The position numbers and the translations under genes are program-made. From the IMG/VR virus record IMGVR_UViG_3300030098_004828, positions 62,001 through 126,000 of that record: a stretch of 64,000 nt of DNA; one strand, 5' to 3'. Each line of letters starts with the position of its first letter. The stretch's first letter is position 1. This stretch comes from a virus. Under the pieces are notes generated by a model that worked only from the letters and a program-made list of their open reading frames with translations, had not been told where the DNA came from and did no database searches. This document shows positions 1 to 64,000 of the stretch, piece by piece.

Positions 1-2
1 CT

Positions 3-3000
3 GAAGCTTTTGCAGAATATCATAAACTTCTAGGTCCTGGACAAGAATTTACTTGGCAAGGAAAAATATATAGCACAGATATGGCAGATGATGGTTCAGA
101 ACCTTCAGAAAATAATAATGCTATTAATAATGCAGATTCTAATGCTAATGCTGATAATTCAAATATGAATGATAACAGCGACTCAGAAGAAATTCTTAAT
201 AATGAAGAAGTAGATGAGTTTAATGAACAACCTCAATTTAAAAACAAAAAAATAAAAGATACTTTTAGAATGGATAATTCTTCTTCATTAGCATTTTTAG
301 AAAGTAAATCATCTCCTCTTTTTTCTCTTATAGCTGCTATTGGAGATACTGTTGATTCATATAAATCAGAAAATTTTATAGATCCAGGATCTAAAGAAGA
401 TTATGAAAAATGGTCAATAAAAAACACTACAGATAAAGCCGGTTATATAGATGAGGATGGTAATGTAATATCAGAAAAAGACTATGTAGAAGGAGAAGTT
501 CTTAAAGGAATGCAAGAAAGAACTAATTTAGCTCCAGATGTATTTGGGCAAGCAGTGGGTTATGATGCTAATGCAAAAACAGTGGATTATAAAGGAGGTT
601 CAAAACAAGGAAACTATTTAGAGTCAATGAATCCGGATGCAAATTATTTTGGATTTTCACAAGACACAGAAGGTAATTATATGTTTGAAAACAAATTAGT
701 TACAGATAACCAAGAAGGTACAGTATATAGTCCTACAAGTCAAACAAGATATAGAAGTGATAAACTTATAACAGGATATGAAGGAGATTATTCAGATGAT
801 TTTATTCAATATGATGCAGATGCACAAGAGTATATAGATTATTCTAATCCTGATCATGTAATTCCTGATCAAGCAGGATGGCTTACTCCTATAGCTAATC
901 AACAGCAAAATACAAATAATCCTAATCAACCAACAGGTTCTGATGATATATTTGCTAGATATGGAGGAGGTTTACCTTTGTTTCAAGATAAAGGAGAATT
1001 TAGTATTAATGAACATGGTATAATAGATACATCTGAAATGGAAGGATATGATCCAGATGATCTATATGATTTCCTAGCAGAAAATTATGGTAAAGTAGAT
1101 ACATCTAAACAGCAACAAGCTCTTCTTACAAAATTACAATCTCCAACTTTTAGAGATAGATATGCCGCTAATATATATAATATTACAGGAGAACAATTAT
1201 CTGAAGATGAATTAACAGAAAGAATAAATGCTCAGTATGATTTTACTGCAGCAGGTGCACCATTTCATACTGTATATCCACCAGTTTCACATAGTCCAGG
1301 AGGATTTCCTTATTGGAGTACTACAAATATAAATCCATATCAGCCTAAAGATATTGCAACGATGGACTACTTCGGAACGGGTAATATGATGGATAGAATG
1401 AGGGGTAATAAGGGAATGTTTTTTACTAATAAAGAAGGATATGATATTTCTGAACTACCTATACCAGAACTTGCCCAGTATAGTTTTGTACCTGGTTTAA
1501 ATAAAACAAGACAGGTAGGATGGATGGGTGATAATCCTTGGACTTTTCGTGATGATGCTGATGATACAATTATACATGAGTATGCACATTCATATAATAC
1601 TGATGTATCTCCATTATTTGCACCTGCAGGTAAACAATATATTAATCCAGGAGTTTATTATAATGATAAAGCTGGTGAACGTTATCAAGAATGGTTAACT
1701 AATTTATTTGGTGAAGATTATTTTGATGAAACTAAAACAGATTTTATTTCACAGTGGTCTATGCAACCTCAAGAAATAAGTTCTATGAGATCAGAAAATG
1801 AAGCAGCATTATTATCCTCAGGAATTTGGGATCATAATAAAGAAAAATTTGGTGAGCAACATTTAAATGAATTGTTAGAATCAGATTTTTTATTTCCTAG
1901 AGGTCATTCAATGAAGCATTTACAAGCACTGGGATATGGTGAACTTCGTGGTATGAATAAAGATTTGAGTAAACAACAAAAAGAATATGATCTTCAATTA
2001 ACTAGACTTAACCGTGGTGATTTAACTGATTATATAGATAGCTTTATTATAAATAATGAGGATGATGAATTTGATAGAGACTATGTTAAAGGTGCTATAA
2101 GTACAGATAAATTTAATGAGTTATTTAATCAAAGTCAAAGTCATTTAAAAGAAAAGAAAAGATATTCTAGTTATGATGAATTATTAAGTGACTATAATTC
2201 AGGTAAAAAACGTAAAAAAGAAAAAGCTTCAGAAATATTAGATTTACTTCAAGGTAATTTAAAAGGTGAAATAGATAATATATATCAACCTAATATTGAT
2301 GAACAAGAAGAAAAATTTAATAAACAAAAGGACAAAGTATTACCTAAAATGGAAATGTACTTTAATGAAATAGTAATGGATGATAGTGATGATTTAACAA
2401 GAGCAAAATACGGGGGATCATTACCAAAAGCTCAAGATGGTATATTTGGTATAATGCAAGATGCGCAAAATATGCAAATATTAGATGATCATTATGAGGG
2501 TAATGAAAATAAAACTTATTTTACAGGTAATCCTGTTATTGAGGGTTTAGGTGATCTTAGTAGTTTTTTCGGTACTCCAAGTTATATGCAAGGTATATAT
2601 CATGATCCAAAATATAATCCTCAAAATATAAATTATAATCCATTAGCAACTATAGATGCATTAAATGAAGACATGATTAATAGATTTGAAGGTCCTACTT
2701 TTAATAGGTCTGGTTATCCTCAAATTTGGGATCCAAAATTAATATATAATGATCTAATTAGAGAAGGTGGTTTGAGAGGAGAGCATGGATATATTCCACA
2801 AACAGTACGAGGTACAAAAAATGATCCAATACATAATTCTATACTTGAAGGTGATTTAAATATGCTTGAATATACAAACAATATGCTTCTTGCACCAAAG
2901 TATAGACAAACATTAAAAATAGAAGTAAGAGAAAGTTTAAAAGGTGATAAATCTTTTAATAGATTAAGTGAAAATGAAAAAACACAAATAGTTGAACAAT

Positions 3001-5312
3001 ATGTTCAAAAAATATTAGATGATAGATTTACATCAATAAGAAATACTATATGGGGAACTAGAAAAGAAAATGATATAGGAACTGCAGGAAGTTATTATTA
3101 TAGTTATGATAATGATAATCCATACCATGTAATTTCTAATAATCCAAATGCAAGTGTTTATACAGATATACATGAGAATCAACATGCAATGACTATGGGT
3201 AACCGTGGTTTAACAACTCATGCTTTTGATACTTATAAGGATGCTAAGTGGATGAATCCACAAGAATTTATGAAACTACAATATGAAGGTATAATACCAG
3301 AAGATCTTAAGTATCAAGAAGCTTTTGGTACAGGTAATTATTTAGCAGATCCAACTGAAATGGCTGCTAGAAGAGATGAAGTTATGTATTGGCTTGCATC
3401 TAAAGGAATTTATGATCATCACGGAAGAATAGAAGGTGTACCTAGTAAATATACTCCAGAAATAGATGCACAAATAAGATCAATAATAGATAGTGGTGAG
3501 GCTCCTCACTTCTTAGAAGAGTTCTATGGTACTGACAAAATGATTAATATGGGTCCCAAAATGGGAGATCAATGGAATAAAAAAGTTTCTCCAGAAGATA
3601 TGCTTCAAATTTGGAATACTATAGCAATGGAAGAAGAGATTGGTGATGATTTAGGTATTGAATATGGAATGGGTAAATATGGTAAAGAAATCCCATTACC
3701 TAAAGCTCAGATGTGGAATTCTGAAGTAGATGATATAACAACGGAAGATCTTTATAATTCTAATGCACAAACTTATGATGCTAATACAGATGTAACAGGA
3801 GGGGTATATGGTAATCAAGGTCATAGTTCTTATAATGATGGAACTGGATCTAATGCAGGTAATCAAGTATTTGTTCCTGAGCCTTATATAGGAAATGTAA
3901 ATGGAACATGGGGTGTAGATACATCTGCAACAGCAATTACAGATGCTATATCTAATCAAGCTCTTCCTAGCGGTACACCATATGATCCTGATTGGGAAGG
4001 TGATGATTTAACAAGAGATTTCCAAATGTTTGAAGATGCTTATGGAACAGATAATTTAGAAATATTAAAAAGAAATCTTACAGGTGCAGCTAATTTTGTA
4101 CCAGATGATACAACAGTTACAACAGAAACAACAGATACATCACCTACAGATGATGAATTATTTAATAGAGAACTTACAGATTTTACTGAAGAAGAAGAAG
4201 AACAATTAGAAAAAGAAAATAAAAGAAGTTTTAAAGATAGAATTGAGGCAGGATACAATAAGATGAGGAGATTTATGGATAGTAAAGGAATGCAGGTTGC
4301 AACTAAAACTGCTAAAAACATTGTAAATATTGCATCTCCTATTAATGCTGCATTAGAAGCAAGAGAAGAAAAAAGACAAAGAGAACAAAGAATGGATCAG
4401 ATTAGATATGCTGATAATGCATATCAAATAAAGGATGCTGATTTAACTGGCTCTCAAGGTAATTATGATCAATTTGGAAATTTTAGACCGTCTTCACAAA
4501 CTATAGTTATGAATAAAGGAAAGTATGGTACAGAATTAACAAACGCATTATATGGTGGTTTACCAAAAGCACAAATAGGTGCAAATGATAATGTTGCAAT
4601 AGAAGGTGATACTTCAGGTAATGTAAGATTGGAGGGTAATATAGATGTGTTTAATACTTGGGCAGATAGAAGTGCTAGCTGTAGCGGTGGTAGTTGTGAT
4701 TGGTCAAAGCAAGATAAATCAGGAGAAGTATTTGGAGGAATACAATTAGAAACGGGTGTTCAAGGAAGTCCCTCTATAACATCTACAACTACTCCTGCAA
4801 CAACAACAACTAATACTACAACTACAGTTGATGTAGGTGAATCAAATAATTTTGTACCAGAAGAAGTTACTACAACTACAACAACACCAGCTTCAACTAC
4901 TAAGCATTATAATCTTAATGATTTTGTATTTAATATAGGACCTAGAGCATATGCAGGATATGTAGGAGATTCTGGAATTGGATTTGGACTTGAAGCAAGT
5001 GCAGGATTTAAATCAAGAGATTTTAAAAACTTTGATCCATATGCTACAACTAGAGGTTCAATAGGATATTTGGGAGACGGTTGGGGAGTGTCAGGTTTTG
5101 GTGATGTTGATCTTTTAAATAAAACAATAAATCCAGGTGCAAGAGTTAATTATGGACCTGGATATATAGAAGGTACATATGATATAAATACAGGTAATCC
5201 AAATATAATGGCAGGACTTTCTTTTAGCTTTAAAGAAGGTGGTGAAATGGATTTAGATGAAGAAACAATTAATCAATTAATAGCTGCAGGTGCAGAAATA
5301 GAAATATTATAA
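3..5312 (+). CDS. Modular virion-type protein with two zincin motifs, N-terminus cut by window edge
   Basis: The frame is open to the left edge. Before the ATG at 81 it reads a segment containing FTWQGKIYSTD, like the FTWNGKxYxTE motif I recall from Bacteroidota phage proteins, so the true start is probably outside the window. Residues counted from the ATG at 81: an acidic Asn-rich start, then HExxH zinc-protease motifs at H499-H503 (HEYAH) and H1031-H1035 (HENQH). Each is followed by a P-x-E stretch (QPQEISSMR; DPTEMAARRDE) that could supply the third zinc ligand. Segments are separated by a repeated linker: YGGGLP at 294, YGGSLPKAQ at 777, YGKEIPLPKAQ at 1200, YGGLPKAQ at 1491. A Thr-rich stretch (about 1575-1605) precedes a Gly/aromatic C-terminal region resembling an outer-membrane barrel (about 1610-1715). 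It lies 2 nt before the next gene. I infer a structural or injected polyprotein; the exact role is unknown. Confidence 0.85.
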   Translation, partial: EAFAEYHKLLGPGQEFTWQGKIYSTDMADDGSEPSENNNAINNADSNANADNSNMNDNSDSEEILNNEEVDEFNEQPQFKNKKIKDTFRMDNSSSLAFLESKSSPLFSLIAAIGDTVDSYKSENFIDPGSKEDYEKWSIKNTTDKAGYIDEDGNVISEKDYVEGEVLKGMQERTNLAPDVFGQAVGYDANAKTVDYKGGSKQGNYLESMNPDANYFGFSQDTEGNYMFENKLVTDNQEGTVYSPTSQTRYRSDKLITGYEGDYSDDFIQYDADAQEYIDYSNPDHVIPDQAGWLTPIANQQQNTNNPNQPTGSDDIFARYGGGLPLFQDKGEFSINEHGIIDTSEMEGYDPDDLYDFLAENYGKVDTSKQQQALLTKLQSPTFRDRYAANIYNITGEQLSEDELTERINAQYDFTAAGAPFHTVYPPVSHSPGGFPYWSTTNINPYQPKDIATMDYFGTGNMMDRMRGNKGMFFTNKEGYDISELPIPELAQYSFVPGLNKTRQVGWMGDNPWTFRDDADDTIIHEYAHSYNTDVSPLFAPAGKQYINPGVYYNDKAGERYQEWLTNLFGEDYFDETKTDFISQWSMQPQEISSMRSENEAALLSSGIWDHNKEKFGEQHLNELLESDFLFPRGHSMKHLQALGYGELRGMNKDLSKQQKEYDLQLTRLNRGDLTDYIDSFIINNEDDEFDRDYVKGAISTDKFNELFNQSQSHLKEKKRYSSYDELLSDYNSGKKRKKEKASEILDLLQGNLKGEIDNIYQPNIDEQEEKFNKQKDKVLPKMEMYFNEIVMDDSDDLTRAKYGGSLPKAQDGIFGIMQDAQNMQILDDHYEGNENKTYFTGNPVIEGLGDLSSFFGTPSYMQGIYHDPKYNPQNINYNPLATIDALNEDMINRFEGPTFNRSGYPQIWDPKLIYNDLIREGGLRGEHGYIPQTVRGTKNDPIHNSILEGDLNMLEYTNNMLLAPKYRQTLKIEVRESLKGDKSFNRLSENEKTQIVEQYVQKILDDRFTSIRNTIWGTRKENDIGTAGSYYYSYDNDNPYHVISNNPNASVYTDIHENQHAMTMGNRGLTTHAFDTYKDAKWMNPQEFMKLQYEGIIPEDLKYQEAFGTGNYLADPTEMAARRDEVMYWLASKGIYDHHGRIEGVPSKYTPEIDAQIRSIIDSGEAPHFLEEFYGTDKMINMGPKMGDQWNKKVSPEDMLQIWNTIAMEEEIGDDLGIEYGMGKYGKEIPLPKAQMWNSEVDDITTEDLYNSNAQTYDANTDVTGGVYGNQGHSSYNDGTGSNAGNQVFVPEPYIGNVNGTWGVDTSATAITDAISNQALPSGTPYDPDWEGDDLTRDFQMFEDAYGTDNLEILKRNLTGAANFVPDDTTVTTETTDTSPTDDELFNRELTDFTEEEEEQLEKENKRSFKDRIEAGYNKMRRFMDSKGMQVATKTAKNIVNIASPINAALEAREEKRQREQRMDQIRYADNAYQIKDADLTGSQGNYDQFGNFRPSSQTIVMNKGKYGTELTNALYGGLPKAQIGANDNVAIEGDTSGNVRLEGNIDVFNTWADRSASCSGGSCDWSKQDKSGEVFGGIQLETGVQGSPSITSTTTPATTTTNTTTTVDVGESNNFVPEEVTTTTTTPASTTKHYNLNDFVFNIGPRAYAGYVGDSGIGFGLEASAGFKSRDFKNFDPYATTRGSIGYLGDGWGVSGFGDVDLLNKTINPGARVNYGPGYIEGTYDINTGNPNIMAGLSFSFKEGGEMDLDEETINQLIAAGAEIEIL

Positions 5313-5314
5313 CT

Positions 5315-7942
5315 ATGGCAAGAGTAAAAATAAAAAAGCTTCCGCAAGGAATGGAACTTAAAGATGGTAAACTAGTTAGAGTTATGGCTTCAGGAGGAGC
5401 TACTAGAACTGGAGATCAAAGAAATTATGGTTTAGTTAAATTGCCTGAGTTAATTGATGAAAAAGATGATAGCGGACAAAAAGCATATAGTGAAGTTAAT
5501 AAAACTTTAGGACCTGTACCAAGAGATGAAGCTAATCTTGAGGCAGAAAAAGGAGAAACTGTTTTAACTGATATGAATAATGATGGTGATTTTGAGTTAT
5601 ATGAAATTACTGGTAATAGACATTCTAGTGGAGGAACTCCTTTAAGATTGCCACCTCAATCTTTTGTATATTCTGATACTCAAAAAATGAAATTTAATAA
5701 AGATGAGTTAGCTGAATTAGGACTAGATCAAAAAAAGAAAATTACACCAGCAGATGCATCTAAAAAATTTGGATTAAATGAATTTATAGAAAAATTGGAT
5801 AATGAATATGATGATCCAATTTCAAAAGAAACAGCTCATTATATGTTAGATAAAAACAAAATGAAGTTATCTCACATAGCGTTTTTACAAGAACATAAAA
5901 AAGAATTTAAAGAAGGTGTACCTTTAGCATCTTATCCTTATATACAAAAACAAGGTATAGATCCAATACAATTTTCTTCACAAGTTCAAGGTATAACTGA
6001 ACAAGAAGCTCAAGCAGAAGCATTACTACAAATGCCTGTAGATATGCAAGCAAAAATAATGGAGTTAAAAAACTTCATGCAACAAGTAAGTCAAAAAGAT
6101 GCACAAGAAACTCAGGCAGTTAATCATCAATTAGCAATGGGTGAACCTCCTGTTGCTCCAATGCCTCAAGGGCAACAACCTATGATGCCACCTCAAGGAC
6201 AACCAATGGCTCCTCCTCCAGGAATGCCTCAAGGAGATCCTATGCAAGCGCCTATGCCACCACAACAACCAATGGCACCACCTCAAGACATGGCTCAACA
6301 ACCTATGCCACCAATGGGACAACCAATGGTTAAAGAAGGAGGAGATCCTTTTATGAATAATGACTTATATAATTTCATGTATGGTGGAGATTTACCTAAA
6401 GCACAAAATGGAAGAAATGTATATTACAGTCCAAATGCTACAGCTAGTATGGATGCATTAACTCCGTATTATTCAATAACTATGGCTGAAGATATAGGAG
6501 AAGGGGGATATGCATATACACAAAAGGGACCAGAAGGAGGATATTATGGTGATGTAGATTCTGATCATATGGAAGTTTTCTATAATAGAAATAAAGATAT
6601 CATGTTAGATATGGGTATTGAAAGCTATGATCAGTTTAATCCTGAAACTCATACTCAAGATTATCAAAATAAATATAATGAAAGACTGAAAAATGCATGG
6701 GATAATAATCCAGATTTACAACAACAATTTAGAAATAAACTTAATAATCAAGATGCAGGATGGGATGAATTCTCAGAATTAGGATTTTATGGTCCAGAAG
6801 GTAGTTCTACACATGCTGATAATCAATTTGGAGAATATACTTGGAGTAGACCTGGTTTAAATGCACTTGAAGTAGAAGAAGATCCTTGTCCTAATAGAGA
6901 TAGTGTTAAAGCACAATGTGATGCTCAAGGATTACCATTTATTGAAGCAGAATGTAGATGTGGAGAAGGAGAAAAAGATGATCCTATACAAAAGGTAACC
7001 GAAGAAGTAGATCCAGAATTTTGGTTGCAGGATAAAATGAAAGTTGCTGGAGCTATAGCTAATAAATTTAATATTAAAAAAAGATATCCGTGGGCTCCTA
7101 CATATGATGAACAGCAGATAGATCCTGTATTTACAAGTCCAGATAGAGAGATAGCAGCTTTAAGTGAAAATGCTAATCAAGCATTAACTGCTGCATCTAA
7201 ATTTTCAGGACCTCAAAGAACCGCTGCTTTTGCTTCTCAAATACAAGGAAAATTAGCTGATCAAATAAATGATACAATAAATAAAAATGCTGCTGCTAAT
7301 ATTAAAGTTGCAAATGATTCATTAAAAACAAATGCTCTTTTAGCACATGAAGCTGATAAATTAAATAAAGCTTCTAAGCAGAATCTATATGACAAGACAA
7401 TATTAACAGATGAAAATTATGATATTGCTGTAGCTAAAGCAAATGAGCAAATATTAAAACATACAGCAAATGCATATACTAATAGAGCATATACTCATAA
7501 TTTAAATGAATTATATCCTCAATTCAATATTAATCCAGAAACAGGTGGAATAGCAGAGTTTGATCCTAAATATACACAGGAACCTCAACCTAAAACTCCA
7601 GCTGAAAAAGATGCTGCTTTAAAAGAGTATATAAGAAAAAATAATGAATTGAAAAAACAGAACATGGAGATAGGGGATATGCCTGAAGAATTAAGAAATC
7701 AAATATTTTTAGATGGAAATAATCCAGGAGGTGATGATCAGTGGAAAAATTTATTTACAGATCCTTCATCTAGTCCTTATCCTACAGGGCCTGAGGCTAC
7801 TGGACCAAGTCCTTTAATTGATCCAAGTATGTTAGGTTACCCTGGTGCTAAATGGGGAAAAGAAACGAGAAAGCAAAGAATAGCAAGAAAAGGAGCGGAA
7901 TTAAGACAATGGTTTTCACCATTAAGAAAAAGATGGGTATAA
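5315..7942 (+). CDS. Structural protein with Met/Pro/Gln-rich linker
   Basis: The 875-residue product starts 2 nt after the preceding stop. Its N-terminal 150 residues contain NLEAEKGETVLTDMNNDGD, GNRHSSGGTPLRLPPQSF and FVYSDTQKMKF. I recognise this arrangement from structural proteins of crAss-like and other Bacteroidota phages; the function there is not established as far as I know. Residues about 262-340 are a low-complexity linker of Met, Pro, Gln and Gly with repeats such as MPPQGQPMAPP. The YGGDLPKAQ peptide follows at residue 356, marking the boundary to a second domain with a Cys pair region (PCPNRDSVKAQCDAQG). The last third is an Ala/Asn-rich helix-forming region (about 610-740). 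The C-terminus is basic (RKQRIARKG...RKRWV). No catalytic motif is visible. It sits in the late operon between two other large virion-type genes. Confidence 0.85.
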   Translation: MARVKIKKLPQGMELKDGKLVRVMASGGATRTGDQRNYGLVKLPELIDEKDDSGQKAYSEVNKTLGPVPRDEANLEAEKGETVLTDMNNDGDFELYEITGNRHSSGGTPLRLPPQSFVYSDTQKMKFNKDELAELGLDQKKKITPADASKKFGLNEFIEKLDNEYDDPISKETAHYMLDKNKMKLSHIAFLQEHKKEFKEGVPLASYPYIQKQGIDPIQFSSQVQGITEQEAQAEALLQMPVDMQAKIMELKNFMQQVSQKDAQETQAVNHQLAMGEPPVAPMPQGQQPMMPPQGQPMAPPPGMPQGDPMQAPMPPQQPMAPPQDMAQQPMPPMGQPMVKEGGDPFMNNDLYNFMYGGDLPKAQNGRNVYYSPNATASMDALTPYYSITMAEDIGEGGYAYTQKGPEGGYYGDVDSDHMEVFYNRNKDIMLDMGIESYDQFNPETHTQDYQNKYNERLKNAWDNNPDLQQQFRNKLNNQDAGWDEFSELGFYGPEGSSTHADNQFGEYTWSRPGLNALEVEEDPCPNRDSVKAQCDAQGLPFIEAECRCGEGEKDDPIQKVTEEVDPEFWLQDKMKVAGAIANKFNIKKRYPWAPTYDEQQIDPVFTSPDREIAALSENANQALTAASKFSGPQRTAAFASQIQGKLADQINDTINKNAAANIKVANDSLKTNALLAHEADKLNKASKQNLYDKTILTDENYDIAVAKANEQILKHTANAYTNRAYTHNLNELYPQFNINPETGGIAEFDPKYTQEPQPKTPAEKDAALKEYIRKNNELKKQNMEIGDMPEELRNQIFLDGNNPGGDDQWKNLFTDPSSSPYPTGPEATGPSPLIDPSMLGYPGAKWGKETRKQRIARKGAELRQWFSPLRKRWV

Positions 7943-7990
7943 TTTAAACTTTAAAAGTGTAGAATGAAAAGAAGAAAAACTTATAAAATT

Positions 7991-8006
7991 TTAGTATCTT
8001 AGTATT
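7991..8006 (+). promoter_or_regulatory. TTAGTAT-type box directly before start codon
   Basis: TTAGTATCTTAGTATT directly abuts the ATG at 8007. A 15-of-16 match abuts the ATG at 29070, and a related box abuts the ATG at 40438. It could be a promoter giving an almost leaderless transcript, since TATCTTAG resembles the Bacteroidota -7 element TAnnTTTG. It could also be a translation-initiation leader. The sequence alone does not decide. Confidence 0.45.
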
Positions 8007-11000
8007 ATGGCAAGTTATATAGAAGGTGTACAAGATTATATACCAAATTTAGAAGTATTTACTCCAGATTATCAGTTTTTAAATAATGTTTTAAAGACTA
8101 GACAAGATAGGTATGATGCAGGTTTTGAGCAAGTTAATCAGCTTTATGGTCAAATTGTACATGCTCCTTTAACAAATCCTCATAACATTGAAAAGAGACA
8201 ACAATATGTTGATGGTTTAAGTGAAAAAATTAAACAAGTTAGTGGGTTAGATCTTTCTTTAAATCAGAATATTACTACAGCACGTTCTTTATTTAAACCT
8301 TTCTATGAAGATAAAAATATGCTTTTTGATATGGCTTGGTCACAAATGTATAAAGATGGAATGACTCAAGCTAAAATGTATAAGGAATCTGCAGATGAAG
8401 AAGTCCGTAAAAAATATTGGGACTATGGAATTAGATGGATGGATATACAAAAAGAAAAAATGGTAAATTCACCTTTAGAAAATATAATGAGTGTCCCTAT
8501 GCCAGAATATCATGAAGATCCAAATCTTTATGCTAGAGCTGTAAAGTCTTTATCAACTTTTGGACCTGAAGGTAAAGGTATGGTTATACAAAAACCTAGT
8601 ACATCTCCTGATGATTTTTGGTTATATGATCAAATAAATGGATCATTAATTTATGCAGAACCTGTTGGTGAAAGAATAAATGATGAAACTGGAAAAAAGG
8701 AAACTATATATCATAATCCAGCAATGCCTTATTTAGCTAGAACCTTATTAAATGATCCTGAAGTTATAGATGGTTATAGAATAAGAGCAGAAGTTGATGC
8801 TTATGATTATGGTAAAGCACACGCACAACAATTTGGTGGAGATGAAAAGCTTGCTAGATTAAACTTTATGAAAACATTTATAGATGATACAACTAATACA
8901 GCTATTCAGCAATTAGCAGAATTTAATACTATTCATGAACGTGATAAAAATATTGCTTTAAATTGGGAAGCATATCAAAAACAATTTGGAATTGTACCAG
9001 GAAGTCAAGATGAAAAACTTTTAAAAGAATTTGAAACAAAATATTTCCTTAATGAGCAGAGCATGTTATCATTAAGAAAAGATATACAAAGAATTCAGCA
9101 ACCAACAGAAGAATATAATTCAATGTTTAATACAATGATTTATGCATATGCGATGTCTATGATAGATCATGATTTAACAAGTGCAACACAATTTTATGGT
9201 GATGCTACAGCAAAGATTACAAGAAAACATAATCCATATAAAATGGAAGCTATACAAGCTGAGAATAGAAGAAATCAAGCAATATTAGAATCTTGGTTAA
9301 GAACGCAAGAAGCAATAGCAAAAGGAGAAATGGCAAATCCTGGATTATTATTTCCAGAAGCAAATCCTATGACGGGAGATGCTAGTAAACATGGTTATAC
9401 ATATGACGATATTTCAGAAGTTCTTGGTGAAGATTTTACAGTGTTTGATGACGGTTTCAACGCTTTACAAAAATCAATGAAGACAGACGTGTATACACCT
9501 ATGATGAATGATATAACTAAATTATATTTAGGAGTAGATGGTATTAGAAATACATTGAGAGGAGATGGTCCTATAGGAACAATTGAATTTGTAGATTCAG
9601 ATGGTGTAACAAAAAATGTAACATTAAATGAAGCTGTTCCATTATTATTAGAGGATCCAGATGCTTTAAATGAAGTCTATGATAAAGCTATGTCTTACTG
9701 GAATAATGAAGTATACATAGATGGAGTGCTGACAAATACAAATGTTCCTCAAAAAAAATTCTATCAAGAATTATCAAACTACCTTAATGAAAGTGAAGCA
9801 GATAGACTTTTAGCTCAAAATTATATTAATACAGGTTTAAATGAATGGATGCAAACTGTTGATGCAACATTAACTATGATGAATACTGCAGATGGAGCAT
9901 ATGGTGATTTAAATAATTCAGAATTTCCTCCTATGGTTATAACAGAACTTGATAAATATTTAATGAAAGAACAAAAAATACCATGGGAAATAGTAAATAA
10001 AGAAGGAGGTGCTAGAGATCAGCACTTAGCAGAACATCCTAATGATGTTAGAAAAGATCAAAGAACTTTTCTTTTTAAAGATGAATATGAACATATAGTG
10101 TTAAATAGTTATAATGCTGTTAATAATGATAATAAACATTTAAAAAGTGTTTTAGAAACAGCTCTTAATGATTATAAGATACAAAATAATTTACCAGCAG
10201 GTTGGCCAGGCCCAACTTATGAACAAGTAACTATACAACCAACTAATACTTATGGTGTTAGTGGAGCAAATACTGGAGGTACTGAATTACGAATAGTTGA
10301 TCCTGGAATTAGTAGTCAAGAGGCAACTAAAATTATGCAACAAATTATGTCTCAAAATCCATTGTTTCAAGGTAAAGAAGATTACTGGAGATGGGAAGTT
10401 CCTTTTACACAAGGTACAACATCACAAGGACAGACTCAAGATGTAGGAGCATATTCTAATTATCTTAATATGGGTAAATCTGATCAACAAATAGCTGATA
10501 GTAAAAAGGCTAACATTGTATACTCTGGTCCAACTTTAGATGGAGATGTTGCTGAATATTATGATTTAATGGAAAAGAATGTTAATAATATTATGACAGA
10601 TGCTAATGCAAGAGGAGAATATGGTTTACCTTCTTATAATTTAAGAGCATATCTTGAAGGTGCAGATCCTAATTTAGGTGTAGCTGGTATATTATCAACA
10701 CCTGTTCAAGTTAATTTTGATGTTAAAAATATGCATCCAAATAGTGATGGATATAAAACATGGGTTGATATAATGAATGCTATGAATTCAGATGCAGGAG
10801 GAAATGTAATTATTAAATTAGGAGATTGGAGTGGTACATTTGATCCTAATGACACAGAAGATGATCCTTTAGCTGTAAAACTATTACAAGAATATAGTAA
10901 TATGGTAAGAAAAGATGCTGGTAATGCAAAAGCTGGAGAAACAAGAGCTACAGGTACAGTTATTTATTCAGAAATAGGAGGAGGTCCAGGAGCTGCAGGA

Positions 11001-11657
11001 CAATATGGAATGATGGTTATTACTATGGATCAAAAAGCTTTAAATGATCTTATGCATAAAGATGATGGAAGTTATGTAACAAAAGCAGGTGATGACGGAT
11101 TTGGAGATGCAGCGACTGATCATGGTACTATAACAATGTTTTTTGATAGAGATATGGATTTAGGAATATTTGATCAACAGAATCAACCAGTTAGTTGGAT
11201 AGAAAGAGAAGTTAAAAATAATGGATCTTTCACTAAAAGTATTGATGGAGCAGGAGAAATAGTATTTATGTTTGATCAAAATGGTAACTTAGTTATGGAT
11301 ACTAAAAATTATGTAATGGGTGATGATGGTAATATGTATGCTGATCCATCACTTATTACAACAATTAATGATCCAAGTCAAGCAGATGCAATTTATAAAG
11401 ATTTATTAAAAGCATTTCAAAATAATGGCGGAGCTAATACAAACATGCATCAGACTGTATTAGAACAATATAAAACAGATCTTCAGCTTTATAATATGAA
11501 AAATAAAACTAAAATAAAAGCACTTGATTATGATTATGTTAGTAATTATTCTACAAACAATACTCCAAGTGATGTTTATAAAAATAATGCAAGCTCTTCA
11601 AATAATCAAGGAGGAGGTTCATATAATATAAATCCGAATTTTAAAGCATGGCCTTAA
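8007..11657 (+). CDS. crAss-type large structural protein
   Basis: The 1216-residue product begins with FTPDYQFLNNVLKTRQDRYD followed by NPHNIEKRQQYVDGL and LDLSLNQNITTARSLFKPFY. I recognise this N-terminal pattern (DY.FL...L..KQ..YD.G, N..R..Y, LDLS..N...A..LF.PF..D) from large structural proteins of crAss-like phages, where the gene sits near the virion RNA polymerase genes as it does here. The rest is acidic with long helical stretches and a Gly/Asn/Ser-rich C-terminus. No catalytic motif, signal peptide or membrane segment is evident. It lies 64 nt after the previous gene, with a promoter-like box in the gap, and 16 nt before the giant gene. Virion structure or cargo organisation is the likely role, by inference. 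Confidence 0.8.
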   Translation: MASYIEGVQDYIPNLEVFTPDYQFLNNVLKTRQDRYDAGFEQVNQLYGQIVHAPLTNPHNIEKRQQYVDGLSEKIKQVSGLDLSLNQNITTARSLFKPFYEDKNMLFDMAWSQMYKDGMTQAKMYKESADEEVRKKYWDYGIRWMDIQKEKMVNSPLENIMSVPMPEYHEDPNLYARAVKSLSTFGPEGKGMVIQKPSTSPDDFWLYDQINGSLIYAEPVGERINDETGKKETIYHNPAMPYLARTLLNDPEVIDGYRIRAEVDAYDYGKAHAQQFGGDEKLARLNFMKTFIDDTTNTAIQQLAEFNTIHERDKNIALNWEAYQKQFGIVPGSQDEKLLKEFETKYFLNEQSMLSLRKDIQRIQQPTEEYNSMFNTMIYAYAMSMIDHDLTSATQFYGDATAKITRKHNPYKMEAIQAENRRNQAILESWLRTQEAIAKGEMANPGLLFPEANPMTGDASKHGYTYDDISEVLGEDFTVFDDGFNALQKSMKTDVYTPMMNDITKLYLGVDGIRNTLRGDGPIGTIEFVDSDGVTKNVTLNEAVPLLLEDPDALNEVYDKAMSYWNNEVYIDGVLTNTNVPQKKFYQELSNYLNESEADRLLAQNYINTGLNEWMQTVDATLTMMNTADGAYGDLNNSEFPPMVITELDKYLMKEQKIPWEIVNKEGGARDQHLAEHPNDVRKDQRTFLFKDEYEHIVLNSYNAVNNDNKHLKSVLETALNDYKIQNNLPAGWPGPTYEQVTIQPTNTYGVSGANTGGTELRIVDPGISSQEATKIMQQIMSQNPLFQGKEDYWRWEVPFTQGTTSQGQTQDVGAYSNYLNMGKSDQQIADSKKANIVYSGPTLDGDVAEYYDLMEKNVNNIMTDANARGEYGLPSYNLRAYLEGADPNLGVAGILSTPVQVNFDVKNMHPNSDGYKTWVDIMNAMNSDAGGNVIIKLGDWSGTFDPNDTEDDPLAVKLLQEYSNMVRKDAGNAKAGETRATGTVIYSEIGGGPGAAGQYGMMVITMDQKALNDLMHKDDGSYVTKAGDDGFGDAATDHGTITMFFDRDMDLGIFDQQNQPVSWIEREVKNNGSFTKSIDGAGEIVFMFDQNGNLVMDTKNYVMGDDGNMYADPSLITTINDPSQADAIYKDLLKAFQNNGGANTNMHQTVLEQYKTDLQLYNMKNKTKIKALDYDYVSNYSTNNTPSDVYKNNASSSNNQGGGSYNINPNFKAWP

Positions 11658-11673
11658 AATAAAACTAAAATAA

Positions 11674-14600
11674 ATGGCAGAAGAAACACAAATAATTCCA
11701 GAAGGTTCAGGAAAAACAGGTAATGTTTTTGAAGAAGGGTTAAATGTTAATAGCACTCCTAATGATGCTAATTTAGATTTAACATCATCTTCTGTTGTAG
11801 ATAATTTACCTTATGATAATACACCTTTACATACACCCGGATGGAAAAATATATCAGATGTTGTAGCTGAACAAGGTGAATATTTTGCAGGACCTCCTGG
11901 AATGAATATAGATCCTTCTATATGGGCAGATGTTGGTAGAATGGATAAGATGTTAGCTGAACATGGTCTTGGTAATAATAATAACTTTTATAATCCTCTT
12001 CCTGGACAATCTGCAGGATCATTTAATCCTTTTGCAGAAAGCTCAGGAATTCTTGATCCTAATACTCTTGAAGGAAGAAGAGCTAAATTAACTCAAGTAA
12101 TTAATAATGCTCAACAAAATACACCTGGAAGAAATCCCGCATATAGAGATCCTATTTATTATGGAGCTAAGGCTTTTAATTTAGATAGATATACTAGTCA
12201 TCCAGCTTTTGATAGATTAGGTTTTCATCCTTTTGCAGATAATGATGCTTACTATAATGCAAATTCTAGTAAATGGGAAAACTTTCAAAGAACTTGGGGA
12301 GCTTTTGGTAGTATGTTTCATGAAGCATTTACAAGCCCTTGGAGATCTATAGGAGACTTTTTAGAAGGTGATTGGAATAGGGCTGATTATATAGGAGCTT
12401 CAGCAATGGAAGATGCTATGAGAATAGGTAGATCTACAAAAGGTGGAGTAGGAGGATTTTTTAATGATTTATTTTTAAATTTTTCATATACTTTAGGTAT
12501 TATTTCAAATGTTGTTTTAGAAGAAATGGCTCTTGCTGGAATAACATATTTATCAGGAGGTACAGCTGCTCCTGCTGCTGGTGCTAGAACAGTTTATAAT
12601 GTTGGAAGAATAATGAGGACTGGTGATAAAATAAATGATGCAAGAAAAGCTTCTCAAAGAACATTAGAAGCTATGAAAAATTATAACAATGTTAATAATT
12701 TTTGGAAGTTTACAAGAGGTGTAGGTAGATGGACTATGCCACAAACAGCTCAATTCTATAGAAGATTGCGTACTGCAGGTAGTACTGTAGATAACATGAA
12801 CAATCTAGGGAAATTAAGATTGGGTGCTGGTGCTCTATATAGAGATCTTAGAATGGCAAATTTAGCTTGGTCAGAAGCTAAAATGGAAGCAGGTCTTGTT
12901 GAAATGCAATTGCGTAATAAAAAATATCAAGAATATAGAAGAGCTAATAATGGAGCTCATCCAGATGAAGAATGGTTAAACGCATTAAATGTAGATGCAT
13001 TAAATGCAGCACAAACTACAATATTTTGGAATGCTCCTTTTATTCATTTAACTAATCAATTTGTTTTTCCTGGCTTAGGACGTGGTTTTAGAGGTGTAGG
13101 TAGACAATTTGATGACTCATTAGATGCAGTACCAGATGCAATACAAAGAGAATTAAAGAAACAAAAACCAAGTGGTATGCCTGGAAAATTTTATGATGCA
13201 GGTAAAGGTGTTTCTAGAATTAAATCAGAAGGTCTTAAAGGAGGATTAACTAAAGGTGCAAATTATGCATTAAGATATTTTGGAGCTAATGTTGGTGAGG
13301 GTGCGCAAGAGCTATATCAAGAAGCTGTTGCTGTAGGTGTAGAACACTATTATGGAAGTCTTTTTGATATGAGATTATCTACAGGATTAGATCTTCAAAG
13401 AGCTGATATGGAATTGTCTGCACAACAAGGTAGTAAATTATTTTGGGATTCTTTTCAAGAAGGTGCAAACTCTCAAATGGGATGGAATGGTTTTAAAGTT
13501 TTTATGTCTGGATTTATGATGGGGGGATTAGCAAGAATGGTTCAAACTCCAGTTTTAGATTGGGCTCCCAATTATGTTAATAAAAAATGGAATCAAGCTA
13601 AGTATGATAAATACGAAAAGCAAAAAGAAAAATTTAAAGCAAATGCTTTAGAGTATTTAGAAAACGGTAGAAAAGATCCTTTACATGTATTTGATAAAAC
13701 AAAAATAAATGTATTAAATCAAAGAGAAGCAAATCAACAAATGTATGCTGCATCTTTTTCTGGACAAGCTATGGAACATTATGATGCAAAAGATTGGGCT
13801 AAATTTGAACACTTTGAAACATATGTATCTATGGGTAAAACTCATCATTTTATTGATATAATAGATGATTACTTAGCATTAGATAATAAATCTTTTAGAG
13901 AAGCTTTTCCAGTAGAAACATATCCTGATTCAGTTGCAAAAATTAGATCTAGATTAGAGCAAAACAAAAAGGAAATAAATGAAATGAAAAGGAAGTATGA
14001 GGAAAGAAAAGAATTATACTCCAATCCTTTTAGTGAAGACAGATTTGAAGAAGGAACTGTATTATATCAACAAGAAAAATTACGAAGACTATCCTATGAC
14101 CATGCTAGAAAATTAGCTATGTATGTAGATTCATCTTTTGAAAGAGCTGTAGAAAGAATAAACAATATGTATAAAGCTTTATCTAGTGGGGATCTTAAAG
14201 TTTTAAAAAATATACAAGCTAATGAATTAGATCCTTTAATGGGTAAAAGACAATTAGAAGCAGAATTAGAATTATTAAATGTTGAACTAACAGGAACACT
14301 TAGTCAAAAAGATATAAAATTTAAAACTAAAAAGAAAGAACTTCTTACAGAGTTTTCTAATATAATTCATAATCCTAAATATCAAACTCCAAAAACAAAA
14401 GTATTTAGTAAAACTCATATGCCTAAATTAAGAAAAGCTTTTACAGATTATCTTAATTTTTTAGCTAAAGCAAAAAATGAATTTGTTGAAAGTAAAAATA
14501 TTGACAAAGCTCTTAATGCAATAGTTGATACACAATGGTTAGAAAAAAGATCAGGAGATCTTCATGATGCTGCAAGAATTTTGATGAATCCTAAAAAACT

Positions 14601-17600
14601 AGAACAAGTAGCAGATAGAATAAACTTTTCTATGAGAAGAGTTTGGAATACTATGCGTGATAAAAATCATCAAATAAAAGAAATAGATAAGTATATTAGA
14701 GAGACAGAAAGAATGGCTGTATTACAAAAGCTTTCAGAAGAAGATATATATCCACATCCAATTCAAACAATGATATACTTAGAGCAAGGTATAAAACCTA
14801 CTCTATTTTATAATAAGAAAGGTATTATAGATCAATTAAATCAACCAGAAGAACATAAAAAAATACTTAGTATTTTTAATTTAAGTGATGATACATCAGA
14901 AGATGGAAAAGATGCTAAAAAAGAAAATGCAGAAGAAATAGAAAAACAAGCTAAAGAAAGTAAAGAAAAAGATGAGGTAGAAAAAGAAGAAACAGATTTA
15001 ACAGTGGGTGGAACAGGGGAAGTTCCTGATGAAAAAAAGAAAGAAAAAGAAGAAGAAGTAGAGTATGAAGTTCCAAAAAATACTGATAGTGATAGTACTA
15101 TAGTAGATTTAGTACCAAAAAATAATGATAAACCTCCAGCATCTTTAGGTAAAGTGTTAAGTTCTGTAAACAATGATACAAAAATTCAAAATGTTCTTAA
15201 TAATAAATATGAACAATGGGCAGCTAATCAAGCACTAGAAGATCCTAATAGAAGTATAATGACTCAAGAATTATGGGAACAAGATGAAACATTAGGAGGT
15301 GCAATAAAATCTGCAAGAAAAGAACTTTTTAAATTATATGCTAAAAAGGTAAGTCTTAAAGATAGACAATCAACTCCTTTTGATACTTGGTTAAAATCTA
15401 ATGCCGCAAATTTAGAAGTTGATGATATTATTGAAAAATATCCTTTAGCTACTAGCAGTGTGCAAGATATTATGATAGGTGATGTTACAGCAGTACAACC
15501 TATGCCTGAAGAAAAATTAAATCCTAGTTTAGAATCTATAGTATCTGATGGTAAAAAAGATAAAACAGGAATATGGATTCTTAAATCATCAATAGAATTA
15601 GATCCTGATGCAGATCCTAAAGAACTTTATACAGTTACTGATAATAATAAAATTGATTTGTCTGAGAAGTTTTTTCATTTAGATCCTGCATCTTTAGATC
15701 CAGATGGTTATGATACATTAGATGAAGCACAAAGAGCTAAAGATAAAATACTTAAATGGTTAGGTAAACCAGAAGATAGAGATTTTGTTTTTGATGGAAT
15801 ACAGTTTAGAAGAGGAATGAGTATTGTTAAAGGAGAAGATCTTAATGATTGGAAAAATGCTGAACAAGAAGATAAAGGAAATTATGAATGGACAGTAATG
15901 GCCAATAAAAAAACTGTAGAAAATAATAATAATGTATGGATTCAAAAAAAGGTTGGAAATACTATAGAAAAAGGAGACAAGCCTATAGTATTAGAAGAAG
16001 GTGATTGGGCAGCTGATGGATGGGTTATTGAGTTTGATGCAAAAGAATTATCACAAAAAGAAAAACAAAAAACAAAAACTAAATTACAAAAGACAGAACC
16101 TTTACAATTTTTTGCTATTACAGAAAGTAAAGGTGAAACCACTTATACTAAAATAAAAAGACACGAGAAGCTTTTAAAATCAATGACTCCTGAAAAACAA
16201 AAGAATCTTGTATTACGTATAATGAGAATGGAAGACTTTGAAGAAAAAATGAAGATTCCAGTAAAAAAATTAACACCTTTAGAATTTGAAACTAAGCAGC
16301 CAAATAAGAGAATTAGAAAAGGATATGTTAAACATAGAGTCTTTTTAGAATATGATGGTTATGATATTGCAGAACTTCAAGGTATACATTCTTCAGTAAT
16401 ACTAGATGAAAACAATAAGGAATTAAATCCTATGACAATGTCTAACAAACAAATCCTTGAAACATTTGTTATGGGTGAGCATGATAAAGCTAGAGGTGTA
16501 ACAGAACAAGAATTTGCAGATACTGTTAGAAATAACTATAAGCAAGGATATCTTATAATGAAAAAGATAGATGAATATATGGGAGAAAACTTAGCAACTG
16601 AGATTCCTTTCTATATAGAGGGTAAAAAGAATCCTGTCTTAGAAGATATAGGTATTACTATACAAGCTGGTAATATAGCATATTCAACTTCAGTAGCTAA
16701 TAGAAGTACATTTGATCAATTAGAATATAAATCTGCAGATAGTAAAATAAATAAAGATGGTTCTAAAGGTAGTCAAGTTATTTATAGTTTATATAAAGAT
16801 AAAAATGGAGATTGGAGAGAAGCTCCTTTTGATAATTTTGATCAAGCTACTACAGAGAATGAAGATTATAGAGATTCACAATTAGAATTAATTGAGAATG
16901 ATAGAAAGATGGTAGATTTAGATATTAAGTCTTTAGGAAGATATGTAATGGTTATTAGAGATGATAGAGGGGTTTATACTTATGCAGCTTTACAACCTAG
17001 AGAAAAAACTTCTGTAGAGTTAGAAGAAATGTTTACTCAATTAAAAGAAAGACATATAGAAACTTTAAAAGAAAACTATGTATCTGTAGAGGGAACAAAT
17101 AAAAGAATGATTAAAAAGGGTAAAAAATATACAGATCAAGGTTTTGGAATGCAATACAATAATGAATTTAATTCAAACTTTTCAGAGACCCATTTCATTG
17201 CTAGTAAAACAAAAGGAGATGTTATTGTACTAGGAGTAGATCCTTATGGAAATATTAATCTAGAGTATTTTAATAGGATAACAAAGCATGAAACACGTGT
17301 GTCACTTAATGAAGAAGAAGTGGCCACTGCATCAAACTTTTTAGAATTATTAAATTTACTTAATGAAAAATGGAAAAAAACAGAATGGGCTAAAGCTTAT
17401 AAAAAAGTAGAGGGAACAAAAAAAGCAGTTAAAGATGTTAATAGACCTAACTTTAAAATACAACCTATAGACTTTAGAATTTCATTACCAAGAACTATAA
17501 CTACAGAACAATTATCAGATGTTAAAATATTAATACAACCTGAAATAAGAAAAAATATACGTACAGTATTAAGTTATACAAAACAATCTGAAATAGATAT

Positions 17601-20600
17601 GCTAACTGCAAATGCAAGTTCTATACAATATAGACATTCATTTCTTAAAACGTCTTCAGAAAAGAAAATAGAATCAGATGAAAGAGAGGCAATAAATGAA
17701 CCAGAAGCTAATAAGATAGGAACTACAGACAGTGTAACTACAATGTTTACCAATTATCTAAAAAACGGTAAAGCTTCAAATGAATTATTAGATTCTTTAT
17801 CAGATGCTTTAGTTGCAGCTCAACAAGACATGTCTGTTTATGCAGCACAAGCTCTTGATATAGTTAAGAAAGCAGGACTAACACACCATGATGTTAAAAA
17901 TGCTCTTGATTTTGTTTACTCTTTTAAATTTGATAGTGATTTTGTTAATCCTATTACACAAAAAGTAATAGGAACAAAACAAGATCTAATGGAATATGTT
18001 CATACAATAGCATTAGGAAAGAAAAAAGTTACTGAATATACTCAAGAAGAATTAGATAATATGGATTCTGTATTTGAAAGTATAGATAATTTACACGATG
18101 TTGTACAAGCTGTAAATAAACCTATACTTCAAAGAGCTAATCAACTTTTAAAAGATGACAACTATAAGGTAGAGCTTCAAGCTATGGTTGATAATAAACT
18201 TTACAAATCTATGCCGGGTGGAACTAGTACACAAAAAGCTAAACAGAAAGGTCCTGCTGTAAGTATAGTTAATAAAGAAAAACAATTTAATTTAAAAGCA
18301 TATCAAAAAGCTCAAGAAGAACTTGAACAGTTAAATAATGCTTTAGAAGATGCAGCTTTTGATGAGGCAGTAGTACGTCAAGAATATATTAATTTAAAAA
18401 CTAATAAAGCTAAAAATGACTTTATACAAACATTAGAAGATACAGGTGATTTTAGAATTTTAGAAAATAAAAATAAATGGAATAGAAGAAATGTACTTTT
18501 AGAATTAATGAATCAATATGAAGCTGATATTAAAGGTATAGATCCTAATTTAGCAGGAAAATTTTTACCAGAAGTATTAAAATCTATAGATGAACATGAT
18601 ATAGCTAGACGTCAAGAGTTTATTGAATTTATGAGAGAGAATCTTCCACAATTTATGGTGGATAGAATAGATAATTTAGAATGGAATTCTGAAAAAATGG
18701 GAGCTTTGATGGGAGCTTTTGTAATAGATTTAAAATCAGTTGGTCAAGGTTTAACATTAGATAATCTAGTTGGTAAAGTTTATTTGAGCAAAACTTCTAA
18801 ATTTGATTATCATGAGGCAGGTCATGCTACTATGAGAATGCTTATGACAGATGAAGAAATTGCTACATGGATGGCAACTGCTAGAAAAAATGTTAGAGCA
18901 CAAATGAGATCTAAAGAGGGTTACAAAATAGGTGAAAATGCTGATGGTAGTTCTATAATAGTTAAAAATGTAAAACAAGCTTTAGAGCATTTAAGATTAC
19001 AGTCCTATATGTATTCTCAAATGTCTGATAATCTATTAGAGAAAAGACTTTATGAAGAAGATATCTGGGATAATTTTCAATTATATAAAGAGAATCCTAA
19101 AAATAAAAAAGTAAGAAAAGAATATAAAGGATTCTTTAGCTGGTTAGTTGAAATGATTAAAAAAGTATTTAAGTTTTTTACAACTAGTTATTGGAATAGT
19201 ACAAGGTCAAGTGGATTGGGAGGTCCTTATGATTCTTTATTTGAAAAAATAGATAATGGAAAATATAGAACAAGAGCTATTCAAAAAAATCAATTTACAG
19301 AAGGATTTTTAGAAGGAGGTTTATCTTTTAAATATGCTTTAAAACCTATTCCTACAGGAAGACCTAAAGTATTAGCAACAAGTAAATTAATTGAAGGGCA
19401 AGAGCAAGAAGTTCTTAAACAAGTTACAGAGTATTTTCCGCCAGAAGAGGAAGCAAGATATGTAGCTAATATAGTTAAGATATATTTAGAGCTGTTAGAT
19501 AAGATGGAGGGTAAATACATACCCAATAAAGTTCTATTAGATGCTGTTAATATTGTTACAGAGAGTCTTAATCCTAAAAGACAAATATTCCAAGATATGG
19601 ATCCTGGTGATTATAGAAAAATAAAATCACAATTAAAAAAAGACTATGCAGCATTAAGTAGTCCAGAAGCAAAAAGAGCTTTAATGAAATCTGCAAGAGT
19701 TGCTTTAACTAGACATGATCAATTTCAAGATGCATTTGATGAAATGATAATGGATAAAGATCATGAATTAGAAGGAAGAACTAATGAAACAAGTTGGGAC
19801 GAACAGTTACAAGAAATAGGACCAGAAAAAACAGCTTCAAGATTTGTAAGAGATCTTATTGCCACAACAGTTCTTACTGATCAAGCAGGACAACCTTTAG
19901 GAGATAAAAAATATGGTTTTAAATGGTTAGATGATGCTAAAACAATACCTGCTGTTCAACCTGTAGATTATATGAAAGCTTTTAATGCACTTCTTTTAGC
20001 AGGAGAAGGTATTGAAAATCATTATGAAAGATTTAGAACTATATGGAATCAAACTCACTATAAGCCTGATCTTAAAGCAGTTATGGTAAATATACTTAAT
20101 TTATTGGGTGTAAAACCTGCCCAATTAAGAGGTAACAGTTGGATGCAAAATGTAGAAAAAAATGGGACTGCAAAACAACAATGGTATTTGGGTAGAATAA
20201 TTAAAGCTTTTGATACAGTAAGAGTTGATTATTATAATTTAATTCAAAGTGATTCAGGAAATACAAAAGGTTATGTCAATATAATTAATGCAGCTCATAA
20301 AGATGATGCATCTAATCAATTAAGAAGTGCAACTAATGTATATTTAGGTCTTGATTCAAAATGGCAAGGAGAAGGAAAAGAATCAAGAAAACTTCACAGG
20401 CGTGCAACAGGTGTTTTAAATGATTGGAATAATATATTGTCTGAAGGAAAACCTATGACTGATGCAAAATTAGCAAGAAAGTCTAAAGAAATAAGTACAA
20501 GACTAAGAGAAAGATTGGGTATTGAACTTCATCCTGCAACTATAGAAAATAGTATAATTAATTTTATAGAACTTAGTACTGAATATCAAAAACAATTATT

Positions 20601-23600
20601 CAAACAACAAAATAAATTACAAGATTCTAAACAATTTAAATGGCAAAAAGATGATGTCTTTTTCTCATTAGAAACTATTTCTACTTTAAGAGATGCTAAT
20701 GTTCCTCATCAATATCTTAGTTTATTAGCTCATAGTCAATATCTTGAGTTTGATGAAATGAGTGATAAAGAATTTAAATCTGTAATGAATGAAAGAGAAT
20801 CAGGTGCTTTAGGTAGATGGAGAAGAATTTTTAGAATTAATGCTTTATATGATCCTAATGTTGGTCATACTGTATTTAGAGATATGAAAGGTAATTGGAT
20901 ATATGCACATCAAATTCCTACATATACTATAAGAGCAATGCAGAAATGGAATGATTTAAATCATCTTGATAACTTAAAAGCAAAAAATTGGTTTAATAAA
21001 AATCATAGTTATTTTTTACAGTCTCCAGATTTTAGAGCGATGAGTAAAAAAGGTATGCATAGAACAACTAGACTTTTAGGAGGAAAGATGACTTCTATGA
21101 AAGTTAAAGATAATAAGTTAATAGAAATGAGAATGAAAGATGAAGCTCCTGCAAAAGGTGTTTCAACAGGTGAAATGTCTCCTGCTCAAATATATTCTTC
21201 ATTAGCTAATATGATGTTGAAATTCTATAATGCTGAAAATCAAGAAGTTACTACTGTAGTAGACGAAGATAGAAACGGTTATGAATTTGCCTTAATGACA
21301 AGTCTTTTAAGAACTAGATCAACATCTAATACATTTGATTTTGGAGATTTTCCTGTGTTAGATGCTGTAATTAAAAATAAATCAGGACAAAGTATTATAA
21401 ATCCTGAGTTTGTTGAAATGGTTATAAGATGGATGATTCAACCTCAATATGAAAGAATAAGATTAGAGAATGCAAGATTTAATAATGTTAATGAAGGTAT
21501 TCCATTAACAAAAGAAATAATAATAAACTATAATGATTTTGCAGATCCTACAAGTGATCTTACTTCTATATATCTTCAAACTGATTTATTAGATATTGTA
21601 AATATAGCAAGTGGTATAAAGAAAATAAAATTACCAAAATTTGTTACAGAAGCTGAAACAAAAGATATACTTAGTGGAAAGCAAACAGCATTCTTAAGAA
21701 CAGCTGAAGGACAAGGTAAGATAGGTTTATTTGGTGAAGGGAAAAGAGCTGTTGTAGAAAGTGAAGAGGGTACATTTGTTCTTACTTATCATGGTTTTAA
21801 AAACTCAGATGCTTTTGATGATATAAATGAAATAAAAGAAATGTTTGGTGCTAGAATTTTAGATAAGAAAACTCTTACTCATACTGAAGCTATAAAAGTT
21901 GGTAATGAGTTTTGGTGGACAGATATGAAAGTAATTAAAAATTTCTTTAGTCAGAATCAAGCTAAAAAAGAATCATACAAAAGACATTTATATACTATAA
22001 AACCTTTAGATGCATATACAGGAATGTCAGGAAGTTTGGCAGAAGAACTTTTACAAAGACAAGCTTTAGAGGTAAATAAATGGTTTGGAAGTCATAAAGA
22101 TGAAAATTTTGCAGAAAAAGTTGCAGAAGAAGATGTTGTAGTTGTATTTGGTGCAAATAGCCTAGGACTTCATGGAAGAGGAGGTGCTGGATTTGCAATG
22201 GGAAAACAAAGAAGTTTAAAACAAATAGAAGAAGTAGAAGATGGTACTGTAGGAGATTATGCAATTAAAGGTAAGACAGGTATTATGCAAGGATCTAAAG
22301 GTCTTGGATATGGATTAATTACTGTTTCTGGAAAGCCAAAAGGAAGATATGGTGGAGCAAGCATGACAACAATAGAAATAGTAAATGAAATAAAAAATTT
22401 ATATTCTTTAGCTGAAAATAATCCTGAAACAACATTTAAAGTTCTTTATGAATTAGAAGAAAATGAAAAGAGTTTAAATGGATATACAGGTCAAGAATTA
22501 GCAGATATGTTTGTATCGGCAGGTGCTATTCCAGAAAATATACAATTTAATGAAACGTTTGCTGACTTATTATATGTATCAAAAGATACAGGATCAAGAA
22601 GCAGATTAATGGCAGATGTTAATACTAAACTTACTGAAGATGCACAAACATTAGCACAAGATGGTGTGACATTCAAAAAATTTAGAGAAGAATTTCAAGG
22701 ACCTAATGGTGAATCATTAGTTGAAATTGTTACAAATAGATTACAGGCAGATTTTGATGCTTGGCATATTTCTTTAAGAGACACAGGTGCATTAGATTTA
22801 ATTAATCCTATGCTTAAAAAAGATGGATTAACAAGTAATTCAGGTAAGAAAAATAAGAAAACTAAATTAGCAAATAAATCTTTAGGTTTAATACCAGGTA
22901 ATGCTACACATAACTTAATGCAAATATTTCTTAATGATTATTTTAATACAAAAGCAGCAATGGCTTTATTATTTGGAGATGAAGCAAAAGTTTTAGGAGG
23001 TTCTCAAGATAAAACTAAAAGAGGCCCTGCTCTTAATTATGGAGGAGATAATGTATCTTCACAAGTTGCTTCTCCAGAAAATGGAATTCCTACTCCTGTT
23101 AATAAATTTAAAATTTGGGTTTATGATGATACTGTAGCACAAGATATGTTTATGGGAACTGAGATAAAAACAAATGACGCTTATGTTCTTGCAACTACTT
23201 TTGGACGTAGAGCTATAGCATGGGGATTAGGTATAGGGCAATTAGCAATGTATCCTATGATAGATGAGATTGAATCTAATCAAGAAGGTGGTATGTCTGC
23301 CACAAGATATTTAGGCAATAAAGAAACTGGAGAAGAAGGTTATAAAAAGTTTGGAGCAAATTTAGCATCATTAAAACTTGCTTATATGGATGGGAGCAGT
23401 ATGCTTAAAATGACTGTAGGATCTGCTACTCCTGAAATGATTAGTCATTATGATGGTACACCTATGGAATCATCCATACCATTGTGGAATATGATGGAAA
23501 AAATGAGACAATGGGAATCTAAAAATCCAGGTCAATTTGTATTAGCGGTTCCAAGATCTGCAGCTAAAATGTTAAAAGTAAATCCAGCAAATATTAATGA

Positions 23601-26600
23601 TGCATTTGGTGAACCTAATCAATTTCCTATAAGTGAACAAAGTTTAACTGAAGCAACTGCTGAAAATCTTTATCTACAAGTTGTAAATCCAACAAATAAA
23701 ATGGAAGGTCCTGATCCAAGACAAAAGAAAACAGGTATAACACAAGAACAAGATTTTGTTAATATACATGGAGAAGATATAGAAATTCCTGGATGGGAAG
23801 TTATTAAGGATGGTAAAAAACAACCTATTACAATTAAAGAAGTAAAAGAATTTTATAAGGATAATACCAAAGCACGTGTAACCTTACAGTTTACAGGAAG
23901 AAGAAATTTAATGTTTGACTTAGGAACAGGTAGAGATAAAAATATAATTGAAACAGATATTGATCCTATAAATATAACAGTAAATTGGCGTGCTTTCTTA
24001 GAGTATGCACGTACTTCATTGATGTCTGGTAAAACTCCAGAACAATTTTTAGAATTTTTTGAAACAACTATAAGAGGTCAAAATGCATATGAGTTAAATA
24101 ATCCTTTAACACTTCCTAAATTTGATGAATTGTTTAGAAGCTTCTTTGCTAAAGGAGTATTAGGTGAAAGAGTTCCTGGTCATGGTTTAACTCTTATAGG
24201 AAATGGTAGAAAAGTTGTAAAGCAAGTAGTTGCTCTTGATAAAAATGATCAACCTGTTCACGGTAAGTCTAGAGTTATTAGAGATAAACATTGGAAACTA
24301 CTATATAAAAAAGGAGAAAAAATAGCAGTAGCAGGTATGAATTATGCTAGAGAAAATAAAGTAATAGATGGTAAAAGTGTTTTTGTTGGTGAATTTGATG
24401 GGTTAAAGGTTGGTGATTATTATATAGATGTGTTAAGAACAGACGTTCCTCAGTATATAAAACATAACTCTAATGGTGAATTTATTTCAGATCATAATAA
24501 GTGGGAATTAAGTGGTGAAGTTAGAACAGAAATTATGGTTCCTTTTCATAATCCACATGCTGAAACCATACCTATAGATCAAGAAATTCCAGAGTCTCTT
24601 TCTACAATGTATATGACACGTATTCCTACAGATGATAAAAAATCTCAAGATGTAGGTAAAGTTGTTAATGAACTTCCTGTATATATGGGATCTGTAGTTA
24701 TGGCATCAAATGAGCATATATTTAGATCAGGTGCCGATATGGATAATGATAAAGATTATACTCAAATTTTTGATACATATGTAGATGACAAAGGTGTTAT
24801 ACAAATTTATGGAGATCAATTTCATAGTAAAAAAAGAAAGAGTATAGATAAAAAATATGAAGAATATATTAGAAAAGTTGTAAGTGAAGCAAAGAAAAAG
24901 AATTCTAATATGAGTTATGCTGTTAAAGTATTTAAAGAAAGACTTTCTCAATTTAAACAAGAATCAGGTGTAATATTAAAAACATCAGAAAAATTAGAAC
25001 AAGAATTTGTAGAATGGCTTTCTAATCTTGATAAAGATAGAAAAGTAAAAGGTAAAAGTTTATTTGCTCAACAGCTTTATAATGCAATGAAAAGATTAGA
25101 TGGGGATAATTTAGATATGCTATCAGCAAAACTTAGATTTGCGTCTATGAGAGGATATGAATATGATATAGTTACTGGTAAATTTATAGATTTATTTGAA
25201 GAAGACATACATATTGATAGTGACTCAAGATATAGTGTTATACAAAAGTTTTATAATAATAATAAAATCCTACAAGGTGCTATGACTTTATTGGGTTTAC
25301 CTTTAACAATGGAACAGTTTATTGAATTTGAACTTAATCATGGATCTCCTAATTTAGGAGCATTAAATAATAATATTTTACAAGCTTCTATAGCTCTTTT
25401 ACAACATGAAGGAATGCGTAAATCACAAGAAAATGGTTTACCAGGAATTAAAAATGAACCTACAACAACTAGTCCTTATGATACAGCTTGGAAATATTAT
25501 GAAGATAATTTGCCAGGTTTATTTAAAAGAAGAGATACATCTAATATTAATGTAGATAATATGGATGGAAAAAGTAAAGCTTTTATGACTAATAAAATTG
25601 CAGAAAAAAATGTTGGAGCTGTTGTAACTCCAAAACAAATATTAGATTTATTAGGAGAACATAATGTTGAATTATTTGTAGAAGATTGGCAAGGAAAACC
25701 TTTACCATATATATCTTTTCAAGGTCATACTTTTAATAAACTTAATACTCAGTATATTATAAGAAATGGTAAGGAAGATAAAATAGATGGTGTTAGAACT
25801 GGAACAAATCTAGCTGCAATGATAAATGCAATGACGGATAATGGAACTCATATGCATGCAGGTAAATTTAATATAACTGCTAATCAAGCAGCATTACAAA
25901 CTTTACAAGCTAAGTTAGGAATGGATATGACTACAATACTTACACTTAGTGATAATCCTATACTTGAAAAATATATTATAATGGGAGCTTTCAAACAACC
26001 TGGTGAACCAGGAACAAGAAAATTAGTGGAAGGTCATATGAGTAATTTAGTTAAGAAGTATGGACAAGATATGTTAGATATAGTTGCTGTAACTGTATTA
26101 GATCAGGAAATAATTAATTCACATATTAATAGTCATCCGGATAATAATCCTGCTGAATATGGTTTTGAAATTATTGATCCTTCTAAAAGCTATGGAGAAC
26201 TATTTAAAAAAGATCCTCAATTAGCTTTAACAAGAGCTGCAGAAGAATATTTAATTCTTCAACTTTGGTTAAATACAAATAGAGTTTCAGACAGTGTATC
26301 TAGAACTCAAAAACCATTAAGACTTCTTAAAGGTCCAGGTAGAAATAGTGAAGAAACTTCTTTTATAATGGAAAATATAAAAGAAATGGGTCTAGATCTA
26401 GATACTTCTAAAAAAGGAAATGATAAGTTTAATAAATTAATAGATCCTATAGATAATATGGCATTACCTTTTGATGCTAGAAAAGCTTTTAGAGATTCTA
26501 TTATGAAAACATATTTAGATATATTCTTTCAAATGGAAAAAAGTTTAGCACCTGCTCTTTTAATAACAGAAACTCCATTCTTTAAAAAAGCTACTGATAT

Positions 26601-29049
26601 AATATTAACTCAACTTAAAAATAAAGCAAAGACGAATGAAAGAAAACATAAGATTAAAAAAGATATATTAAGCTATCTTACAGCACGTGCAGTTAGACAA
26701 CATTATTTAAATAATGGAATGATAAAAGAAGCTCAAGATATGACTAATGGAACATTATATGAAACTTTAAAAATATCTGAAACTCAATTAACAGCATCAG
26801 AAGCTTTAGCAAAACTTAGTGAGTATTATAATGGACAAGAAGAATATAACTTTTTTGCTCAAGGTTTTTTAAGTAGTATTGGTGAAAGATCTCCTATGAA
26901 TGCTTCAGGTATGAGTAAAGTCACATCTAATACTTGGACAAAATTAGAAGATAAGACAGTTAGACATATAAGATCTGCATTTATGAAAGCTTATGATAAT
27001 CCAGTTACACATGATTGGATAATGACTTTGTTACATTATGAACTTGTTAAGAATGGGCTTCAATATACTGCTGATACTTTTATTACTGCAATTCCACCAC
27101 AAGCTTTAGAAGAAGTAATTTCAACAATTACTCCTGTACATAATTTCTTTAAACAACTTCAGTTGTCTGATACAAGAGCAGAAAATTTATTAGGAATGAC
27201 TGTACACCAACTATTACAAGATATGACTCTTGGTTATTTAGGAGCAGAAAAAAACAATAGTATACTTAAAGAGTTGTATGGAAAACCTGTAACAGATTTA
27301 GGATCTCCAGATATGGTTGATGTATATGATGATCAAATAACAGAAGAAATGGCAGATGCAAATCCTAATATATTATTTGTATATGAAGATGTACTTAGAG
27401 GTGGAAAACCTTTAAATGCAAGAATAAGATCTAAAGAAAATGTAATGGGTCTTAGAATGAGAAAGCATTATAAAAAAGATGAAAAAAGTCCTTTCTTAGA
27501 TGCTAATGAACAAACATTAATGAAAGATAATTTTGATAAAGATTTAGCTGCTATTAGAGAATTAATGAATGAAACAAAAGAAGATGGATCACCTCTCTAT
27601 GAAAGTATAGTATTCCCAAGTTTTTATTTAATGGGAGATGTGTATTTAGAAAAACAAGAAGTTCAAGAAGAAACAGAAGAAAAAGAAAAGAAGAAAAAAG
27701 AAAAAGCTCCATATAAAGGTAAGTCAGAGAAGGTTTATAAACATATGCGTGAACAAATAAAAAAACAATTTGGTTTTAATATACAATCAGGTAGAGTTGC
27801 TGCCTCTGAAAGTATTAAAGCTAAACGAGCTAAACAATTAAAAGAAGCTGCAATAGCAAAATATCCTAATGAAGGTCTTCTTGTTTTAAGTATGAAAAGT
27901 GGATTAATTCCTGCACAAGATATTAGATCATTAAAAAGAAAAGCAAAAGGAAAAGGTAATAAGAAAGAGGAAAAGAAATTTAAAGCAATGTTGGGTGAAG
28001 CTGTTAAAAAGAATAAAGAACAATGGAAAACTAATTTAACAACATTAAGAGAGGGTGGTGTTAGGATAATAGAAATAGAAGATCCGAATGATGCAAATGC
28101 AACAATCTTAGTTATGGAAGCTCCTCTTTATTATAGAGAATTGGAATATACCTATACAAAAGATGCTAACACAGGTAAGAAGGTTAGAAATCTTTCAGGT
28201 ATTACAACTTATAGATTATTGCAATTTAATGATCCTACAAGACAAGAAGAAGAAATAGAAAACTTTTTTGAATTTGATGCTAGATTAGAAAAGAAAGGTA
28301 TAACAACTCCAAATATTGTCTATGCTACAGAAGCAATATATGAAGCTGTTAAAACTACATTTTCAAATTTACAAAACCCAATGGTAGGAAACGCTTTATT
28401 ATTACCTACTCAAGAGCCTATATACTATGAAACAATAAGAGAAAGACAAGAAGAAATTAAAGAAAGATATGATAGTTTGTTTAATAAAAAGAAAGGTTTT
28501 ATGGGTATTGATATATCAGCACAAGTAGCTAATTTACTTGCAAGTAGAATGGCAGCTATAACTGGAGGAAAAAAACCAGATATTAATAAAGTTCTTACAT
28601 CATCATTACCTCAATCAGCTTTTAAAAATGAAGTAAAAGATGTTCAATACACACAAGAAATAAAAGCTACAAATGAATCTGTAGAAGTAGGTGGTAAAGA
28701 AATTACAAGTCAAACTCCTGCAGAAAAATTATTAATGATGATGGCAAAAGGAGCTATAAAACAACAAGAAATTAAAAAACAATTGCCAAGCTCTACTAAA
28801 AAAAGTGTTACTAAAAAAATTGATCAATCAACTCCTGAAACAAGTAAATATGAAGGAAGATTAAGAGGTATTTGGAAGAGTTTAAGTCAAGATAAAAAAG
28901 AAGCAATTGCTAATGTTTTTGGAGAAGGAGATATAGCAATGACTGAAGTTAGTGAGCAAGAGTTTGTAAATTATTATTTTAGATATAAAAAGTATAACCC
29001 AACCTTTACGTTAAAGGAATTCATTAAAAAAATCAATGAGTGTTACTAG
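11674..29049 (+). CDS. Giant polyvalent virion protein with RNA polymerase core, zincin and macro-like domains
   Basis: The 5791-residue product is one uninterrupted frame of 17.4 kb. Visible parts in order: an N-terminal helical region with a hydrophobic stretch (about 265-300); a Lys/Glu-rich linker (about 1085-1140); a zincin motif HEAGH at 2380-2384; a macro-like nucleotide-binding segment opening with VVVVFGANSLGLHGRGGAG at 3488; an RNA polymerase-like double-psi barrel with RIPT at 4316-4319 and D-M-D-N-D at 4355-4359; and an NPNILFVYED-type phage domain at 5230. RIPT then DxDxD matches the order RQPT...DFDGD of cellular beta-prime subunits and the DxDxD of crAss-like virion polymerases. 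I therefore infer a virion-packaged polymerase that transcribes early genes after injection, joined to host-targeting domains. It ends in TAG 20 nt before the next gene. Which domains are active is unknown. Confidence 0.8.
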   Translation: MAEETQIIPEGSGKTGNVFEEGLNVNSTPNDANLDLTSSSVVDNLPYDNTPLHTPGWKNISDVVAEQGEYFAGPPGMNIDPSIWADVGRMDKMLAEHGLGNNNNFYNPLPGQSAGSFNPFAESSGILDPNTLEGRRAKLTQVINNAQQNTPGRNPAYRDPIYYGAKAFNLDRYTSHPAFDRLGFHPFADNDAYYNANSSKWENFQRTWGAFGSMFHEAFTSPWRSIGDFLEGDWNRADYIGASAMEDAMRIGRSTKGGVGGFFNDLFLNFSYTLGIISNVVLEEMALAGITYLSGGTAAPAAGARTVYNVGRIMRTGDKINDARKASQRTLEAMKNYNNVNNFWKFTRGVGRWTMPQTAQFYRRLRTAGSTVDNMNNLGKLRLGAGALYRDLRMANLAWSEAKMEAGLVEMQLRNKKYQEYRRANNGAHPDEEWLNALNVDALNAAQTTIFWNAPFIHLTNQFVFPGLGRGFRGVGRQFDDSLDAVPDAIQRELKKQKPSGMPGKFYDAGKGVSRIKSEGLKGGLTKGANYALRYFGANVGEGAQELYQEAVAVGVEHYYGSLFDMRLSTGLDLQRADMELSAQQGSKLFWDSFQEGANSQMGWNGFKVFMSGFMMGGLARMVQTPVLDWAPNYVNKKWNQAKYDKYEKQKEKFKANALEYLENGRKDPLHVFDKTKINVLNQREANQQMYAASFSGQAMEHYDAKDWAKFEHFETYVSMGKTHHFIDIIDDYLALDNKSFREAFPVETYPDSVAKIRSRLEQNKKEINEMKRKYEERKELYSNPFSEDRFEEGTVLYQQEKLRRLSYDHARKLAMYVDSSFERAVERINNMYKALSSGDLKVLKNIQANELDPLMGKRQLEAELELLNVELTGTLSQKDIKFKTKKKELLTEFSNIIHNPKYQTPKTKVFSKTHMPKLRKAFTDYLNFLAKAKNEFVESKNIDKALNAIVDTQWLEKRSGDLHDAARILMNPKKLEQVADRINFSMRRVWNTMRDKNHQIKEIDKYIRETERMAVLQKLSEEDIYPHPIQTMIYLEQGIKPTLFYNKKGIIDQLNQPEEHKKILSIFNLSDDTSEDGKDAKKENAEEIEKQAKESKEKDEVEKEETDLTVGGTGEVPDEKKKEKEEEVEYEVPKNTDSDSTIVDLVPKNNDKPPASLGKVLSSVNNDTKIQNVLNNKYEQWAANQALEDPNRSIMTQELWEQDETLGGAIKSARKELFKLYAKKVSLKDRQSTPFDTWLKSNAANLEVDDIIEKYPLATSSVQDIMIGDVTAVQPMPEEKLNPSLESIVSDGKKDKTGIWILKSSIELDPDADPKELYTVTDNNKIDLSEKFFHLDPASLDPDGYDTLDEAQRAKDKILKWLGKPEDRDFVFDGIQFRRGMSIVKGEDLNDWKNAEQEDKGNYEWTVMANKKTVENNNNVWIQKKVGNTIEKGDKPIVLEEGDWAADGWVIEFDAKELSQKEKQKTKTKLQKTEPLQFFAITESKGETTYTKIKRHEKLLKSMTPEKQKNLVLRIMRMEDFEEKMKIPVKKLTPLEFETKQPNKRIRKGYVKHRVFLEYDGYDIAELQGIHSSVILDENNKELNPMTMSNKQILETFVMGEHDKARGVTEQEFADTVRNNYKQGYLIMKKIDEYMGENLATEIPFYIEGKKNPVLEDIGITIQAGNIAYSTSVANRSTFDQLEYKSADSKINKDGSKGSQVIYSLYKDKNGDWREAPFDNFDQATTENEDYRDSQLELIENDRKMVDLDIKSLGRYVMVIRDDRGVYTYAALQPREKTSVELEEMFTQLKERHIETLKENYVSVEGTNKRMIKKGKKYTDQGFGMQYNNEFNSNFSETHFIASKTKGDVIVLGVDPYGNINLEYFNRITKHETRVSLNEEEVATASNFLELLNLLNEKWKKTEWAKAYKKVEGTKKAVKDVNRPNFKIQPIDFRISLPRTITTEQLSDVKILIQPEIRKNIRTVLSYTKQSEIDMLTANASSIQYRHSFLKTSSEKKIESDEREAINEPEANKIGTTDSVTTMFTNYLKNGKASNELLDSLSDALVAAQQDMSVYAAQALDIVKKAGLTHHDVKNALDFVYSFKFDSDFVNPITQKVIGTKQDLMEYVHTIALGKKKVTEYTQEELDNMDSVFESIDNLHDVVQAVNKPILQRANQLLKDDNYKVELQAMVDNKLYKSMPGGTSTQKAKQKGPAVSIVNKEKQFNLKAYQKAQEELEQLNNALEDAAFDEAVVRQEYINLKTNKAKNDFIQTLEDTGDFRILENKNKWNRRNVLLELMNQYEADIKGIDPNLAGKFLPEVLKSIDEHDIARRQEFIEFMRENLPQFMVDRIDNLEWNSEKMGALMGAFVIDLKSVGQGLTLDNLVGKVYLSKTSKFDYHEAGHATMRMLMTDEEIATWMATARKNVRAQMRSKEGYKIGENADGSSIIVKNVKQALEHLRLQSYMYSQMSDNLLEKRLYEEDIWDNFQLYKENPKNKKVRKEYKGFFSWLVEMIKKVFKFFTTSYWNSTRSSGLGGPYDSLFEKIDNGKYRTRAIQKNQFTEGFLEGGLSFKYALKPIPTGRPKVLATSKLIEGQEQEVLKQVTEYFPPEEEARYVANIVKIYLELLDKMEGKYIPNKVLLDAVNIVTESLNPKRQIFQDMDPGDYRKIKSQLKKDYAALSSPEAKRALMKSARVALTRHDQFQDAFDEMIMDKDHELEGRTNETSWDEQLQEIGPEKTASRFVRDLIATTVLTDQAGQPLGDKKYGFKWLDDAKTIPAVQPVDYMKAFNALLLAGEGIENHYERFRTIWNQTHYKPDLKAVMVNILNLLGVKPAQLRGNSWMQNVEKNGTAKQQWYLGRIIKAFDTVRVDYYNLIQSDSGNTKGYVNIINAAHKDDASNQLRSATNVYLGLDSKWQGEGKESRKLHRRATGVLNDWNNILSEGKPMTDAKLARKSKEISTRLRERLGIELHPATIENSIINFIELSTEYQKQLFKQQNKLQDSKQFKWQKDDVFFSLETISTLRDANVPHQYLSLLAHSQYLEFDEMSDKEFKSVMNERESGALGRWRRIFRINALYDPNVGHTVFRDMKGNWIYAHQIPTYTIRAMQKWNDLNHLDNLKAKNWFNKNHSYFLQSPDFRAMSKKGMHRTTRLLGGKMTSMKVKDNKLIEMRMKDEAPAKGVSTGEMSPAQIYSSLANMMLKFYNAENQEVTTVVDEDRNGYEFALMTSLLRTRSTSNTFDFGDFPVLDAVIKNKSGQSIINPEFVEMVIRWMIQPQYERIRLENARFNNVNEGIPLTKEIIINYNDFADPTSDLTSIYLQTDLLDIVNIASGIKKIKLPKFVTEAETKDILSGKQTAFLRTAEGQGKIGLFGEGKRAVVESEEGTFVLTYHGFKNSDAFDDINEIKEMFGARILDKKTLTHTEAIKVGNEFWWTDMKVIKNFFSQNQAKKESYKRHLYTIKPLDAYTGMSGSLAEELLQRQALEVNKWFGSHKDENFAEKVAEEDVVVVFGANSLGLHGRGGAGFAMGKQRSLKQIEEVEDGTVGDYAIKGKTGIMQGSKGLGYGLITVSGKPKGRYGGASMTTIEIVNEIKNLYSLAENNPETTFKVLYELEENEKSLNGYTGQELADMFVSAGAIPENIQFNETFADLLYVSKDTGSRSRLMADVNTKLTEDAQTLAQDGVTFKKFREEFQGPNGESLVEIVTNRLQADFDAWHISLRDTGALDLINPMLKKDGLTSNSGKKNKKTKLANKSLGLIPGNATHNLMQIFLNDYFNTKAAMALLFGDEAKVLGGSQDKTKRGPALNYGGDNVSSQVASPENGIPTPVNKFKIWVYDDTVAQDMFMGTEIKTNDAYVLATTFGRRAIAWGLGIGQLAMYPMIDEIESNQEGGMSATRYLGNKETGEEGYKKFGANLASLKLAYMDGSSMLKMTVGSATPEMISHYDGTPMESSIPLWNMMEKMRQWESKNPGQFVLAVPRSAAKMLKVNPANINDAFGEPNQFPISEQSLTEATAENLYLQVVNPTNKMEGPDPRQKKTGITQEQDFVNIHGEDIEIPGWEVIKDGKKQPITIKEVKEFYKDNTKARVTLQFTGRRNLMFDLGTGRDKNIIETDIDPINITVNWRAFLEYARTSLMSGKTPEQFLEFFETTIRGQNAYELNNPLTLPKFDELFRSFFAKGVLGERVPGHGLTLIGNGRKVVKQVVALDKNDQPVHGKSRVIRDKHWKLLYKKGEKIAVAGMNYARENKVIDGKSVFVGEFDGLKVGDYYIDVLRTDVPQYIKHNSNGEFISDHNKWELSGEVRTEIMVPFHNPHAETIPIDQEIPESLSTMYMTRIPTDDKKSQDVGKVVNELPVYMGSVVMASNEHIFRSGADMDNDKDYTQIFDTYVDDKGVIQIYGDQFHSKKRKSIDKKYEEYIRKVVSEAKKKNSNMSYAVKVFKERLSQFKQESGVILKTSEKLEQEFVEWLSNLDKDRKVKGKSLFAQQLYNAMKRLDGDNLDMLSAKLRFASMRGYEYDIVTGKFIDLFEEDIHIDSDSRYSVIQKFYNNNKILQGAMTLLGLPLTMEQFIEFELNHGSPNLGALNNNILQASIALLQHEGMRKSQENGLPGIKNEPTTTSPYDTAWKYYEDNLPGLFKRRDTSNINVDNMDGKSKAFMTNKIAEKNVGAVVTPKQILDLLGEHNVELFVEDWQGKPLPYISFQGHTFNKLNTQYIIRNGKEDKIDGVRTGTNLAAMINAMTDNGTHMHAGKFNITANQAALQTLQAKLGMDMTTILTLSDNPILEKYIIMGAFKQPGEPGTRKLVEGHMSNLVKKYGQDMLDIVAVTVLDQEIINSHINSHPDNNPAEYGFEIIDPSKSYGELFKKDPQLALTRAAEEYLILQLWLNTNRVSDSVSRTQKPLRLLKGPGRNSEETSFIMENIKEMGLDLDTSKKGNDKFNKLIDPIDNMALPFDARKAFRDSIMKTYLDIFFQMEKSLAPALLITETPFFKKATDIILTQLKNKAKTNERKHKIKKDILSYLTARAVRQHYLNNGMIKEAQDMTNGTLYETLKISETQLTASEALAKLSEYYNGQEEYNFFAQGFLSSIGERSPMNASGMSKVTSNTWTKLEDKTVRHIRSAFMKAYDNPVTHDWIMTLLHYELVKNGLQYTADTFITAIPPQALEEVISTITPVHNFFKQLQLSDTRAENLLGMTVHQLLQDMTLGYLGAEKNNSILKELYGKPVTDLGSPDMVDVYDDQITEEMADANPNILFVYEDVLRGGKPLNARIRSKENVMGLRMRKHYKKDEKSPFLDANEQTLMKDNFDKDLAAIRELMNETKEDGSPLYESIVFPSFYLMGDVYLEKQEVQEETEEKEKKKKEKAPYKGKSEKVYKHMREQIKKQFGFNIQSGRVAASESIKAKRAKQLKEAAIAKYPNEGLLVLSMKSGLIPAQDIRSLKRKAKGKGNKKEEKKFKAMLGEAVKKNKEQWKTNLTTLREGGVRIIEIEDPNDANATILVMEAPLYYRELEYTYTKDANTGKKVRNLSGITTYRLLQFNDPTRQEEEIENFFEFDARLEKKGITTPNIVYATEAIYEAVKTTFSNLQNPMVGNALLLPTQEPIYYETIRERQEEIKERYDSLFNKKKGFMGIDISAQVANLLASRMAAITGGKKPDINKVLTSSLPQSAFKNEVKDVQYTQEIKATNESVEVGGKEITSQTPAEKLLMMMAKGAIKQQEIKKQLPSSTKKSVTKKIDQSTPETSKYEGRLRGIWKSLSQDKKEAIANVFGEGDIAMTEVSEQEFVNYYFRYKKYNPTFTLKEFIKKINECY

Positions 29050-29053
29050 ATAA

Positions 29054-29069
29054 TTAGTATATTAGTATT
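29054..29069 (+). promoter_or_regulatory. TTAGTAT-type box directly before start codon
   Basis: TTAGTATATTAGTATT abuts the ATG at 29070 in a 20-nt gap. It differs by one base from the box before the gene at 8007 and shares GTATATTA with the boxes at 39105, 40423 and 46350. It is a candidate promoter or leader element. Confidence 0.45.
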
Positions 29070-32000
29070 ATGGCATGTGTAAATAGAAATACAACAGAAT
29101 ATAAAGTTTTATTAGAGGAATTTAAGAGTCCTATAGCAGTTGACTTATTAGTTGATAATTGGCAAAAGTTTAATAAAAAAAATACAATGCCTACAGTAAG
29201 TGAACTTAAAGATTACAATAATCAAAGAAAGAAACTCTTTAGTTTACAAAAAAGACAGTTTACAGAATCAATTGTTGTAAAGCTATCTGATTTAGGAATT
29301 ATAAAAAAAGATTATAATATTTCAAGGAATGGTGATTTTTCAGGATCAATTGAAGATGGTGGAATGTGGCATGAAGAACTTGATGAAGAATATGTAACAA
29401 TACTAGAAGATCAATTAAGAAATGAAGAGATAGAACCTATGGATTATGATATAGCCTTGGAGCAGGCATATGTTTATAAGTATAGAGGAGCATCTTTAGA
29501 AACTTTAGAGCAAAATAGAAACAGATTAATGTCTTTTTTAGATGCATTTAATCTTCCTTCAGATTTTATAAATGTTAGAGTTAGAAGTTTGGAAGAAAGC
29601 ATGTTTATAGAAAACGAACCTTTAATAAGATATGCTGATGAGATTGCAACAAAAGAAAATAAAAAGATATATAGAAAAAAATTACCTATAAAACTTACAC
29701 GTCCAGCAATTAATATTATTAGGGAGTTAAATAAAAAAGGAAATAAAGCTTTAATTGTAGGTGGTGCTGTAAGAGATTCATTAAGAGGAGTTGAAAATAA
29801 AGATATTGATATTGAAGTATATGGAATTAGTTATGGTAATCTAGAAAACTTGTTATCAAAATATGGTAGAGTTAGTGTGGTTGGAAAATCTTTTGGTGTT
29901 ATTAAATTTGAAGATGAGTCAGGAGTAGAATATGATTTTTCTGTACCAAGAAGAGAAAGCACTAAGGGTGTTGGTCATAAAGATTTTAAAATAGATGTAG
30001 ACCCTAATATGTCACCTGAAGAAGCTGCTAAAAGAAGAGACTTTACATGGAATGCTTTAGCTTATGATCCTATTAAAGAAGAAATACATGATTATTTTGG
30101 TGGTATAAAAGCTATACAAAGAGGTACAATGGAAATTACTTCTGAACAATTTATAGAAGACCCCTTAAGAGTTCTTAGAGCAATGCAGTTTCAATCCAGA
30201 TCCGGAGATAAAATTTCTGCAAAAGATTATGGAATAATGAAACAAATGGTAAGACAGGGAGCATGGGATAACTTACCTAAAGAAAGAATATCTGAAGAGT
30301 TTATGAAGTGGGCATTAAAGGGAAAAAATCCTTCAATGATATTTAACTTCTTAAGAAAAACAAATTTAATGCAAGAGCTTCCTTATATTGGTCTACTAAA
30401 AGGTGTTAAGCAGGATAAAGAATGGCATCCAGAAGGAGATGTAGAAGTTCATACAGGTTATGTTATGGACGCTGCAGTAAAAATAGCTGACAGAGAAGGA
30501 TTAAAAGGAGATGATAGAGCGGTATTAATATTTGCAGCTTTAACACATGATTTTGCTAAACCTCAAACTACAGAAAAAAATTTAATAGAGTATCAAGAAA
30601 AAGAAACAGGGAAGACACAAACAAGAATGGCAATTACTTCTAGGGGTCATGAAAAAGCAGGTGGGCCTTTAGCAAAAGAATTTTTAGAATCAATAGGAAT
30701 TAAAAAATCTATTATAGATAGAGTTGTACCACTTGTTGTAGAACACTTACAACATGTTAGTATAGCAGCATTACCTGAAGAAAAAGGAAAAGTAACTGCA
30801 GTAAAAACATTGGCTAGAAAATTAGAGCCTTCTAATATACAGGAGCTTTTATATTTAATAGAAGCAGATAATTCTGGTAGACCTCCATTACCTAAAGGTC
30901 TTGGTCAAGCTGGTGTTGAATTAAAAAGATTAGCTAAAAATGTAAAAGTTACTACTAAACCTAAAAAAGATTTATTACAAGGAAGAGATCTTATTAGTTT
31001 AGGTATGAAACCAGGTGAACAGTTTTCAGAAGTTTTAAATAAAGCAAGGCGTGCAGAAGATGAAGGTATATTTAATACAGTTGAAGGTGGAAAACTTTGG
31101 GTTAGAAAAAACATATTAAAAGAAGATGTAGAACTTGAAGAAGTTAAACCTATGAATGTTAAAGTTGAAAGCAAAGATGATTCAATGGAAACGGACATGG
31201 AGCCTTTAGCTAATGATAATTATGAATATCTTCCTGAATATGAATTTAATACAAATAGAAATACTTTAGAAGTAGATGATATTATAACAGAAGATATTTC
31301 TAAAGATCTTACCTTTACAAGAACTATAATAAATCATTTAGAAAGAATATTTCCTGATATAAATGTACAATATATAACAGAGTTGGAATATAAAGCAATG
31401 AGACTTGTAGAACAAGATGTTACAAGAGAGTTGTTAGAAGCAGAAGGAATGGAGACAATAAAAGAGGATGAAGTTAAAAGCTTTTTTTATGATGGAACTG
31501 CTTATATAATAAAAGATAGAATTACTGCAGAAACAGCTATAGAAGAAGTATTACATCCATTTGTAAATGCATTAGAGAGTGACAATAAAGCACTATTCAA
31601 TTCTTTATTAAAAGAAGCAAAATTAAATTTTCCTACTTTAAGAGCTCAAATAGAAGGTGTATATACAGATGAAAAAGGTTTTTCTCCTTTAGAAAGAAAC
31701 TTAGAGCTTGTTACACAAGCTTTAACAAGACACTTTAAAAAAGAATATGAAGATACACCAACTACAAATTGGAGATCTAAAATTAAAGATTTAATAACAT
31801 GGTTAGCAGAAACTGTTAAAAACATTTATACTTATATTACAAGTGGTTTTTTAAGTGTAAGCCCAGAACAAATAAGTTCTGCAAATAACTTAACAGATGT
31901 TGCTAAACTTCTTAATACAGAAGGTTTATTAATTAGATTTAAAGGAGGTAAAAAAGATAAAGGTGCCTTTAGATCATTTAAACAATATAGTCTTACTGAG

Positions 32001-35000
32001 TCAAGAAAAGAACAGTATAATAAAGCTTTAGCTTTAGCTAAAACAGATCTTCAAAAAGCTACTATAGAATTCTTTTTTAATAGACAGATAACAAATCCTA
32101 AACAATTTAGTCAACTTGTTGCAAGTCATACTATAGAAGGTATAGCAGGACCATTAGTTACATTAAATAAAAAAGATCATATTTATTATGAAATTCCAAA
32201 TCTATTAGAATATACTAGTGTTACAACAGCTATTAAAGGTTATATGACATCTAAAAATCCTCATGTAGTTAAAAAGGGAGAAACTATAAATGACATAATT
32301 AAAGAATTTGAAGTTAGTAGAAAAATTTTAGACAGAATGAATCCTGAAATTAATCTTGATACTATTAAAACTGGTGATTCTGTAAACATACCTGATCAAG
32401 ATTTTGTTCTTAATAGAAAAATAGGAGATGATTTTGATTCTATTGTAGATGGATTAGCTGCTTTTAAATCTTTTAACGAACTTCCTGCAATGAAAGTTTT
32501 AAATAAAGAAGTAGCAGAAGAAGCTTATAAAGAAGCATCACTTGTACTTACAGGTATAAGAGCAGCTGGTGCAGTTCTTATACCTCAAGTTATAGTTGCA
32601 GATCCTATAAATAAAATAGCAGGTAGTATTGATATATTAGCAATATATCCTGATGGTACTTATCAGGTTATAGACTTAAAAACAAGTAGAAATAGTGTTG
32701 TAGGATTAAAAAGTAAATACAAAACTGTAGCATATCCTGTTAACGTTGGTAGTATATTTACAAAAGGAAAGGTTGAAAGACAACACAAAATAGTAGATGG
32801 AAAAAAGAAATATACAGAAGAATATAATCCTACTATTCATTGGCCAGAATTTACTACAGAACAACAACACAATATGCAGGTTAATCTTTATAATAGAATG
32901 TTACATAATATGGGTTATGTTCAAAATACTGCTCCATCTATAACATTACATATTAAAGTTGAAGTTGAAGGTTATGGTAAAGATCAAAAGTTTTTAGATG
33001 AATTTAATTTTGAAGAATCTAATTTTCATCCTATGTCACAAAATCAAGATAAGGTTGATAAAGTTATTCCTGTCAAAGTTAATCAAGAAATGAGAAAAGT
33101 ATTACACGAGGTGTATAAAAATTCTCCTGAATTTAATCCAGTAAGAGGTGATAACTTTTTAACTGATGATCAAGCTCAACCTGAATCAACAACTAATATA
33201 GATTCTGCTAAAGGTAAAGAAGAGTATAAAGCTGTAATGAAAATTACAAAAGATTATGTTGGACATCTTACAAACAGAGAAGAATCAATTAAACAACTAA
33301 CTAAGCATATTAAAAATATTGACAAGTATGCTAAAATGGAATTAGAAAGAATTCAAGTACACACAGATATGATAACTTTAGCATTTAAAAAAGGTAAAGT
33401 TAGACAGGTTTACACTAGACTTCTTAAAGAAAGTATTGATCAATTAACAGAAGTTAAAAATTATTTTTTAGATCCAAAAAACTTTAATAAGAATGAATAC
33501 TTAAAAAGAATAAATCACTATGAAACTTTTATAGATTCTTTTGAAGGTCTTACTACAATAGATAAAGAATCTTTAAAACAATTAAATTCTGAGCAACGTG
33601 CATTAAAAGATGAATTGGTGTCTTTAATACAAGATCTAAAAGGTAGAATAAATACGAAAGGACAAATAGTTGAAGTTGGTATTTTACAAACTGCACAAGA
33701 AAATTGGATGAAAGCTTTTGTAAAACAAAGAAGTTCCGGGAAAATGATTCAAGGAACTGAATATGGTTTTGGTACTGCACAAGAAAGTCAAGTAATTAGA
33801 GACTGGTCAGATGAAGATTTAAATGAATTATTACAATGGGCATATGAGATACAAGGAGGAGAGGCAAATCTTGGAGATATGTCAACATCTAGTGATACCT
33901 TAATGGCATTGGCTGATCAGTTTTATTCAGAAAAAGTTCAAGAGGTTATTGATATAAGAGAAAAATTTGATTCAATGATTAGTGTTTTAGAACGTAGACT
34001 TGAAAGATTAGGATCAAAAAATCCTCAAACTAGATATGAGTTTATGTTAAATGAAGATGGTTCTATTGTTAAAGAATTAGGAGGTGAATATTCTAAACTA
34101 AAAAGAGAGCTTATGGATCTCATGATGAATCATGATGGTAGTAAAAGAGAATATATTATAAAAGGTTTTGATGGAGAATACACTAAACAAGAAATAGAAC
34201 ATAATGAAAAATTGTTTAAGGATAAAAAAAGAGCAGGTGATTTTTGGAGACCAGAAATTATTGTAGAAGGTGTTGTTGACCATGGAGAATATCATCAATA
34301 CTCTCCAGAATATATAAAAGAAAGGAAAAAGTTTATGCGTTATAAGTATTGGAAGAAAAAAGGTTGGGGAGAATGGCAACAAAAACCTGGTGTTTCTGAT
34401 AAGGCTTTTAGAGAATTTTGGAGCAAATGGCATGAAACAAGAACATATAATAAACCTCAAATAATAAAAGGAAGATTTACTGGTAAAATGGAAACAGCAA
34501 CTAAGGACTTTATAAAATGGACAGTTGATGGTAAACCAACCAAGATACCAAGATTAATTACAGGTTCTGGTAAAAGCATGCGTAGTAAAAGATATGATAA
34601 AATAATGAATCCTAAAACAGAATTGGGTAGAGCTGAAAAAGAGTTTTATGAATTTTGGATAAAACATTGGGAGGGACCTAAAGGTATGTTAAGTAGAATG
34701 CCAGAAGGGGTTAGAAAAATGATGACAGATAGATCTCCTTTAGTAGTTAGTAGATTAGCTAAAGAATTAAAAGGTAAACCTAGTTTTATTAGAAAATTAT
34801 GGGCAAAAACTATTGGTGGAAGTTTAAAAGATGGTGTAAAAAGTTTATTTGGTGATAATACATTTGATGGTAAAAAAGTTCTTGTAGATGAATATGGATA
34901 TGTTGTAGACAGCATTCCTATGTATTTTATAGGTAAACCAAAATTAAAAGAAGATTTAGAAAAAATAGAAAAAGCACTTAATAAGCTTGATTCTCAACTT

Positions 35001-36851
35001 GAAAAAAATATAATAGGTAAACAAGCTTATATAAAAAAGAAAGCAGAATTAGATAGGGTTAGAACTAGAATTATGAATGCTCCATCTGTGGAAGAAGTTA
35101 GTAGAGATTTAGGAGATAGTCTTAAGAAATTTAATTTAATGTCAGCTCATTATAATATTATGAGTGAATCAGAAGATGTATTTTCAACTATACTTAAAGT
35201 CATGGAGCGTAGAGAATATTTCCCTAAGGATAAAAGACATAGACAATATAAAATAGGAAAAAAAGGAGAGCAAATAGAAGTAGGAACAAAGAAAGGGGGA
35301 CAGTCTTTAAAAGAAGCAAAAAATGTAACCAGATTTAAAAAATGGTTGCACATGGTGTTCTATGATAAAGATGCTTTAGATCAACCTAGATATCAAAAAA
35401 TGGTTAACGCTTTAAAAAATTATACATCTGTTGCTTATGTTGCTTTTAATACATTTGGTAACATAAATAACTATATGATTGGTAGAATGAACAACTGGAT
35501 TGAAACTGCCGGTGCTCAATTTTATACAAGGAAAGCTTATGCTCAAGCTGAACTTGAGTTTAATACGAAAGTTATGCCAGATATGATGGAGCAATTAGGT
35601 AAGAAAAATGCAGTAGGAGACTTAATAGGACTTAGTAAAAGTGATTATGATCCTGTAGTTCCTAGAACTAAAGCATTAGCAGCCATAGGTTATTTCAGAA
35701 TGATGGATGATAAACAAGAAATAGCAGAGACAGGATTAGGTTATGATCAATCTTACTTAGGAAAAATTATAACATGGGCCTATGGTATTAACTATTCTTT
35801 TGAGTTTAATGTGCAAAGTAAAGTTGGTAGAGCAATACTTGGAAGTTTAATGTTAGAGAAATCTACAGTTAATGAACAAGGAGAATATATTGAAAAACCT
35901 GTTGGTGAACCAGAAACTCTTTCTATTTTTGATGCAATGCAATATAACAATCAAACAGGAGAGGTAACATTTAAAGAAGGATTTAATACATTTATAGATC
36001 AACACGGTAGAAAAATGCCTTGGACTGGAGAAGGTGGAAGAGCTCATAAGCTAGTAAGAAATTATATAAGAGAAGTAAATAAACAAATTCACGGTAACTA
36101 TGCTCATAAAGATAGAGCAGCTTTTCAACAAGGAGCAATAGGTCAACTATTATTTCAATTTCATAAATGGACTTATCCAGCATTAAAGGCTAGATTTAGA
36201 CCAGAATATTATGATGAAAATTTAGGATACCTACAAGGTAGATACAGAACTTGGATTAGTTTCTTTGGTTATTTATCTAAATATGTATATGATAGTAAGA
36301 ACAAAGGTAATCAACCAGGGTTTTTTACAGATCCTATAAAAGGAAAAGTAAGAAGAGCAAATATGATAAAAAATGGAACAGAGCTTACATTTTTTGTAAC
36401 ATCATATATATTAACAATATTATTAAGCAATCTTTTTGAAGATGATGATGATGAAGTTGGTACAAGTAGTAGAAGATTAAAGAATGCTCTTATATATCAA
36501 ATAAATAGATTACGTAGAGAAACTGGTCAATTTATACCTGTATTAGGATGGCCAGAATTATTTCAAATGGTTCAAAGCCCAATGGCATCTACAAGAACTC
36601 TTGGAGAATTAGGAGGGGCAATTGAAAAATCTTTTGCTACAGGATTAGCGTTTATGTATTATCCTTTATTTGTTGGTGGAAACTGGCAAAAAGAAATGAA
36701 GAAAAATAAAGATTTCTATTATCAAAGAGGAGCAAGAAAAGGATCTTTAAAATTAGGTAAAGAATGGTCAGATGTTATCCCTCTGTGGTACTTAAGAAAT
36801 AGATGGATAGGATATGACACAGTTAGGGATATGCATATACCAGGATTATAA
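29070..36851 (+). CDS. Polyvalent virion protein: CCA-adding enzyme, HD, degenerate zincin, LysM, PD-(D/E)XK
   Basis: The product has 2593 residues. A class II tRNA nucleotidyltransferase (CCA-adding) core is clear: GGAVRD at 231-236, metal-binding D245-I-D247, and RRDFTWNAL at 322-330. An HD phosphohydrolase domain follows with ALTHDFAKP (H493, D494), the same order as bacterial CCA-adding enzymes of the Cca-HD type. Next is a zincin-like segment with the first His replaced (EEVLH, 825-829). A LysM segment (GETINDIIKEF...GDSVNIP, about 1070-1108) comes next, then a PD-(D/E)XK nuclease with D1188 and D1202-L-K1204. The C-terminal third has coiled coils, an Asn/aromatic region typical of crAss-like cargo proteins and a membrane-like stretch near 2440-2460 before an Asp run. 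It overlaps the next small gene by 1 nt. It is probably injected; tRNA repair or nucleotide hydrolysis in the host is an inference. Confidence 0.82.
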   Translation: MACVNRNTTEYKVLLEEFKSPIAVDLLVDNWQKFNKKNTMPTVSELKDYNNQRKKLFSLQKRQFTESIVVKLSDLGIIKKDYNISRNGDFSGSIEDGGMWHEELDEEYVTILEDQLRNEEIEPMDYDIALEQAYVYKYRGASLETLEQNRNRLMSFLDAFNLPSDFINVRVRSLEESMFIENEPLIRYADEIATKENKKIYRKKLPIKLTRPAINIIRELNKKGNKALIVGGAVRDSLRGVENKDIDIEVYGISYGNLENLLSKYGRVSVVGKSFGVIKFEDESGVEYDFSVPRRESTKGVGHKDFKIDVDPNMSPEEAAKRRDFTWNALAYDPIKEEIHDYFGGIKAIQRGTMEITSEQFIEDPLRVLRAMQFQSRSGDKISAKDYGIMKQMVRQGAWDNLPKERISEEFMKWALKGKNPSMIFNFLRKTNLMQELPYIGLLKGVKQDKEWHPEGDVEVHTGYVMDAAVKIADREGLKGDDRAVLIFAALTHDFAKPQTTEKNLIEYQEKETGKTQTRMAITSRGHEKAGGPLAKEFLESIGIKKSIIDRVVPLVVEHLQHVSIAALPEEKGKVTAVKTLARKLEPSNIQELLYLIEADNSGRPPLPKGLGQAGVELKRLAKNVKVTTKPKKDLLQGRDLISLGMKPGEQFSEVLNKARRAEDEGIFNTVEGGKLWVRKNILKEDVELEEVKPMNVKVESKDDSMETDMEPLANDNYEYLPEYEFNTNRNTLEVDDIITEDISKDLTFTRTIINHLERIFPDINVQYITELEYKAMRLVEQDVTRELLEAEGMETIKEDEVKSFFYDGTAYIIKDRITAETAIEEVLHPFVNALESDNKALFNSLLKEAKLNFPTLRAQIEGVYTDEKGFSPLERNLELVTQALTRHFKKEYEDTPTTNWRSKIKDLITWLAETVKNIYTYITSGFLSVSPEQISSANNLTDVAKLLNTEGLLIRFKGGKKDKGAFRSFKQYSLTESRKEQYNKALALAKTDLQKATIEFFFNRQITNPKQFSQLVASHTIEGIAGPLVTLNKKDHIYYEIPNLLEYTSVTTAIKGYMTSKNPHVVKKGETINDIIKEFEVSRKILDRMNPEINLDTIKTGDSVNIPDQDFVLNRKIGDDFDSIVDGLAAFKSFNELPAMKVLNKEVAEEAYKEASLVLTGIRAAGAVLIPQVIVADPINKIAGSIDILAIYPDGTYQVIDLKTSRNSVVGLKSKYKTVAYPVNVGSIFTKGKVERQHKIVDGKKKYTEEYNPTIHWPEFTTEQQHNMQVNLYNRMLHNMGYVQNTAPSITLHIKVEVEGYGKDQKFLDEFNFEESNFHPMSQNQDKVDKVIPVKVNQEMRKVLHEVYKNSPEFNPVRGDNFLTDDQAQPESTTNIDSAKGKEEYKAVMKITKDYVGHLTNREESIKQLTKHIKNIDKYAKMELERIQVHTDMITLAFKKGKVRQVYTRLLKESIDQLTEVKNYFLDPKNFNKNEYLKRINHYETFIDSFEGLTTIDKESLKQLNSEQRALKDELVSLIQDLKGRINTKGQIVEVGILQTAQENWMKAFVKQRSSGKMIQGTEYGFGTAQESQVIRDWSDEDLNELLQWAYEIQGGEANLGDMSTSSDTLMALADQFYSEKVQEVIDIREKFDSMISVLERRLERLGSKNPQTRYEFMLNEDGSIVKELGGEYSKLKRELMDLMMNHDGSKREYIIKGFDGEYTKQEIEHNEKLFKDKKRAGDFWRPEIIVEGVVDHGEYHQYSPEYIKERKKFMRYKYWKKKGWGEWQQKPGVSDKAFREFWSKWHETRTYNKPQIIKGRFTGKMETATKDFIKWTVDGKPTKIPRLITGSGKSMRSKRYDKIMNPKTELGRAEKEFYEFWIKHWEGPKGMLSRMPEGVRKMMTDRSPLVVSRLAKELKGKPSFIRKLWAKTIGGSLKDGVKSLFGDNTFDGKKVLVDEYGYVVDSIPMYFIGKPKLKEDLEKIEKALNKLDSQLEKNIIGKQAYIKKKAELDRVRTRIMNAPSVEEVSRDLGDSLKKFNLMSAHYNIMSESEDVFSTILKVMERREYFPKDKRHRQYKIGKKGEQIEVGTKKGGQSLKEAKNVTRFKKWLHMVFYDKDALDQPRYQKMVNALKNYTSVAYVAFNTFGNINNYMIGRMNNWIETAGAQFYTRKAYAQAELEFNTKVMPDMMEQLGKKNAVGDLIGLSKSDYDPVVPRTKALAAIGYFRMMDDKQEIAETGLGYDQSYLGKIITWAYGINYSFEFNVQSKVGRAILGSLMLEKSTVNEQGEYIEKPVGEPETLSIFDAMQYNNQTGEVTFKEGFNTFIDQHGRKMPWTGEGGRAHKLVRNYIREVNKQIHGNYAHKDRAAFQQGAIGQLLFQFHKWTYPALKARFRPEYYDENLGYLQGRYRTWISFFGYLSKYVYDSKNKGNQPGFFTDPIKGKVRRANMIKNGTELTFFVTSYILTILLSNLFEDDDDEVGTSSRRLKNALIYQINRLRRETGQFIPVLGWPELFQMVQSPMASTRTLGELGGAIEKSFATGLAFMYYPLFVGGNWQKEMKKNKDFYYQRGARKGSLKLGKEWSDVIPLWYLRNRWIGYDTVRDMHIPGL

Positions 36852-37021
36852 TGCCAGTAAACAAAAAAATAATAAGAATAGATAAAGATAAGTACGAAGA
36901 ACTTAAAAGTAACTTCAGTACTATCTTTGATCTATATATATCTGATAATGACTATTACGTTATTGGAACCTTTGAAGATCTTAAGTCTGTTGGTGTTGAT
37001 CCGGGCGTTCCTTTTGTTTAA
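36851..37021 (+). CDS. Small hypothetical protein (56 residues)
   Basis: The ATG overlaps the stop codon of the 2593-residue gene by one base (TAATG), and the 56-residue product reads MPVNKKIIRIDKDKYEEL... with alternating charged and hydrophobic residues. The coupling suggests translation with the late operon. Its 3' end overlaps the convergent DUF5522-like gene by 41 nt. No family is recognised; an alternative is that only the minus-strand gene is real here. Confidence 0.5.
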   Translation: MPVNKKIIRIDKDKYEELKSNFSTIFDLYISDNDYYVIGTFEDLKSVGVDPGVPFV

Positions 37022-37142
37022 AAGGACAATGCTTACAACCATTCCCGCAGCAATATCCTCTTTTAAGATGATATGCTGCAGTCATGACTGTATTACCGTC
37101 TCTATCTTTATAGAAATATGGAGTAAATTTACTTAACTTCAC
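36981..37142 (-). CDS. DUF5522-like Cys-rich small protein
   Basis: The 53-residue product starts with GTG at 37142, inside the last codons of the ribonucleotide reductase gene (14-nt overlap). It contains YHLKRGYCCGNGCKHCPF, the hallmark of the short DUF5522 family common in Bacteroidota (AYHLKRGYCCG.GC.HCPY). Four cysteines in CC-x3-C-x2-C could bind a metal or Fe-S cluster; the family function is unknown to me. The GTG start is chosen because it is the first start in the open frame and gives translational coupling; an ATG 14 codons later is the alternative. The overlap with the reductase suggests co-transcription and perhaps a link to nucleotide metabolism. Confidence 0.7.
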   Translation of the reverse strand: MKLSKFTPYFYKDRDGNTVMTAAYHLKRGYCCGNGCKHCPFKQKERPDQHQQT

Positions 37143-38988
37143 AAGCTCCACCAGCACACGCTAGCTCTCCAGTTAAATTAGTTTCATCATTCTCTTCAGT
37201 GATCTTAGATAGATCAATATCCATTAATGATTTAACCATTTCATTATACTTCTTTTTAGTAATGTCTTCAAATGGAGCCTGAGTATAAGTACCACCATCA
37301 TATGGAAGCACAGCAAGACCATTATAATGATCTCTGTTTTTCCACATCCAGTCACCAGCTAATTCCCAGTCTTCATCCTTTAAGCTAATTGTAGCAGAAA
37401 CATTATGAGTATTAGATCCAGATCTATGCCCAGTCTTTACCCATTCTGTAGCTACCTTCTTTACTCTTTCAAGTAATTGGAAAGCAGATTCAGTTCTTAA
37501 GATAGAGCCTTCCGGAGCCTTTTGGGGTATACTTATAACTGCTGTATCATGGCCACGGAAGACACAATCTTCTACTAGATCAGGATGATTCTTAGCAAGA
37601 TACCCATATATAGCCTCATTCTTACCTACACGTATTCTTCTTATATAGTAATCATTATGCCATGCATGAATACCAGAACTAGTTCCTAATGTTAATGATG
37701 TTGTACCAGCAGGTTTTACTGTTGTTGTTCTAGCAGCCTTTTTGATACCAATTAATTTAGCAATTCTAGCATTCTCTTTTTTTACTACTTTAGCAGCTGC
37801 TTCCATATCATAACCAAGTATTTTACCAGATCCTATACCAGTCATAGATACACCAATCAATGCATCTTTTTCTGTAGTCTCTTGCCATACTGGTCTGAGA
37901 TAGTGGAAGTTAGTGTATCCTGCTTGAAGTGTTCCTATAAATGTAGCAGCTTTGACTCTTAGCTCAAGATCTTCTTGAGAATCAATATTACTTACATTAA
38001 CTTCACATAAATTGCAGAATTGAAAAGGACGTAGAGCAATCTCACAACATGGATTAGTTCCCCAGTCTTTATCATTATTAAAATATATACCAGGTTCACC
38101 GGCTTTACTTAACTCTACTCTTTTCCATAGATCCATAAAGAAAGACTTAGTTATCTTATGTCTCATAAGAACAGCAGAATTGTTAGCTCTACCACGTTGT
38201 GGATTTAATTCCCACCAAGCACCAGCTTTACAAGCAATCATTTCATCATCATCAGCACTAAATAGACTGATAAGAGCAGCACGTCTAATACCACCAGCTA
38301 ATACAGCATCTGCTATGTAACATATAATATCATGTGCTTCAAGTGTACTAAGTGAATCACCATCTTCTTTATTCTCAAGAATACCAGTGATTTTAAGTAT
38401 ACATTCTTTTAATGGTTGTGGTCCAGGAGCTTTACCACCAGAAGTTACTAATCTTGCTCCTTTAGGTCTAATATCTGAATAGTCAAATACTATACGTGAA
38501 CTCTTACCATTTAAATATGATTTCATTAACATCTTAATAGCATCTGCCCATCCTTCTATAGAGTCACCAATTAAGTAACGTCTTGTTCTTTTTTTATATG
38601 GTTTATTAATCAATGGTAATTTATCTACATGATGTTGTTGTACTGAATATCCCACACCTGTTCCACCAAGTAATAAGAACATGGTTTCACTAAAAGCATC
38701 TATATGATCTATAGGAAGGTATGCACAATTATATATTCTATTAGGACTAATTTCAATTGGTTTACCACCAAACTGCATAGATCTCATAGATGGCAAAACC
38801 TTTTTGTCAAATACATATTCATATGTACCTCTTATATCATCCTCAAGTTCAGGATATGTTTTAATATGCATATTCATATTTCTAGTGACCAATTCTTTCC
38901 AGGTCTCTCTTCTTTTTAATTCAGGATTATACCGTGCATATTTCATATGGACAGTAATATCACTAAGAATTTTGTTATTCAATTCCAT
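37129..38988 (-). CDS. nrdJ: Adenosylcobalamin-dependent (class II) monomeric ribonucleotide reductase
   Basis: The product should reduce ribonucleoside triphosphates to deoxyribonucleotides using coenzyme B12. All five cysteines of the Lactobacillus-type monomeric enzyme are present: C88 (NRIYNCAYLP), radical C314 and partner E316 (NPCCEIALR), C325 (FQFCNLCE), and the C-terminal redox pair C611-x4-C616 (CAGGAC). The glycine loop LLLGGTGVGYSVQ and the TVKPAGTTSLTLG segment are also recognisable. At 619 residues it is shorter than the cellular monomeric enzyme (about 740), so some regulatory regions may be reduced. It lies on the minus strand inside the rightward late region, convergent to the giant genes. 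Its promoter region shares the 171-nt divergent gap with the gene at 39160. Being B12-dependent, it needs host cobalamin or its import. Confidence 0.93.
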   Translation of the reverse strand: MELNNKILSDITVHMKYARYNPELKRRETWKELVTRNMNMHIKTYPELEDDIRGTYEYVFDKKVLPSMRSMQFGGKPIEISPNRIYNCAYLPIDHIDAFSETMFLLLGGTGVGYSVQQHHVDKLPLINKPYKKRTRRYLIGDSIEGWADAIKMLMKSYLNGKSSRIVFDYSDIRPKGARLVTSGGKAPGPQPLKECILKITGILENKEDGDSLSTLEAHDIICYIADAVLAGGIRRAALISLFSADDDEMIACKAGAWWELNPQRGRANNSAVLMRHKITKSFFMDLWKRVELSKAGEPGIYFNNDKDWGTNPCCEIALRPFQFCNLCEVNVSNIDSQEDLELRVKAATFIGTLQAGYTNFHYLRPVWQETTEKDALIGVSMTGIGSGKILGYDMEAAAKVVKKENARIAKLIGIKKAARTTTVKPAGTTSLTLGTSSGIHAWHNDYYIRRIRVGKNEAIYGYLAKNHPDLVEDCVFRGHDTAVISIPQKAPEGSILRTESAFQLLERVKKVATEWVKTGHRSGSNTHNVSATISLKDEDWELAGDWMWKNRDHYNGLAVLPYDGGTYTQAPFEDITKKKYNEMVKSLMDIDLSKITEENDETNLTGELACAGGACEVK

Positions 38989-39020
38989 TATTTTAGTATT
39001 TAATAGTTAATAAATGTAGA

Positions 39021-39039
39021 TACCTGAGATAATCAGGTA
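39021..39039. promoter_or_regulatory. Palindrome in the divergent control region
   Basis: TACCTGA-GATAA-TCAGGTA is a perfect 7-bp inverted repeat with a 5-nt spacer, lying between the reductase start (38988) and the rightward gene at 39160. No T-run follows on either strand, which argues against a terminator. It could be an operator for a dimeric repressor or a hairpin in the reductase leader. Confidence 0.5.
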
Positions 39040-39042
39040 ATA

Positions 39043-39055
39043 ATAATATACTCAA
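39043..39055 (-). promoter_or_regulatory. Candidate promoter of the reductase gene
   Basis: On the minus strand this reads TTGAGTATATTAT, sharing GTATATTAT with the rightward boxes at 39105, 40423 and 46350. It lies about 55 nt upstream of the reductase ATG, with the palindrome between the box and the gene. Confidence 0.4.
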
Positions 39056-39104
39056 TTTCTTGAAAATAATCTGTATGAATTCCATTTTTAGTTGTTAAAG
39101 TTTT

Positions 39105-39116
39105 TTTGTATATTAT
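39105..39116 (+). promoter_or_regulatory. Candidate late promoter box TTTGTATATTAT
   Basis: The 12-mer TTTGTATATTAT occurs identically at 40423 and 46350, each time in a short gap before a rightward gene. Here it is 43 nt upstream of the ATG at 39160. No convincing -33 TTG is seen at the usual Bacteroidota spacing. Confidence 0.5.
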
Positions 39117-39159
39117 AATATAGAGTAAAGTGAATACAAATATATAAAAATAATATAAT

Positions 39160-39498
39160 ATGACAACATGGAATAATTTAAATCCTGTAGAAGCTGCAAA
39201 AACTCAAAAACAATTAGAGTATCAAGAGAATTTAAACAAAATGACAGGTGTTACAGGTGCTGTTCTGTTACATACTTCAGGTGCAAATTTAACAGCTACT
39301 GGTAATTTTTTTGCAATCCAAGGAATAAAAGCAGCTAATGTAGATTTTACATCAGGCGCAGGTACTCAAACATTAGTAACTGGTAGTAATATGGATCAGT
39401 TTACTATTGATTTTATGATTCCTGATGGTGCAACAATTTATGGAAATTTTAGCAAGGTTACATTAGCAAGTGGATATGCTATTGCTTATAAAAAATAA
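39160..39498 (+). CDS. Small tail/virion protein
   Basis: The 112-residue product begins with a polar helix (PVEAAKTQKQLEYQENLNK). It continues as a beta-rich domain ending in MIPDGATIYGNFSKVTLASGYAIAYKK. The ending I..GT.iyG.fs.itL.SG..iAY is familiar from short structural proteins of marine phages, often near tail fibres. No signal peptide or membrane segment. It is the first gene after the divergent control region and is followed 2 nt later by the LamG-like gene, so both are probably transcribed together as host-recognition or tail components. Confidence 0.65.
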   Translation: MTTWNNLNPVEAAKTQKQLEYQENLNKMTGVTGAVLLHTSGANLTATGNFFAIQGIKAANVDFTSGAGTQTLVTGSNMDQFTIDFMIPDGATIYGNFSKVTLASGYAIAYKK

Positions 39499-39500
39499 AT

Positions 39501-40418
39501 ATGTTTAGTTCTATAGGAAATACAAATACAAGTGTACATAGAAGACAACTTGATCCTCAAACAATTACAGATTATCATGCAGAACTTAATCAAAGGCTTG
39601 TAGGGTGGTTTGATTTTAGTGACGCATCTACAGTTTTTGAAGATATAGGAGGAACAGATCCTGCAGAAAATGCTGATAGAATAGCACGAATAAATAATAA
39701 AGCATATGATGGTAATGGAGCAAGTTCAGCATCACTAAATCTATTTGCAGGTCAAACATCTGTTCCTGAACAACCTACATGGACTGCTCCTGTTGGTTTT
39801 ACTCCTGGATATGGAACATTTCATGATATGGTTTTAGAATCTGATACAACACAAGGAAATGTATCTACTGGTAAAATGGGTGGGTATGCGTTTACTCCTC
39901 AAAAGTTTACATATATGGTGGTTGTAAAAGGTAATCCATCAGGTATAACCAGTCCTTCTGAACCTATATTTTCATTTACTGACCAAACTAGATCTGATAC
40001 AGGACTTGTGTATGCAGGTGCTGCACTTGGAAGTAATGTTAATTTTATATTTAATTTAAAAATGAATACTCCTAGATCAGATAGTACCTATAGGCCTGAT
40101 ACTGCTATAACATGCTACACATTAACAGGAGGTACACCAACTGCTCCAGCTAATAGTCTAAAGTGGTATGTGAATGGTGCATTGGGAGCTACTGATACAA
40201 CAGATTATAGTGCACAAACACGTGATTTAACTGTAAATGATCCTTCTATTCACTTTCATATGGGGTGGTGTTTTAGTCTTAATAGAGGTATGACTAAAGG
40301 TTTTGATGGAAGAATTTATGAAGTTGTTATGTATGATAATTGTTTAAATGAATATCAATTACGTCAATTACATAGATATGTAGGTTCAAAGTATGGAATT
40401 AGTATGGCAATAATCTAA
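39501..40418 (+). CDS. LamG/concanavalin-like tail or receptor-binding protein
   Basis: The 305-residue product has a concanavalin-like lectin pattern: LVGWFDFSDASTVFED near the start, central beta-rich stretches, and the signature FDGRIYEVVMYDNCLNEYQL followed by LHRYVGSKYGI at the C-terminus. This ending (G.i.Ev..yd..L...e...l..YL..KYGI) is typical of LamG-like domains in phage tail and appendage proteins. I infer a carbohydrate-binding role on the virion surface, probably in adsorption. No signal peptide or catalytic residues are apparent. It lies 2 nt after a small structural gene and 19 nt before the next gene, with a promoter-like box in that gap. Confidence 0.72.
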   Translation: MFSSIGNTNTSVHRRQLDPQTITDYHAELNQRLVGWFDFSDASTVFEDIGGTDPAENADRIARINNKAYDGNGASSASLNLFAGQTSVPEQPTWTAPVGFTPGYGTFHDMVLESDTTQGNVSTGKMGGYAFTPQKFTYMVVVKGNPSGITSPSEPIFSFTDQTRSDTGLVYAGAALGSNVNFIFNLKMNTPRSDSTYRPDTAITCYTLTGGTPTAPANSLKWYVNGALGATDTTDYSAQTRDLTVNDPSIHFHMGWCFSLNRGMTKGFDGRIYEVVMYDNCLNEYQLRQLHRYVGSKYGISMAII

Positions 40419-40422
40419 AATA

Positions 40423-40434
40423 TTTGTATATTAT
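40423..40434 (+). promoter_or_regulatory. Candidate late promoter box TTTGTATATTAT
   Basis: Identical 12-mer to those at 39105 and 46350, in a 19-nt gap, ending 3 nt before the ATG at 40438. If it is a promoter, the transcript would be nearly leaderless. Confidence 0.45.
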
Positions 40435-40437
40435 ATT

Positions 40438-40746
40438 ATGGAGGAATACATCTTTACAATCATAATTACAGCACTAACAGTATTGTTTAGTGCAGAAGCG
40501 TGGAGATACTATAGGTCTAGAATGAATATTAAATACAACAAAGAATCTATGGCAGAAAAAAGAGAAACAGCATATGTTGACAGTTTAGAACAAAGAGTTT
40601 GTAAATTAGAAGATCTTCTAGGTGCAAGTGCAGCAGAAAAAGATGATCTTAGAGATAAGGTAGTAGAATTAACTGCTGAAGTTGCTACTCTACGTGAAAG
40701 AGTTAAGTTTCTTGAGGCAGATAATGAACGTTTAAAATTATTATAA
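40438..40746 (+). CDS. Small membrane-anchored coiled-coil protein
   Basis: The 102-residue product has one N-terminal membrane segment (YIFTIIITALTVLFSAEAW) followed by a long charged coiled coil (LEQRVCKLEDLL...LRERVKFLEADNERLKLL). The arrangement suits a small inner-membrane accessory of lysis (spanin-like or holin-associated) or a virion membrane factor, but no family is recognised. It is followed 1 nt later by another coiled-coil gene, and a similar TM-plus-coil protein is encoded at 40974. Confidence 0.65.
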   Translation: MEEYIFTIIITALTVLFSAEAWRYYRSRMNIKYNKESMAEKRETAYVDSLEQRVCKLEDLLGASAAEKDDLRDKVVELTAEVATLRERVKFLEADNERLKLL

Positions 40747-40747
40747 T

Positions 40748-40972
40748 ATGAATAAATTGAATCCAAAAGCATCTAGAGGAGAGCAATTACTTGTTGGTTT
40801 GATGGGTAGTGTAGAAAAATTAGGACAAGAAAATGAACTTCTTAAGATTAAATTACAAAAAAAAGAATTAATAGATGGTCCAAGAAAAAAATTAATAGTT
40901 GCACACAAAGATAGACCTGTTAAAAGAAAAGGAGGTTCTTGTGGAACTCCTAGAGGTTTAAAACGTAGATAA
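40748..40972 (+). CDS. Small basic coiled-coil protein
   Basis: The 74-residue product has a short helix (LVGLMGSVEKLGQENELLKIKLQKKELI) and a basic C-terminus (HKDRPVKRKGGSCGTPRGLKRR). No membrane segment or signal peptide. The basic tail suggests nucleic-acid or protein contact. It sits 1 nt after and 1 nt before neighbours in a compact operon. Not recognised. Confidence 0.6.
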   Translation: MNKLNPKASRGEQLLVGLMGSVEKLGQENELLKIKLQKKELIDGPRKKLIVAHKDRPVKRKGGSCGTPRGLKRR

Positions 40973-40973
40973 A

Positions 40974-41258
40974 ATGGCAAAAGAATTAAACGAGGACACA
41001 GGTTTTAAGGTTAGTATTAAAACATTAATAGGTATAGGAGTTGCAATGGCTACTGTTATTGGTATGTGGTTTGCTCTTCAAGCAGATATTGAAGAAGCTA
41101 AAATGCTTCCAGAACCTCCTGCACCAGATGTAACACGAATGGAGTTTGATATGAAGGATAAAAATATACGTCTCACTATTGAGAATACTCAGGATGATGT
41201 GACAGAGATCAAAGAAGATCTAAGACGTATAGAGGACAAAATTGATGATTTAAAATGA
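40974..41258 (+). CDS. Small membrane protein with C-terminal coiled coil
   Basis: The 94-residue product has a membrane segment (IKTLIGIGVAMATVIGMWFAL) and a charged helical tail (DDVTEIKEDLRRIEDKIDDL). It resembles small phage membrane proteins annotated as holin-like or lysis-associated, but that is inference from layout only. Its TGA stop overlaps the ATG of the next gene (ATGA), so translation is coupled to the exported thioredoxin-like protein. Confidence 0.65.
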   Translation: MAKELNEDTGFKVSIKTLIGIGVAMATVIGMWFALQADIEEAKMLPEPPAPDVTRMEFDMKDKNIRLTIENTQDDVTEIKEDLRRIEDKIDDLK

Positions 41259-41578
41259 AAAACTTAATAATTACCTTTTTTCTATTTGTAGGTATAACAA
41301 ATGCACAAATAGAAGTTATTCAATATAATGCGGGATGGAACGCTTCTAATGATGTAGAATGGTGTGAAGATCTTAATGATTGTGATACAGACTATGTTGA
41401 TATAATGGAAAAACCTAAACAACAAGAAAAATATAATATAGCAGTTGTACCAACTATCATTATATTTGATGATGGAGAGGAAATTAAAAGATATCAAGCA
41501 GATATTTCTTTTAGCATCAAAGCAACAAGAGAAGAGGTACAAGAATTTATAGATGAACAAATTGCAAATAAATTTTAA
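41255..41578 (+). CDS. Exported thioredoxin-fold protein without CxxC
   Basis: The 107-residue product has a signal peptide (MKNLIITFFLFVGITNA, cleavage expected before Q18). A thioredoxin-like fold follows, with the cis-proline region IAVVPTIIIFDDGEEIKRY. The place of the CGPC active site reads GWNASND, so the redox CxxC is absent; two cysteines occur later as C-x5-C (WCEDLNDC). The protein should be periplasmic or surface-exposed. The start overlaps the previous stop by 4 nt. It may be a structural or substrate-binding thioredoxin relative rather than a redox enzyme. First of several exported products in this region. Confidence 0.7.
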   Translation: MKNLIITFFLFVGITNAQIEVIQYNAGWNASNDVEWCEDLNDCDTDYVDIMEKPKQQEKYNIAVVPTIIIFDDGEEIKRYQADISFSIKATREEVQEFIDEQIANKF

Positions 41579-41579
41579 A

Positions 41580-41675
41580 ATGAAAAAAATTTTATGTAAA
41601 TTATTATGTATAGTTAGTTTTAACTCTATATGTATGAAATGGTGTGGTAAATCATGCTGTAAGACCAAGAAATAG
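41580..41675 (+). CDS. 31-residue Cys-rich peptide
   Basis: An ATG one nt after the previous stop opens a 31-codon frame, MKKILCKLLCIVSFNSICMK followed by WCGKSCCKTKK. It has six cysteines, a basic start and end, and a hydrophobic middle, like a small secreted or membrane-inserted peptide. Its position in a tight operon supports it; the short length leaves doubt. No family is recognised. Confidence 0.45.
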   Translation: MKKILCKLLCIVSFNSICMKWCGKSCCKTKK

Positions 41676-41698
41676 TAATAACTTTTAATTAATTAATT

Positions 41699-42073
41699 AT
41701 GGCAAACTCATTAACTCCAACATTAACGTTGAACAGTAATACTGCCCCAACTAATTCACCTCCATTGGTTTTTACAGAGACTGATGTACTTGCTACAGCT
41801 GTCCCAATTGTTGAAACATCACAGGTAAGTGTTGGCACTGTTACTGCTCATCAAATTTTGGACTCAACAACACAAACTTCTGCTACATATGTGTATCTTA
41901 AAAACGAAGATACTGTTAATTCAGTGCTTGTTAAAACAGATGCTGGGGTCACTTTTGGAAAATTACATCCTGGTGAATTTATGTTCTATTGTGCAAATGT
42001 ACAAGAAGGACTAGAAGTGATAGCATTGACTGCTGATTGCGTTGTAGAAATTGGATACTGGACTAAAGCTTAG
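41699..42073 (+). CDS. Small virion protein, paralogue of the 46534 product
   Basis: The 124-residue beta-rich product shares a conserved C-terminal half with the protein encoded at 46534: TYVYLKNEDTVNSVLVKTD..G....HPGEFMF...VQEGLEVIA..ADCVVEIGY..K versus TYVYVKNTDPTNIVVLKTD..G....GPDEFAF...KGGVGIEAQA.GDCVVEYATFKK. Such short all-beta proteins are common as decoration or tail components in marine phages. No signal peptide. The two copies flank the export cassette 42078-46335. It is preceded by a 120-nt gap that contains the small Cys-rich gene. Confidence 0.68.
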   Translation: MANSLTPTLTLNSNTAPTNSPPLVFTETDVLATAVPIVETSQVSVGTVTAHQILDSTTQTSATYVYLKNEDTVNSVLVKTDAGVTFGKLHPGEFMFYCANVQEGLEVIALTADCVVEIGYWTKA

Positions 42074-42077
42074 TAAT

Positions 42078-45000
42078 ATGCTTTTTAGGTATAGTCTTAT
42101 ATGGGTTGTGTTATTCCTGTGTTCCGCAGTGAATGCACAATCTACAGACTCTTGGATAAATATTCAATTACAAACAGATAATTATCCAGAGGAAACATCA
42201 TGGCAATTATATAATATTAGCGGTGGTGCAATTGCTGTTAGTGATTCTGTTTTAACAGAACTTACATTACATGACACTGTAGTAAATGTATTATCTGGAG
42301 ATTATATAATTTCTTTAGAAGATTCATGGGGTGATGGATTAGGTGGTTCTCAATGGGGAGGTTCTGATGGATCTTTTCTTATACAAAATGATTGTCAAGA
42401 TACTTTATTTTATGCAGAAGGTGACTTTGGTTTACAATTAATAGATACATTAACTATAGCTCCTTGTGCTCCTCCTATTTCAGGATGTATAGATGAACTT
42501 GCAACAAACTTTAATCCAGATGCTACTGTCTCAGATAATTCTTGCACTTATCCTCCTTGTGAAGGATGGGGAGAACCTTTTGTAGATCAAATATGTGATG
42601 GCGGTCAAGCACTTCTTTATTTTAATTGGGAAGCTTCAGATAATCCTAATTGTAATGTAATTCAAATAACTTATAGTGGTGAAAATACTAACTCTTATAA
42701 CTTTGATGTTAATATAGATAATGGTATATGGGGTGTTTATACCGGTAATGGTCAGATGCCTCCTAACTGGGAAGAGGAATATTCATTCCAAGTAATGTAT
42801 GCTGATAGTACTATGTCAGATACATTTGTACATACTCCATATCCATGTACACAAGGATGTACAGATAATGATGCTCCTAATTATAATCCATGGGCTACAG
42901 TAGATGATGGATCATGTGGAGGTCAAGCATGTGATGCGGGATACACTTCTATAACAATAGATATAACTTTAGATAATTGGCCAGGTGAAACAGGATGGTC
43001 ATTAATTAGTGGTGGTGTAATAGATGAACATATTGATGGGGACTATGACTATCAAGATATAGGTCAAACATTTTCATACTCTTATTGTGTAATGGAAGCT
43101 GGATTTGAATTTATTGTATCTGATACATATGGTGATGGTTTAGCTGGTTCAACTACAGGTGGAAGTTTAGATGGAGATATTCTTATTAGAGGTTGTAATG
43201 GAGATACAATAACTCAATTATCTTCTGGAACTTGGTTAAATGCAGCACAAGAAAATGTTGGTGTTGGTTTTGGTAGTGTAGCTTATTCAGGATGGCAAGA
43301 ACCTATTATATGTGAGACAGATGATGTTGCAGGATGTACTGATCCAACATATCAAGAATTTAATCCAGAAGCTGTTATAGATGATGGTTCATGTGTTATA
43401 GAGCATATATATGGTTGTATAAATGAAAATGCTTTTAACTATGATGAGAACGCAACAGCAATGGATATATATCCTAATTGTAATTATGAACTATGGATAG
43501 GAGATGCAGCTGCTGATGGTTGGGGTAATTCATTCTTAGGAGTTGTACAAGGAGATAATCAATGGTCATTCACAATGGGTCCAGGAGAATATGAACAAAC
43601 TTTTCCTATTTGGTTAGAAACAGATGAACCTGTGAAAATATTTTACTTTGAAGTAGGTGGAGCACAAACTCCTCCAGAAGAAGTGGCTTTTCAAACATTA
43701 CATAATTCATTTAAATTAACAAATGATAACGGAACTGTATTATTATATGAAGGATGGAATCCTTTTGCAGACAATGGTCAAGGTGCACTTCAGCCTTTTG
43801 AGCCTCCATTCTTTCAAACATATAATGCAATGCCTTTCTGTGGTACTCTTTGTATTCCTACAGTAGAAGGTTGTTTAGATTCTACAGCACTGAACTATAA
43901 TGAAGAGGCTAATACAGATGACGGTAGTTGTATAGAGATTATAGAAGGTTGTACTAATGAATTAGCTTTCAATTATGATGAAGAAGCTAACTATGATGAT
44001 GGGTCATGTGAAGCCGTAATTGTTGGTTGTATGGATTCAATAGCATGGAATTATAATGAGGATGCTAACACAGATGGTGGTGATTGTATATATTTAGGTT
44101 GCACTGATTCTTCAGCATGCAACTTCAATCCAAATGCTAATGCAGACAGTGGAGGATGCACTTATCCTGATCAATACTATAATTGTAATGATGTATGTAT
44201 AAATGATGCTGACTCAGATGGAGTATGTGATGAGCTTGAAATACTAGGATGTACTAGTATAGCTGCCATTAACTATAACCCGGAAGCAACTGATGATGAT
44301 GGTAGTTGTGTTGGTGTAGTATACGGTTGTACAGATCCCACTGCTTTTAATTATGACGCTACAGCTAATACAGACAATGGTTCATGTGTACCTGTAATAT
44401 ACGGATGTATAGATGACACAGCATATAATTATGACCCAGCTGCCAATACAGACAATGGAACTTGTATAGAATATGTATATGGTTGTACTGATACAACAGC
44501 TCTTAACTTTGATCCTTTAGCAAATACATTAGACAATTCATGTTGTTATCTTGGAGGATGTACTGATACCACTGCACTAAATTATGATTCAGATGCTTGT
44601 TTTGATGATGGCAGTTGTGTAGTTATAATAGAAGGATGTGCTGATCCTAATGCATATAACTATGATCCGCTAGTTAACTTACCAGATAACAGTACATGTC
44701 TTTATGATGCTGGTTGTTATGGTGGACCAGGTCAACCTTATTGGTTAAATGATCCTTGTTATGCTTGGGTTATAGATGTAGACAGTTATTGTTGTACTTC
44801 TATATGGGATGAAACCTGTCAGGCCATGTATAACTATTGTGAAGATGGTTGGCCTGTAGATCTAAATGAACTATCAGGTAGTGATATAGTTGTTTATCCT
44901 AATCCTACAGCAAACATTTTTAATATAGAAACAAGATTAGATGTTAATGTAGAACTATATAACATGATAGGTGAACTTATAAATACAGATAATATTAAAA

Positions 45001-45092
45001 GAATAGATTTATCAGATAAACCGGATGGTGTTTATAATCTCATTATTACATATGATAAAATAAGAATAACTAAGAAAATAATTAAATTATGA
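42078..45092 (+). CDS. Secreted 14-repeat Cys protein with type IX secretion sorting domain
   Basis: The start is placed at 42078 (MLFRYSLIWVVLFLCSAVNA, a clear signal peptide) rather than 42051, which overlaps the previous gene. The mature protein has three domains with the pattern DNYPEETSW...DSWGDGLGG, which I know from secreted Bacteroidota proteins. Fourteen copies of a Cys-bounded repeat of about 25 residues follow (GCTDPTAFNYDATANTDNGSC and variants), with an Asp-rich DADSDGVCDE segment between copies 8 and 9. The last 70 residues form a T9SS type A sorting domain: VYPNPTANIFNIE...VELYNMIGELI...DLSDKPDGVYNLII...KKIIKL. The product should cross the inner membrane by Sec and the outer membrane by the host type IX system, and end on the cell surface or in the medium. 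The Asp-rich repeats could bind calcium. The stop overlaps the next ATG by 4 nt. Confidence 0.88.
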   Translation: MLFRYSLIWVVLFLCSAVNAQSTDSWINIQLQTDNYPEETSWQLYNISGGAIAVSDSVLTELTLHDTVVNVLSGDYIISLEDSWGDGLGGSQWGGSDGSFLIQNDCQDTLFYAEGDFGLQLIDTLTIAPCAPPISGCIDELATNFNPDATVSDNSCTYPPCEGWGEPFVDQICDGGQALLYFNWEASDNPNCNVIQITYSGENTNSYNFDVNIDNGIWGVYTGNGQMPPNWEEEYSFQVMYADSTMSDTFVHTPYPCTQGCTDNDAPNYNPWATVDDGSCGGQACDAGYTSITIDITLDNWPGETGWSLISGGVIDEHIDGDYDYQDIGQTFSYSYCVMEAGFEFIVSDTYGDGLAGSTTGGSLDGDILIRGCNGDTITQLSSGTWLNAAQENVGVGFGSVAYSGWQEPIICETDDVAGCTDPTYQEFNPEAVIDDGSCVIEHIYGCINENAFNYDENATAMDIYPNCNYELWIGDAAADGWGNSFLGVVQGDNQWSFTMGPGEYEQTFPIWLETDEPVKIFYFEVGGAQTPPEEVAFQTLHNSFKLTNDNGTVLLYEGWNPFADNGQGALQPFEPPFFQTYNAMPFCGTLCIPTVEGCLDSTALNYNEEANTDDGSCIEIIEGCTNELAFNYDEEANYDDGSCEAVIVGCMDSIAWNYNEDANTDGGDCIYLGCTDSSACNFNPNANADSGGCTYPDQYYNCNDVCINDADSDGVCDELEILGCTSIAAINYNPEATDDDGSCVGVVYGCTDPTAFNYDATANTDNGSCVPVIYGCIDDTAYNYDPAANTDNGTCIEYVYGCTDTTALNFDPLANTLDNSCCYLGGCTDTTALNYDSDACFDDGSCVVIIEGCADPNAYNYDPLVNLPDNSTCLYDAGCYGGPGQPYWLNDPCYAWVIDVDSYCCTSIWDETCQAMYNYCEDGWPVDLNELSGSDIVVYPNPTANIFNIETRLDVNVELYNMIGELINTDNIKRIDLSDKPDGVYNLIITYDKIRITKKIIKL
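42483..44699 (+). repeat. Region of 14 Cys-bounded protein repeats
   Basis: Coding repeats with the form GC-x-D-x2-A-x-N-[YF]-x3-A-x3-D-[DN]-G-[ST]-C occur 14 times. Copies 1-4 are interspersed with WGDG-type domains. Copies 5-14 run nearly in tandem from about 43869, joined by short linkers such as IIE, VIY or YVY. DNA copies are diverged, so this is old amplification rather than a recent slippage array. Confidence 0.85.
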
Positions 45093-45280
45093 AATATTTA
45101 GCAGCATTATGGGTTTTAGTTATTGTAGGTTGTGGATTATTTAATCCTGCAAAATACAATCCTAATCCCACACCAGTAGTAAAAGACTGTTGTCCTAAAG
45201 ATTCAATTAGAGTTGATACAATAAGATTAACAAACGGAGTAGATCATATTATAATGTTAGATACAGTTAAAGTAAAATGA
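45089..45280 (+). CDS. Small lipoprotein
   Basis: The 63-residue product has a lipoprotein signal (MKYLAALWVLVIVGC, lipobox VIVG-C15). The mature part is short with PNPTPVVKDCCPKDS and a beta-like tail (IRVDTIRLTNGVDHIIMLD). It should be lipid-anchored in the outer membrane or periplasm. Both ends overlap neighbours by 4 nt, so it is translated together with the T9SS-sorted protein and the barrel-like protein. It may help anchor or expose its neighbours; it may also be a small rz1-like lysis factor, although no separate rz partner is seen. Confidence 0.72.
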   Translation: MKYLAALWVLVIVGCGLFNPAKYNPNPTPVVKDCCPKDSIRVDTIRLTNGVDHIIMLDTVKVK

Positions 45281-46335
45281 GAATAATTTTGTCCATATTA
45301 TTACTTTTATCATTTACGATAAATGCACAAGAAGAAAGTAAGTTTAAAAAAGAACTTAAAAAGACTTTCAAGTTTTCTACATTCTATGCTGCAGTAAATG
45401 GTGGTACTTCTATTTCAGATCAGAATACATATTCTATATTAGATGGACTTCAAACCGATGTAATAGAAACCCCATTTGACTATGCCTTAACCCTAGGTAT
45501 AAGAAAGATACAAAGATTTGGTTACGAAAATAAAGCTAAAAGCTTTAAAGATGGTACAGAATCTTCTTATTCTGATGCCGCTACTATTGGACGAACTAAA
45601 GGTTTTGAGTTTTTATTTGAGATGGACTACCAAAGAAAGTTTGGTGATACATACATAGACCAGAACCACTTTCTACGATACCTAGCAGATAAATGGGTTG
45701 TTAAGGTAGAGTATCTACAGGATGGCTTTGCTGATGTAGAGTACATGGAAGCATCACAACGATATAGACAAAAGATAGGTAAGAGACTTTCCCTTACTGC
45801 AGGGACAGCACAGAGGATCTCCGAGCCTTATGGTTTTGATCCATTAGCACAATGGGTGTTATCCAACGGAAACCTACACTACACAAACCTTGCTTTAGAA
45901 GAAGGGTACACAATTGGCTTTGCACCAACAGGAATAGAGTATATAGACCCTAATGGAGCAGTCGTGGCTACAAGTACTGAAGTTTGGGAAGAGGTGGTGA
46001 TTCCACAAATGCTTGATGACTATGTTAAATCTAGTAAAGACGCATTACCTGTGCAATGGTGTCACTCTTTGGTAATTGGGTTTGACTACTATTATTATAA
46101 AAAGGATATTTGGTTACACTCCTGGGGCAACATCCTTCCTTATCATTTAAATACAGGAGGAGACTATTCATATCATAATTTTAATGGAGGTAATTGGATA
46201 GACTATTCAGCCGGTTTAATATTTGGATATAAGATCAATAAGAACCTTGGTGTCTTTATTGAAGGTAAATATAACAAATACTGGAATAGGGACTGGCATG
46301 ATTTCAAGTTTGGAATAAACTACATCATACTTTAA
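45277..46335 (+). CDS. Exported outer-membrane-type protein
   Basis: The 352-residue product has a signal peptide (MRIILSILLLLSFTINAQ). It continues with alternating aromatic and polar strands, ending in GVFIEGKYNKYWNRDWHDFKFGINYIIL, which looks like final strands of an outer-membrane beta barrel. Motifs include HSLVIGFDYYYYKKDIWLHSWG and NGGNWIDYSAGLIFGYKI. No T9SS sorting domain. Codon use differs from the neighbours: more GC-ending and CTA/ACC/GGC codons, noticeably less AT-rich, which suggests later acquisition. It overlaps the lipoprotein gene by 4 nt. The family is not recognised with certainty; a role at the host surface, such as exclusion of other phages, is conjecture. Confidence 0.72.
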   Translation: MRIILSILLLLSFTINAQEESKFKKELKKTFKFSTFYAAVNGGTSISDQNTYSILDGLQTDVIETPFDYALTLGIRKIQRFGYENKAKSFKDGTESSYSDAATIGRTKGFEFLFEMDYQRKFGDTYIDQNHFLRYLADKWVVKVEYLQDGFADVEYMEASQRYRQKIGKRLSLTAGTAQRISEPYGFDPLAQWVLSNGNLHYTNLALEEGYTIGFAPTGIEYIDPNGAVVATSTEVWEEVVIPQMLDDYVKSSKDALPVQWCHSLVIGFDYYYYKKDIWLHSWGNILPYHLNTGGDYSYHNFNGGNWIDYSAGLIFGYKINKNLGVFIEGKYNKYWNRDWHDFKFGINYIIL

Positions 46336-46349
46336 TTTCTAGTATTTTT

Positions 46350-46361
46350 TTTGTATATTAT
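46350..46361 (+). promoter_or_regulatory. Candidate late promoter box TTTGTATATTAT
   Basis: Third identical copy of the 12-mer, 14 nt after the stop of the outer-membrane-type gene and 23 nt before the ATG at 46385. It would start a new unit running through 46385-49263. Confidence 0.5.
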
Positions 46362-46384
46362 TATATAACCAAAAATGTAAAACT

Positions 46385-46534
46385 ATGAACTGGATAAACA
46401 GTTGGCGTGAAGGTAACAAGAAAAATATTGTAGACTTCACATTTAGATTTGGGTATTTTACCCTATTAGAATTAAATTGGAACCCTGGCAAAAGCTTTAG
46501 GTTTATAATATTAAATTTTGGATTTGAAATATAA
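46385..46534 (+). CDS. Small hypothetical protein (49 residues)
   Basis: An ATG downstream of the TTTGTATATTAT box opens 49 codons (MNWINSWREGNKKNIVDFTF...) rich in Trp, Phe and Asn with alternating beta-like pattern (FRFGYFTLLELNWNPGKSFRF). The stop overlaps the next ATG by 1 nt (TAATG), which supports a real gene. No signal peptide; not recognised. Confidence 0.6.
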   Translation: MNWINSWREGNKKNIVDFTFRFGYFTLLELNWNPGKSFRFIILNFGFEI

Positions 46535-46908
46535 TGGCAACAAAAGTACTAAATCTGAGTCTTAAATTATCTATAGATGGTAATTTTAATGGTTTATTTA
46601 ACCTAAATACTACAGAGGATAGTACTGTTGGTTTTGATGACACAACTGCCGCAAGTCAAACTACCACAATAACAACAGGTGGAGCAACAGTAATTGTAGC
46701 TTCTGGAGTTAGTGATATAACGTATGTATATGTAAAAAACACTGATCCTACTAATATTGTAGTATTAAAAACTGATTCTGGTACAGCTTATGCAGATGTT
46801 GGACCAGATGAATTTGCGTTTATACCTGTAAAAGGTGGTGTAGGAATAGAAGCTCAAGCAGCAGGTGGTGACTGTGTAGTTGAATATGCAACATTTAAAA
46901 AAGTTTAA
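46534..46908 (+). CDS. Small virion protein, paralogue of the 41699 product
   Basis: The 124-residue product has the same length as the 41699 product and shares its C-terminal half (ITYVYVKNTDPTNIVVLKTD, then GPDEFAFIPVKGGVGIEAQA and CVVEYATFKK). The N-terminal half differs, which suggests domain swapping or rapid divergence in the exposed part. It is likely a beta-rich decoration or tail protein. It follows the 49-residue gene with a 1-nt overlap and precedes the CxxCxxC gene by 4 nt. Confidence 0.68.
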   Translation: MATKVLNLSLKLSIDGNFNGLFNLNTTEDSTVGFDDTTAASQTTTITTGGATVIVASGVSDITYVYVKNTDPTNIVVLKTDSGTAYADVGPDEFAFIPVKGGVGIEAQAAGGDCVVEYATFKKV

Positions 46909-46912
46909 ACTA

Positions 46913-47245
46913 ATGAATATTGACGGATTAAAAAACGTAAAAATTACTGCTCAGAGAACTCAAATGACTTTCTGTGCAAGCTGTAAGAGTTGTCCAGCTA
47001 TTGACATCTCAAAAGAATCTGATAAAGTAGTAGTAGGAGGAGAAGATGAAGGTTACACTGAATTTACAAAAGAACAGTTTGCTCTTTTTGTAAAGACTGT
47101 TAAAGAAGGTGCTTATGATAGATTTTTAGATAAAGAATGTATATGCGGAGGGACCTCTAACGAAGATGGTTCTTGTGATGAATCTCATGCTAATGTATGT
47201 GCTGAACCACAAGATCAGAACGAAGATGTTCCCTTTGGAGATTAA
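46913..47245 (+). CDS. Cys-rich protein with DUF397-like pattern
   Basis: The start is set at 46913 (MNIDGLKNVKITAQ), just after the previous stop, rather than 46880, which lies inside the upstream gene. The 110-residue product contains CASCKSCPAIDI (C-x2-C-x2-C), a beta-strand/helix section with EFTKEQFALFVKTVKEGAYD, and ECICGG with two further Cys, then a very acidic tail ending EDVPFGD. The strand plus F/W-x-x-FV-x-x-V-x-x-G pattern resembles small DUF397-type domains, but the match is only by eye. The cysteines may bind zinc or iron-sulfur. Confidence 0.6.
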   Translation: MNIDGLKNVKITAQRTQMTFCASCKSCPAIDISKESDKVVVGGEDEGYTEFTKEQFALFVKTVKEGAYDRFLDKECICGGTSNEDGSCDESHANVCAEPQDQNEDVPFGD

Positions 47246-47267
47246 TAATAATTAAAATTTTAAAGTT

Positions 47268-47708
47268 ATGCCAAGAAATATAAAAGGAAAATATCCTACT
47301 TACAAAAGTGCTGCTACAGGCAGAGAAATGCGTGTACCAGGAATGAAAATGGCTCAAGATGGTGATCCTGGACAAGCATTTATTGAAAAAGCAAATACAA
47401 ATAATGTTGGTGAAGAAACTAAGTACATGGGAAATGTTGGTCAAGATACTCAACTATCAGATGCAGAAATCAAAATGATTCAAATGAAGAATACTGAAGA
47501 TGCTATGGCTAAGATGAATTATGGACCTGCAGGTGGACCACAAACAGTGGTAGGTTCTCCTGGTGGTTTTGTTCCAGCTACTCAACAAGGTGTAAATGTA
47601 ACCGCACCAGCTCATGAAGGGGTTCATACTACAGATCCTAATATGTTGAGATCTGGTGGAACTCCAAAGAAAAAATTTGGAGGAGCAGGACGTAATGGTA
47701 TTTTATAA
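47268..47708 (+). CDS. Small virion-associated protein with GG tail motif
   Basis: The 146-residue product is Met/Gly/Gln-rich with little predicted structure. It ends in MLRSGGTPKKKFGGAGRNGIL. The double-glycine motif after an aromatic or basic residue resembles the YGG-LPKAQ linkers of the large virion proteins. The final GxxN-IL is shared with the next gene. No membrane segment or catalytic motif. I infer a minor structural or assembly-linked protein. Confidence 0.6.
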   Translation: MPRNIKGKYPTYKSAATGREMRVPGMKMAQDGDPGQAFIEKANTNNVGEETKYMGNVGQDTQLSDAEIKMIQMKNTEDAMAKMNYGPAGGPQTVVGSPGGFVPATQQGVNVTAPAHEGVHTTDPNMLRSGGTPKKKFGGAGRNGIL

Positions 47709-47720
47709 AAATGAAGTGTT

Positions 47721-47990
47721 ATGAGTATATTTAATAAAATATTTAGAAAAAGAAAAAAAGAATTTGGAACAAGAAATGAACCAATGTCTTTTAGCGAAGA
47801 TAAAGTTGTTAAAGTAACAGATTCCCGTGGTAAAACAAGAAAAACAAAAGTGAAGAATGAACACGGAAAGTTTAAAGATAAGATGGATAAATATGGGAAT
47901 GTTAAAAAACAAGTAACTTGGATAGACGGTAAAAGAACTGTTGAAAAATTTAATACTGGAGGGGCAGTAGGGCCCAATAACATTTTATAA
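47721..47990 (+). CDS. Small basic protein with GG tail motif
   Basis: The 89-residue product is strongly basic (FNKIFRKRKKEFGTRNE, RGKTRKTKVKNEHGKFKDK). It ends in FNTGGAVGPNNIL, parallel to the FGGAGRNGIL ending of the preceding protein. The YGNVKKQVTWIDGKRTVEKF section looks like a small beta hairpin domain. Probable nucleic-acid or virion contact by charge; not recognised. Confidence 0.6.
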   Translation: MSIFNKIFRKRKKEFGTRNEPMSFSEDKVVKVTDSRGKTRKTKVKNEHGKFKDKMDKYGNVKKQVTWIDGKRTVEKFNTGGAVGPNNIL

Positions 47991-48005
47991 ACTAAAATAT
48001 AAAAT

Positions 48006-48401
48006 ATGAGTATACTAAAAAAGATTTTTTCAGGCGCAGGAAGTCAGCTTGTAGAATCAGTTGGTGGTGTAATAGATAATTTAGTAACAACAGATGATGA
48101 AAAGAAAGAAGCTAAGAGGAAGCTCAAGGAACTTATCTTAAATCATGAAGCTCAAATGGAAAAGAACATTACTGACCGTTGGACGGCAGATATGAATTCT
48201 GATTCCTGGTTAAGTAAGAATGTAAGACCTATGGTTCTTATATTTTTAATTGTATGCACCATGCTTTTAATATTTATTGATGCAGGCGCATTAAGTTTTG
48301 AAGTAGAAGAAAAATGGACAGATTTACTTCAGTTAGTACTAATTACAGTAATTGGTGCTTATTTTGGTGGAAGAACTGCAGAAAAATTTAAAAAGAAATA
48401 G
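48006..48401 (+). CDS. Holin, three-TM (GTA holin-like) family
   Basis: The 131-residue product has an amphipathic N-terminus, a charged helix (KEAKRKLKELILNHEAQ), then DSWLSKNVRPMVLIFLIVCTMLLIF and a final membrane pair ending VLITVIGAYFGGRTAEKFKKK. The W-x-x-x-N-x-R-P start of the first membrane segment and the YFGGR end are typical of the PF11351-type phage holins. It should form inner-membrane lesions that time lysis. No endolysin gene is visible next to it. It is 4 nt upstream of a small basic gene. Confidence 0.8.
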   Translation: MSILKKIFSGAGSQLVESVGGVIDNLVTTDDEKKEAKRKLKELILNHEAQMEKNITDRWTADMNSDSWLSKNVRPMVLIFLIVCTMLLIFIDAGALSFEVEEKWTDLLQLVLITVIGAYFGGRTAEKFKKK

Positions 48402-48403
48402 TA

Positions 48404-48532
48404 ATGGCAAAAATAGCAGCTTTTGTATATAGGGGTAGTAATAGCAAGAAAAAAAGACCAGGTGTACATAGCAAAAATGCTAGTAGATCTCAAAATGCTT
48501 ATAAAAAGCCTTATAGAGGACAAGGAAATTAA
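48404..48532 (+). CDS. Small basic KRPGVHSK...YKKPYRGQG protein (42 residues)
   Basis: The frame starts 2 nt after the holin stop and ends 2 nt before the next ATG. The sequence MAKIAAFVYRGSNS is followed by KKKRPGVHSK...SRSQNAYKKPYRGQG, a pattern I recognise from small conserved basic proteins of marine and Bacteroidota phages of unknown function. The charge suggests DNA or RNA contact. The tight packing makes it a confident gene despite the length. Confidence 0.72.
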   Translation: MAKIAAFVYRGSNSKKKRPGVHSKNASRSQNAYKKPYRGQGN

Positions 48533-48534
48533 TT

Positions 48535-49263
48535 ATGTATGTATATAATACACATCCTATGTATAATACTGGAGGTACTACACCACCCCCACCTTCCCCT
48601 AATGACGCCTATAATAAGTTTTTACAAGAACTAGAAGCGTTAAAATTTAGATATGATATAAAATCTAATCATATACCTTCAGCAGCTGATTATGGTTTAC
48701 CTGAGAATTACGATGAAATAATGGATAAAAAATATAAAGAAGCAGGTACAAATGCTAAAGATCCATTAAGAAACAGAAGAATTTATCAACATCAACAATT
48801 TAAAAAAGAATTAGAATTATTATTAAAAAGAAATAGTATCACAACTGGTACTGATGATGCAATTACAGGTGTAAATAAACTTATTCAAAAGTATGGTAAA
48901 GTTGCATCTAATTTGAATGAAACCGTTATTCCTAGAAATTGGTGGAAATCATCAGAAATTTTAGATAATATTAAAGATGCTAAAGCTAATAAATTATTAG
49001 AACAAGCAAATGAAGCTACTAAATGGCAAAAAGCAAAGAATTTTTTTGGTAAAGTTGGAAAATTTGGTGGTAAATTTTTAAGAGCAATAGATCCGTTTCC
49101 ATGGATGATAGTACCAACAACTATGGATCCTAATTATTTTGGTAATCCATATGGTGAACAACAAGCATTTAGAAAAGGAGGAAATGTACCTCCAGATTGG
49201 GCTACTTATAAAAATCCTTATTTAAAAAAGAATGCCCAAACTAAAAGCAATAATCATCATTAG
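48535..49263 (+). CDS. Virion-associated hypothetical protein
   Basis: The 242-residue product opens with MYNTGGTTPPPPSPNDAY and later has AFRKGGNVPPDWATYKNPYL. These are two copies of the aromatic-x-x-GG-x-P type motif seen in other late proteins here. The middle is helical and charged (FKKELELLLKRN), followed by a Lys/Gly-rich amphipathic stretch (AKNFFGKVGKFGGKFLRAIDPFPWMIV). It is the last rightward gene before the terminator at 49354. No known family is recognised; a minor virion protein is likely. Confidence 0.6.
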   Translation: MYVYNTHPMYNTGGTTPPPPSPNDAYNKFLQELEALKFRYDIKSNHIPSAADYGLPENYDEIMDKKYKEAGTNAKDPLRNRRIYQHQQFKKELELLLKRNSITTGTDDAITGVNKLIQKYGKVASNLNETVIPRNWWKSSEILDNIKDAKANKLLEQANEATKWQKAKNFFGKVGKFGGKFLRAIDPFPWMIVPTTMDPNYFGNPYGEQQAFRKGGNVPPDWATYKNPYLKKNAQTKSNNHH

Positions 49264-49353
49264 TATATAACATATATTTGTAACATTTACCTTCATATAA
49301 ATAATATACAAAACAGATATGAACTGTATGTTATAGGAAAGTTAAGTTAATGT

Positions 49354-49385
49354 TAAAAAAAAGGGACCATTACAGTCCCTTTTTT
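49354..49385. terminator. Symmetric intrinsic terminator between convergent operons
   Basis: An A-run, then GGGAC-CATTACA-GTCCC, then a T-run. The 5-bp GC stem is extended by A/T pairs from the flanking runs, so it works as a rho-independent terminator in both directions. It sits between the last late gene (ends 49263, plus) and the last replication-arm gene (ends 49418, minus). Confidence 0.88.
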
Positions 49386-49417
49386 GAATTAATAACAATT
49401 AAAAATATGTTGGGTTT

Positions 49418-49543
49418 TTAAGAGTTTCCCCTCTCTTTTTTGTTTAAGTATTCTTTAACAGGATTTGTATTTGTCATCCTATTCACAAGTGCCTTTAATT
49501 TAGCAGGCATTCCTTGATTAGTGTCTAATTTGGTTTTTTTCAT
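49418..49543 (-). CDS. Small hypothetical protein (41 residues)
   Basis: ATG at 49543 opens a 41-codon frame: MKKTKLDTNQGMPAKLKALV followed by NRMTNTNPVKEYLNKKERGNS. It is basic and helical. It is the final gene of the leftward arm, ending just before the convergent terminator. Coding looks plausible from composition and position, but no family is recognised. Confidence 0.55.
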   Translation of the reverse strand: MKKTKLDTNQGMPAKLKALVNRMTNTNPVKEYLNKKERGNS

Positions 49544-49629
49544 AATTAATTAATTTAATATTAAACAAATGTGAAAGGATGAAACCGAAAGGAAAATGGA
49601 AAGTAAACCAAACGGTATCACCCGTTCAC

Positions 49630-50070
49630 TTAAACTCCAGTACTTCCTAAACCTCCAGATCCTCTATCAGTATCTTCAAGAAATTCAACGCTTTTAAATT
49701 TCATTTGCTCACATGGAGCAAATACAATTTGTGCAATTCTATCTCCTTTTAATACACTATAATGAGATTTTCCAAGATTTATTAGTATAATTTTTATTTC
49801 TCCTCTATAATCTGAATCAATTGTTCCAGGAGAGTTTAAAACTATAATCTGTTTTTTGGCAGCAAGACCACTGCGTGATCTTATTTGCCCTTCATACCCT
49901 TTAGGTATTTCCATAAATAATCCTGTACCAACAACAACACTGCTTCCTTTTTTAATTACAGCATCTTCATTAGCCCTAAGATCCATACCTGCTGAATTTG
50001 CAGTTTCATACCTAGGATCAGGATTATTGGATTTATTTATTAATTTTATTTTAGATTTAAATATATTCAT
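49630..50070 (-). CDS. dut: dUTP diphosphatase
   Basis: The product hydrolyses dUTP to dUMP and keeps uracil out of phage DNA. All five trimeric-dUTPase motifs are visible: AGMDLRA (1), RSRSGLA (2), GTIDSDYRGEIKIIL (3), GDRIAQIVFAP (4) and DRGSGGLGSTG (5, the Gly-rich tail that closes over the site). The start is set at 50070 (MNIFKSKIKL) because it overlaps the preceding stop as ATGA; a longer frame from 50088 adds only MYRRRT. The 146-residue size is normal for the family. It pairs functionally with the ribonucleotide reductase in dNTP supply. Confidence 0.95.
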   Translation of the reverse strand: MNIFKSKIKLINKSNNPDPRYETANSAGMDLRANEDAVIKKGSSVVVGTGLFMEIPKGYEGQIRSRSGLAAKKQIIVLNSPGTIDSDYRGEIKIILINLGKSHYSVLKGDRIAQIVFAPCEQMKFKSVEFLEDTDRGSGGLGSTGV

Positions 50071-50249
50071 AGTTCTTCGCCTATACATTTTTTCATTAGG
50101 TTTGCTAGCTTGCTTTCAATAAGTTCAACTATACTTACTAATGAGGTTAAAACAAATAATGTTGCCCAGAACATTATAACTAGTATAAGTAGTATAATAC
50201 CACATAAAGTTCTACCGCAATTTAATAATAATTTTGATATTTTTTTCAT
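50067..50249 (-). CDS. Small membrane protein
   Basis: The 60-residue product has one or two membrane segments (CGIILLILVIMFWATLFVLTSLVSIVELI) with a basic start (MKKISKLLLNCGRTL). Its start overlaps the previous gene by 4 nt and its stop overlaps the dUTPase start by 4 nt, so it is translationally coupled at both ends. No family is recognised; a phage inner-membrane modifier is possible. Confidence 0.65.
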   Translation of the reverse strand: MKKISKLLLNCGRTLCGIILLILVIMFWATLFVLTSLVSIVELIESKLANLMKKCIGEEL

Positions 50250-51112
50250 TTAAAGTATTTTATTTTGTTCCAAGGTATGGAATTTTTGTGACATTTTACA
50301 AAATCTTCCATCCATTGTCTTTTATATTCTGTTCTATATACTATATTGTTTTTATCATACTCTTCATAATCTTCTTCTTGTAATTCTGGCACCCAAAGTT
50401 CTGTTTCTGCGTCAAAATTATTTAATAAATTATGATGATGTCTTCTATTATTATGTGTTAAAAACTCACAACCTGCATGAAGACTTTTTTCTGATATTAC
50501 ATGATCATTAATTAAAGCAAATAATTCTTCATAATCATCTAACCATCCATCATAAATTATAATAGGACTATAGTTTATACGAACATCATAATCTGCTTTT
50601 ATAAATTTTTCTAAAGATTGTATTCTTTCTAATATTGTTGATGTTTCTGGTTCATGTATTATTCTTTTTGATTCAGGCATTAAGTTGAATGTTATTCTGA
50701 TTTTTTGGTCTGGTTTATAGTCTAAAAGCTTTTCATTTACATATCTTGTTGAAAATGAAGCCATTATATCATTGTGATTTTTAAAAAAATTAAATATTCT
50801 TTTCCATTCATGATGTTCAAGATGAAACGCAAAGTCTTCATAATGTCCAATATCATATACTATATACTTATCATGAGCAGAATTTGGTTTTATTATTTTA
50901 GATTTTTCAAATATTACGTGATTGTTTATTTCTGTTAAAATCTGGTTAGTGTTTTTTGCAAGAGATAAACCTGTTGGTTTATTTCTTTTTGCACTCATAT
51001 AAGTACAATTATATAAACACCCTAAACCAAAAGAGGGAGATATATAATCTGAAGAACTACCATCTGGTAATATCTTCAGATTATTTCTAATATCTCTTGT
51101 GATTAATGTCAT
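50246..51112 (-). CDS. Spore-photoproduct-lyase-like radical SAM protein with altered cluster motif
   Basis: The 288-residue product matches the spore photoproduct lyase-like family: SDYISPSFGLGC near the start, YDIGHYEDFAFHLEHHEW, ASFSTRYVNEKLL, IRITFNLMPES, and INYSPIIIYDGWLDDYEELF. Normal members hold a 4Fe-4S cluster by C-x3-C-x2-C (CLYNCSYC). Here the third Cys is Met: C32-LYN-C36-TY-M39. The rest of the fold looks intact, with no frameshift. It may be an inactive or repurposed relative, may use another ligand, or reflect a sequencing variant. It lies in the leftward arm, overlapping its neighbours by 4 nt. A DNA-repair role is known for the family, not shown here. Confidence 0.75.
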   Translation of the reverse strand: MTLITRDIRNNLKILPDGSSSDYISPSFGLGCLYNCTYMSAKRNKPTGLSLAKNTNQILTEINNHVIFEKSKIIKPNSAHDKYIVYDIGHYEDFAFHLEHHEWKRIFNFFKNHNDIMASFSTRYVNEKLLDYKPDQKIRITFNLMPESKRIIHEPETSTILERIQSLEKFIKADYDVRINYSPIIIYDGWLDDYEELFALINDHVISEKSLHAGCEFLTHNNRRHHHNLLNNFDAETELWVPELQEEDYEEYDKNNIVYRTEYKRQWMEDFVKCHKNSIPWNKIKYFK

Positions 51113-52005
51113 ATTTTGAATTCCTCAAATGTATCATACTCTTGAGCTTCCATATCAGCATCAAAATCTGATCCTTTAATAGCATGACTCCATACTCCTG
51201 CAGATCCAGATCCATATATTCCATCAGTTACATGCCCGTTGCCATTTTTATCTATCCAATTTTTATCCATTTGATGTAAACCAGATTGACTTAATAGTTC
51301 TGCAGTCATAAACTCATGAAATTTAACTTGATCACTCATCCATGTTCTTGGGTGAGATTTCTTAAAAGCGTGTGTAACATGATTATAAAATGTCCAAGCA
51401 TTATTAAGATCAGCATTATAATTATATGATGGATCTTTCATTTCTGCTTTAATAATAGAAACTTGTGATGCATCAATAATTTCTTCATCTAAAAATAGTC
51501 TGCCCACTAATTCAGCTTGACTTTTCTTAGGTAAGAATAGTTTTCTCATTTGATTTTTATCCTGAATTAATTTGGTATAATACTTATTAGCTGACTTAAT
51601 TTGTGAACTTATCTGAGTATGAATATCATGATCTGCTTTACCTGTATGTTTTCTAGCATAGTTTGCCATGTCTCCACATAACATACCGTTACTGCATACA
51701 TTTACGAAAGCTCCTACAGCACACTGAAAACGTGTACTTTTATCATAAGAGTTAGTCCAAGCAAACATCATACCCATTTCTTCATCTTCATTTGAAGCAA
51801 GGTGATATACTCCTTGTGCAACTTTAGCATTCATATTTGCTCTGTAAAGTTCTTTTGTGATTATAAAACCACTTTTGTTTAATAGAGTTTTAGTTTTCTC
51901 TATAACATCTTTATGAGGAATAACTGTGTAAGTTTTTCCATGATTAGGTAGTGGAGCTGCCACTAAAAAATCTTTTGTAGTAGTTGTTGGTCTTGTGTAT
52001 CCCAT
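51109..52005 (-). CDS. DUF932-like phage/plasmid protein
   Basis: The 298-residue product has the DUF932 pattern: STRFQCAVGAFVNVCSNGMLCGD followed by a helix-rich C-terminal half with NNAWTFYNHVTHAFKKSHPRTW. Proteins of this family are widespread in phages and plasmids; the function is not settled. The start at 52005 follows a leader with a hairpin (52026-52068) and a TATATTTG element (52076-52083), which makes it the first gene of a unit with its own promoter. It overlaps the next gene by 4 nt. Confidence 0.8.
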   Translation of the reverse strand: MGYTRPTTTTKDFLVAAPLPNHGKTYTVIPHKDVIEKTKTLLNKSGFIITKELYRANMNAKVAQGVYHLASNEDEEMGMMFAWTNSYDKSTRFQCAVGAFVNVCSNGMLCGDMANYARKHTGKADHDIHTQISSQIKSANKYYTKLIQDKNQMRKLFLPKKSQAELVGRLFLDEEIIDASQVSIIKAEMKDPSYNYNADLNNAWTFYNHVTHAFKKSHPRTWMSDQVKFHEFMTAELLSQSGLHQMDKNWIDKNGNGHVTDGIYGSGSAGVWSHAIKGSDFDADMEAQEYDTFEEFKI

Positions 52006-52025
52006 TTTTAATTAGTTTTAATTTG

Positions 52026-52068
52026 CCAGAGGGGAGCCATGCACGAACGAAATCCTTGACTCCCTTGG
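52026..52068 (-). promoter_or_regulatory. Structured leader hairpin before the DUF932-like gene
   Basis: CCA and GGGGAG on the left arm pair with CTCCCT and TGG on the right arm (about 9 bp with a 2-nt bulge), enclosing a 23-nt loop. The GC-rich stem stands out in AT-rich DNA. It lies 20 nt before the ATG, after the promoter-like element, so it would be in the 5' leader. There is no T-run, so this is more likely a regulatory or stabilising hairpin than a terminator. Confidence 0.5.
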
Positions 52069-52075
52069 ACTTATG

Positions 52076-52083
52076 CAAATATA
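52076..52083 (-). promoter_or_regulatory. Bacteroidota-type -7 element
   Basis: On the minus strand TATATTTG matches TAnnTTTG, with a TTG about 19 nt upstream at the place of the -33 element. It lies about 70 nt before the DUF932-like start and directly after the polymerase stop. Confidence 0.55.
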
Positions 52084-52093
52084 ATAATAAAAC

Positions 52094-53998
52094 TTATTCA
52101 AACAATAATAATTGATTGTTTTTTACACCAATTATATTATTTATTTCTTTCTCAATTGCATTTAAATAATATTTCTCATTAATGTCATAGTCTGACCATT
52201 TTTTATTTTCTATCTTATTCATTACAGTTTGCACCCATTGGCCTGCTTCTAGTTGTATTTCTCTTTTATCATTTTTATTAATTTTTACTATTTTACAACC
52301 TTTGTTTGAAATGTAATATCTATTTATTTTTTGTAATTTATCTTTTGTTGCTATTCCTTTATTAATACATAATCCATATTGTTCCCATGCACCTTTAGAT
52401 TTACCTCCTATACAATAATCAAGAATATTTCTATTATGTTTTATTGTATGTTCTGGTAAAGTTCCATCAACAAAATAAGCGTACAGTGCTTTTGGAATGA
52501 TCAGTTTAGACTTGTTCTTATGAAGAGCTAATCCTTCAAATTCAAATCTACCTTTACATTTAGCTTTACCATTGGTATCAACAGCTATATAGTTATTGAC
52601 ATCAGCTAATACCAGTTTACTATACTGATCATGTTCAAGATTAAGACCGGTTATTTCCTCCCATTCTTTACATACTTCCATATATTGAGATATGTATTCT
52701 TTAGGGATTATAGTCTCAACACCATCAGTATTTTGCAATAAAGCAACAGCTTCTGGTATTCTAGTCATAATCATTTCATATAGCATCATTAATGTAAGTT
52801 GACCATTAACAGTAATAAACATAGTAAACTGCGGATCATATAGAAAAGAGTTTTTATCATTACTCAACCCGTAAGTTGAATTTAAGATAATTTTATACAC
52901 ATAGTTCATTGGATCACTTTTTGGTATCTTCTTTCTTTCATCAAAGAACCATTGATATAATTCACAAAACTTTTCTTTAGGTATATGAGCCGGTGCATAT
53001 TTATTAACAATAGCTAAATTAGGATAGAAGCTAGTAACATCTGATGACATTATAACCTTTTCATCATTAGATTCATAAACTCCAGCTTTAGTAGCACCAT
53101 GGGCACCACCTAATCCAAAATGAGTTTTAACTCCTTTATATGTAACAAAAGATTTAAACCCTCCTTTAGTATAATTAGGATTTACTTCAACCGTTTTAAA
53201 CTTTTCTAATAAAGTTATAAATTCAGGTGTCTCAAACTTAATATAATCTAATATAAGATCTTTAACTTTAATTACATTTCTAAAAGTCCTTAACTTCTTA
53301 ATTTCATATTTTGGCATATCTAGTTCTTTACTAAGATAATAAGCAAATAATTCTTTACTTATCCTTGGTTCAGATGCACTAAATAAATTAATATTATATT
53401 TCTCAGTTAAGTTCTTTCTCAATGCAATCAAAGGTTTACATCTATTAAAAATCTCTTTAGTTGCTTCTACATCATTAATACAGTATTCAATAACTAGATT
53501 TAACTGATCTTGTGTATTTATTTCTGTTTCATGATGTATGGGCATATCTAAGATGTTATCCCAATCCATAGTGTATTCTATCCACTTAAGACTAGATCTC
53601 TTAGCCATGTTATCCCAATGGTTTAATTTAAATACATCTATTTGTTTAATAGACATATGCCATTCGGGAAACTCTTGAAACTCATGTTTATTGCTTTTAT
53701 CTATACATGATTGGGCATAATGATATATTTCTTCAGCTATTTCTTCACCAGACATTAACTTTAAATTCTCATAGTCTTTTATTATATAGTGAGTGATCTG
53801 TGCATCAAATGCTAATCCATTATAGGATATATGCCACTCTTTATTTTCAATATTTTCTTTTAGAAACTCTATAAATGACTCAAAATCATTACGCTGTTCA
53901 CATACCGCAAAGATTTTAGTTTCCTCAGTTTTGTAATGTTTAAATACACCTACAAAACAATTCACTAGAGTTTCATAATCCATTATCCAGTGATTCAT
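52094..53998 (-). CDS. Family-B DNA polymerase with 3'-5' exonuclease
   Basis: The replicative polymerase is 634 residues when started at 53998 (MNHWIMDYET). The longer frame from 54040 begins inside a terminator hairpin, so it is rejected. Exonuclease motifs: D7-x-E9 (Exo I), N60...D65 in SYNGLAFDA (Exo II) and Y172-x3-D176 in YCINDVEAT (Exo III). Polymerase motifs: A with D320 in DVTSFYP, B with K369 in KIILNSTYG, and C with N423-T-D425 in LQNTDG. In motif C the first Asp of the usual DTD is Asn, a variant I have seen in phage B polymerases. No terminal-protein region is obvious. It probably works with the TOPRIM primase at 62506. Confidence 0.92.
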   Translation of the reverse strand: MNHWIMDYETLVNCFVGVFKHYKTEETKIFAVCEQRNDFESFIEFLKENIENKEWHISYNGLAFDAQITHYIIKDYENLKLMSGEEIAEEIYHYAQSCIDKSNKHEFQEFPEWHMSIKQIDVFKLNHWDNMAKRSSLKWIEYTMDWDNILDMPIHHETEINTQDQLNLVIEYCINDVEATKEIFNRCKPLIALRKNLTEKYNINLFSASEPRISKELFAYYLSKELDMPKYEIKKLRTFRNVIKVKDLILDYIKFETPEFITLLEKFKTVEVNPNYTKGGFKSFVTYKGVKTHFGLGGAHGATKAGVYESNDEKVIMSSDVTSFYPNLAIVNKYAPAHIPKEKFCELYQWFFDERKKIPKSDPMNYVYKIILNSTYGLSNDKNSFLYDPQFTMFITVNGQLTLMMLYEMIMTRIPEAVALLQNTDGVETIIPKEYISQYMEVCKEWEEITGLNLEHDQYSKLVLADVNNYIAVDTNGKAKCKGRFEFEGLALHKNKSKLIIPKALYAYFVDGTLPEHTIKHNRNILDYCIGGKSKGAWEQYGLCINKGIATKDKLQKINRYYISNKGCKIVKINKNDKREIQLEAGQWVQTVMNKIENKKWSDYDINEKYYLNAIEKEINNIIGVKNNQLLLFE

Positions 53999-54020
53999 AT
54001 TATTAAATTTTATGTAAAAA

Positions 54021-54054
54021 AATAGGGAGCCGTCACACAAACCGGCTCCCTATT
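54021..54054 (-). terminator. Strong intrinsic terminator or attenuator before the polymerase gene
   Basis: AATAGGGAGCCG pairs with CGGCTCCCTATT (12 bp, 10-nt loop). On the minus strand the stem is followed by a T-run, so it terminates leftward transcription from the gene at 54109. It ends about 22 nt before the polymerase ATG with no clear promoter in between, so read-through would control polymerase level. Confidence 0.85.
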
Positions 54055-54055
54055 A

Positions 54056-54077
54056 GAATTAAGTATTAACTTAATTC
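54056..54077. repeat. Perfect 9-bp inverted repeat next to the terminator
   Basis: GAATTAAGT-ATTA-ACTTAATTC forms a 9-bp stem with a 4-nt loop, immediately upstream (minus sense) of the strong terminator. It is AT-only apart from one G/C pair at each end of the stem. It may be a second hairpin of a tandem terminator or a protein-binding palindrome. Confidence 0.6.
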
Positions 54078-54108
54078 ATCATGAAAACAATAGTCATTTA
54101 ATGGCTGA

Positions 54109-54612
54109 CTAAACCTTATCTATTGGTTTAATAATAGGAACAGGTTCTGATACTATATCAGGTTGTGTAAATATTTTCTTATTATTTTCAGGAGTAATCT
54201 CCTCACCAGTTTCATTATCACAGTCTTCACAACCGTTATAATTTTGGTCTATATATTGCATATAGTCAAAAATTTCTGCGTTTATAGCAAATAATTCAAC
54301 TAATTGCTGAATGTCTTTTATATCACCTATATAAACTTCTCCATATGTATCAACCAATCTTCTTTCTTCTTTGATTGATTCACCACCTGGACGAGGTTTT
54401 TTAGTTGGTACATGATCTCCATTATCATCTAATTTAGGAACCATATGGTAACTTTGCTTTACTTTATCTAAGATAACTGCAAGCATTTGAGATTCTGGAT
54501 CAAATATACACTCAACATAAGGACATTCCCTTCCTATTGGTATAAGCTTAAATGTTTTTTTCATTCTCCATACTGTTGATATTAACAGCATGTTTTTAAA
54601 GTCTTTCTTCAT
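54109..54612 (-). CDS. Hypothetical early protein
   Basis: The 167-residue product contains MKKTFKLIPIGRECPYVECIFDPESQMLAVILDK (split here by position 17-50), a Pro-rich section TKKPRPGGES, and an acidic Cys-containing part (NYNGCEDCDNETGEE), then a Pro/Ile tail. It is beta-rich at the start and helical in the middle. A promoter-like TATATTTG lies 25 nt upstream of the first ATG, which supports that start; an internal ATG at residue 17 is the alternative. No family is recognised. It ends before the tandem hairpins that precede the polymerase gene. Confidence 0.65.
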   Translation of the reverse strand: MKKDFKNMLLISTVWRMKKTFKLIPIGRECPYVECIFDPESQMLAVILDKVKQSYHMVPKLDDNGDHVPTKKPRPGGESIKEERRLVDTYGEVYIGDIKDIQQLVELFAINAEIFDYMQYIDQNYNGCEDCDNETGEEITPENNKKIFTQPDIVSEPVPIIKPIDKV

Positions 54613-54636
54613 GATTAAAATATTTTAAAATATTAG

Positions 54637-54644
54637 CAAATATA
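54637..54644 (-). promoter_or_regulatory. Bacteroidota-type -7 element
   Basis: On the minus strand TATATTTG matches TAnnTTTG, 25 nt upstream of the ATG at 54612, in a 41-nt gap. The -33 element is weak (TGTTTA at about the right place). Confidence 0.5.
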
Positions 54645-54653
54645 CTATTTTTT

Positions 54654-55256
54654 TTAATATATAAACATTTTTTCATGAATATATTCTCTTTTAAATTCTT
54701 CAAGTCTTTTATTAGGTTTATCACAAAGCTCACCTACTTCTTCTAATAACTCTATTGGTATGTTTAATAATTCTGAATATTCCTCATAAAAATGATGGGG
54801 ATATAAATAACTTTCTACATATTGAGATATAGTTCCTATAGGTCCAAAAAAATTCATTATTCTTTTTTTTGCAAGTTCAGACATTTTAGAATAGTGTCCC
54901 TTTCTAAAATGTATCATGTCTAATTCAAATGCAGGCATATCAAATAATACTAAATCAAATTCAATACTATTATGAATAAAAGGAAATGATTTATAATAAA
55001 ACTTATTATCTTTAATTATTTCATCAAGAAATGAAAGATACATTGATTTACTTTTTTGATCATCAGGACGTAAATATAAGCAACAAAATTTGCTCCCATT
55101 TTCACCATCACATTTTTCTTCTGGAAGTATAGTATCTTTATACGTCCAAGATGTGTATGTTTGAATAGGAACAAATCTCATTCCTTTTTTAATTCCTAAG
55201 AGTGGATATAAGAAAACTTTACTTTTCTGAAAATATTCTTTATAAATTTCTTTCAT
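54654..55256 (-). CDS. Hypothetical early protein
   Basis: The 200-residue product has RFVPIQTYTSWTYKDTILPEEKCDGENGSKFCCLYLRP at its start, two Cys pairs, and a long helical second half with HHFYEEYSELLNIPIELLEEVGELCDKP. It overlaps the nuclease gene upstream by 4 nt and ends the primase-to-nuclease operon. No catalytic motif or family is recognised. Confidence 0.6.
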   Translation of the reverse strand: MKEIYKEYFQKSKVFLYPLLGIKKGMRFVPIQTYTSWTYKDTILPEEKCDGENGSKFCCLYLRPDDQKSKSMYLSFLDEIIKDNKFYYKSFPFIHNSIEFDLVLFDMPAFELDMIHFRKGHYSKMSELAKKRIMNFFGPIGTISQYVESYLYPHHFYEEYSELLNIPIELLEEVGELCDKPNKRLEEFKREYIHEKMFIY

Positions 55257-56260
55257 AATGTAACATTACCGTTAGCAAAATCATATGGCAGATCATATTT
55301 TCTTTCACTGTAATGATAATTTGCTTCTTGTAATGTATCCATTAATCCTTGTATCCATTTTAATTGTGTTTCTTCTGACACAGGAAAGACATAGACCTGA
55401 TCATATTTGTCTATAACCACAAATTTAAAAATAATTTTGTAATCTTGTTGATTTTCATCAACATTTTTCATTACAAGTAGTGAATATACAGCTGCTTGCA
55501 GCCAATAATTATAAAAATCCACTGTTTCAGCAAAATTTTCTAATGGTTTTGCAGTTGTTTTTAAATCTATTATGGTTATTGTCTTTGTTTTATCATCAAT
55601 TATATATTTATCAATGATACCTTTTAGTCCGAATTTAAACTTACTTAATCCACATTCTAATTTCTTTTCATTATATACTTTAATATTATCTAAATCCCAA
55701 TCAGTGCCTTCTTGCATTAATAGAGACATAACATCTTTATTAGCTTTTATTAATTCAACTCTTTCAGTTGCTTTAAGCAACATTTCATTATCTATAATAT
55801 CTTTTTTCTGATCTTGACACAAAAAATACAGATATTCTGCATTTTCAGGTGTATTAATCTTATCTATTCTTTTTTGATCATCTTTAAACGATTGATATAA
55901 ATTATTTTCTTTTAATGCTTCTAATATTTGTTCATCTAATTCATCTAATTTAATAGTAGTACCTATAGCTTGATGTGGATCAAAAAACATATTACTAATG
56001 CTTTTTAATACTTTACGAACATTGTCTGATGGTACTTTATTTGGAACAATAGAAAACTCATCATGGAGTTTCTCAGGCTGTAATAACATTAAATGAAGTA
56101 ATTTACCTTCAATTAAATGTTTATCAGTCTTAAGTTCCCTTTCTTTAAGAATATAATCTCTATAAAAGAGTTTTGGTGAAAATAACAATCTGTTTAAGGA
56201 GGAGTAGCTAAACTTAAACTCCTCCTTATAAAACAGATCTTCTTTGACTTTATCTATCAT
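55253..56260 (-). CDS. RecE-like PD-(D/E)XK exonuclease
   Basis: The 335-residue product has the phage recombination nuclease layout: an N-terminal G-x3-H box (IEGKLLHLML, G52-H56), then GLKGIIDKYII with D217, and IIDLKTT with D232-x-K234. A following helix carries the Q-x3-Y motif (WLQAAVYSLLV). This matches the RecE/exodeoxyribonuclease VIII-like PD-(D/E)XK group. Likely role: 5'-3' digestion of dsDNA ends during recombination-dependent replication. No RecT/Bet partner is visible in the window. It overlaps both neighbours by 4 nt. Confidence 0.82.
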   Translation of the reverse strand: MIDKVKEDLFYKEEFKFSYSSLNRLLFSPKLFYRDYILKERELKTDKHLIEGKLLHLMLLQPEKLHDEFSIVPNKVPSDNVRKVLKSISNMFFDPHQAIGTTIKLDELDEQILEALKENNLYQSFKDDQKRIDKINTPENAEYLYFLCQDQKKDIIDNEMLLKATERVELIKANKDVMSLLMQEGTDWDLDNIKVYNEKKLECGLSKFKFGLKGIIDKYIIDDKTKTITIIDLKTTAKPLENFAETVDFYNYWLQAAVYSLLVMKNVDENQQDYKIIFKFVVIDKYDQVYVFPVSEETQLKWIQGLMDTLQEANYHYSERKYDLPYDFANGNVTL

Positions 56261-57519
56261 AATCTATGTGATTCAGTGTGCATATCAACCATTGCTTCTA
56301 GGTTATCAAGTACAACTTGTTCAGTTTTAACCCTTGCTTGAAGTTCCGCTTTTAATTGGATACTATCAGGACTAATACTAAATACATTTTTACTATCAAC
56401 ACCCATCTGAGATGATAATACATCATCATACATCTTTTGAGCAACTTCTTTCCAAGCAACTTCAGTTAATGCATCATCTTTAATTAGTTGCTCAATTAAG
56501 TAATTATAACTATGACACCAGTTCCAACCAGATAATTGTATGTACCTATCAAACTTCTTCCTTACGGATTTAAAGTTAACAGTATTCCATACAGATGAAT
56601 CTTTCATAGAATCACTTAAGAATGAAAATAATAGTGCTAAATATGTATGAGACTTTTGAATATTACAATTAGCAATGATGCTCAAAGCTAAGTTCATATT
56701 CTCTTTGTCCCTAGTACCTTCCCAACCACAACCACTTTCAGTCTTTTCCCAACCAAGCATAGTTTTAAGTTGTATATACATTTCTTCATTTAATACTTCA
56801 GAATCTTCTGTAGCAAGTTCATTCATATTAGTGTCCCAAACAAGTTTAGACATATTAACTTGTATATCATTCCACTGATTTAATGATTCAATATAATAAT
56901 GATACTTACTATTACCTCCTACACTTCTTATTGATTCACACATTTTAGAATATCTATCAAGATTATTAACACCATCATAATAATATGTACTAAACCATTC
57001 ACATTCATATACAATATGAGCATCTGCAGGTATTTTACTTAGCATGTTTACAATTTCATCATAAAGATCATCTTCAAACTGATCTTTATAAACTCCTGCC
57101 CAAGAAAGCACATCTGCAGGATCTGTTTCTGCAAGCCATCTAGTACAAAATAATCCATCAAAGTACTTTTCAGATACAATACCATAGTCTGCCTGGTGAA
57201 AATCTCTTTTCAATTTAAGATCAAACTTTTCTTGTAGTATCTTTACCTTATCTCTTGATAAACTAAGTCTAGGAAATCTATATAGTGAATTAGCATTCTT
57301 AAGATCATCAGATGTAATAGTTTCAATACCACTCATTATTTTTTTAATTTCTGCATTATTAACTCTATTAGAATATCTACCACTATTATCACCTGATTCT
57401 ATATGATGACCTAATTGTCTTACTTTAAAACTACCATTTTGCAATTTTAAAGTATTATTTATTTTGTCACATTTACCCGGGTCAATATCAATTAACCATA
57501 ATTGTTTTAAATCTGTCAT
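56257..57519 (-). CDS. Unknown AAA+-linked protein, related to the next upstream gene
   Basis: The 420-residue product is not a known family to me. It aligns by eye with the 57516-58574 product. Both have a segment of the form P-R-L...L...f.l.....DF.-ADY/F-V-(RLSLSRDKVKILQEKFDL, KRDFHQADYGIV), then an L-N/D-E-x-M/L helix, a helix with K-x2-H-x-L/Y and a C-terminal helical region. Trp is frequent. No catalytic motif is visible. With the AAA+ ATPase (58576) and VWA protein (59840) it forms a four-gene block with 4-nt overlaps or 1-nt gaps. It may be a client or adaptor of the ATPase, by context only. Confidence 0.65.
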   Translation of the reverse strand: MTDLKQLWLIDIDPGKCDKINNTLKLQNGSFKVRQLGHHIESGDNSGRYSNRVNNAEIKKIMSGIETITSDDLKNANSLYRFPRLSLSRDKVKILQEKFDLKLKRDFHQADYGIVSEKYFDGLFCTRWLAETDPADVLSWAGVYKDQFEDDLYDEIVNMLSKIPADAHIVYECEWFSTYYYDGVNNLDRYSKMCESIRSVGGNSKYHYYIESLNQWNDIQVNMSKLVWDTNMNELATEDSEVLNEEMYIQLKTMLGWEKTESGCGWEGTRDKENMNLALSIIANCNIQKSHTYLALLFSFLSDSMKDSSVWNTVNFKSVRKKFDRYIQLSGWNWCHSYNYLIEQLIKDDALTEVAWKEVAQKMYDDVLSSQMGVDSKNVFSISPDSIQLKAELQARVKTEQVVLDNLEAMVDMHTESHRL

Positions 57520-58574
57520 TTTTTAACTTTTAAATATTTCCTATACTCTTCTTTAACTGCCACTTTAAAGGTATATAGTTCTCTATTATTAATACTAATT
57601 TCTTTACGAACAATAGGTTCAAGGTATCTAAATGATTCTGAATCAAGACATTCTTGTTCTTCTAGTTCTTTAATCATGGATTCAGCATTATGATGAGAAT
57701 AACTATTAAAATTAGATTTATCCATCCAATAATTCATATCTTTATCTCTATTAAACCTATACATATAACCACTAACTTCAGTTGCTAACTTCCATATAAG
57801 ATGTTTCTTCTTTCTGTAATCAATAGCAGGCATCATCTTTTTAACTAATTCTTTTTCTTCATGACTACCATCCCTAATCATTCTAACAAGATCATCTAGT
57901 AGTTGTTCATCAAGAACTGTTTTATTAGCTGACTCATTTAAACATGTCTCAGCATATATAACAGGTATTTGTTCATGTCTAATACGATATGCAATTTGTA
58001 TCGCTAATGGTGTAAACACATAAGCTTCATATAGATCTTCATCATAATCAATACTATTTCTACTATATGTCTCTGCCATCTTATCATCAAATACAATTTG
58101 AATATTAGGATCTACATTTGGTTCACTTTGTTTATCAGCTAAGTCTACACTTACACTAATATCCATAGCTTCATAGTTCATAGTTTTAAATAACATACTA
58201 TTAGTTCTAATTGACTCACCATCACTATGATATTGACCATATTCATTATGAGTTACAAAAAAATCAGCTTTATTAAAATCATTTGTTACAGTAATACTAT
58301 GCTCTCTTAATGCTTCCTTTAGTCTAGGTAATGATACTGGACATCCTGGAAGTATAAAAGCTTTTTTATATTGAGATAGATCTACTATATCTATCTCATC
58401 ATTAAAATATTTTTGAAATACTCTATAAGTGTTATTTAGATCACAAAATACGGCTTGACCCATATCCCAACTTTGTCTAGATAAAGCAACCTGATATACA
58501 GGCTGCCCATCTAAACCAAAGTCTTCTAATTGTTCCTTAATAGCACCCAAAGTACAATTATAAACTTTACTCAT
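57516..58574 (-). CDS. Unknown AAA+-linked protein, related to the next downstream gene
   Basis: The 352-residue product shares architecture with the 56257-57519 product: LPRLKEALREHSITVTNDFN followed by KADFFVT in the first half, and helical MNYWMDKSNFNSY and SFRYLEPIVRKEI sections in the second half. The first segment has a faint BRCT-like look (hydrophobic, then kADffVt), which is only a suggestion. It overlaps the next gene by 4 nt and follows the AAA+ ATPase by 1 nt. A duplicated adaptor or substrate of the ATPase is the simplest reading. Confidence 0.65.
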   Translation of the reverse strand: MSKVYNCTLGAIKEQLEDFGLDGQPVYQVALSRQSWDMGQAVFCDLNNTYRVFQKYFNDEIDIVDLSQYKKAFILPGCPVSLPRLKEALREHSITVTNDFNKADFFVTHNEYGQYHSDGESIRTNSMLFKTMNYEAMDISVSVDLADKQSEPNVDPNIQIVFDDKMAETYSRNSIDYDEDLYEAYVFTPLAIQIAYRIRHEQIPVIYAETCLNESANKTVLDEQLLDDLVRMIRDGSHEEKELVKKMMPAIDYRKKKHLIWKLATEVSGYMYRFNRDKDMNYWMDKSNFNSYSHHNAESMIKELEEQECLDSESFRYLEPIVRKEISINNRELYTFKVAVKEEYRKYLKVKK

Positions 58575-58575
58575 C

Positions 58576-59838
58576 TTATTTCATTGTCATTTTGATGATT
58601 TCTGGATTCATCATCATTTTATTAAACTTAGTTTTATTACCATTGAAAATAGTTCTAACAATAAGATACTTCAGATCATTAGCGAATACATCTTTAGTGC
58701 ATAATGCTATCAATCTTTCATTTATCTTTGGTGTTACAGTATTTTCATTAGCATAAACAACAGAATAATTAGCCAACCTTGTTGCAAGAGTAGATGCAAT
58801 ATCTGCTCTATATGTGTCACCTTTTCCTAGAACACTATTTAATTCTCCAATAATGTAATCTTGGTTTTCATGTGTCAACATATCTTTAGGTGTGACCAGC
58901 TTGTCCAGCTTGTTGTTAATAAACGTAGTAAACATAGAAGCAAATGTGTCCCCAACTGAACCTTCACCAATCATTTGGATCATACTCAAGTCATCTTCAA
59001 ACTTTTCAAAACTTGAAATAGAATTGAAGAATGCCGTAATGGATCTTGCATTTGTTTCTTTATTTACTAATTCAGGATGCAGTAACATGAAGTTAATACA
59101 ACGAGTGTCAATATGCTGCTCTTCAGCCCATCTTGCCCAAACGTTTACATCAAACTTTAAGTTAGCAGTAATATATCTAGTCTTTTGTGCTGAATCAACA
59201 CTATTAACCATATAATCACCATTATCTGGATTACTAGTTAATATTATATGCCAATCAGCAGGTAAAGACCATGATATATATTGCTGTCTGTCAACTAACT
59301 CCATTACAGCTTGAATAAATCTTACATCTGCACGGTTCCAGTCATCAAGAAGTAATATACCTCCTTTCTTTTTATCAGCAATCCATTCTGGTGCACAATA
59401 AGACATTCTATTCTTACCTGTCATCTTCCATCCTTTTCTCAAATACTCTTCAACTGCAAGTTCATCTACCCATTGACCAACTTTCTTAGTCATAGTAGAG
59501 TCTGCAACTTGTGCAGATGCTGCAGCTCTTTGAGCTACTGTATAAGAAAGATCATCAATTTTTTTAGTAATTTGTTTCTCTTTATACATTTGAAATTGTC
59601 TTACAGGAAATCCTACTAAATCTCCTAATTCTTCTATCTGAGCTAAATTTAACTTAACAAAATCTAAATCATTTTGTTTAGCTAAATCCAATACAGCTGA
59701 AGTTTTACCAATTCCTGATTCACCAACTACTTCCACAGCAACTGGATTTTTTCCTTGTTCTTGTAAGAATCTATTATTCTTAATTATATGGTTTACAAAA
59801 CCGTTTAGTTCATCTATATTTAAATTTACTTGTGCCAT
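58576..59838 (-). CDS. MoxR-type AAA+ ATPase
   Basis: The 420-residue product has Walker A GESGIGKTS (G39-T46), Walker B ILLLDD (161-166), a sensor-like TSNPDNGDY (about 201-209) and an HELP-type loop region between. This fits the MoxR/CobS-like AAA+ group, whose members work with VWA-domain partners to remodel or load metal into target proteins. The partner is encoded 1 nt upstream (59840). Similar ATPase/VWA pairs occur in other large phages. The target is unknown; the two related proteins directly downstream are candidates. Confidence 0.85.
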   Translation of the reverse strand: MAQVNLNIDELNGFVNHIIKNNRFLQEQGKNPVAVEVVGESGIGKTSAVLDLAKQNDLDFVKLNLAQIEELGDLVGFPVRQFQMYKEKQITKKIDDLSYTVAQRAAASAQVADSTMTKKVGQWVDELAVEEYLRKGWKMTGKNRMSYCAPEWIADKKKGGILLLDDWNRADVRFIQAVMELVDRQQYISWSLPADWHIILTSNPDNGDYMVNSVDSAQKTRYITANLKFDVNVWARWAEEQHIDTRCINFMLLHPELVNKETNARSITAFFNSISSFEKFEDDLSMIQMIGEGSVGDTFASMFTTFINNKLDKLVTPKDMLTHENQDYIIGELNSVLGKGDTYRADIASTLATRLANYSVVYANENTVTPKINERLIALCTKDVFANDLKYLIVRTIFNGNKTKFNKMMMNPEIIKMTMK

Positions 59839-59839
59839 T

Positions 59840-61009
59840 TTATTGTGCGTTTAATTGTATTGTTAATCCCGGTAAATGATCAGTCCAATTAGATCTTGCA
59901 CTAAGAACCCATAATGTGTTCTTTGGACAATCTTCTGGAGCTGGTGCTTCACCATCTGTTAAATATATAAGGGCAGTATATCTACCTCTCATTTCATTAA
60001 AATGGTCAATAACCGGTTGGAAGCATGTACCTCCTCTACCTCTTATTTCCCAATCCTTTCTTTTGTTAAAAGGGGATATATCAGTTATATTTGTATCACA
60101 TTGTGCTACAGTTATTTGATGTCCCGTTTTTTGAACATGATGCATTTCACTCATGAAATGTTTTAGTTCTTCCGTGTTTACAGATCCTGAAGTATCAACA
60201 CCAATCAAAATATGATTTTTGTGTTTTATTTTAAGACCTGGATTATCTGTATATCTTTTGTTGAATTTTCTTCTCAACTTTTTTGTAAAGGTAAACACAG
60301 AATTACCTACAAATCTCCTTAAATAACCTTTCCAATCAAATGATGGAGGAATTATAGTTTGAAGTCTTTTAATCAACTCTGCTAACTCACCTGGTATAGT
60401 ACCACGTCTTTTAACAGTTTGATCTGCAGTTTCTTTAAGTTGATGCTCAATTTGTTTTTGCACTAGCTTTTTCTCTGCTTCTGTAAGTTCTTCAAACTCT
60501 TTCCAAGTTTTATGACAATATTGACTATCACCATCCATTTGGTTAAGTATAGATTCAAGTGAAGGACAAGGATTATTCTTACACTCTTGCTCTAATAAAT
60601 CATAATACTTTTTAGTACCGGCTTTCTTTGGTAATTTTAACTCAGGAAAACTATCTAAAGTTAATCCACCATCAGGAAGCATACTTCTATCTATATATTG
60701 ATTTATTTCCAAATCTGCTGCTATATTAAATAGTTTATGATTTGCATATAGATCTCTCATCATAAGATGTCCAAATGAAACGTGCAGTAGTTCATGTTTA
60801 AGTAGACCTATCTGGTGTTCATCTGGTAACTTCATAAAGAAATCCGGATTAATAGATAATTGTATACCTATACCATTTTTACTGACACCCGCTGTTGGGA
60901 CATCATTTCTTATTTTCTTGTTTAGTCCAATAAGAAAGAGCCCATAAAAGGGCTCTCTTAATATTAGTGACTTACAAGCTCTTGCTAATTTGTCTTGTAT
61001 ATCATTCAT
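59840..61009 (-). CDS. VWA-like protein with metallopeptidase-like domain (DUF2201 type)
   Basis: The 389-residue product has an N-terminal putative metallopeptidase domain with HELLH (H72-H76) and AADLEINQYI (possible third ligand E101). After a Lys-rich middle comes a VWA-like domain with the MIDAS start VDTSGSVN (D272, S274, S276) and GRGGTCFQPVIDHFNE. This arrangement matches the DUF2201 family found beside MoxR ATPases. It should act as the partner of the AAA+ ATPase encoded directly downstream. It lies 2 nt after the gene at 61012. Confidence 0.85.
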   Translation of the reverse strand: MNDIQDKLARACKSLILREPFYGLFLIGLNKKIRNDVPTAGVSKNGIGIQLSINPDFFMKLPDEHQIGLLKHELLHVSFGHLMMRDLYANHKLFNIAADLEINQYIDRSMLPDGGLTLDSFPELKLPKKAGTKKYYDLLEQECKNNPCPSLESILNQMDGDSQYCHKTWKEFEELTEAEKKLVQKQIEHQLKETADQTVKRRGTIPGELAELIKRLQTIIPPSFDWKGYLRRFVGNSVFTFTKKLRRKFNKRYTDNPGLKIKHKNHILIGVDTSGSVNTEELKHFMSEMHHVQKTGHQITVAQCDTNITDISPFNKRKDWEIRGRGGTCFQPVIDHFNEMRGRYTALIYLTDGEAPAPEDCPKNTLWVLSARSNWTDHLPGLTIQLNAQ

Positions 61010-61011
61010 TA

Positions 61012-61437
61012 TTATAATTTTTCATTCATTATATTATCTATTTCACGTTGCTCTTCTGGACTAACTGGATCTATTGGTTTTGTATGTTCCCAATCAAGTT
61101 CAATTTTAACATTTTTAATAAACTTCCAAGTATCTTTAAAAACAGGAAGCATTTGCTCATGTACTTCAAACTCTATAATTTCCTGTTCATGTCCTATACC
61201 TAAAGTAGAATCAAGATCTTTAAACATTTCACCCCATTCTTTAATAGCGTAGTAATCTAACTTAAATTTTTCACAAAAAGCCTGTCTTTTACCAAACATT
61301 AAAGATTTAGCAAACATTATTTTTGTAATTGAAGTTATTTCCTTCATATTTTTTATATTCTCACAAGCCACTTCATAATCTTCTTCAGATCCGTGGAGGA
61401 GTTCTCTTAATTTTTTATATTCTTCTAAACTAATCAT
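61012..61437 (-). CDS. Hypothetical protein
   Basis: The 141-residue product is mainly helical and acidic (EEYKKLRELLHGSEEDYEVACENIKNM; KEWGEMFKDLDSTLGIGHEQEIIEF). No membrane segment or motif. It overlaps the DUF6915-like gene by 8 nt and precedes the VWA gene by 2 nt. Not recognised; a small accessory of the replication operon. Confidence 0.6.
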   Translation of the reverse strand: MISLEEYKKLRELLHGSEEDYEVACENIKNMKEITSITKIMFAKSLMFGKRQAFCEKFKLDYYAIKEWGEMFKDLDSTLGIGHEQEIIEFEVHEQMLPVFKDTWKFIKNVKIELDWEHTKPIDPVSPEEQREIDNIMNEKL

Positions 61438-61777
61438 TGATTTTCATTGTTTTAATCATCCACAAGGGTAGTTTTTTCTTGTGCATATTATCTAACCATT
61501 CTTTTGCAGAGGGAATGTAATTATTACAATCCTCTCTTACATGCTGCTCTGCAACATATCTTGTATAAACAGGTTTATCATCTGAATTTGTAAATACTGG
61601 CCCGAATTTTCTTTCACATTCAAATATACCTTCACTGTGATGACGAAACATTCTGTGTAAGTGATTGCCCACCCAACTTTTTGTTGCATCTAACCAATTA
61701 TGTATATGTATGTAATCATCAGGACACCCACCAAACTTCTTTACAGAAGACTTGGCATGAATATTTGGATGTGCCAT
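61430..61777 (-). CDS. DUF6915-like protein
   Basis: The 115-residue product fits the DUF6915 pattern: MAHPNIHAKSSVKKFGGCPDDY, HIHNWLDATKSWVGNHLHRMFRHHSEGIFECE, and the end EQHVREDCNNYIPSAKEWLDN. His/Asp/Glu residues are well conserved in this family and could bind metal, but the function is unknown to me. Its start shares one base with the stop of the DUF6878-like gene. Confidence 0.8.
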   Translation of the reverse strand: MAHPNIHAKSSVKKFGGCPDDYIHIHNWLDATKSWVGNHLHRMFRHHSEGIFECERKFGPVFTNSDDKPVYTRYVAEQHVREDCNNYIPSAKEWLDNMHKKKLPLWMIKTMKIND

Positions 61778-62145
61778 TAAATAAATTTATCTTCGGTATT
61801 AAAGTCACAATCATAATAATAATCTTCTGTAATACGTTGTGTGTGATGAATTTTAACATCCCATGGATCTTTTGTACAATCAATTATCATTTGACCATGA
61901 CCACCATCATTATTAATCCAATCCCATTCTACATTATCACTGACCATATTATATAGTAAATCATCCCATGCATGCTCTACTTCACCGGTCATATTTACAT
62001 TAATCTTTTTTCCATCAATATCTTCAAATCTAACTTCATCTATACATCCATCATCACCACCACCATTATATTCTACTTCTATATTTGCTATATTGTGATC
62101 TTTAATCACTTGAACTGCTACATTTCTTTTTAGTTTTTTTTCCAT
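61777..62145 (-). CDS. DUF6878-like protein
   Basis: The 122-residue product shows the DUF6878 features: VEYNGGGDDGCIDEVRFEDIDG, a helix with HAWDDLLYNMV, and WDWINNDGGHGQMIIDCTKD. The family is small, acidic and of unknown function, found in plasmids and phages. Its start overlaps the end of the RusA-like gene by 44 nt, an unusually long overlap for this operon. It is followed directly by the DUF6915-like gene. Confidence 0.75.
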   Translation of the reverse strand: MEKKLKRNVAVQVIKDHNIANIEVEYNGGGDDGCIDEVRFEDIDGKKINVNMTGEVEHAWDDLLYNMVSDNVEWDWINNDGGHGQMIIDCTKDPWDVKIHHTQRITEDYYYDCDFNTEDKFI

Positions 62146-62509
62146 TTTTTATTAATTTAATTTCTACACCTGGATTTTCCTTATCATATTCATAAGGTTC
62201 AAATACAGGTATAATGTTTTCACAATTATCATCATCAATCCAATTATGTTTAACCATATCATCTTGCACTGTCTGTGCAGGATTAATATAGTCAAACTTA
62301 TGTTTGGATCCTCTGATGAATTTAAATGATATTTTTACCGGTAATTCTAGTTTAGCCAATTGCTTCCTAAAGCCCTTTCTAAACTGATCATAGTATTTAG
62401 CTGTTTCTTTTCTATACTTAGTTGTTGCTTTACTGGACACGAAATATCTTCCTGTCCATCTTCTTCCATTTTTACTACTTGGTACGTTACCTGGTATAAA
62501 CCATTTCAT
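62102..62509 (-). CDS. RusA-like Holliday junction resolvase
   Basis: The 135-residue product has the RusA layout: WFIPGNVPSSKNGRR near the start, a basic helix, then SKHKFDYINPAQTVQDDMVKHNW followed by IDDDNCENIIPVF, with the Asp residues that hold catalytic metal in the family. It should cut four-way DNA junctions during recombination or before packaging. The tail is Lys- and Ser-rich (KKTKKKCSSSSD). It overlaps the primase gene by 4 nt and the DUF6878-like gene by 44 nt. Confidence 0.75.
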   Translation of the reverse strand: MKWFIPGNVPSSKNGRRWTGRYFVSSKATTKYRKETAKYYDQFRKGFRKQLAKLELPVKISFKFIRGSKHKFDYINPAQTVQDDMVKHNWIDDDNCENIIPVFEPYEYDKENPGVEIKLIKNGKKTKKKCSSSSD

Positions 62510-63486
62510 AGAATACTTTTAAGTTTAACTTTAATTTCTTTATGAGCATCAGCAAAACCTTTCTCTTTTACAAGATCAGCAATGTCTTTGCTACTATCTA
62601 ACCATGTGCCTTTTATGTCATATAACTGTTCATATTTATTAACAGCATTATGTCCAGCAACATCATTATCAAATAAAGTTACAACTTTTTTATACTTTTT
62701 CTTAAGATTTTCAATAATATACGGTTTTATTACAGTATTTTCTGAGTCAGGTGCAATAACTTCTAAATTGTATCCAAATTGTTTTAGACACATTGCATCT
62801 TTCAAAGAAGAACATATAACAAGATAAGGTTGATTATACTCTAATTGATCTATACCTTGAAGATGAGGTTTAACTTTTATGAATTTAAACTTCTTATTTT
62901 TTGGTTGATAAATCTTATAGATGTTACCATCTTTATCAAAATAACCATATATATAAGTTTTAGCTAATAATGCACCAATAGTTCTTTGATCTATTGATTC
63001 TTCACTTTCTTTTACCATACGGTAAAAATTAAGTGGTTGAACATTATATTTATTAAGAATATCTTCACCAATATTAAAACTTAACCAAAATTCTCTGTCC
63101 CAATCAGACCATCTTCTTGGATTTACAGATTCTACTTTAAATTTTGCTTCTGGTTTTATAGTTGATTGTTTATATTCTCCTTTTTCTGTAATAAACTTGT
63201 TATAATCTTGACCTATTTTAAATACAGCTTTAGAAAAGTCTATTTTAAATAGTTCTTTAACTAAATCAATTTTATTACCACCTTTACCTGTTGAAAAATC
63301 TTTAAACTTATATTGACCTTTATCCGCAAATATCCACATGCTTGGAGTTCTTTCTGTAGGATGAAATACAGATTTAATCTGCACATTCTGTCCATTTAGT
63401 CTTTCTGGTAGATCCAGATAGAACTCAAACACCCATGTACTTGGAACTTTAGATCCATCTAATATGAGATTCTTTGTACTTATCAT
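62506..63486 (-). CDS. TOPRIM primase-like protein with altered first acidic motif
   Basis: The 326-residue product has an N-terminal part like the zinc-finger region of phage primases but without Cys ligands (FHPTERTPSMWIFADKGQYKFKDF...GGNKIDLVKELF). A TOPRIM domain follows (YLVICSSLKDAMCLKQFGYN; VVTLFDNDVAGHNA with D273 and D275). The usual TOPRIM Glu (EG..D) reads SSLKD at S226, a variant I recall from Bacteroidota phage proteins, where a later Glu (APDSE) may substitute. It should make primers for the polymerase at 52094. The ATG lies 7 nt after a hairpin terminator, so expression may depend on read-through. Confidence 0.8.
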   Translation of the reverse strand: MISTKNLILDGSKVPSTWVFEFYLDLPERLNGQNVQIKSVFHPTERTPSMWIFADKGQYKFKDFSTGKGGNKIDLVKELFKIDFSKAVFKIGQDYNKFITEKGEYKQSTIKPEAKFKVESVNPRRWSDWDREFWLSFNIGEDILNKYNVQPLNFYRMVKESEESIDQRTIGALLAKTYIYGYFDKDGNIYKIYQPKNKKFKFIKVKPHLQGIDQLEYNQPYLVICSSLKDAMCLKQFGYNLEVIAPDSENTVIKPYIIENLKKKYKKVVTLFDNDVAGHNAVNKYEQLYDIKGTWLDSSKDIADLVKEKGFADAHKEIKVKLKSIL

Positions 63487-63492
63487 AATCTT

Positions 63493-63530
63493 AAAAAATA
63501 TAGGGACAAGTAAGTGCCCCTATATATTAA
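63493..63530 (-). terminator. Intrinsic terminator or attenuator directly before the primase gene
   Basis: ATATAGGG pairs with CCCTATAT (8 bp, 12-nt loop). On the minus strand the stem is followed by a run of five T. It ends about 7 nt before the primase ATG, leaving no room for a promoter, so it is either the end of the upstream gene with an undetected promoter inside it or an attenuator. Confidence 0.75.
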
Positions 63531-63537
63531 AAACTAT

Positions 63538-63620
63538 CTATTAACTGCTATTATGCGGTCCGTATTAAAAACCGTTGCAGGACAGTTAATAGTCCTCTTA
63601 CTAGGTATATTATCCTGCAA
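63538..63620. other. Dense crossing inverted repeats, possible pseudoknotted leader RNA or origin
   Basis: Four pairings overlap. CTATTAACTG (63538) with CAGTTAATAG (63583) is a perfect 10-bp pair. CGGT (63556) pairs with ACCG (63571) inside it. TTGCAGGA (63575) pairs with TCCTGCAA (63613). AGGAC (63579) pairs with GTCCT (63592). The first and third pairs cross, which would give a pseudoknot in RNA. It lies between the fragment at 63623 and the primase terminator. A riboswitch-like leader or a replication origin are both possible. Confidence 0.55.
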
Positions 63621-63622
63621 AA

Positions 63623-64000
63623 TTATAATTCAAAATCAGAACCTGATCCTGAATCTGCTTTAAATGGTATTTCTTCAGTAGTAGATGAAGAATCTTTCTT
63701 AACTAAAGCTTTAACATGTACTCCACGGTCAAACTTAAGTAATCTAGAATTTTCTTTATCTAATGCTTCCATAGCAATACCATCTTTAGATATACGTGGT
63801 AAATAAAGATCATTATTTATATAACCTTCTTTATTTTCCCACTCACGACCGCCAATACACATGTTAATAAGTTTAGAACCACCCATTAATCTATTACATT
63901 CAGTCATAAATTCTTCTATAGTTTGTGCTTCAATAGAATCTAATCCATCTCTCATATCTAATGTTTCAGCTAAAGTAATCATATGCTTTAAGATTTCTTG
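63623..64000 (-). CDS. Protein truncated by right edge, possibly ssDNA-binding
   Basis: The visible frame runs to the right edge with no stop (QEILKH before the internal Met at 63982), so the start is outside the window. The sequence has LMGGSKLINMCIGGREWENK, GYINNDLYLPRISKDG, a basic section (FDRGVHVKALVKKD) and a short acidic tail (SGSGSDFEL). Upstream position to the primase and the acidic tail would suit a single-stranded DNA-binding protein, but this is a weak inference and no family is recognised with certainty. Confidence 0.6.
   Translation of the reverse strand, partial: QEILKHMITLAETLDMRDGLDSIEAQTIEEFMTECNRLMGGSKLINMCIGGREWENKEGYINNDLYLPRISKDGIAMEALDKENSRLLKFDRGVHVKALVKKDSSSTTEEIPFKADSGSGSDFEL

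Follow-up and report, generated by a model that had tools for sequence, protein, structure and literature searches.

Introduction

Several phage products that lodge in the host envelope and alter it, among them SieA, Llp, Cor and the phage-encoded porin Lc, bring about superinfection exclusion or surface conversion; to our knowledge, none of these acts via the type IX secretion system (T9SS) or by means of a large host-mimicking surface protein. On the bacterial side, PorP/SprF proteins are outer-membrane barrel partners of type B cargo and are encoded next to T9SS cargo. In Cryophage, proteins with a T9SS type A sorting domain vary between phage variants, and the authors, who called this a unique occurrence, described three such variable genes (endoglucanase, GH39, PA14) and proposed a role in competition or superinfection exclusion (Bellas et al. 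2020, PMC7468147). T9SS sorting-domain ORFs also lie near head genes in the crAss-related gut phage contigs of crAss-BACON cluster 2 (de Jonge et al. 2019, PMC6949934); their passengers are BACON domains, no linked module was described, and their function was left open (PMC6949934).

Here we analyze a window of 64,000 nucleotides from a viral metagenomic record (IMGVR_UViG_3300030098_004828). A preliminary description of it had called phage proteins addressed to the host T9SS rare; the two reports above are precedents for such cargo (PMC7468147, PMC6949934). Those reports concern scattered or variable genes only, whereas the cargo described here belongs to a fixed four-gene set. In contrast to Cryophage, it is a single-copy core protein of a large marine lineage, is linked to a phage-specific barrel, a thioredoxin-fold protein and a transmembrane protein, and carries either of two interchangeable host tails.

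Results

Three plus-strand ORFs in the window (42078–45092, 45089–45280 and 45277–46335) follow one another with successive 4-nt ATGA overlaps, as previously noted. The conserved unit is wider and begins at 40974. It is a quartet encoding, in order, an inner-membrane coiled-coil protein (TMCC), a redox-dead thioredoxin fold (TRX), the T9SS cargo and an outer-membrane barrel, and it was seen at all barrel loci with sufficient flanking sequence. The arrangement repeats at about 160 loci from many metagenomes, far above chance. Thus, of the cassette as first drawn, cargo and barrel belong to the core and the lipoprotein between them does not, while the two upstream genes have to be added. Of 49 records of viral relatives, 46 contain exactly one PF18962 match; judged by these genomes, the cargo gene belongs to the core of the lineage, in one copy per genome, and is not an accessory moron, so that the earlier notion of a host-surface moron survives in its surface-alteration part only. 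Weak ThiC matches of neighboring 124-aa proteins were judged spurious.

The cargo (42078–45092, plus strand; 1,004 aa from an ATG start) was delineated from its ORF, profile matches and locus comparison. By inspection, it begins with a signal-peptide-like stretch, MLFRYSLIWVVLFLCSAVNA followed by Q (42078–42137, predicted cleavage between NA and Q), and intact relatives likewise carry an N-terminal Sec signal peptide. A region of the passenger (42483–44699) contains 12–13 GC-D-A-N-Y Cys repeats of the form GC[TIM]DxxAxNYN..DDGSC, and the protein as a whole contains 53 Cys and 161 Asp+Glu residues with only 13 Lys+Arg. A PYWLNDPCYAWVIDVD.YCC...D..C...YNYC domain conserved in both tail classes (44706–44855) precedes the C-terminal sorting domain (YPNPT ... 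KKIIK; 44892–45083). Profile searches bore out the proposed T9SS type A assignment, with PF18962 matching residues 939–1002 (41 bits versus a cut-off of 27, E 2.4e-10) and TIGR04183 scoring 37.4 bits against a cut-off of 23. The repeats are 50–60% identical to those of large Flavobacteriales Cys-repeat T9SS surface proteins, which have the same two tail types; unlike the cargo, these host proteins show no linkage to the barrel, TRX and TMCC genes, and the barrel is absent from the hosts.

Cargo passengers have been exchanged wholesale between otherwise near-identical phages; at one pair of loci (L018 and L019), the passenger is replaced while the flanks remain 92–98% identical. Such swapping between constant flanks is expected of a part that faces variable antagonists. 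Overall dN/dS values of 0.22 for the cargo and 0.08 for the barrel show that, at the sequence level, both are under purifying selection. Within the cargo, divergence is highest in the N-terminal domain, with dN/dS of about 1.0 over the first ~100 residues in the G1–G2 pair, although regional values differ between pairs.

The cargo could be resolved at 89 of 90 loci, 68 of them with the canonical sorting domain and 21 with a different, short tail. On the barrel tree, tail type changed about eight times with no loss, and at least three switches are forced by well-supported branches; switching without loss argues that export is under selection. The barrel is unchanged across these switches. In Flavobacteriales, the short tail occurs on signal-peptide proteins, up to 47 per genome, and SprA-positive members with small genomes carry it on many of their secreted proteins. 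SprA was present in all 15 tail-bearing Flavobacteriales genomes tested. An hhalign comparison of the short tail with the canonical domain gave a probability of 20% with the last strands aligned, which is suggestive only. The short tail is probably a second, uncatalogued sorting signal.

Upstream of the cargo, TMCC (40974–41258, plus strand; 94 aa) was found at 82 of ~99 loci of the first set. It has one transmembrane helix, a Pro-rich linker and an expected periplasmic coiled coil, with the near-invariant motifs MWFaLQADI.EAK and TRMEfDMKD. The TRX gene (41255–41578, plus strand) overlaps it by 4 nt and encodes a putatively secreted 107-aa protein with weak Pfam and NCBIfam thioredoxin matches. 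N-x-x-N replaces CGPC at its active site, and CxxC was found in none of 85 relatives, all of which keep the cis-Pro; TRX is therefore predicted to be redox-dead and does not qualify as a thioredoxin redox enzyme.

Downstream, the putative 63-aa lipoprotein (45089–45280, plus strand) does have a lipobox, VIVGC, as described previously, and its dN/dS is 0.11 between the record's two genomes. Its family occurs at only about 17 loci in close relatives, compared with 82 for TMCC, and we rejected it as an essential part of the module. The outer-membrane-type protein recognized earlier (45277–46335, plus strand; 352 aa) is predicted to be a beta-barrel with a signal peptide. An AF2 model built from 95 alignment rows is an outer-membrane barrel of ~12 strands (pLDDT 74), whereas 23 rows yielded a poor model (pLDDT 53); Foldseek matches in the PDB were mostly outer-membrane barrels with low TM-scores. 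The family is phage-specific, with at least 580 relatives in IMG/VR viral contigs. Among 297–298 Flavobacteriales genomes, the sole homolog was on a binned phage contig, and a cellular origin was rejected since these genomes and a genome contig scan returned only phage contigs binned into MAGs. NCBIfam and Pfam scans matched neither PorP/SprF nor any other T9SS-component profile, and a metallo-beta-lactamase match was spurious (12.9 bits against a cut-off of 525).

To which phages does the module belong? The 245-kb record joins two colinear genomes of ~120 kb. What might pass for gene duplication in a jumbo phage, the second module copy (locus L001), is part of the second genome. Portal and TerL match phrog_6547 and phrog_6681, respectively, and crAss-like phages dominate the tblastn matches of the portal at 20–34% identity; portal relatives include Lightbulbvirus and Fipvunavirus, which the taxonomy lines of their records place outside the order Crassvirales. 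By these markers, the phages are crAss-like relatives, forming an uncultured, marine and very common group. Neither the barrel nor PF18962 was found in the reference crAss-like phages phi14:2, phi17:2, phi4:1, FPSV-S29, crAss001, cr109_1, csAssE-Sib and Lbo-JY46. In tblastn searches of phage isolates, the barrel had no match and the C-terminal domain region had weak ones, the best being metagenomic huge-phage records.

Discussion

We propose the following model, which in our judgment stands about an even chance: a phage envelope module delivers a phage-coded mimic of host proteins to the exterior of the infected cell, most likely for superinfection exclusion or receptor masking. Sec would carry the cargo across the inner membrane. 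Its C-terminal tag, apparently a copy of the one on proteins that the host itself secretes, would direct it through the outer membrane by way of the host T9SS, to be anchored or released at the cell surface. The co-conserved barrel, TRX and TMCC may work alongside the cargo as partners that together span the envelope. The altered surface would then no longer allow productive binding, whether by rival phages or by progeny of the same phage meeting infected cells and debris. One point against this purpose is that, for a phage presumed to be lytic, the module is more strictly conserved than exclusion genes usually are.

It is conceivable, though we think unlikely, that the quartet, joined in some phages by a spanin-like lipoprotein, serves instead to disrupt the envelope, or to bridge it, at a late stage of infection, with cargo and barrel opening the outer membrane or detaching progeny. 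A holin gene (48006–48401, plus strand; phrog_3427, E 1.6e-31) in the nearby late-gene context, 2–3 kb downstream, makes a lysis role possible. Holin-like families lie near the module in many relatives, the module is co-directional with the structural genes, and TMCC resembles an i-spanin in topology, as the 63-aa lipoprotein resembles an o-spanin in size. However, the lipoprotein is not conserved, spanins need no host-mimicking cargo of 600–1,400 aa, and passenger exchange and N-terminal divergence would be unexpected in a lysis effector. Slightly less probable still is a dedicated secretion pair, in which the barrel would be a PorP/SprF-like accessory for this one cargo and the purpose of the cargo (adhesion, aggregation or enzyme scaffold) would be secondary. 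The barrel fold fits, and the barrel gene is always near the cargo gene, most commonly as the next one, as with PorP/SprF; yet the sequence matches no T9SS component family, the cargo is type A rather than type B, and the barrel does not change when the tail type switches.

The cargo might also be an extracellular adhesin that decorates released virions or makes infected cells aggregate or attach to particles, which we regard as improbable. Some relatives, such as that at locus L079, carry a CBM-like domain in the passenger, and adhesion or polysaccharide binding could be an alternative purpose; a giant ORF in the record's second genome contains one GC-D-A-N-Y repeat, and the N-terminal domain diverges most. 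Virions, though, are assembled in the cytoplasm, whereas the cargo bears Sec and T9SS signals. That the locus is a chimeric host insert or assembly artifact, an alternative raised earlier, could be suspected from the artifactual joining of two genomes in this record and from the host-like passenger. Contigs of relatives, used here instead of reads, exclude it for practical purposes, since independent phage contigs carry the same cassette. The phage origin proposed earlier is supported, and the barrel is absent from host genomes.

Superinfection exclusion or receptor masking remains our preferred purpose for the module. With similarly balanced confidence, we suggest that these crAss-like phages, an abundant and uncultured marine lineage, need to hijack the host T9SS, and that their core module would be a new, T9SS-dependent kind of surface conversion of the infected cell, its cargo tracking host sorting tags by repeated tail swaps. 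Phage use of the T9SS, so far a matter of scattered reports, would then emerge as a trait that a very common group of marine phages conserves, and the fixed module points to routine repainting of the infected cell's surface by these viruses. The model predicts that they need T9SS-positive hosts, and the four genes named here can be tested in Flavobacterium. The analysis also brings to light the short tail as a probable second sorting signal, one that marine Flavobacteriales with small genomes carry in abundance.

Conserved Putative Export Module

The three genes read as an export cassette in the preliminary description lie where it placed them, at 42078–45092 (a 1004-residue cargo), 45089–45280 (a putative lipoprotein) and 45277–46335 (a predicted 352-residue outer-membrane protein, the barrel), all on the plus strand and overlapping by ATGA. 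The type IX secretion system (T9SS) type A sorting domain that it had proposed at the cargo's C-terminus was borne out by two curated profiles, each scoring over its cut-off (PF18962, 41 bits; TIGR04183, 37.4 bits). Outside this domain, the cargo comprises a signal peptide, two DxxGDG-containing domains, 12–13 Cys-repeats (GC-D-A-N-Y-N...DDGSC) and a PYWLNDPCYAW...YCC domain, with a strongly acidic composition (105 Asp and 56 Glu versus 8 Lys and 5 Arg).

Two genes upstream belong to the same unit, encoding an inner-membrane coiled-coil protein (TMCC, 40974–41258, plus strand) and a secreted thioredoxin-fold protein (TRX, 41255–41578, plus strand). The barrel has 29 close relatives, and profile relatives in viral contigs number at least 520 in one search and at least 580 in another (about 600 candidates). 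Among the first 99 loci, all of which encode the barrel, the cargo is present in 90, TRX in 84 and TMCC in 82, the loci without one of the four families mostly being contig ends; a few more relatives escape blastp and are recovered by profile. Three gene orders occur (TMCC-TRX-cargo-barrel, as in the window; cargo-barrel-TMCC-TRX; and barrel-TMCC-TRX-cargo), and the genes are thus kept together despite rearrangement. The lipoprotein is found in 17 loci only. Nearly all members of the TRX family (the window's protein and 85 relatives) carry N-x-x-N at the CGPC site, the cis-proline is invariant, and CxxC occurs in none of the 85 relatives; TRX is thus no redox enzyme and hence no obvious disulfide helper for the Cys-rich cargo. 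A multi-copy family of ~124-residue proteins, often in tandem, flanks the module (41699–42073 and 46534–46908 in the window; 88 genes in 36 loci); its weak matches to ThiC look spurious.

Collections of cellular genomes yielded few barrel matches, all on phage contigs that had been placed in metagenome-assembled genomes with discordant names (Nitrosopelagicus, Maricaulis and Flavobacteriales among them), and 298 Flavobacteriales genomes gave no match except that one binned contig. We conclude that the barrel is specific to phages. The lineage's contigs (L110–L115) sit, as contamination, in bins labelled Sphingobacteriales, Nitrosopelagicus (an archaeon), Flavobacteriales and Maricaulis. An AlphaFold2 model of the 352-residue protein (95 sequences, pLDDT 74) is a barrel of about 12 strands with a helical insert at residues ~189–256. 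Its PDB matches are mostly outer-membrane barrels; because their TM-scores do not rise much above 0.5, and are mostly lower, we do not place it in a specific barrel family. A viral model, BFVD A0A516LKJ4, matches it over the full length (TM 0.73, 22% identity) and may be remotely related to it, from a phage already known.

Sorting Tags and Passengers

Exactly one PF18962 match over cut-off was present in 46 of 49 viral records searched whole; of the exceptions, L103 has a weak, sub-threshold domain (TIGR04183, 21.9 versus 23 bits), and the contigs of L063 and L095 end close to the module. When the set was widened to 90 loci with full context, the canonical domain was missing from 22: 21 carry another conserved tail, (I/V)TD(I/L)LGRP...KNxLLFFIYxDGTVxKK, and in one (L146) the cargo runs off the contig. 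The form TDILGRP...KNxLLFFIYDDGTVEKK recurs in L119, L126, L133, L153, L178 and others (alignment A3). Neither Pfam nor NCBIfam has a model that matches this short tail, which shows weak similarity to the canonical domain by hhalign. It occurs in 57 of 148 Flavobacteriales genomes, mostly of 0.8–2 Mb, at up to 47 copies per genome, on proteins with signal peptides, and SprA is encoded in all 15 tail-bearing genomes tested. Its distribution and its replacement of the canonical domain suggest that it is probably an uncatalogued T9SS sorting signal. On a tree of 99 barrels, tail types require eight changes, of which well-supported branches force at least three, and every resolvable cargo has a tail. 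Such switching without loss provides the strongest evidence that selection acts on export by the host.

The remainder of the cargo is its passenger. In L018 and L019, barrels are nearly identical (pN 0.007) and flanks share 92–98% nucleotide identity, but the passengers differ (1388 versus 994 residues), and L008 and L023 show the same pattern; the passenger is swapped while sorting domain and barrel are retained. Between the record's two genomes, dN/dS is 0.22 for the cargo and 0.08 for the barrel, and about 1.0 over the first 100 cargo residues. The cargo repeats share 50–60% identity with those of large (1000–7500 residues) proteins of small-genome Flavobacteriales, and passengers of some relatives (L079) contain an AMPK1_CBM-type domain.

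Proposed Role

Bellas et al. 2020 (PMC7468147) described three variable T9SS cargo genes in Cryophage and put forward competition or superinfection exclusion as their role, and T9SS sorting-domain proteins were noted in crAss-BACON cluster 2 (de Jonge et al. 2019, PMC6949934). Phage T9SS cargo is thus known; no description of a linked, conserved module was found in the open-access literature searched, and the conserved four-gene form is therefore new.

Tag, linkage, purifying selection, tag switching and passenger exchange are established here from sequence comparison. We propose that the cargo would be exported by Sec, translocated by the T9SS and displayed on the cell surface, most likely to remodel that surface so that competing phages, or re-adsorption, are blocked. 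A role for the module in lysis is kept as an alternative, because a holin lies close by (48006–48401, plus strand) and TMCC has a spanin-like topology.

Record and Phage Affiliation

The window occupies positions 62,001–126,000 of an IMG/VR record of 245,646 bp, whose positions 2–124,690 are colinear with 124,783–245,646 at 73–91% identity; the record is therefore a head-to-tail join of two related genomes of ~121–125 kb and does not qualify as a jumbo phage. It contains a gap of 10 Ns near 241,754. The second module copy (L001, at 225.6 kb) belongs to the second genome. The genome is that of a phage, since it encodes a portal (phrog_6547) and TerL (phrog_6681). Portal tblastn matches are mostly crAss-like phages (20–34% identity), and the top polymerase match among those listed from INPHARED is crAss-like Cellulophaga phage phi14:2 (35%). 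The closest INPHARED portal relative, PP438436.1 (Leptolyngbya phage Lbo-JY46, 34%), is a cyanobacterial phage, whereas other relatives infect Bacteroidota. In the window, a ribonucleotide reductase (phrog_367; 37129–38988, minus strand) runs against the direction of the late genes around it. The second genome also encodes a giant protein (a 4226-residue frame at ~170849 of the record, plus strand) that contains one GC-D-A-N-Y Cys-repeat, the same as the cargo's.

Follow-up and report, generated by a model that had tools for sequence, protein, structure and literature searches.

A MoxR/metallopeptidase-VWA gene pair joined to two paralogous partner proteins in the replication arm of a crAss-like phage

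The combination of a MoxR-type AAA+ ATPase with a metallopeptidase-VWA protein is a known phage gene pair, described as gp24 and gp25 of N4, which are middle genes in that phage (PMC4193335). This AAA+ ATPase and metallopeptidase-VWA pair belongs to the core genes of the Schitoviridae and is found, for instance, as gp33 and gp35 of Pseudomonas phage PEV2. Group 2.2 jumbo phages also encode a MoxR and metallopeptidase-vWA pair, for which virion assembly and peptidolytic processing are proposed, not demonstrated, in the portion of the article available (PMC7824862). In cyanophage S-TIM61 the pair adjoins annotated structural genes and Hsp20, and in cyanophage MinM2 a protein annotated as DUF3150, in which Pfam did not find that domain, lies between MoxR and VWA. 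MoxR-vWA pairs also occur in bacterial conflict systems, the ternary form of which has VMAP as its third protein (PMC7159879). The VWA gene of the pair is often annotated as an HNH endonuclease.

This study concerns a pair of this kind in IMG/VR record IMGVR_UViG_3300030098_004828, of which positions 62,001 to 126,000 (64,000 nucleotides, hereafter the window) were analyzed. Searches by tblastn with proteins of Cellulophaga phage phi14:2 recovered a crAss-like portal (7e-29), the MCP (1e-9), an RNAP-associated protein (3e-13) and the RNAP catalytic protein (6e-7), the phi14:2 terminase having no match at 1e-3. On these similarities the phage is assigned to the crAss-like phages (Crassvirales), as an uncultured member.

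The block at 56257-61009 consists of four adjacent minus-strand genes, in the order VWA, MoxR, B and A: the VWA gene (59840-61009, 389 aa), the gene of the MoxR-type AAA+ ATPase (58576-59838, 420 aa), that of protein B (57516-58574, 352 aa) and that of protein A (56257-57519, 420 aa). Successive genes are separated by 1 bp (VWA-MoxR and MoxR-B) or overlap by 4 bp (B-A), in agreement with the tightly spaced four-gene module of the preliminary description. Its placement in the replication arm is likewise borne out by the flanks, all on the minus strand. Upstream lie genes for a DNA primase (62506-63486; phrog_12622, 6.8e-26) and a RusA-like resolvase (62102-62509; PF05866, 9.3e-5, barely over the cut-off); downstream, a PDDEXK nuclease gene (55253-56260, 335 aa; PF12705, 2.6e-13) overlaps A by 4 bp and is followed by a family B DNA polymerase gene (52094-54040; phrog_1252, 1.2e-143) whose best isolate match is phi14:2. 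The block is on the strand opposite to the giant plus-strand ORFs. An Rfam scan of positions 50000-64000 returned no match.

The sequence features of the class are all present: a MoxR AAA+ ATPase, a VWA domain with its MIDAS residues, and an N-terminal metallopeptidase fused to the VWA domain. The VWA protein matches PF13203 (DUF2201_N, metallopeptidase-like with an HExxH motif; 2.4e-20) at its N-terminus, PF09967 (the VWA domain DUF2201; 1.1e-16) at its C-terminus, and phrog_1314 (6.1e-70). Its HELLH motif (60782-60796, minus strand, residues 72-76) and MIDAS DxSxS motif (60182-60196, minus strand, residues 272-276) contribute to two sets of residues, H72, E73, H76 and H81 on the one hand and D272, S274, S276, T328 and D352 on the other, which are invariant in nine aligned sequences, those of Moorella and Pseudomonas phages included. 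Relatives of this protein occur in 387 phage records. MoxR is identified by phrog_1297 (2.2e-32), every Pfam AAA model remaining below its own cut-off, and its relatives have a median identity of 81% to the window protein. These assignments uphold the initial identification of a MoxR-type ATPase with a VWA/HELLH partner. The Walker A motif GESGIGKT (59701-59724, minus strand, residues 39-46) is invariant at G39, E40 and G42-K45 in an alignment of relatives, and ILLLDD (59341-59358, minus strand, residues 161-166) is what we take to be Walker B. Two other possibilities were discarded: an apparent break of MoxR in a second genome copy is a run of N, and MoxR is not a stand-in replicative helicase, since a DnaB-type helicase is present.

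Proteins A and B had been described as resembling each other and belonging to no known family, and both points stand. Neither has a credible match in Pfam, PHROGs, NCBIfam, PADLOC or PDB sequences, and no relatives were found among phage records with the window proteins and three divergent members as queries. Protein B has no match among plasmids and only three contigs with relatives among bacterial genomes, from MAGs labelled Campylobacteraceae and Pseudomonadales; one of these contigs, at 114,697 bp, is about as long as the genome of this phage. The similarity of A to B is faint at the level of single sequences (BLASTP E 0.044) or of profiles of 10 close sequences each (hhalign P 0.064), and emerges with deeper profiles: P 1.9e-7 with 51 sequences per profile and P 7e-7 with 133 against 140. 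For the 51-sequence comparison, other pairs and reversed profiles gave P values of 0.011 or higher, and the lowest among 100 column permutations of B against A was 0.02. The homology covers both halves of the proteins. These profile comparisons argue for a real resemblance, that of distant paralogues, and against the non-homology that would have undone the original proposal. All four genes are under purifying selection, to unequal degrees: dN/dS is 0.03-0.09 for MoxR and 0.11-0.16 for VWA vs. 0.26-0.34 for B and 0.39-0.51 for A, such that A and B change much more rapidly than the other two proteins, and A fastest of the four. AlphaFold models of A and B built on shallow alignments were too poor for use (pLDDT 42 and 35).

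The described systems resemble the block in part. Schitoviridae VWA proteins share up to ~29% identity with that of the window and keep both HExxH and MIDAS, and the PEV2 pair also lies upstream of a nuclease-like gene and a DNA polymerase, but in a different order (ATPase, another gene, VWA). A and B were found neither at the PEV2 locus nor at one Acinetobacter Schitoviridae locus. The group 2.2 jumbo-phage pair has the same two-protein composition as that of the window (PMC7824862); in the loci of K64-1 and PA5oct, large phages whose membership in group 2.2 is not established, profiles did not detect A or B. Altogether, the A and B profiles had no credible match among the ORFs around the MoxR-VWA pair in eight other phage records (lowest hhalign P 0.011 of 152). 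As the pair occurs in these eight records without detectable A or B, it does not as such require them. The vWA-MoxR-VMAP ternary systems (PMC7159879) likewise join a third dedicated protein to MoxR and vWA. No VMAP-named family was among the Pfam matches at E 0.1 of 38 A and 41 B proteins, and PADLOC gave no meaningful match for any of the four proteins. DUF3150 had no match in the record at E 10, in a search whose control was positive in only one of 14 genomes. The preliminary view of the block as an undescribed system therefore holds in part: the MoxR/metallopeptidase-VWA pair was already known (PMC4193335; PMC7824862), and the novelty lies in the paralogous partners joined to it.

A search for the four-gene order, proposed at the outset as a check, showed no loss of conservation in the closest sets. 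The complete block, in this gene order, is present in 115 of the nearest 140 distinct contigs; the remaining 25 are truncated, 24 of them because the contig stops at the 3′ end before the block is complete and one because it starts inside MoxR. The B-A junction is unbroken in all 115 (range −56 to +10 bp), while gaps above 60 bp separate VWA from MoxR in nine and MoxR from B in four. Among the insertions at these neighbouring junctions is an HNH ORF of the homing type; in addition, a GIY-YIG-like ORF interrupts one MoxR gene. The flanks are also well kept among 134 full loci (RusA in 130, primase in 129, nuclease in 119), and in all 15 full loci without the nuclease the contig ends within 677 bp of A.

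The order is fixed in every nearest relative long enough to display it, but not beyond. In 10 of 188 unique loci, B is followed by a FEN-like 5′-3′ exonuclease and A is absent, so that the fixed unit comprises three genes. B accompanies VWA and MoxR in every retrieved locus with room for it, the A-less clade included, and VWA-MoxR-B is the constant core. The presence of A goes together with that of the PDDEXK nuclease downstream: in one sister clade both are missing and the FEN-like exonuclease occupies the slot, and of the 127 unique loci that extend 2.8 kb or more past B, 121 have A and the nuclease without FEN, six have FEN alone and none is mixed. Sixteen records searched whole gave the same split (11 with A and nuclease vs. 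five with FEN). The swap maps as one change on each tree, and a single evolutionary event cannot prove a functional link between A and the nuclease. The loci came from four scans, in which the best 80 of at least 555, 358, 362 and at least 534 confirmed matches were kept, and far-off relatives are consequently under-sampled.

A segment common to A (57163-57291, minus strand, residues 77-119) and B (58239-58367, minus strand, residues 70-112) weakly resembles half a BRCT domain. About 47 residues of each protein can be aligned, in register, to the first half of the BRCT domain of NAD-dependent DNA ligase, the second half being seen in neither. The P values of these ~47-residue alignments (0.0023 and 0.0049), and those of BRCT against the A segment (2.3e-4) and the B segment (2.9e-3), are optimistic, because BRCT was picked after the sequence and one weak Pfam match had been viewed; in each case none of 150 permutations did as well. 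Response_reg and Toprim controls gave P 0.048-0.42. The BRCT profile retained 18 of 32 fetched loci, and the Response_reg and Toprim controls 13 of 30 and 15 of 30, loci that were interrupted by stops in the chosen frame or shorter than 50 aa being dropped. No protein exceeded the Pfam cut-off for BRCT: PF00533 matched neither A nor B of the window, and its best match, 0.0083 in one of 41 B proteins, is compatible with chance.

Among 128 unique complete A proteins, 42 end in a DDLPF-type tip ([LIVM]PF end) like that of SSB, a feature that changed state 10 times or more across a 105-row tree; the A protein of the window lacks it, as do all 146 proteins each of B, MoxR and VWA. Members of the A family have no SSB match, and a search of the record with PF00436 at E 1 was negative, whereas 12 of 14 control genomes were positive. 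A is not the only SSB candidate of the phage, because next to a Sak4-like AAA protein lies a 240-aa protein whose tail, judged by eye, is acidic and of the DFDL/DFEL type in 79 of 80 unique pairs. As this 240-aa protein has no Pfam match, an SSB role for it is only a guess.

From their linkage, A and B are plausible targets or adaptors of the machine, as first suggested. Our preferred reading, a tentative one at somewhat less than even chances, is that the block encodes a replication-arm ATPase remodeller to which B is dedicated as client or adaptor, and that A, a paralogue of B, cooperates with the PDDEXK nuclease. Guided by the VWA subunit, the MoxR ring would pull on or clip B, thereby loading or clearing it at replication or recombination intermediates; A, sharing an ancestor with B, would do a related job for the nuclease at DNA ends. 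In the sister clade that lacks both, the FEN-like 5′ nuclease occupies the same slot. In the third of A proteins that have it, the DDLPF-type tail would bring A to partners that recognise the bacterial SSB tail. A bolder version, doubtful in our estimation, makes A and B BRCT-like DNA-end-binding proteins, with MoxR and the peptidase-VWA protein as a dedicated motor that loads, strips or clips them at replication and recombination ends, A and the PDDEXK nuclease together replacing a FEN-type 5′ nuclease.

The same genes could instead form a virion-assembly chaperone, in which MoxR-VWA acts on a structural protein by folding or clipping it, with A and B as assembly helpers, as the jumbo-phage study proposes for that pair with peptidolytic processing (PMC7824862) and as the structural and Hsp20 neighbours in S-TIM61 would suggest. 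This is rather unlikely for a block set between primase/RusA and nuclease/polymerase on the strand opposite to the giant ORFs, the more so as the N4 homologues are middle genes (PMC4193335) and the FEN clade has a DNA nuclease in the A slot. We give a similarly low probability to the absence of any joint function, the genes being chance neighbours of the replication arm: all carriers belong to one phage lineage, so that their common gene order, the well-kept flanks included, may be plain inheritance, and the rates at which A and B evolve far exceed those of MoxR and VWA. This account fits poorly with a B-A junction unbroken in 115 of 115 contigs while its neighbours take insertions, and with a VWA-MoxR-B trio that stays together even without A and the nuclease. 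A role in host takeover or counter-defence, with A and B (some of them SSB-like-tailed) aimed at host proteins and MoxR-VWA acting on these targets, seems less probable still. The high dN/dS of A and B beside the 0.03-0.16 of VWA and MoxR, the variable A tails with their DDLPF-type ends and the MoxR-vWA pairs of bacterial conflict systems (PMC7159879) are in its favour; the lack of a meaningful PADLOC match, the position in a replication block and the presence of B in all carriers, unlike the patchy distribution of typical counter-defence genes, speak against it.

The pair belongs to the gene core of N4-like phages, and in this crAss-like lineage it is tied to steady, co-inherited partners that offer named candidate clients. 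If the bolder version is true, the block would represent a MoxR-VWA system with DNA-processing clients; and should A and B prove to bind DNA ends, the pair would be a remodeller of replication or recombination rather than a virion chaperone.

The four genes that the preliminary description had placed in the replication arm are indeed found there as a tight run of minus-strand ORFs with junctions of 1, 1 and -4 bp. VWA (59840-61009, 389 aa) is a DUF2201 protein which, according to a Pfam match and a motif alignment, combines an HExxH metallopeptidase-like domain with a VWA domain bearing intact MIDAS residues, and MoxR (58576-59838, 420 aa) is an AAA+ ATPase matching PHROG 1297. PHROGs labels the VWA family (PHROG 1314) as HNH endonuclease, which the Pfam match and motifs contradict; its members are DUF2201 metallopeptidase-VWA proteins and the label is a misfit. 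The same label has been copied into many phage records for PHROG 1314 members, of which window 59840-61009 is an example. B (57516-58574, 352 aa) and A (56257-57519, 420 aa) had been described as belonging to no known family, and nothing credible was retrieved for them from four libraries or from PDB sequences; 38 A and 41 B proteins scanned one by one gave scattered weak matches and nothing more.

The proposed resemblance between A and B was upheld by profile-profile comparison. BLASTP (E 0.044) and shallow profiles (P 0.064) were followed by P 1.9e-7 over 276 columns for profiles of 51 sequences each, and 7e-7 for 133 and 140 sequences. The likeness was found with the N-terminal parts only (P 7.6e-6) and the C-terminal parts only (P 5.9e-4; 2.3e-4 with a shorter cut; reversed control, 0.42), in four random halves (P 4e-7 to 3e-6) and with the window's clade left out (P 6e-6). 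Nine other comparisons serving as controls gave P of at least 0.011, and the lowest P among 100 column permutations was 0.02. A and B are distant paralogues.

Among the best 80 VWA relatives, all four genes occur in order in 56, and 24 are cut by the locus end. Once the best B relatives had been added, together with three contigs from MAGs, the set stood at 140 distinct contigs; the order is complete in 115, another 24 break off at the 3' end, and one locus (L155) starts inside MoxR. The B-A junction is uninterrupted in all 115 full contigs; gaps exceeding 60 bp separate VWA from MoxR in 9 and MoxR from B in 4, the latter being two MoxR genes split by in-frame stops (loci L042 and L171), one HNH-type ORF (L088) and one 116-bp gap (L178). 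The stops (L042 near 8128, L171 near 7441) are single, fall at leucine positions of an otherwise intact MoxR, and are either sequencing errors or real. The L088 ORF (8512-9057) is a free-standing endonuclease, typed by eye, inserted between MoxR and B. A GIY-YIG-like ORF (L155:264-1082), also typed by eye, splits the MoxR gene and separates residue 181 from residue 182, in the manner of a mobile intron or homing element. An ORF of unassigned family, 128-133 aa long and starting MGRYY, lies between VWA and MoxR in L061, L078, L111, L166, L191 and L201.

With two further scans the collection reached 313 loci, of which 188 are unique when compared by their MoxR and B proteins. Of these, 146 contain all four genes, 10 lack A despite room for it, and the remainder are cut by contig ends or split (L155). 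Nine of the 10 keep VWA-MoxR-B, and the other shows B only, its contig starting there. The next ORF in all 10 starts like a FEN-type nuclease, and the two tested matched 5'-3' exonuclease domains with values (1.5e-6 to 5e-8) that do not reach the Pfam cut-offs. Where 2.8 kb or more of sequence follows B (127 unique loci), 121 loci carry A and the PDDEXK nuclease (55253-56260 in the window) with no FEN, 6 carry FEN with neither, and none is mixed; 16 whole records divide likewise (11 A plus nuclease vs 5 FEN). On these grounds, VWA-MoxR-B is a fixed unit and A plus nuclease an exchangeable cassette. The FEN clade forms one split on both the B and MoxR trees, and the exchange is therefore a single event. 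Four of these 6 FEN loci continue with a homologue of the gene that elsewhere comes after the PDDEXK nuclease. The fixed four-gene order once proposed thus holds for VWA-MoxR-B but not for A, absent from 10 of the 188 unique loci. One relative has a second, partial A-profile match (G012:C1:19908-20138, 4.5e-7) upstream of the module, perhaps a decayed duplicate.

Several features give clues to function. Of 128 unique complete A proteins, 42 end in [LIVM]PF, in most cases as DDLPF, an ending seen in 0/146 for each of VWA, MoxR and B; this tail resembles the bacterial SSB tip. The window's own A is without it, and on a tree of B with 105 rows, where 22 rows have the tip, it changes state at least 10 times. 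dN/dS ascends from MoxR through VWA and B to A. The segment common to A and B is similar to BRCT over that domain's first half (P 0.0023 for A, 0.0049 for B; 2.3e-4 and 2.9e-3 for the shared segments alone), and in each comparison none of 150 permutations did as well. Response_reg and Toprim gave 0.048 to 0.42, and the range for eight further phage families was 0.045-0.64. This likeness is a lead rather than an identification.

In the virus record (245,646 bp; window, positions 62001-126000), two related genomes follow one another head to tail, with pairings of position 2 to 124783 and of the record end to 124690. They measure ~121-125 kb each, are joined at the same point and are about 69-93% identical in blocks; probably the assembly joined two strains or two species. 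The module consequently occurs twice, its VWA copies being 90% identical. Tblastn with proteins of Cellulophaga phage phi14:2 found homologues of the portal, major capsid, RNA polymerase and others, and the phage is therefore crAss-like. Relatives of VWA, MoxR, A and B were sought in the phi14:2 replication region and none was found, nor did VWA lead to a close phage record (best match 31%). A 5,791-aa ORF (window 11674-29049) may carry the virion RNA polymerase, since it corresponds by offset to the phi14:2 RNA polymerase match in the second genome copy. Another ORF (window 50246-51112) matches spore photoproduct lyase (PF20903, 1.8e-19), which is unusual in a phage; a homologue stands directly after A in some relatives (L135, L148).

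Searches of the open-licence literature found nothing on crAss-like phages with MoxR or Crassvirales with von Willebrand plus ATPase, and, besides PMC7824862, nothing joining phage MoxR, vWA, exonuclease and DNA replication. That paper reports that group 2.2 jumbo phages carry MoxR paired with a metallopeptidase-vWA protein, and proposes a role in virion assembly (PMC7824862). In two others, N4 gene 24 (unknown) and gene 25 (vWFA domain) are counted among the core genes and described as middle transcripts (PMC4193335), and MoxR-vWA ternary conflict systems are described (PMC7159879). The suggestion of an undescribed system is thus sustained for A and B, which are new, paralogous and lineage-specific, but not for the ATPase/peptidase-VWA pair, already known. 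The gene block is real and conserved, a known pair joined by new lineage-specific paralogous partners, and a putative role as a replication remodeller best fits its setting.
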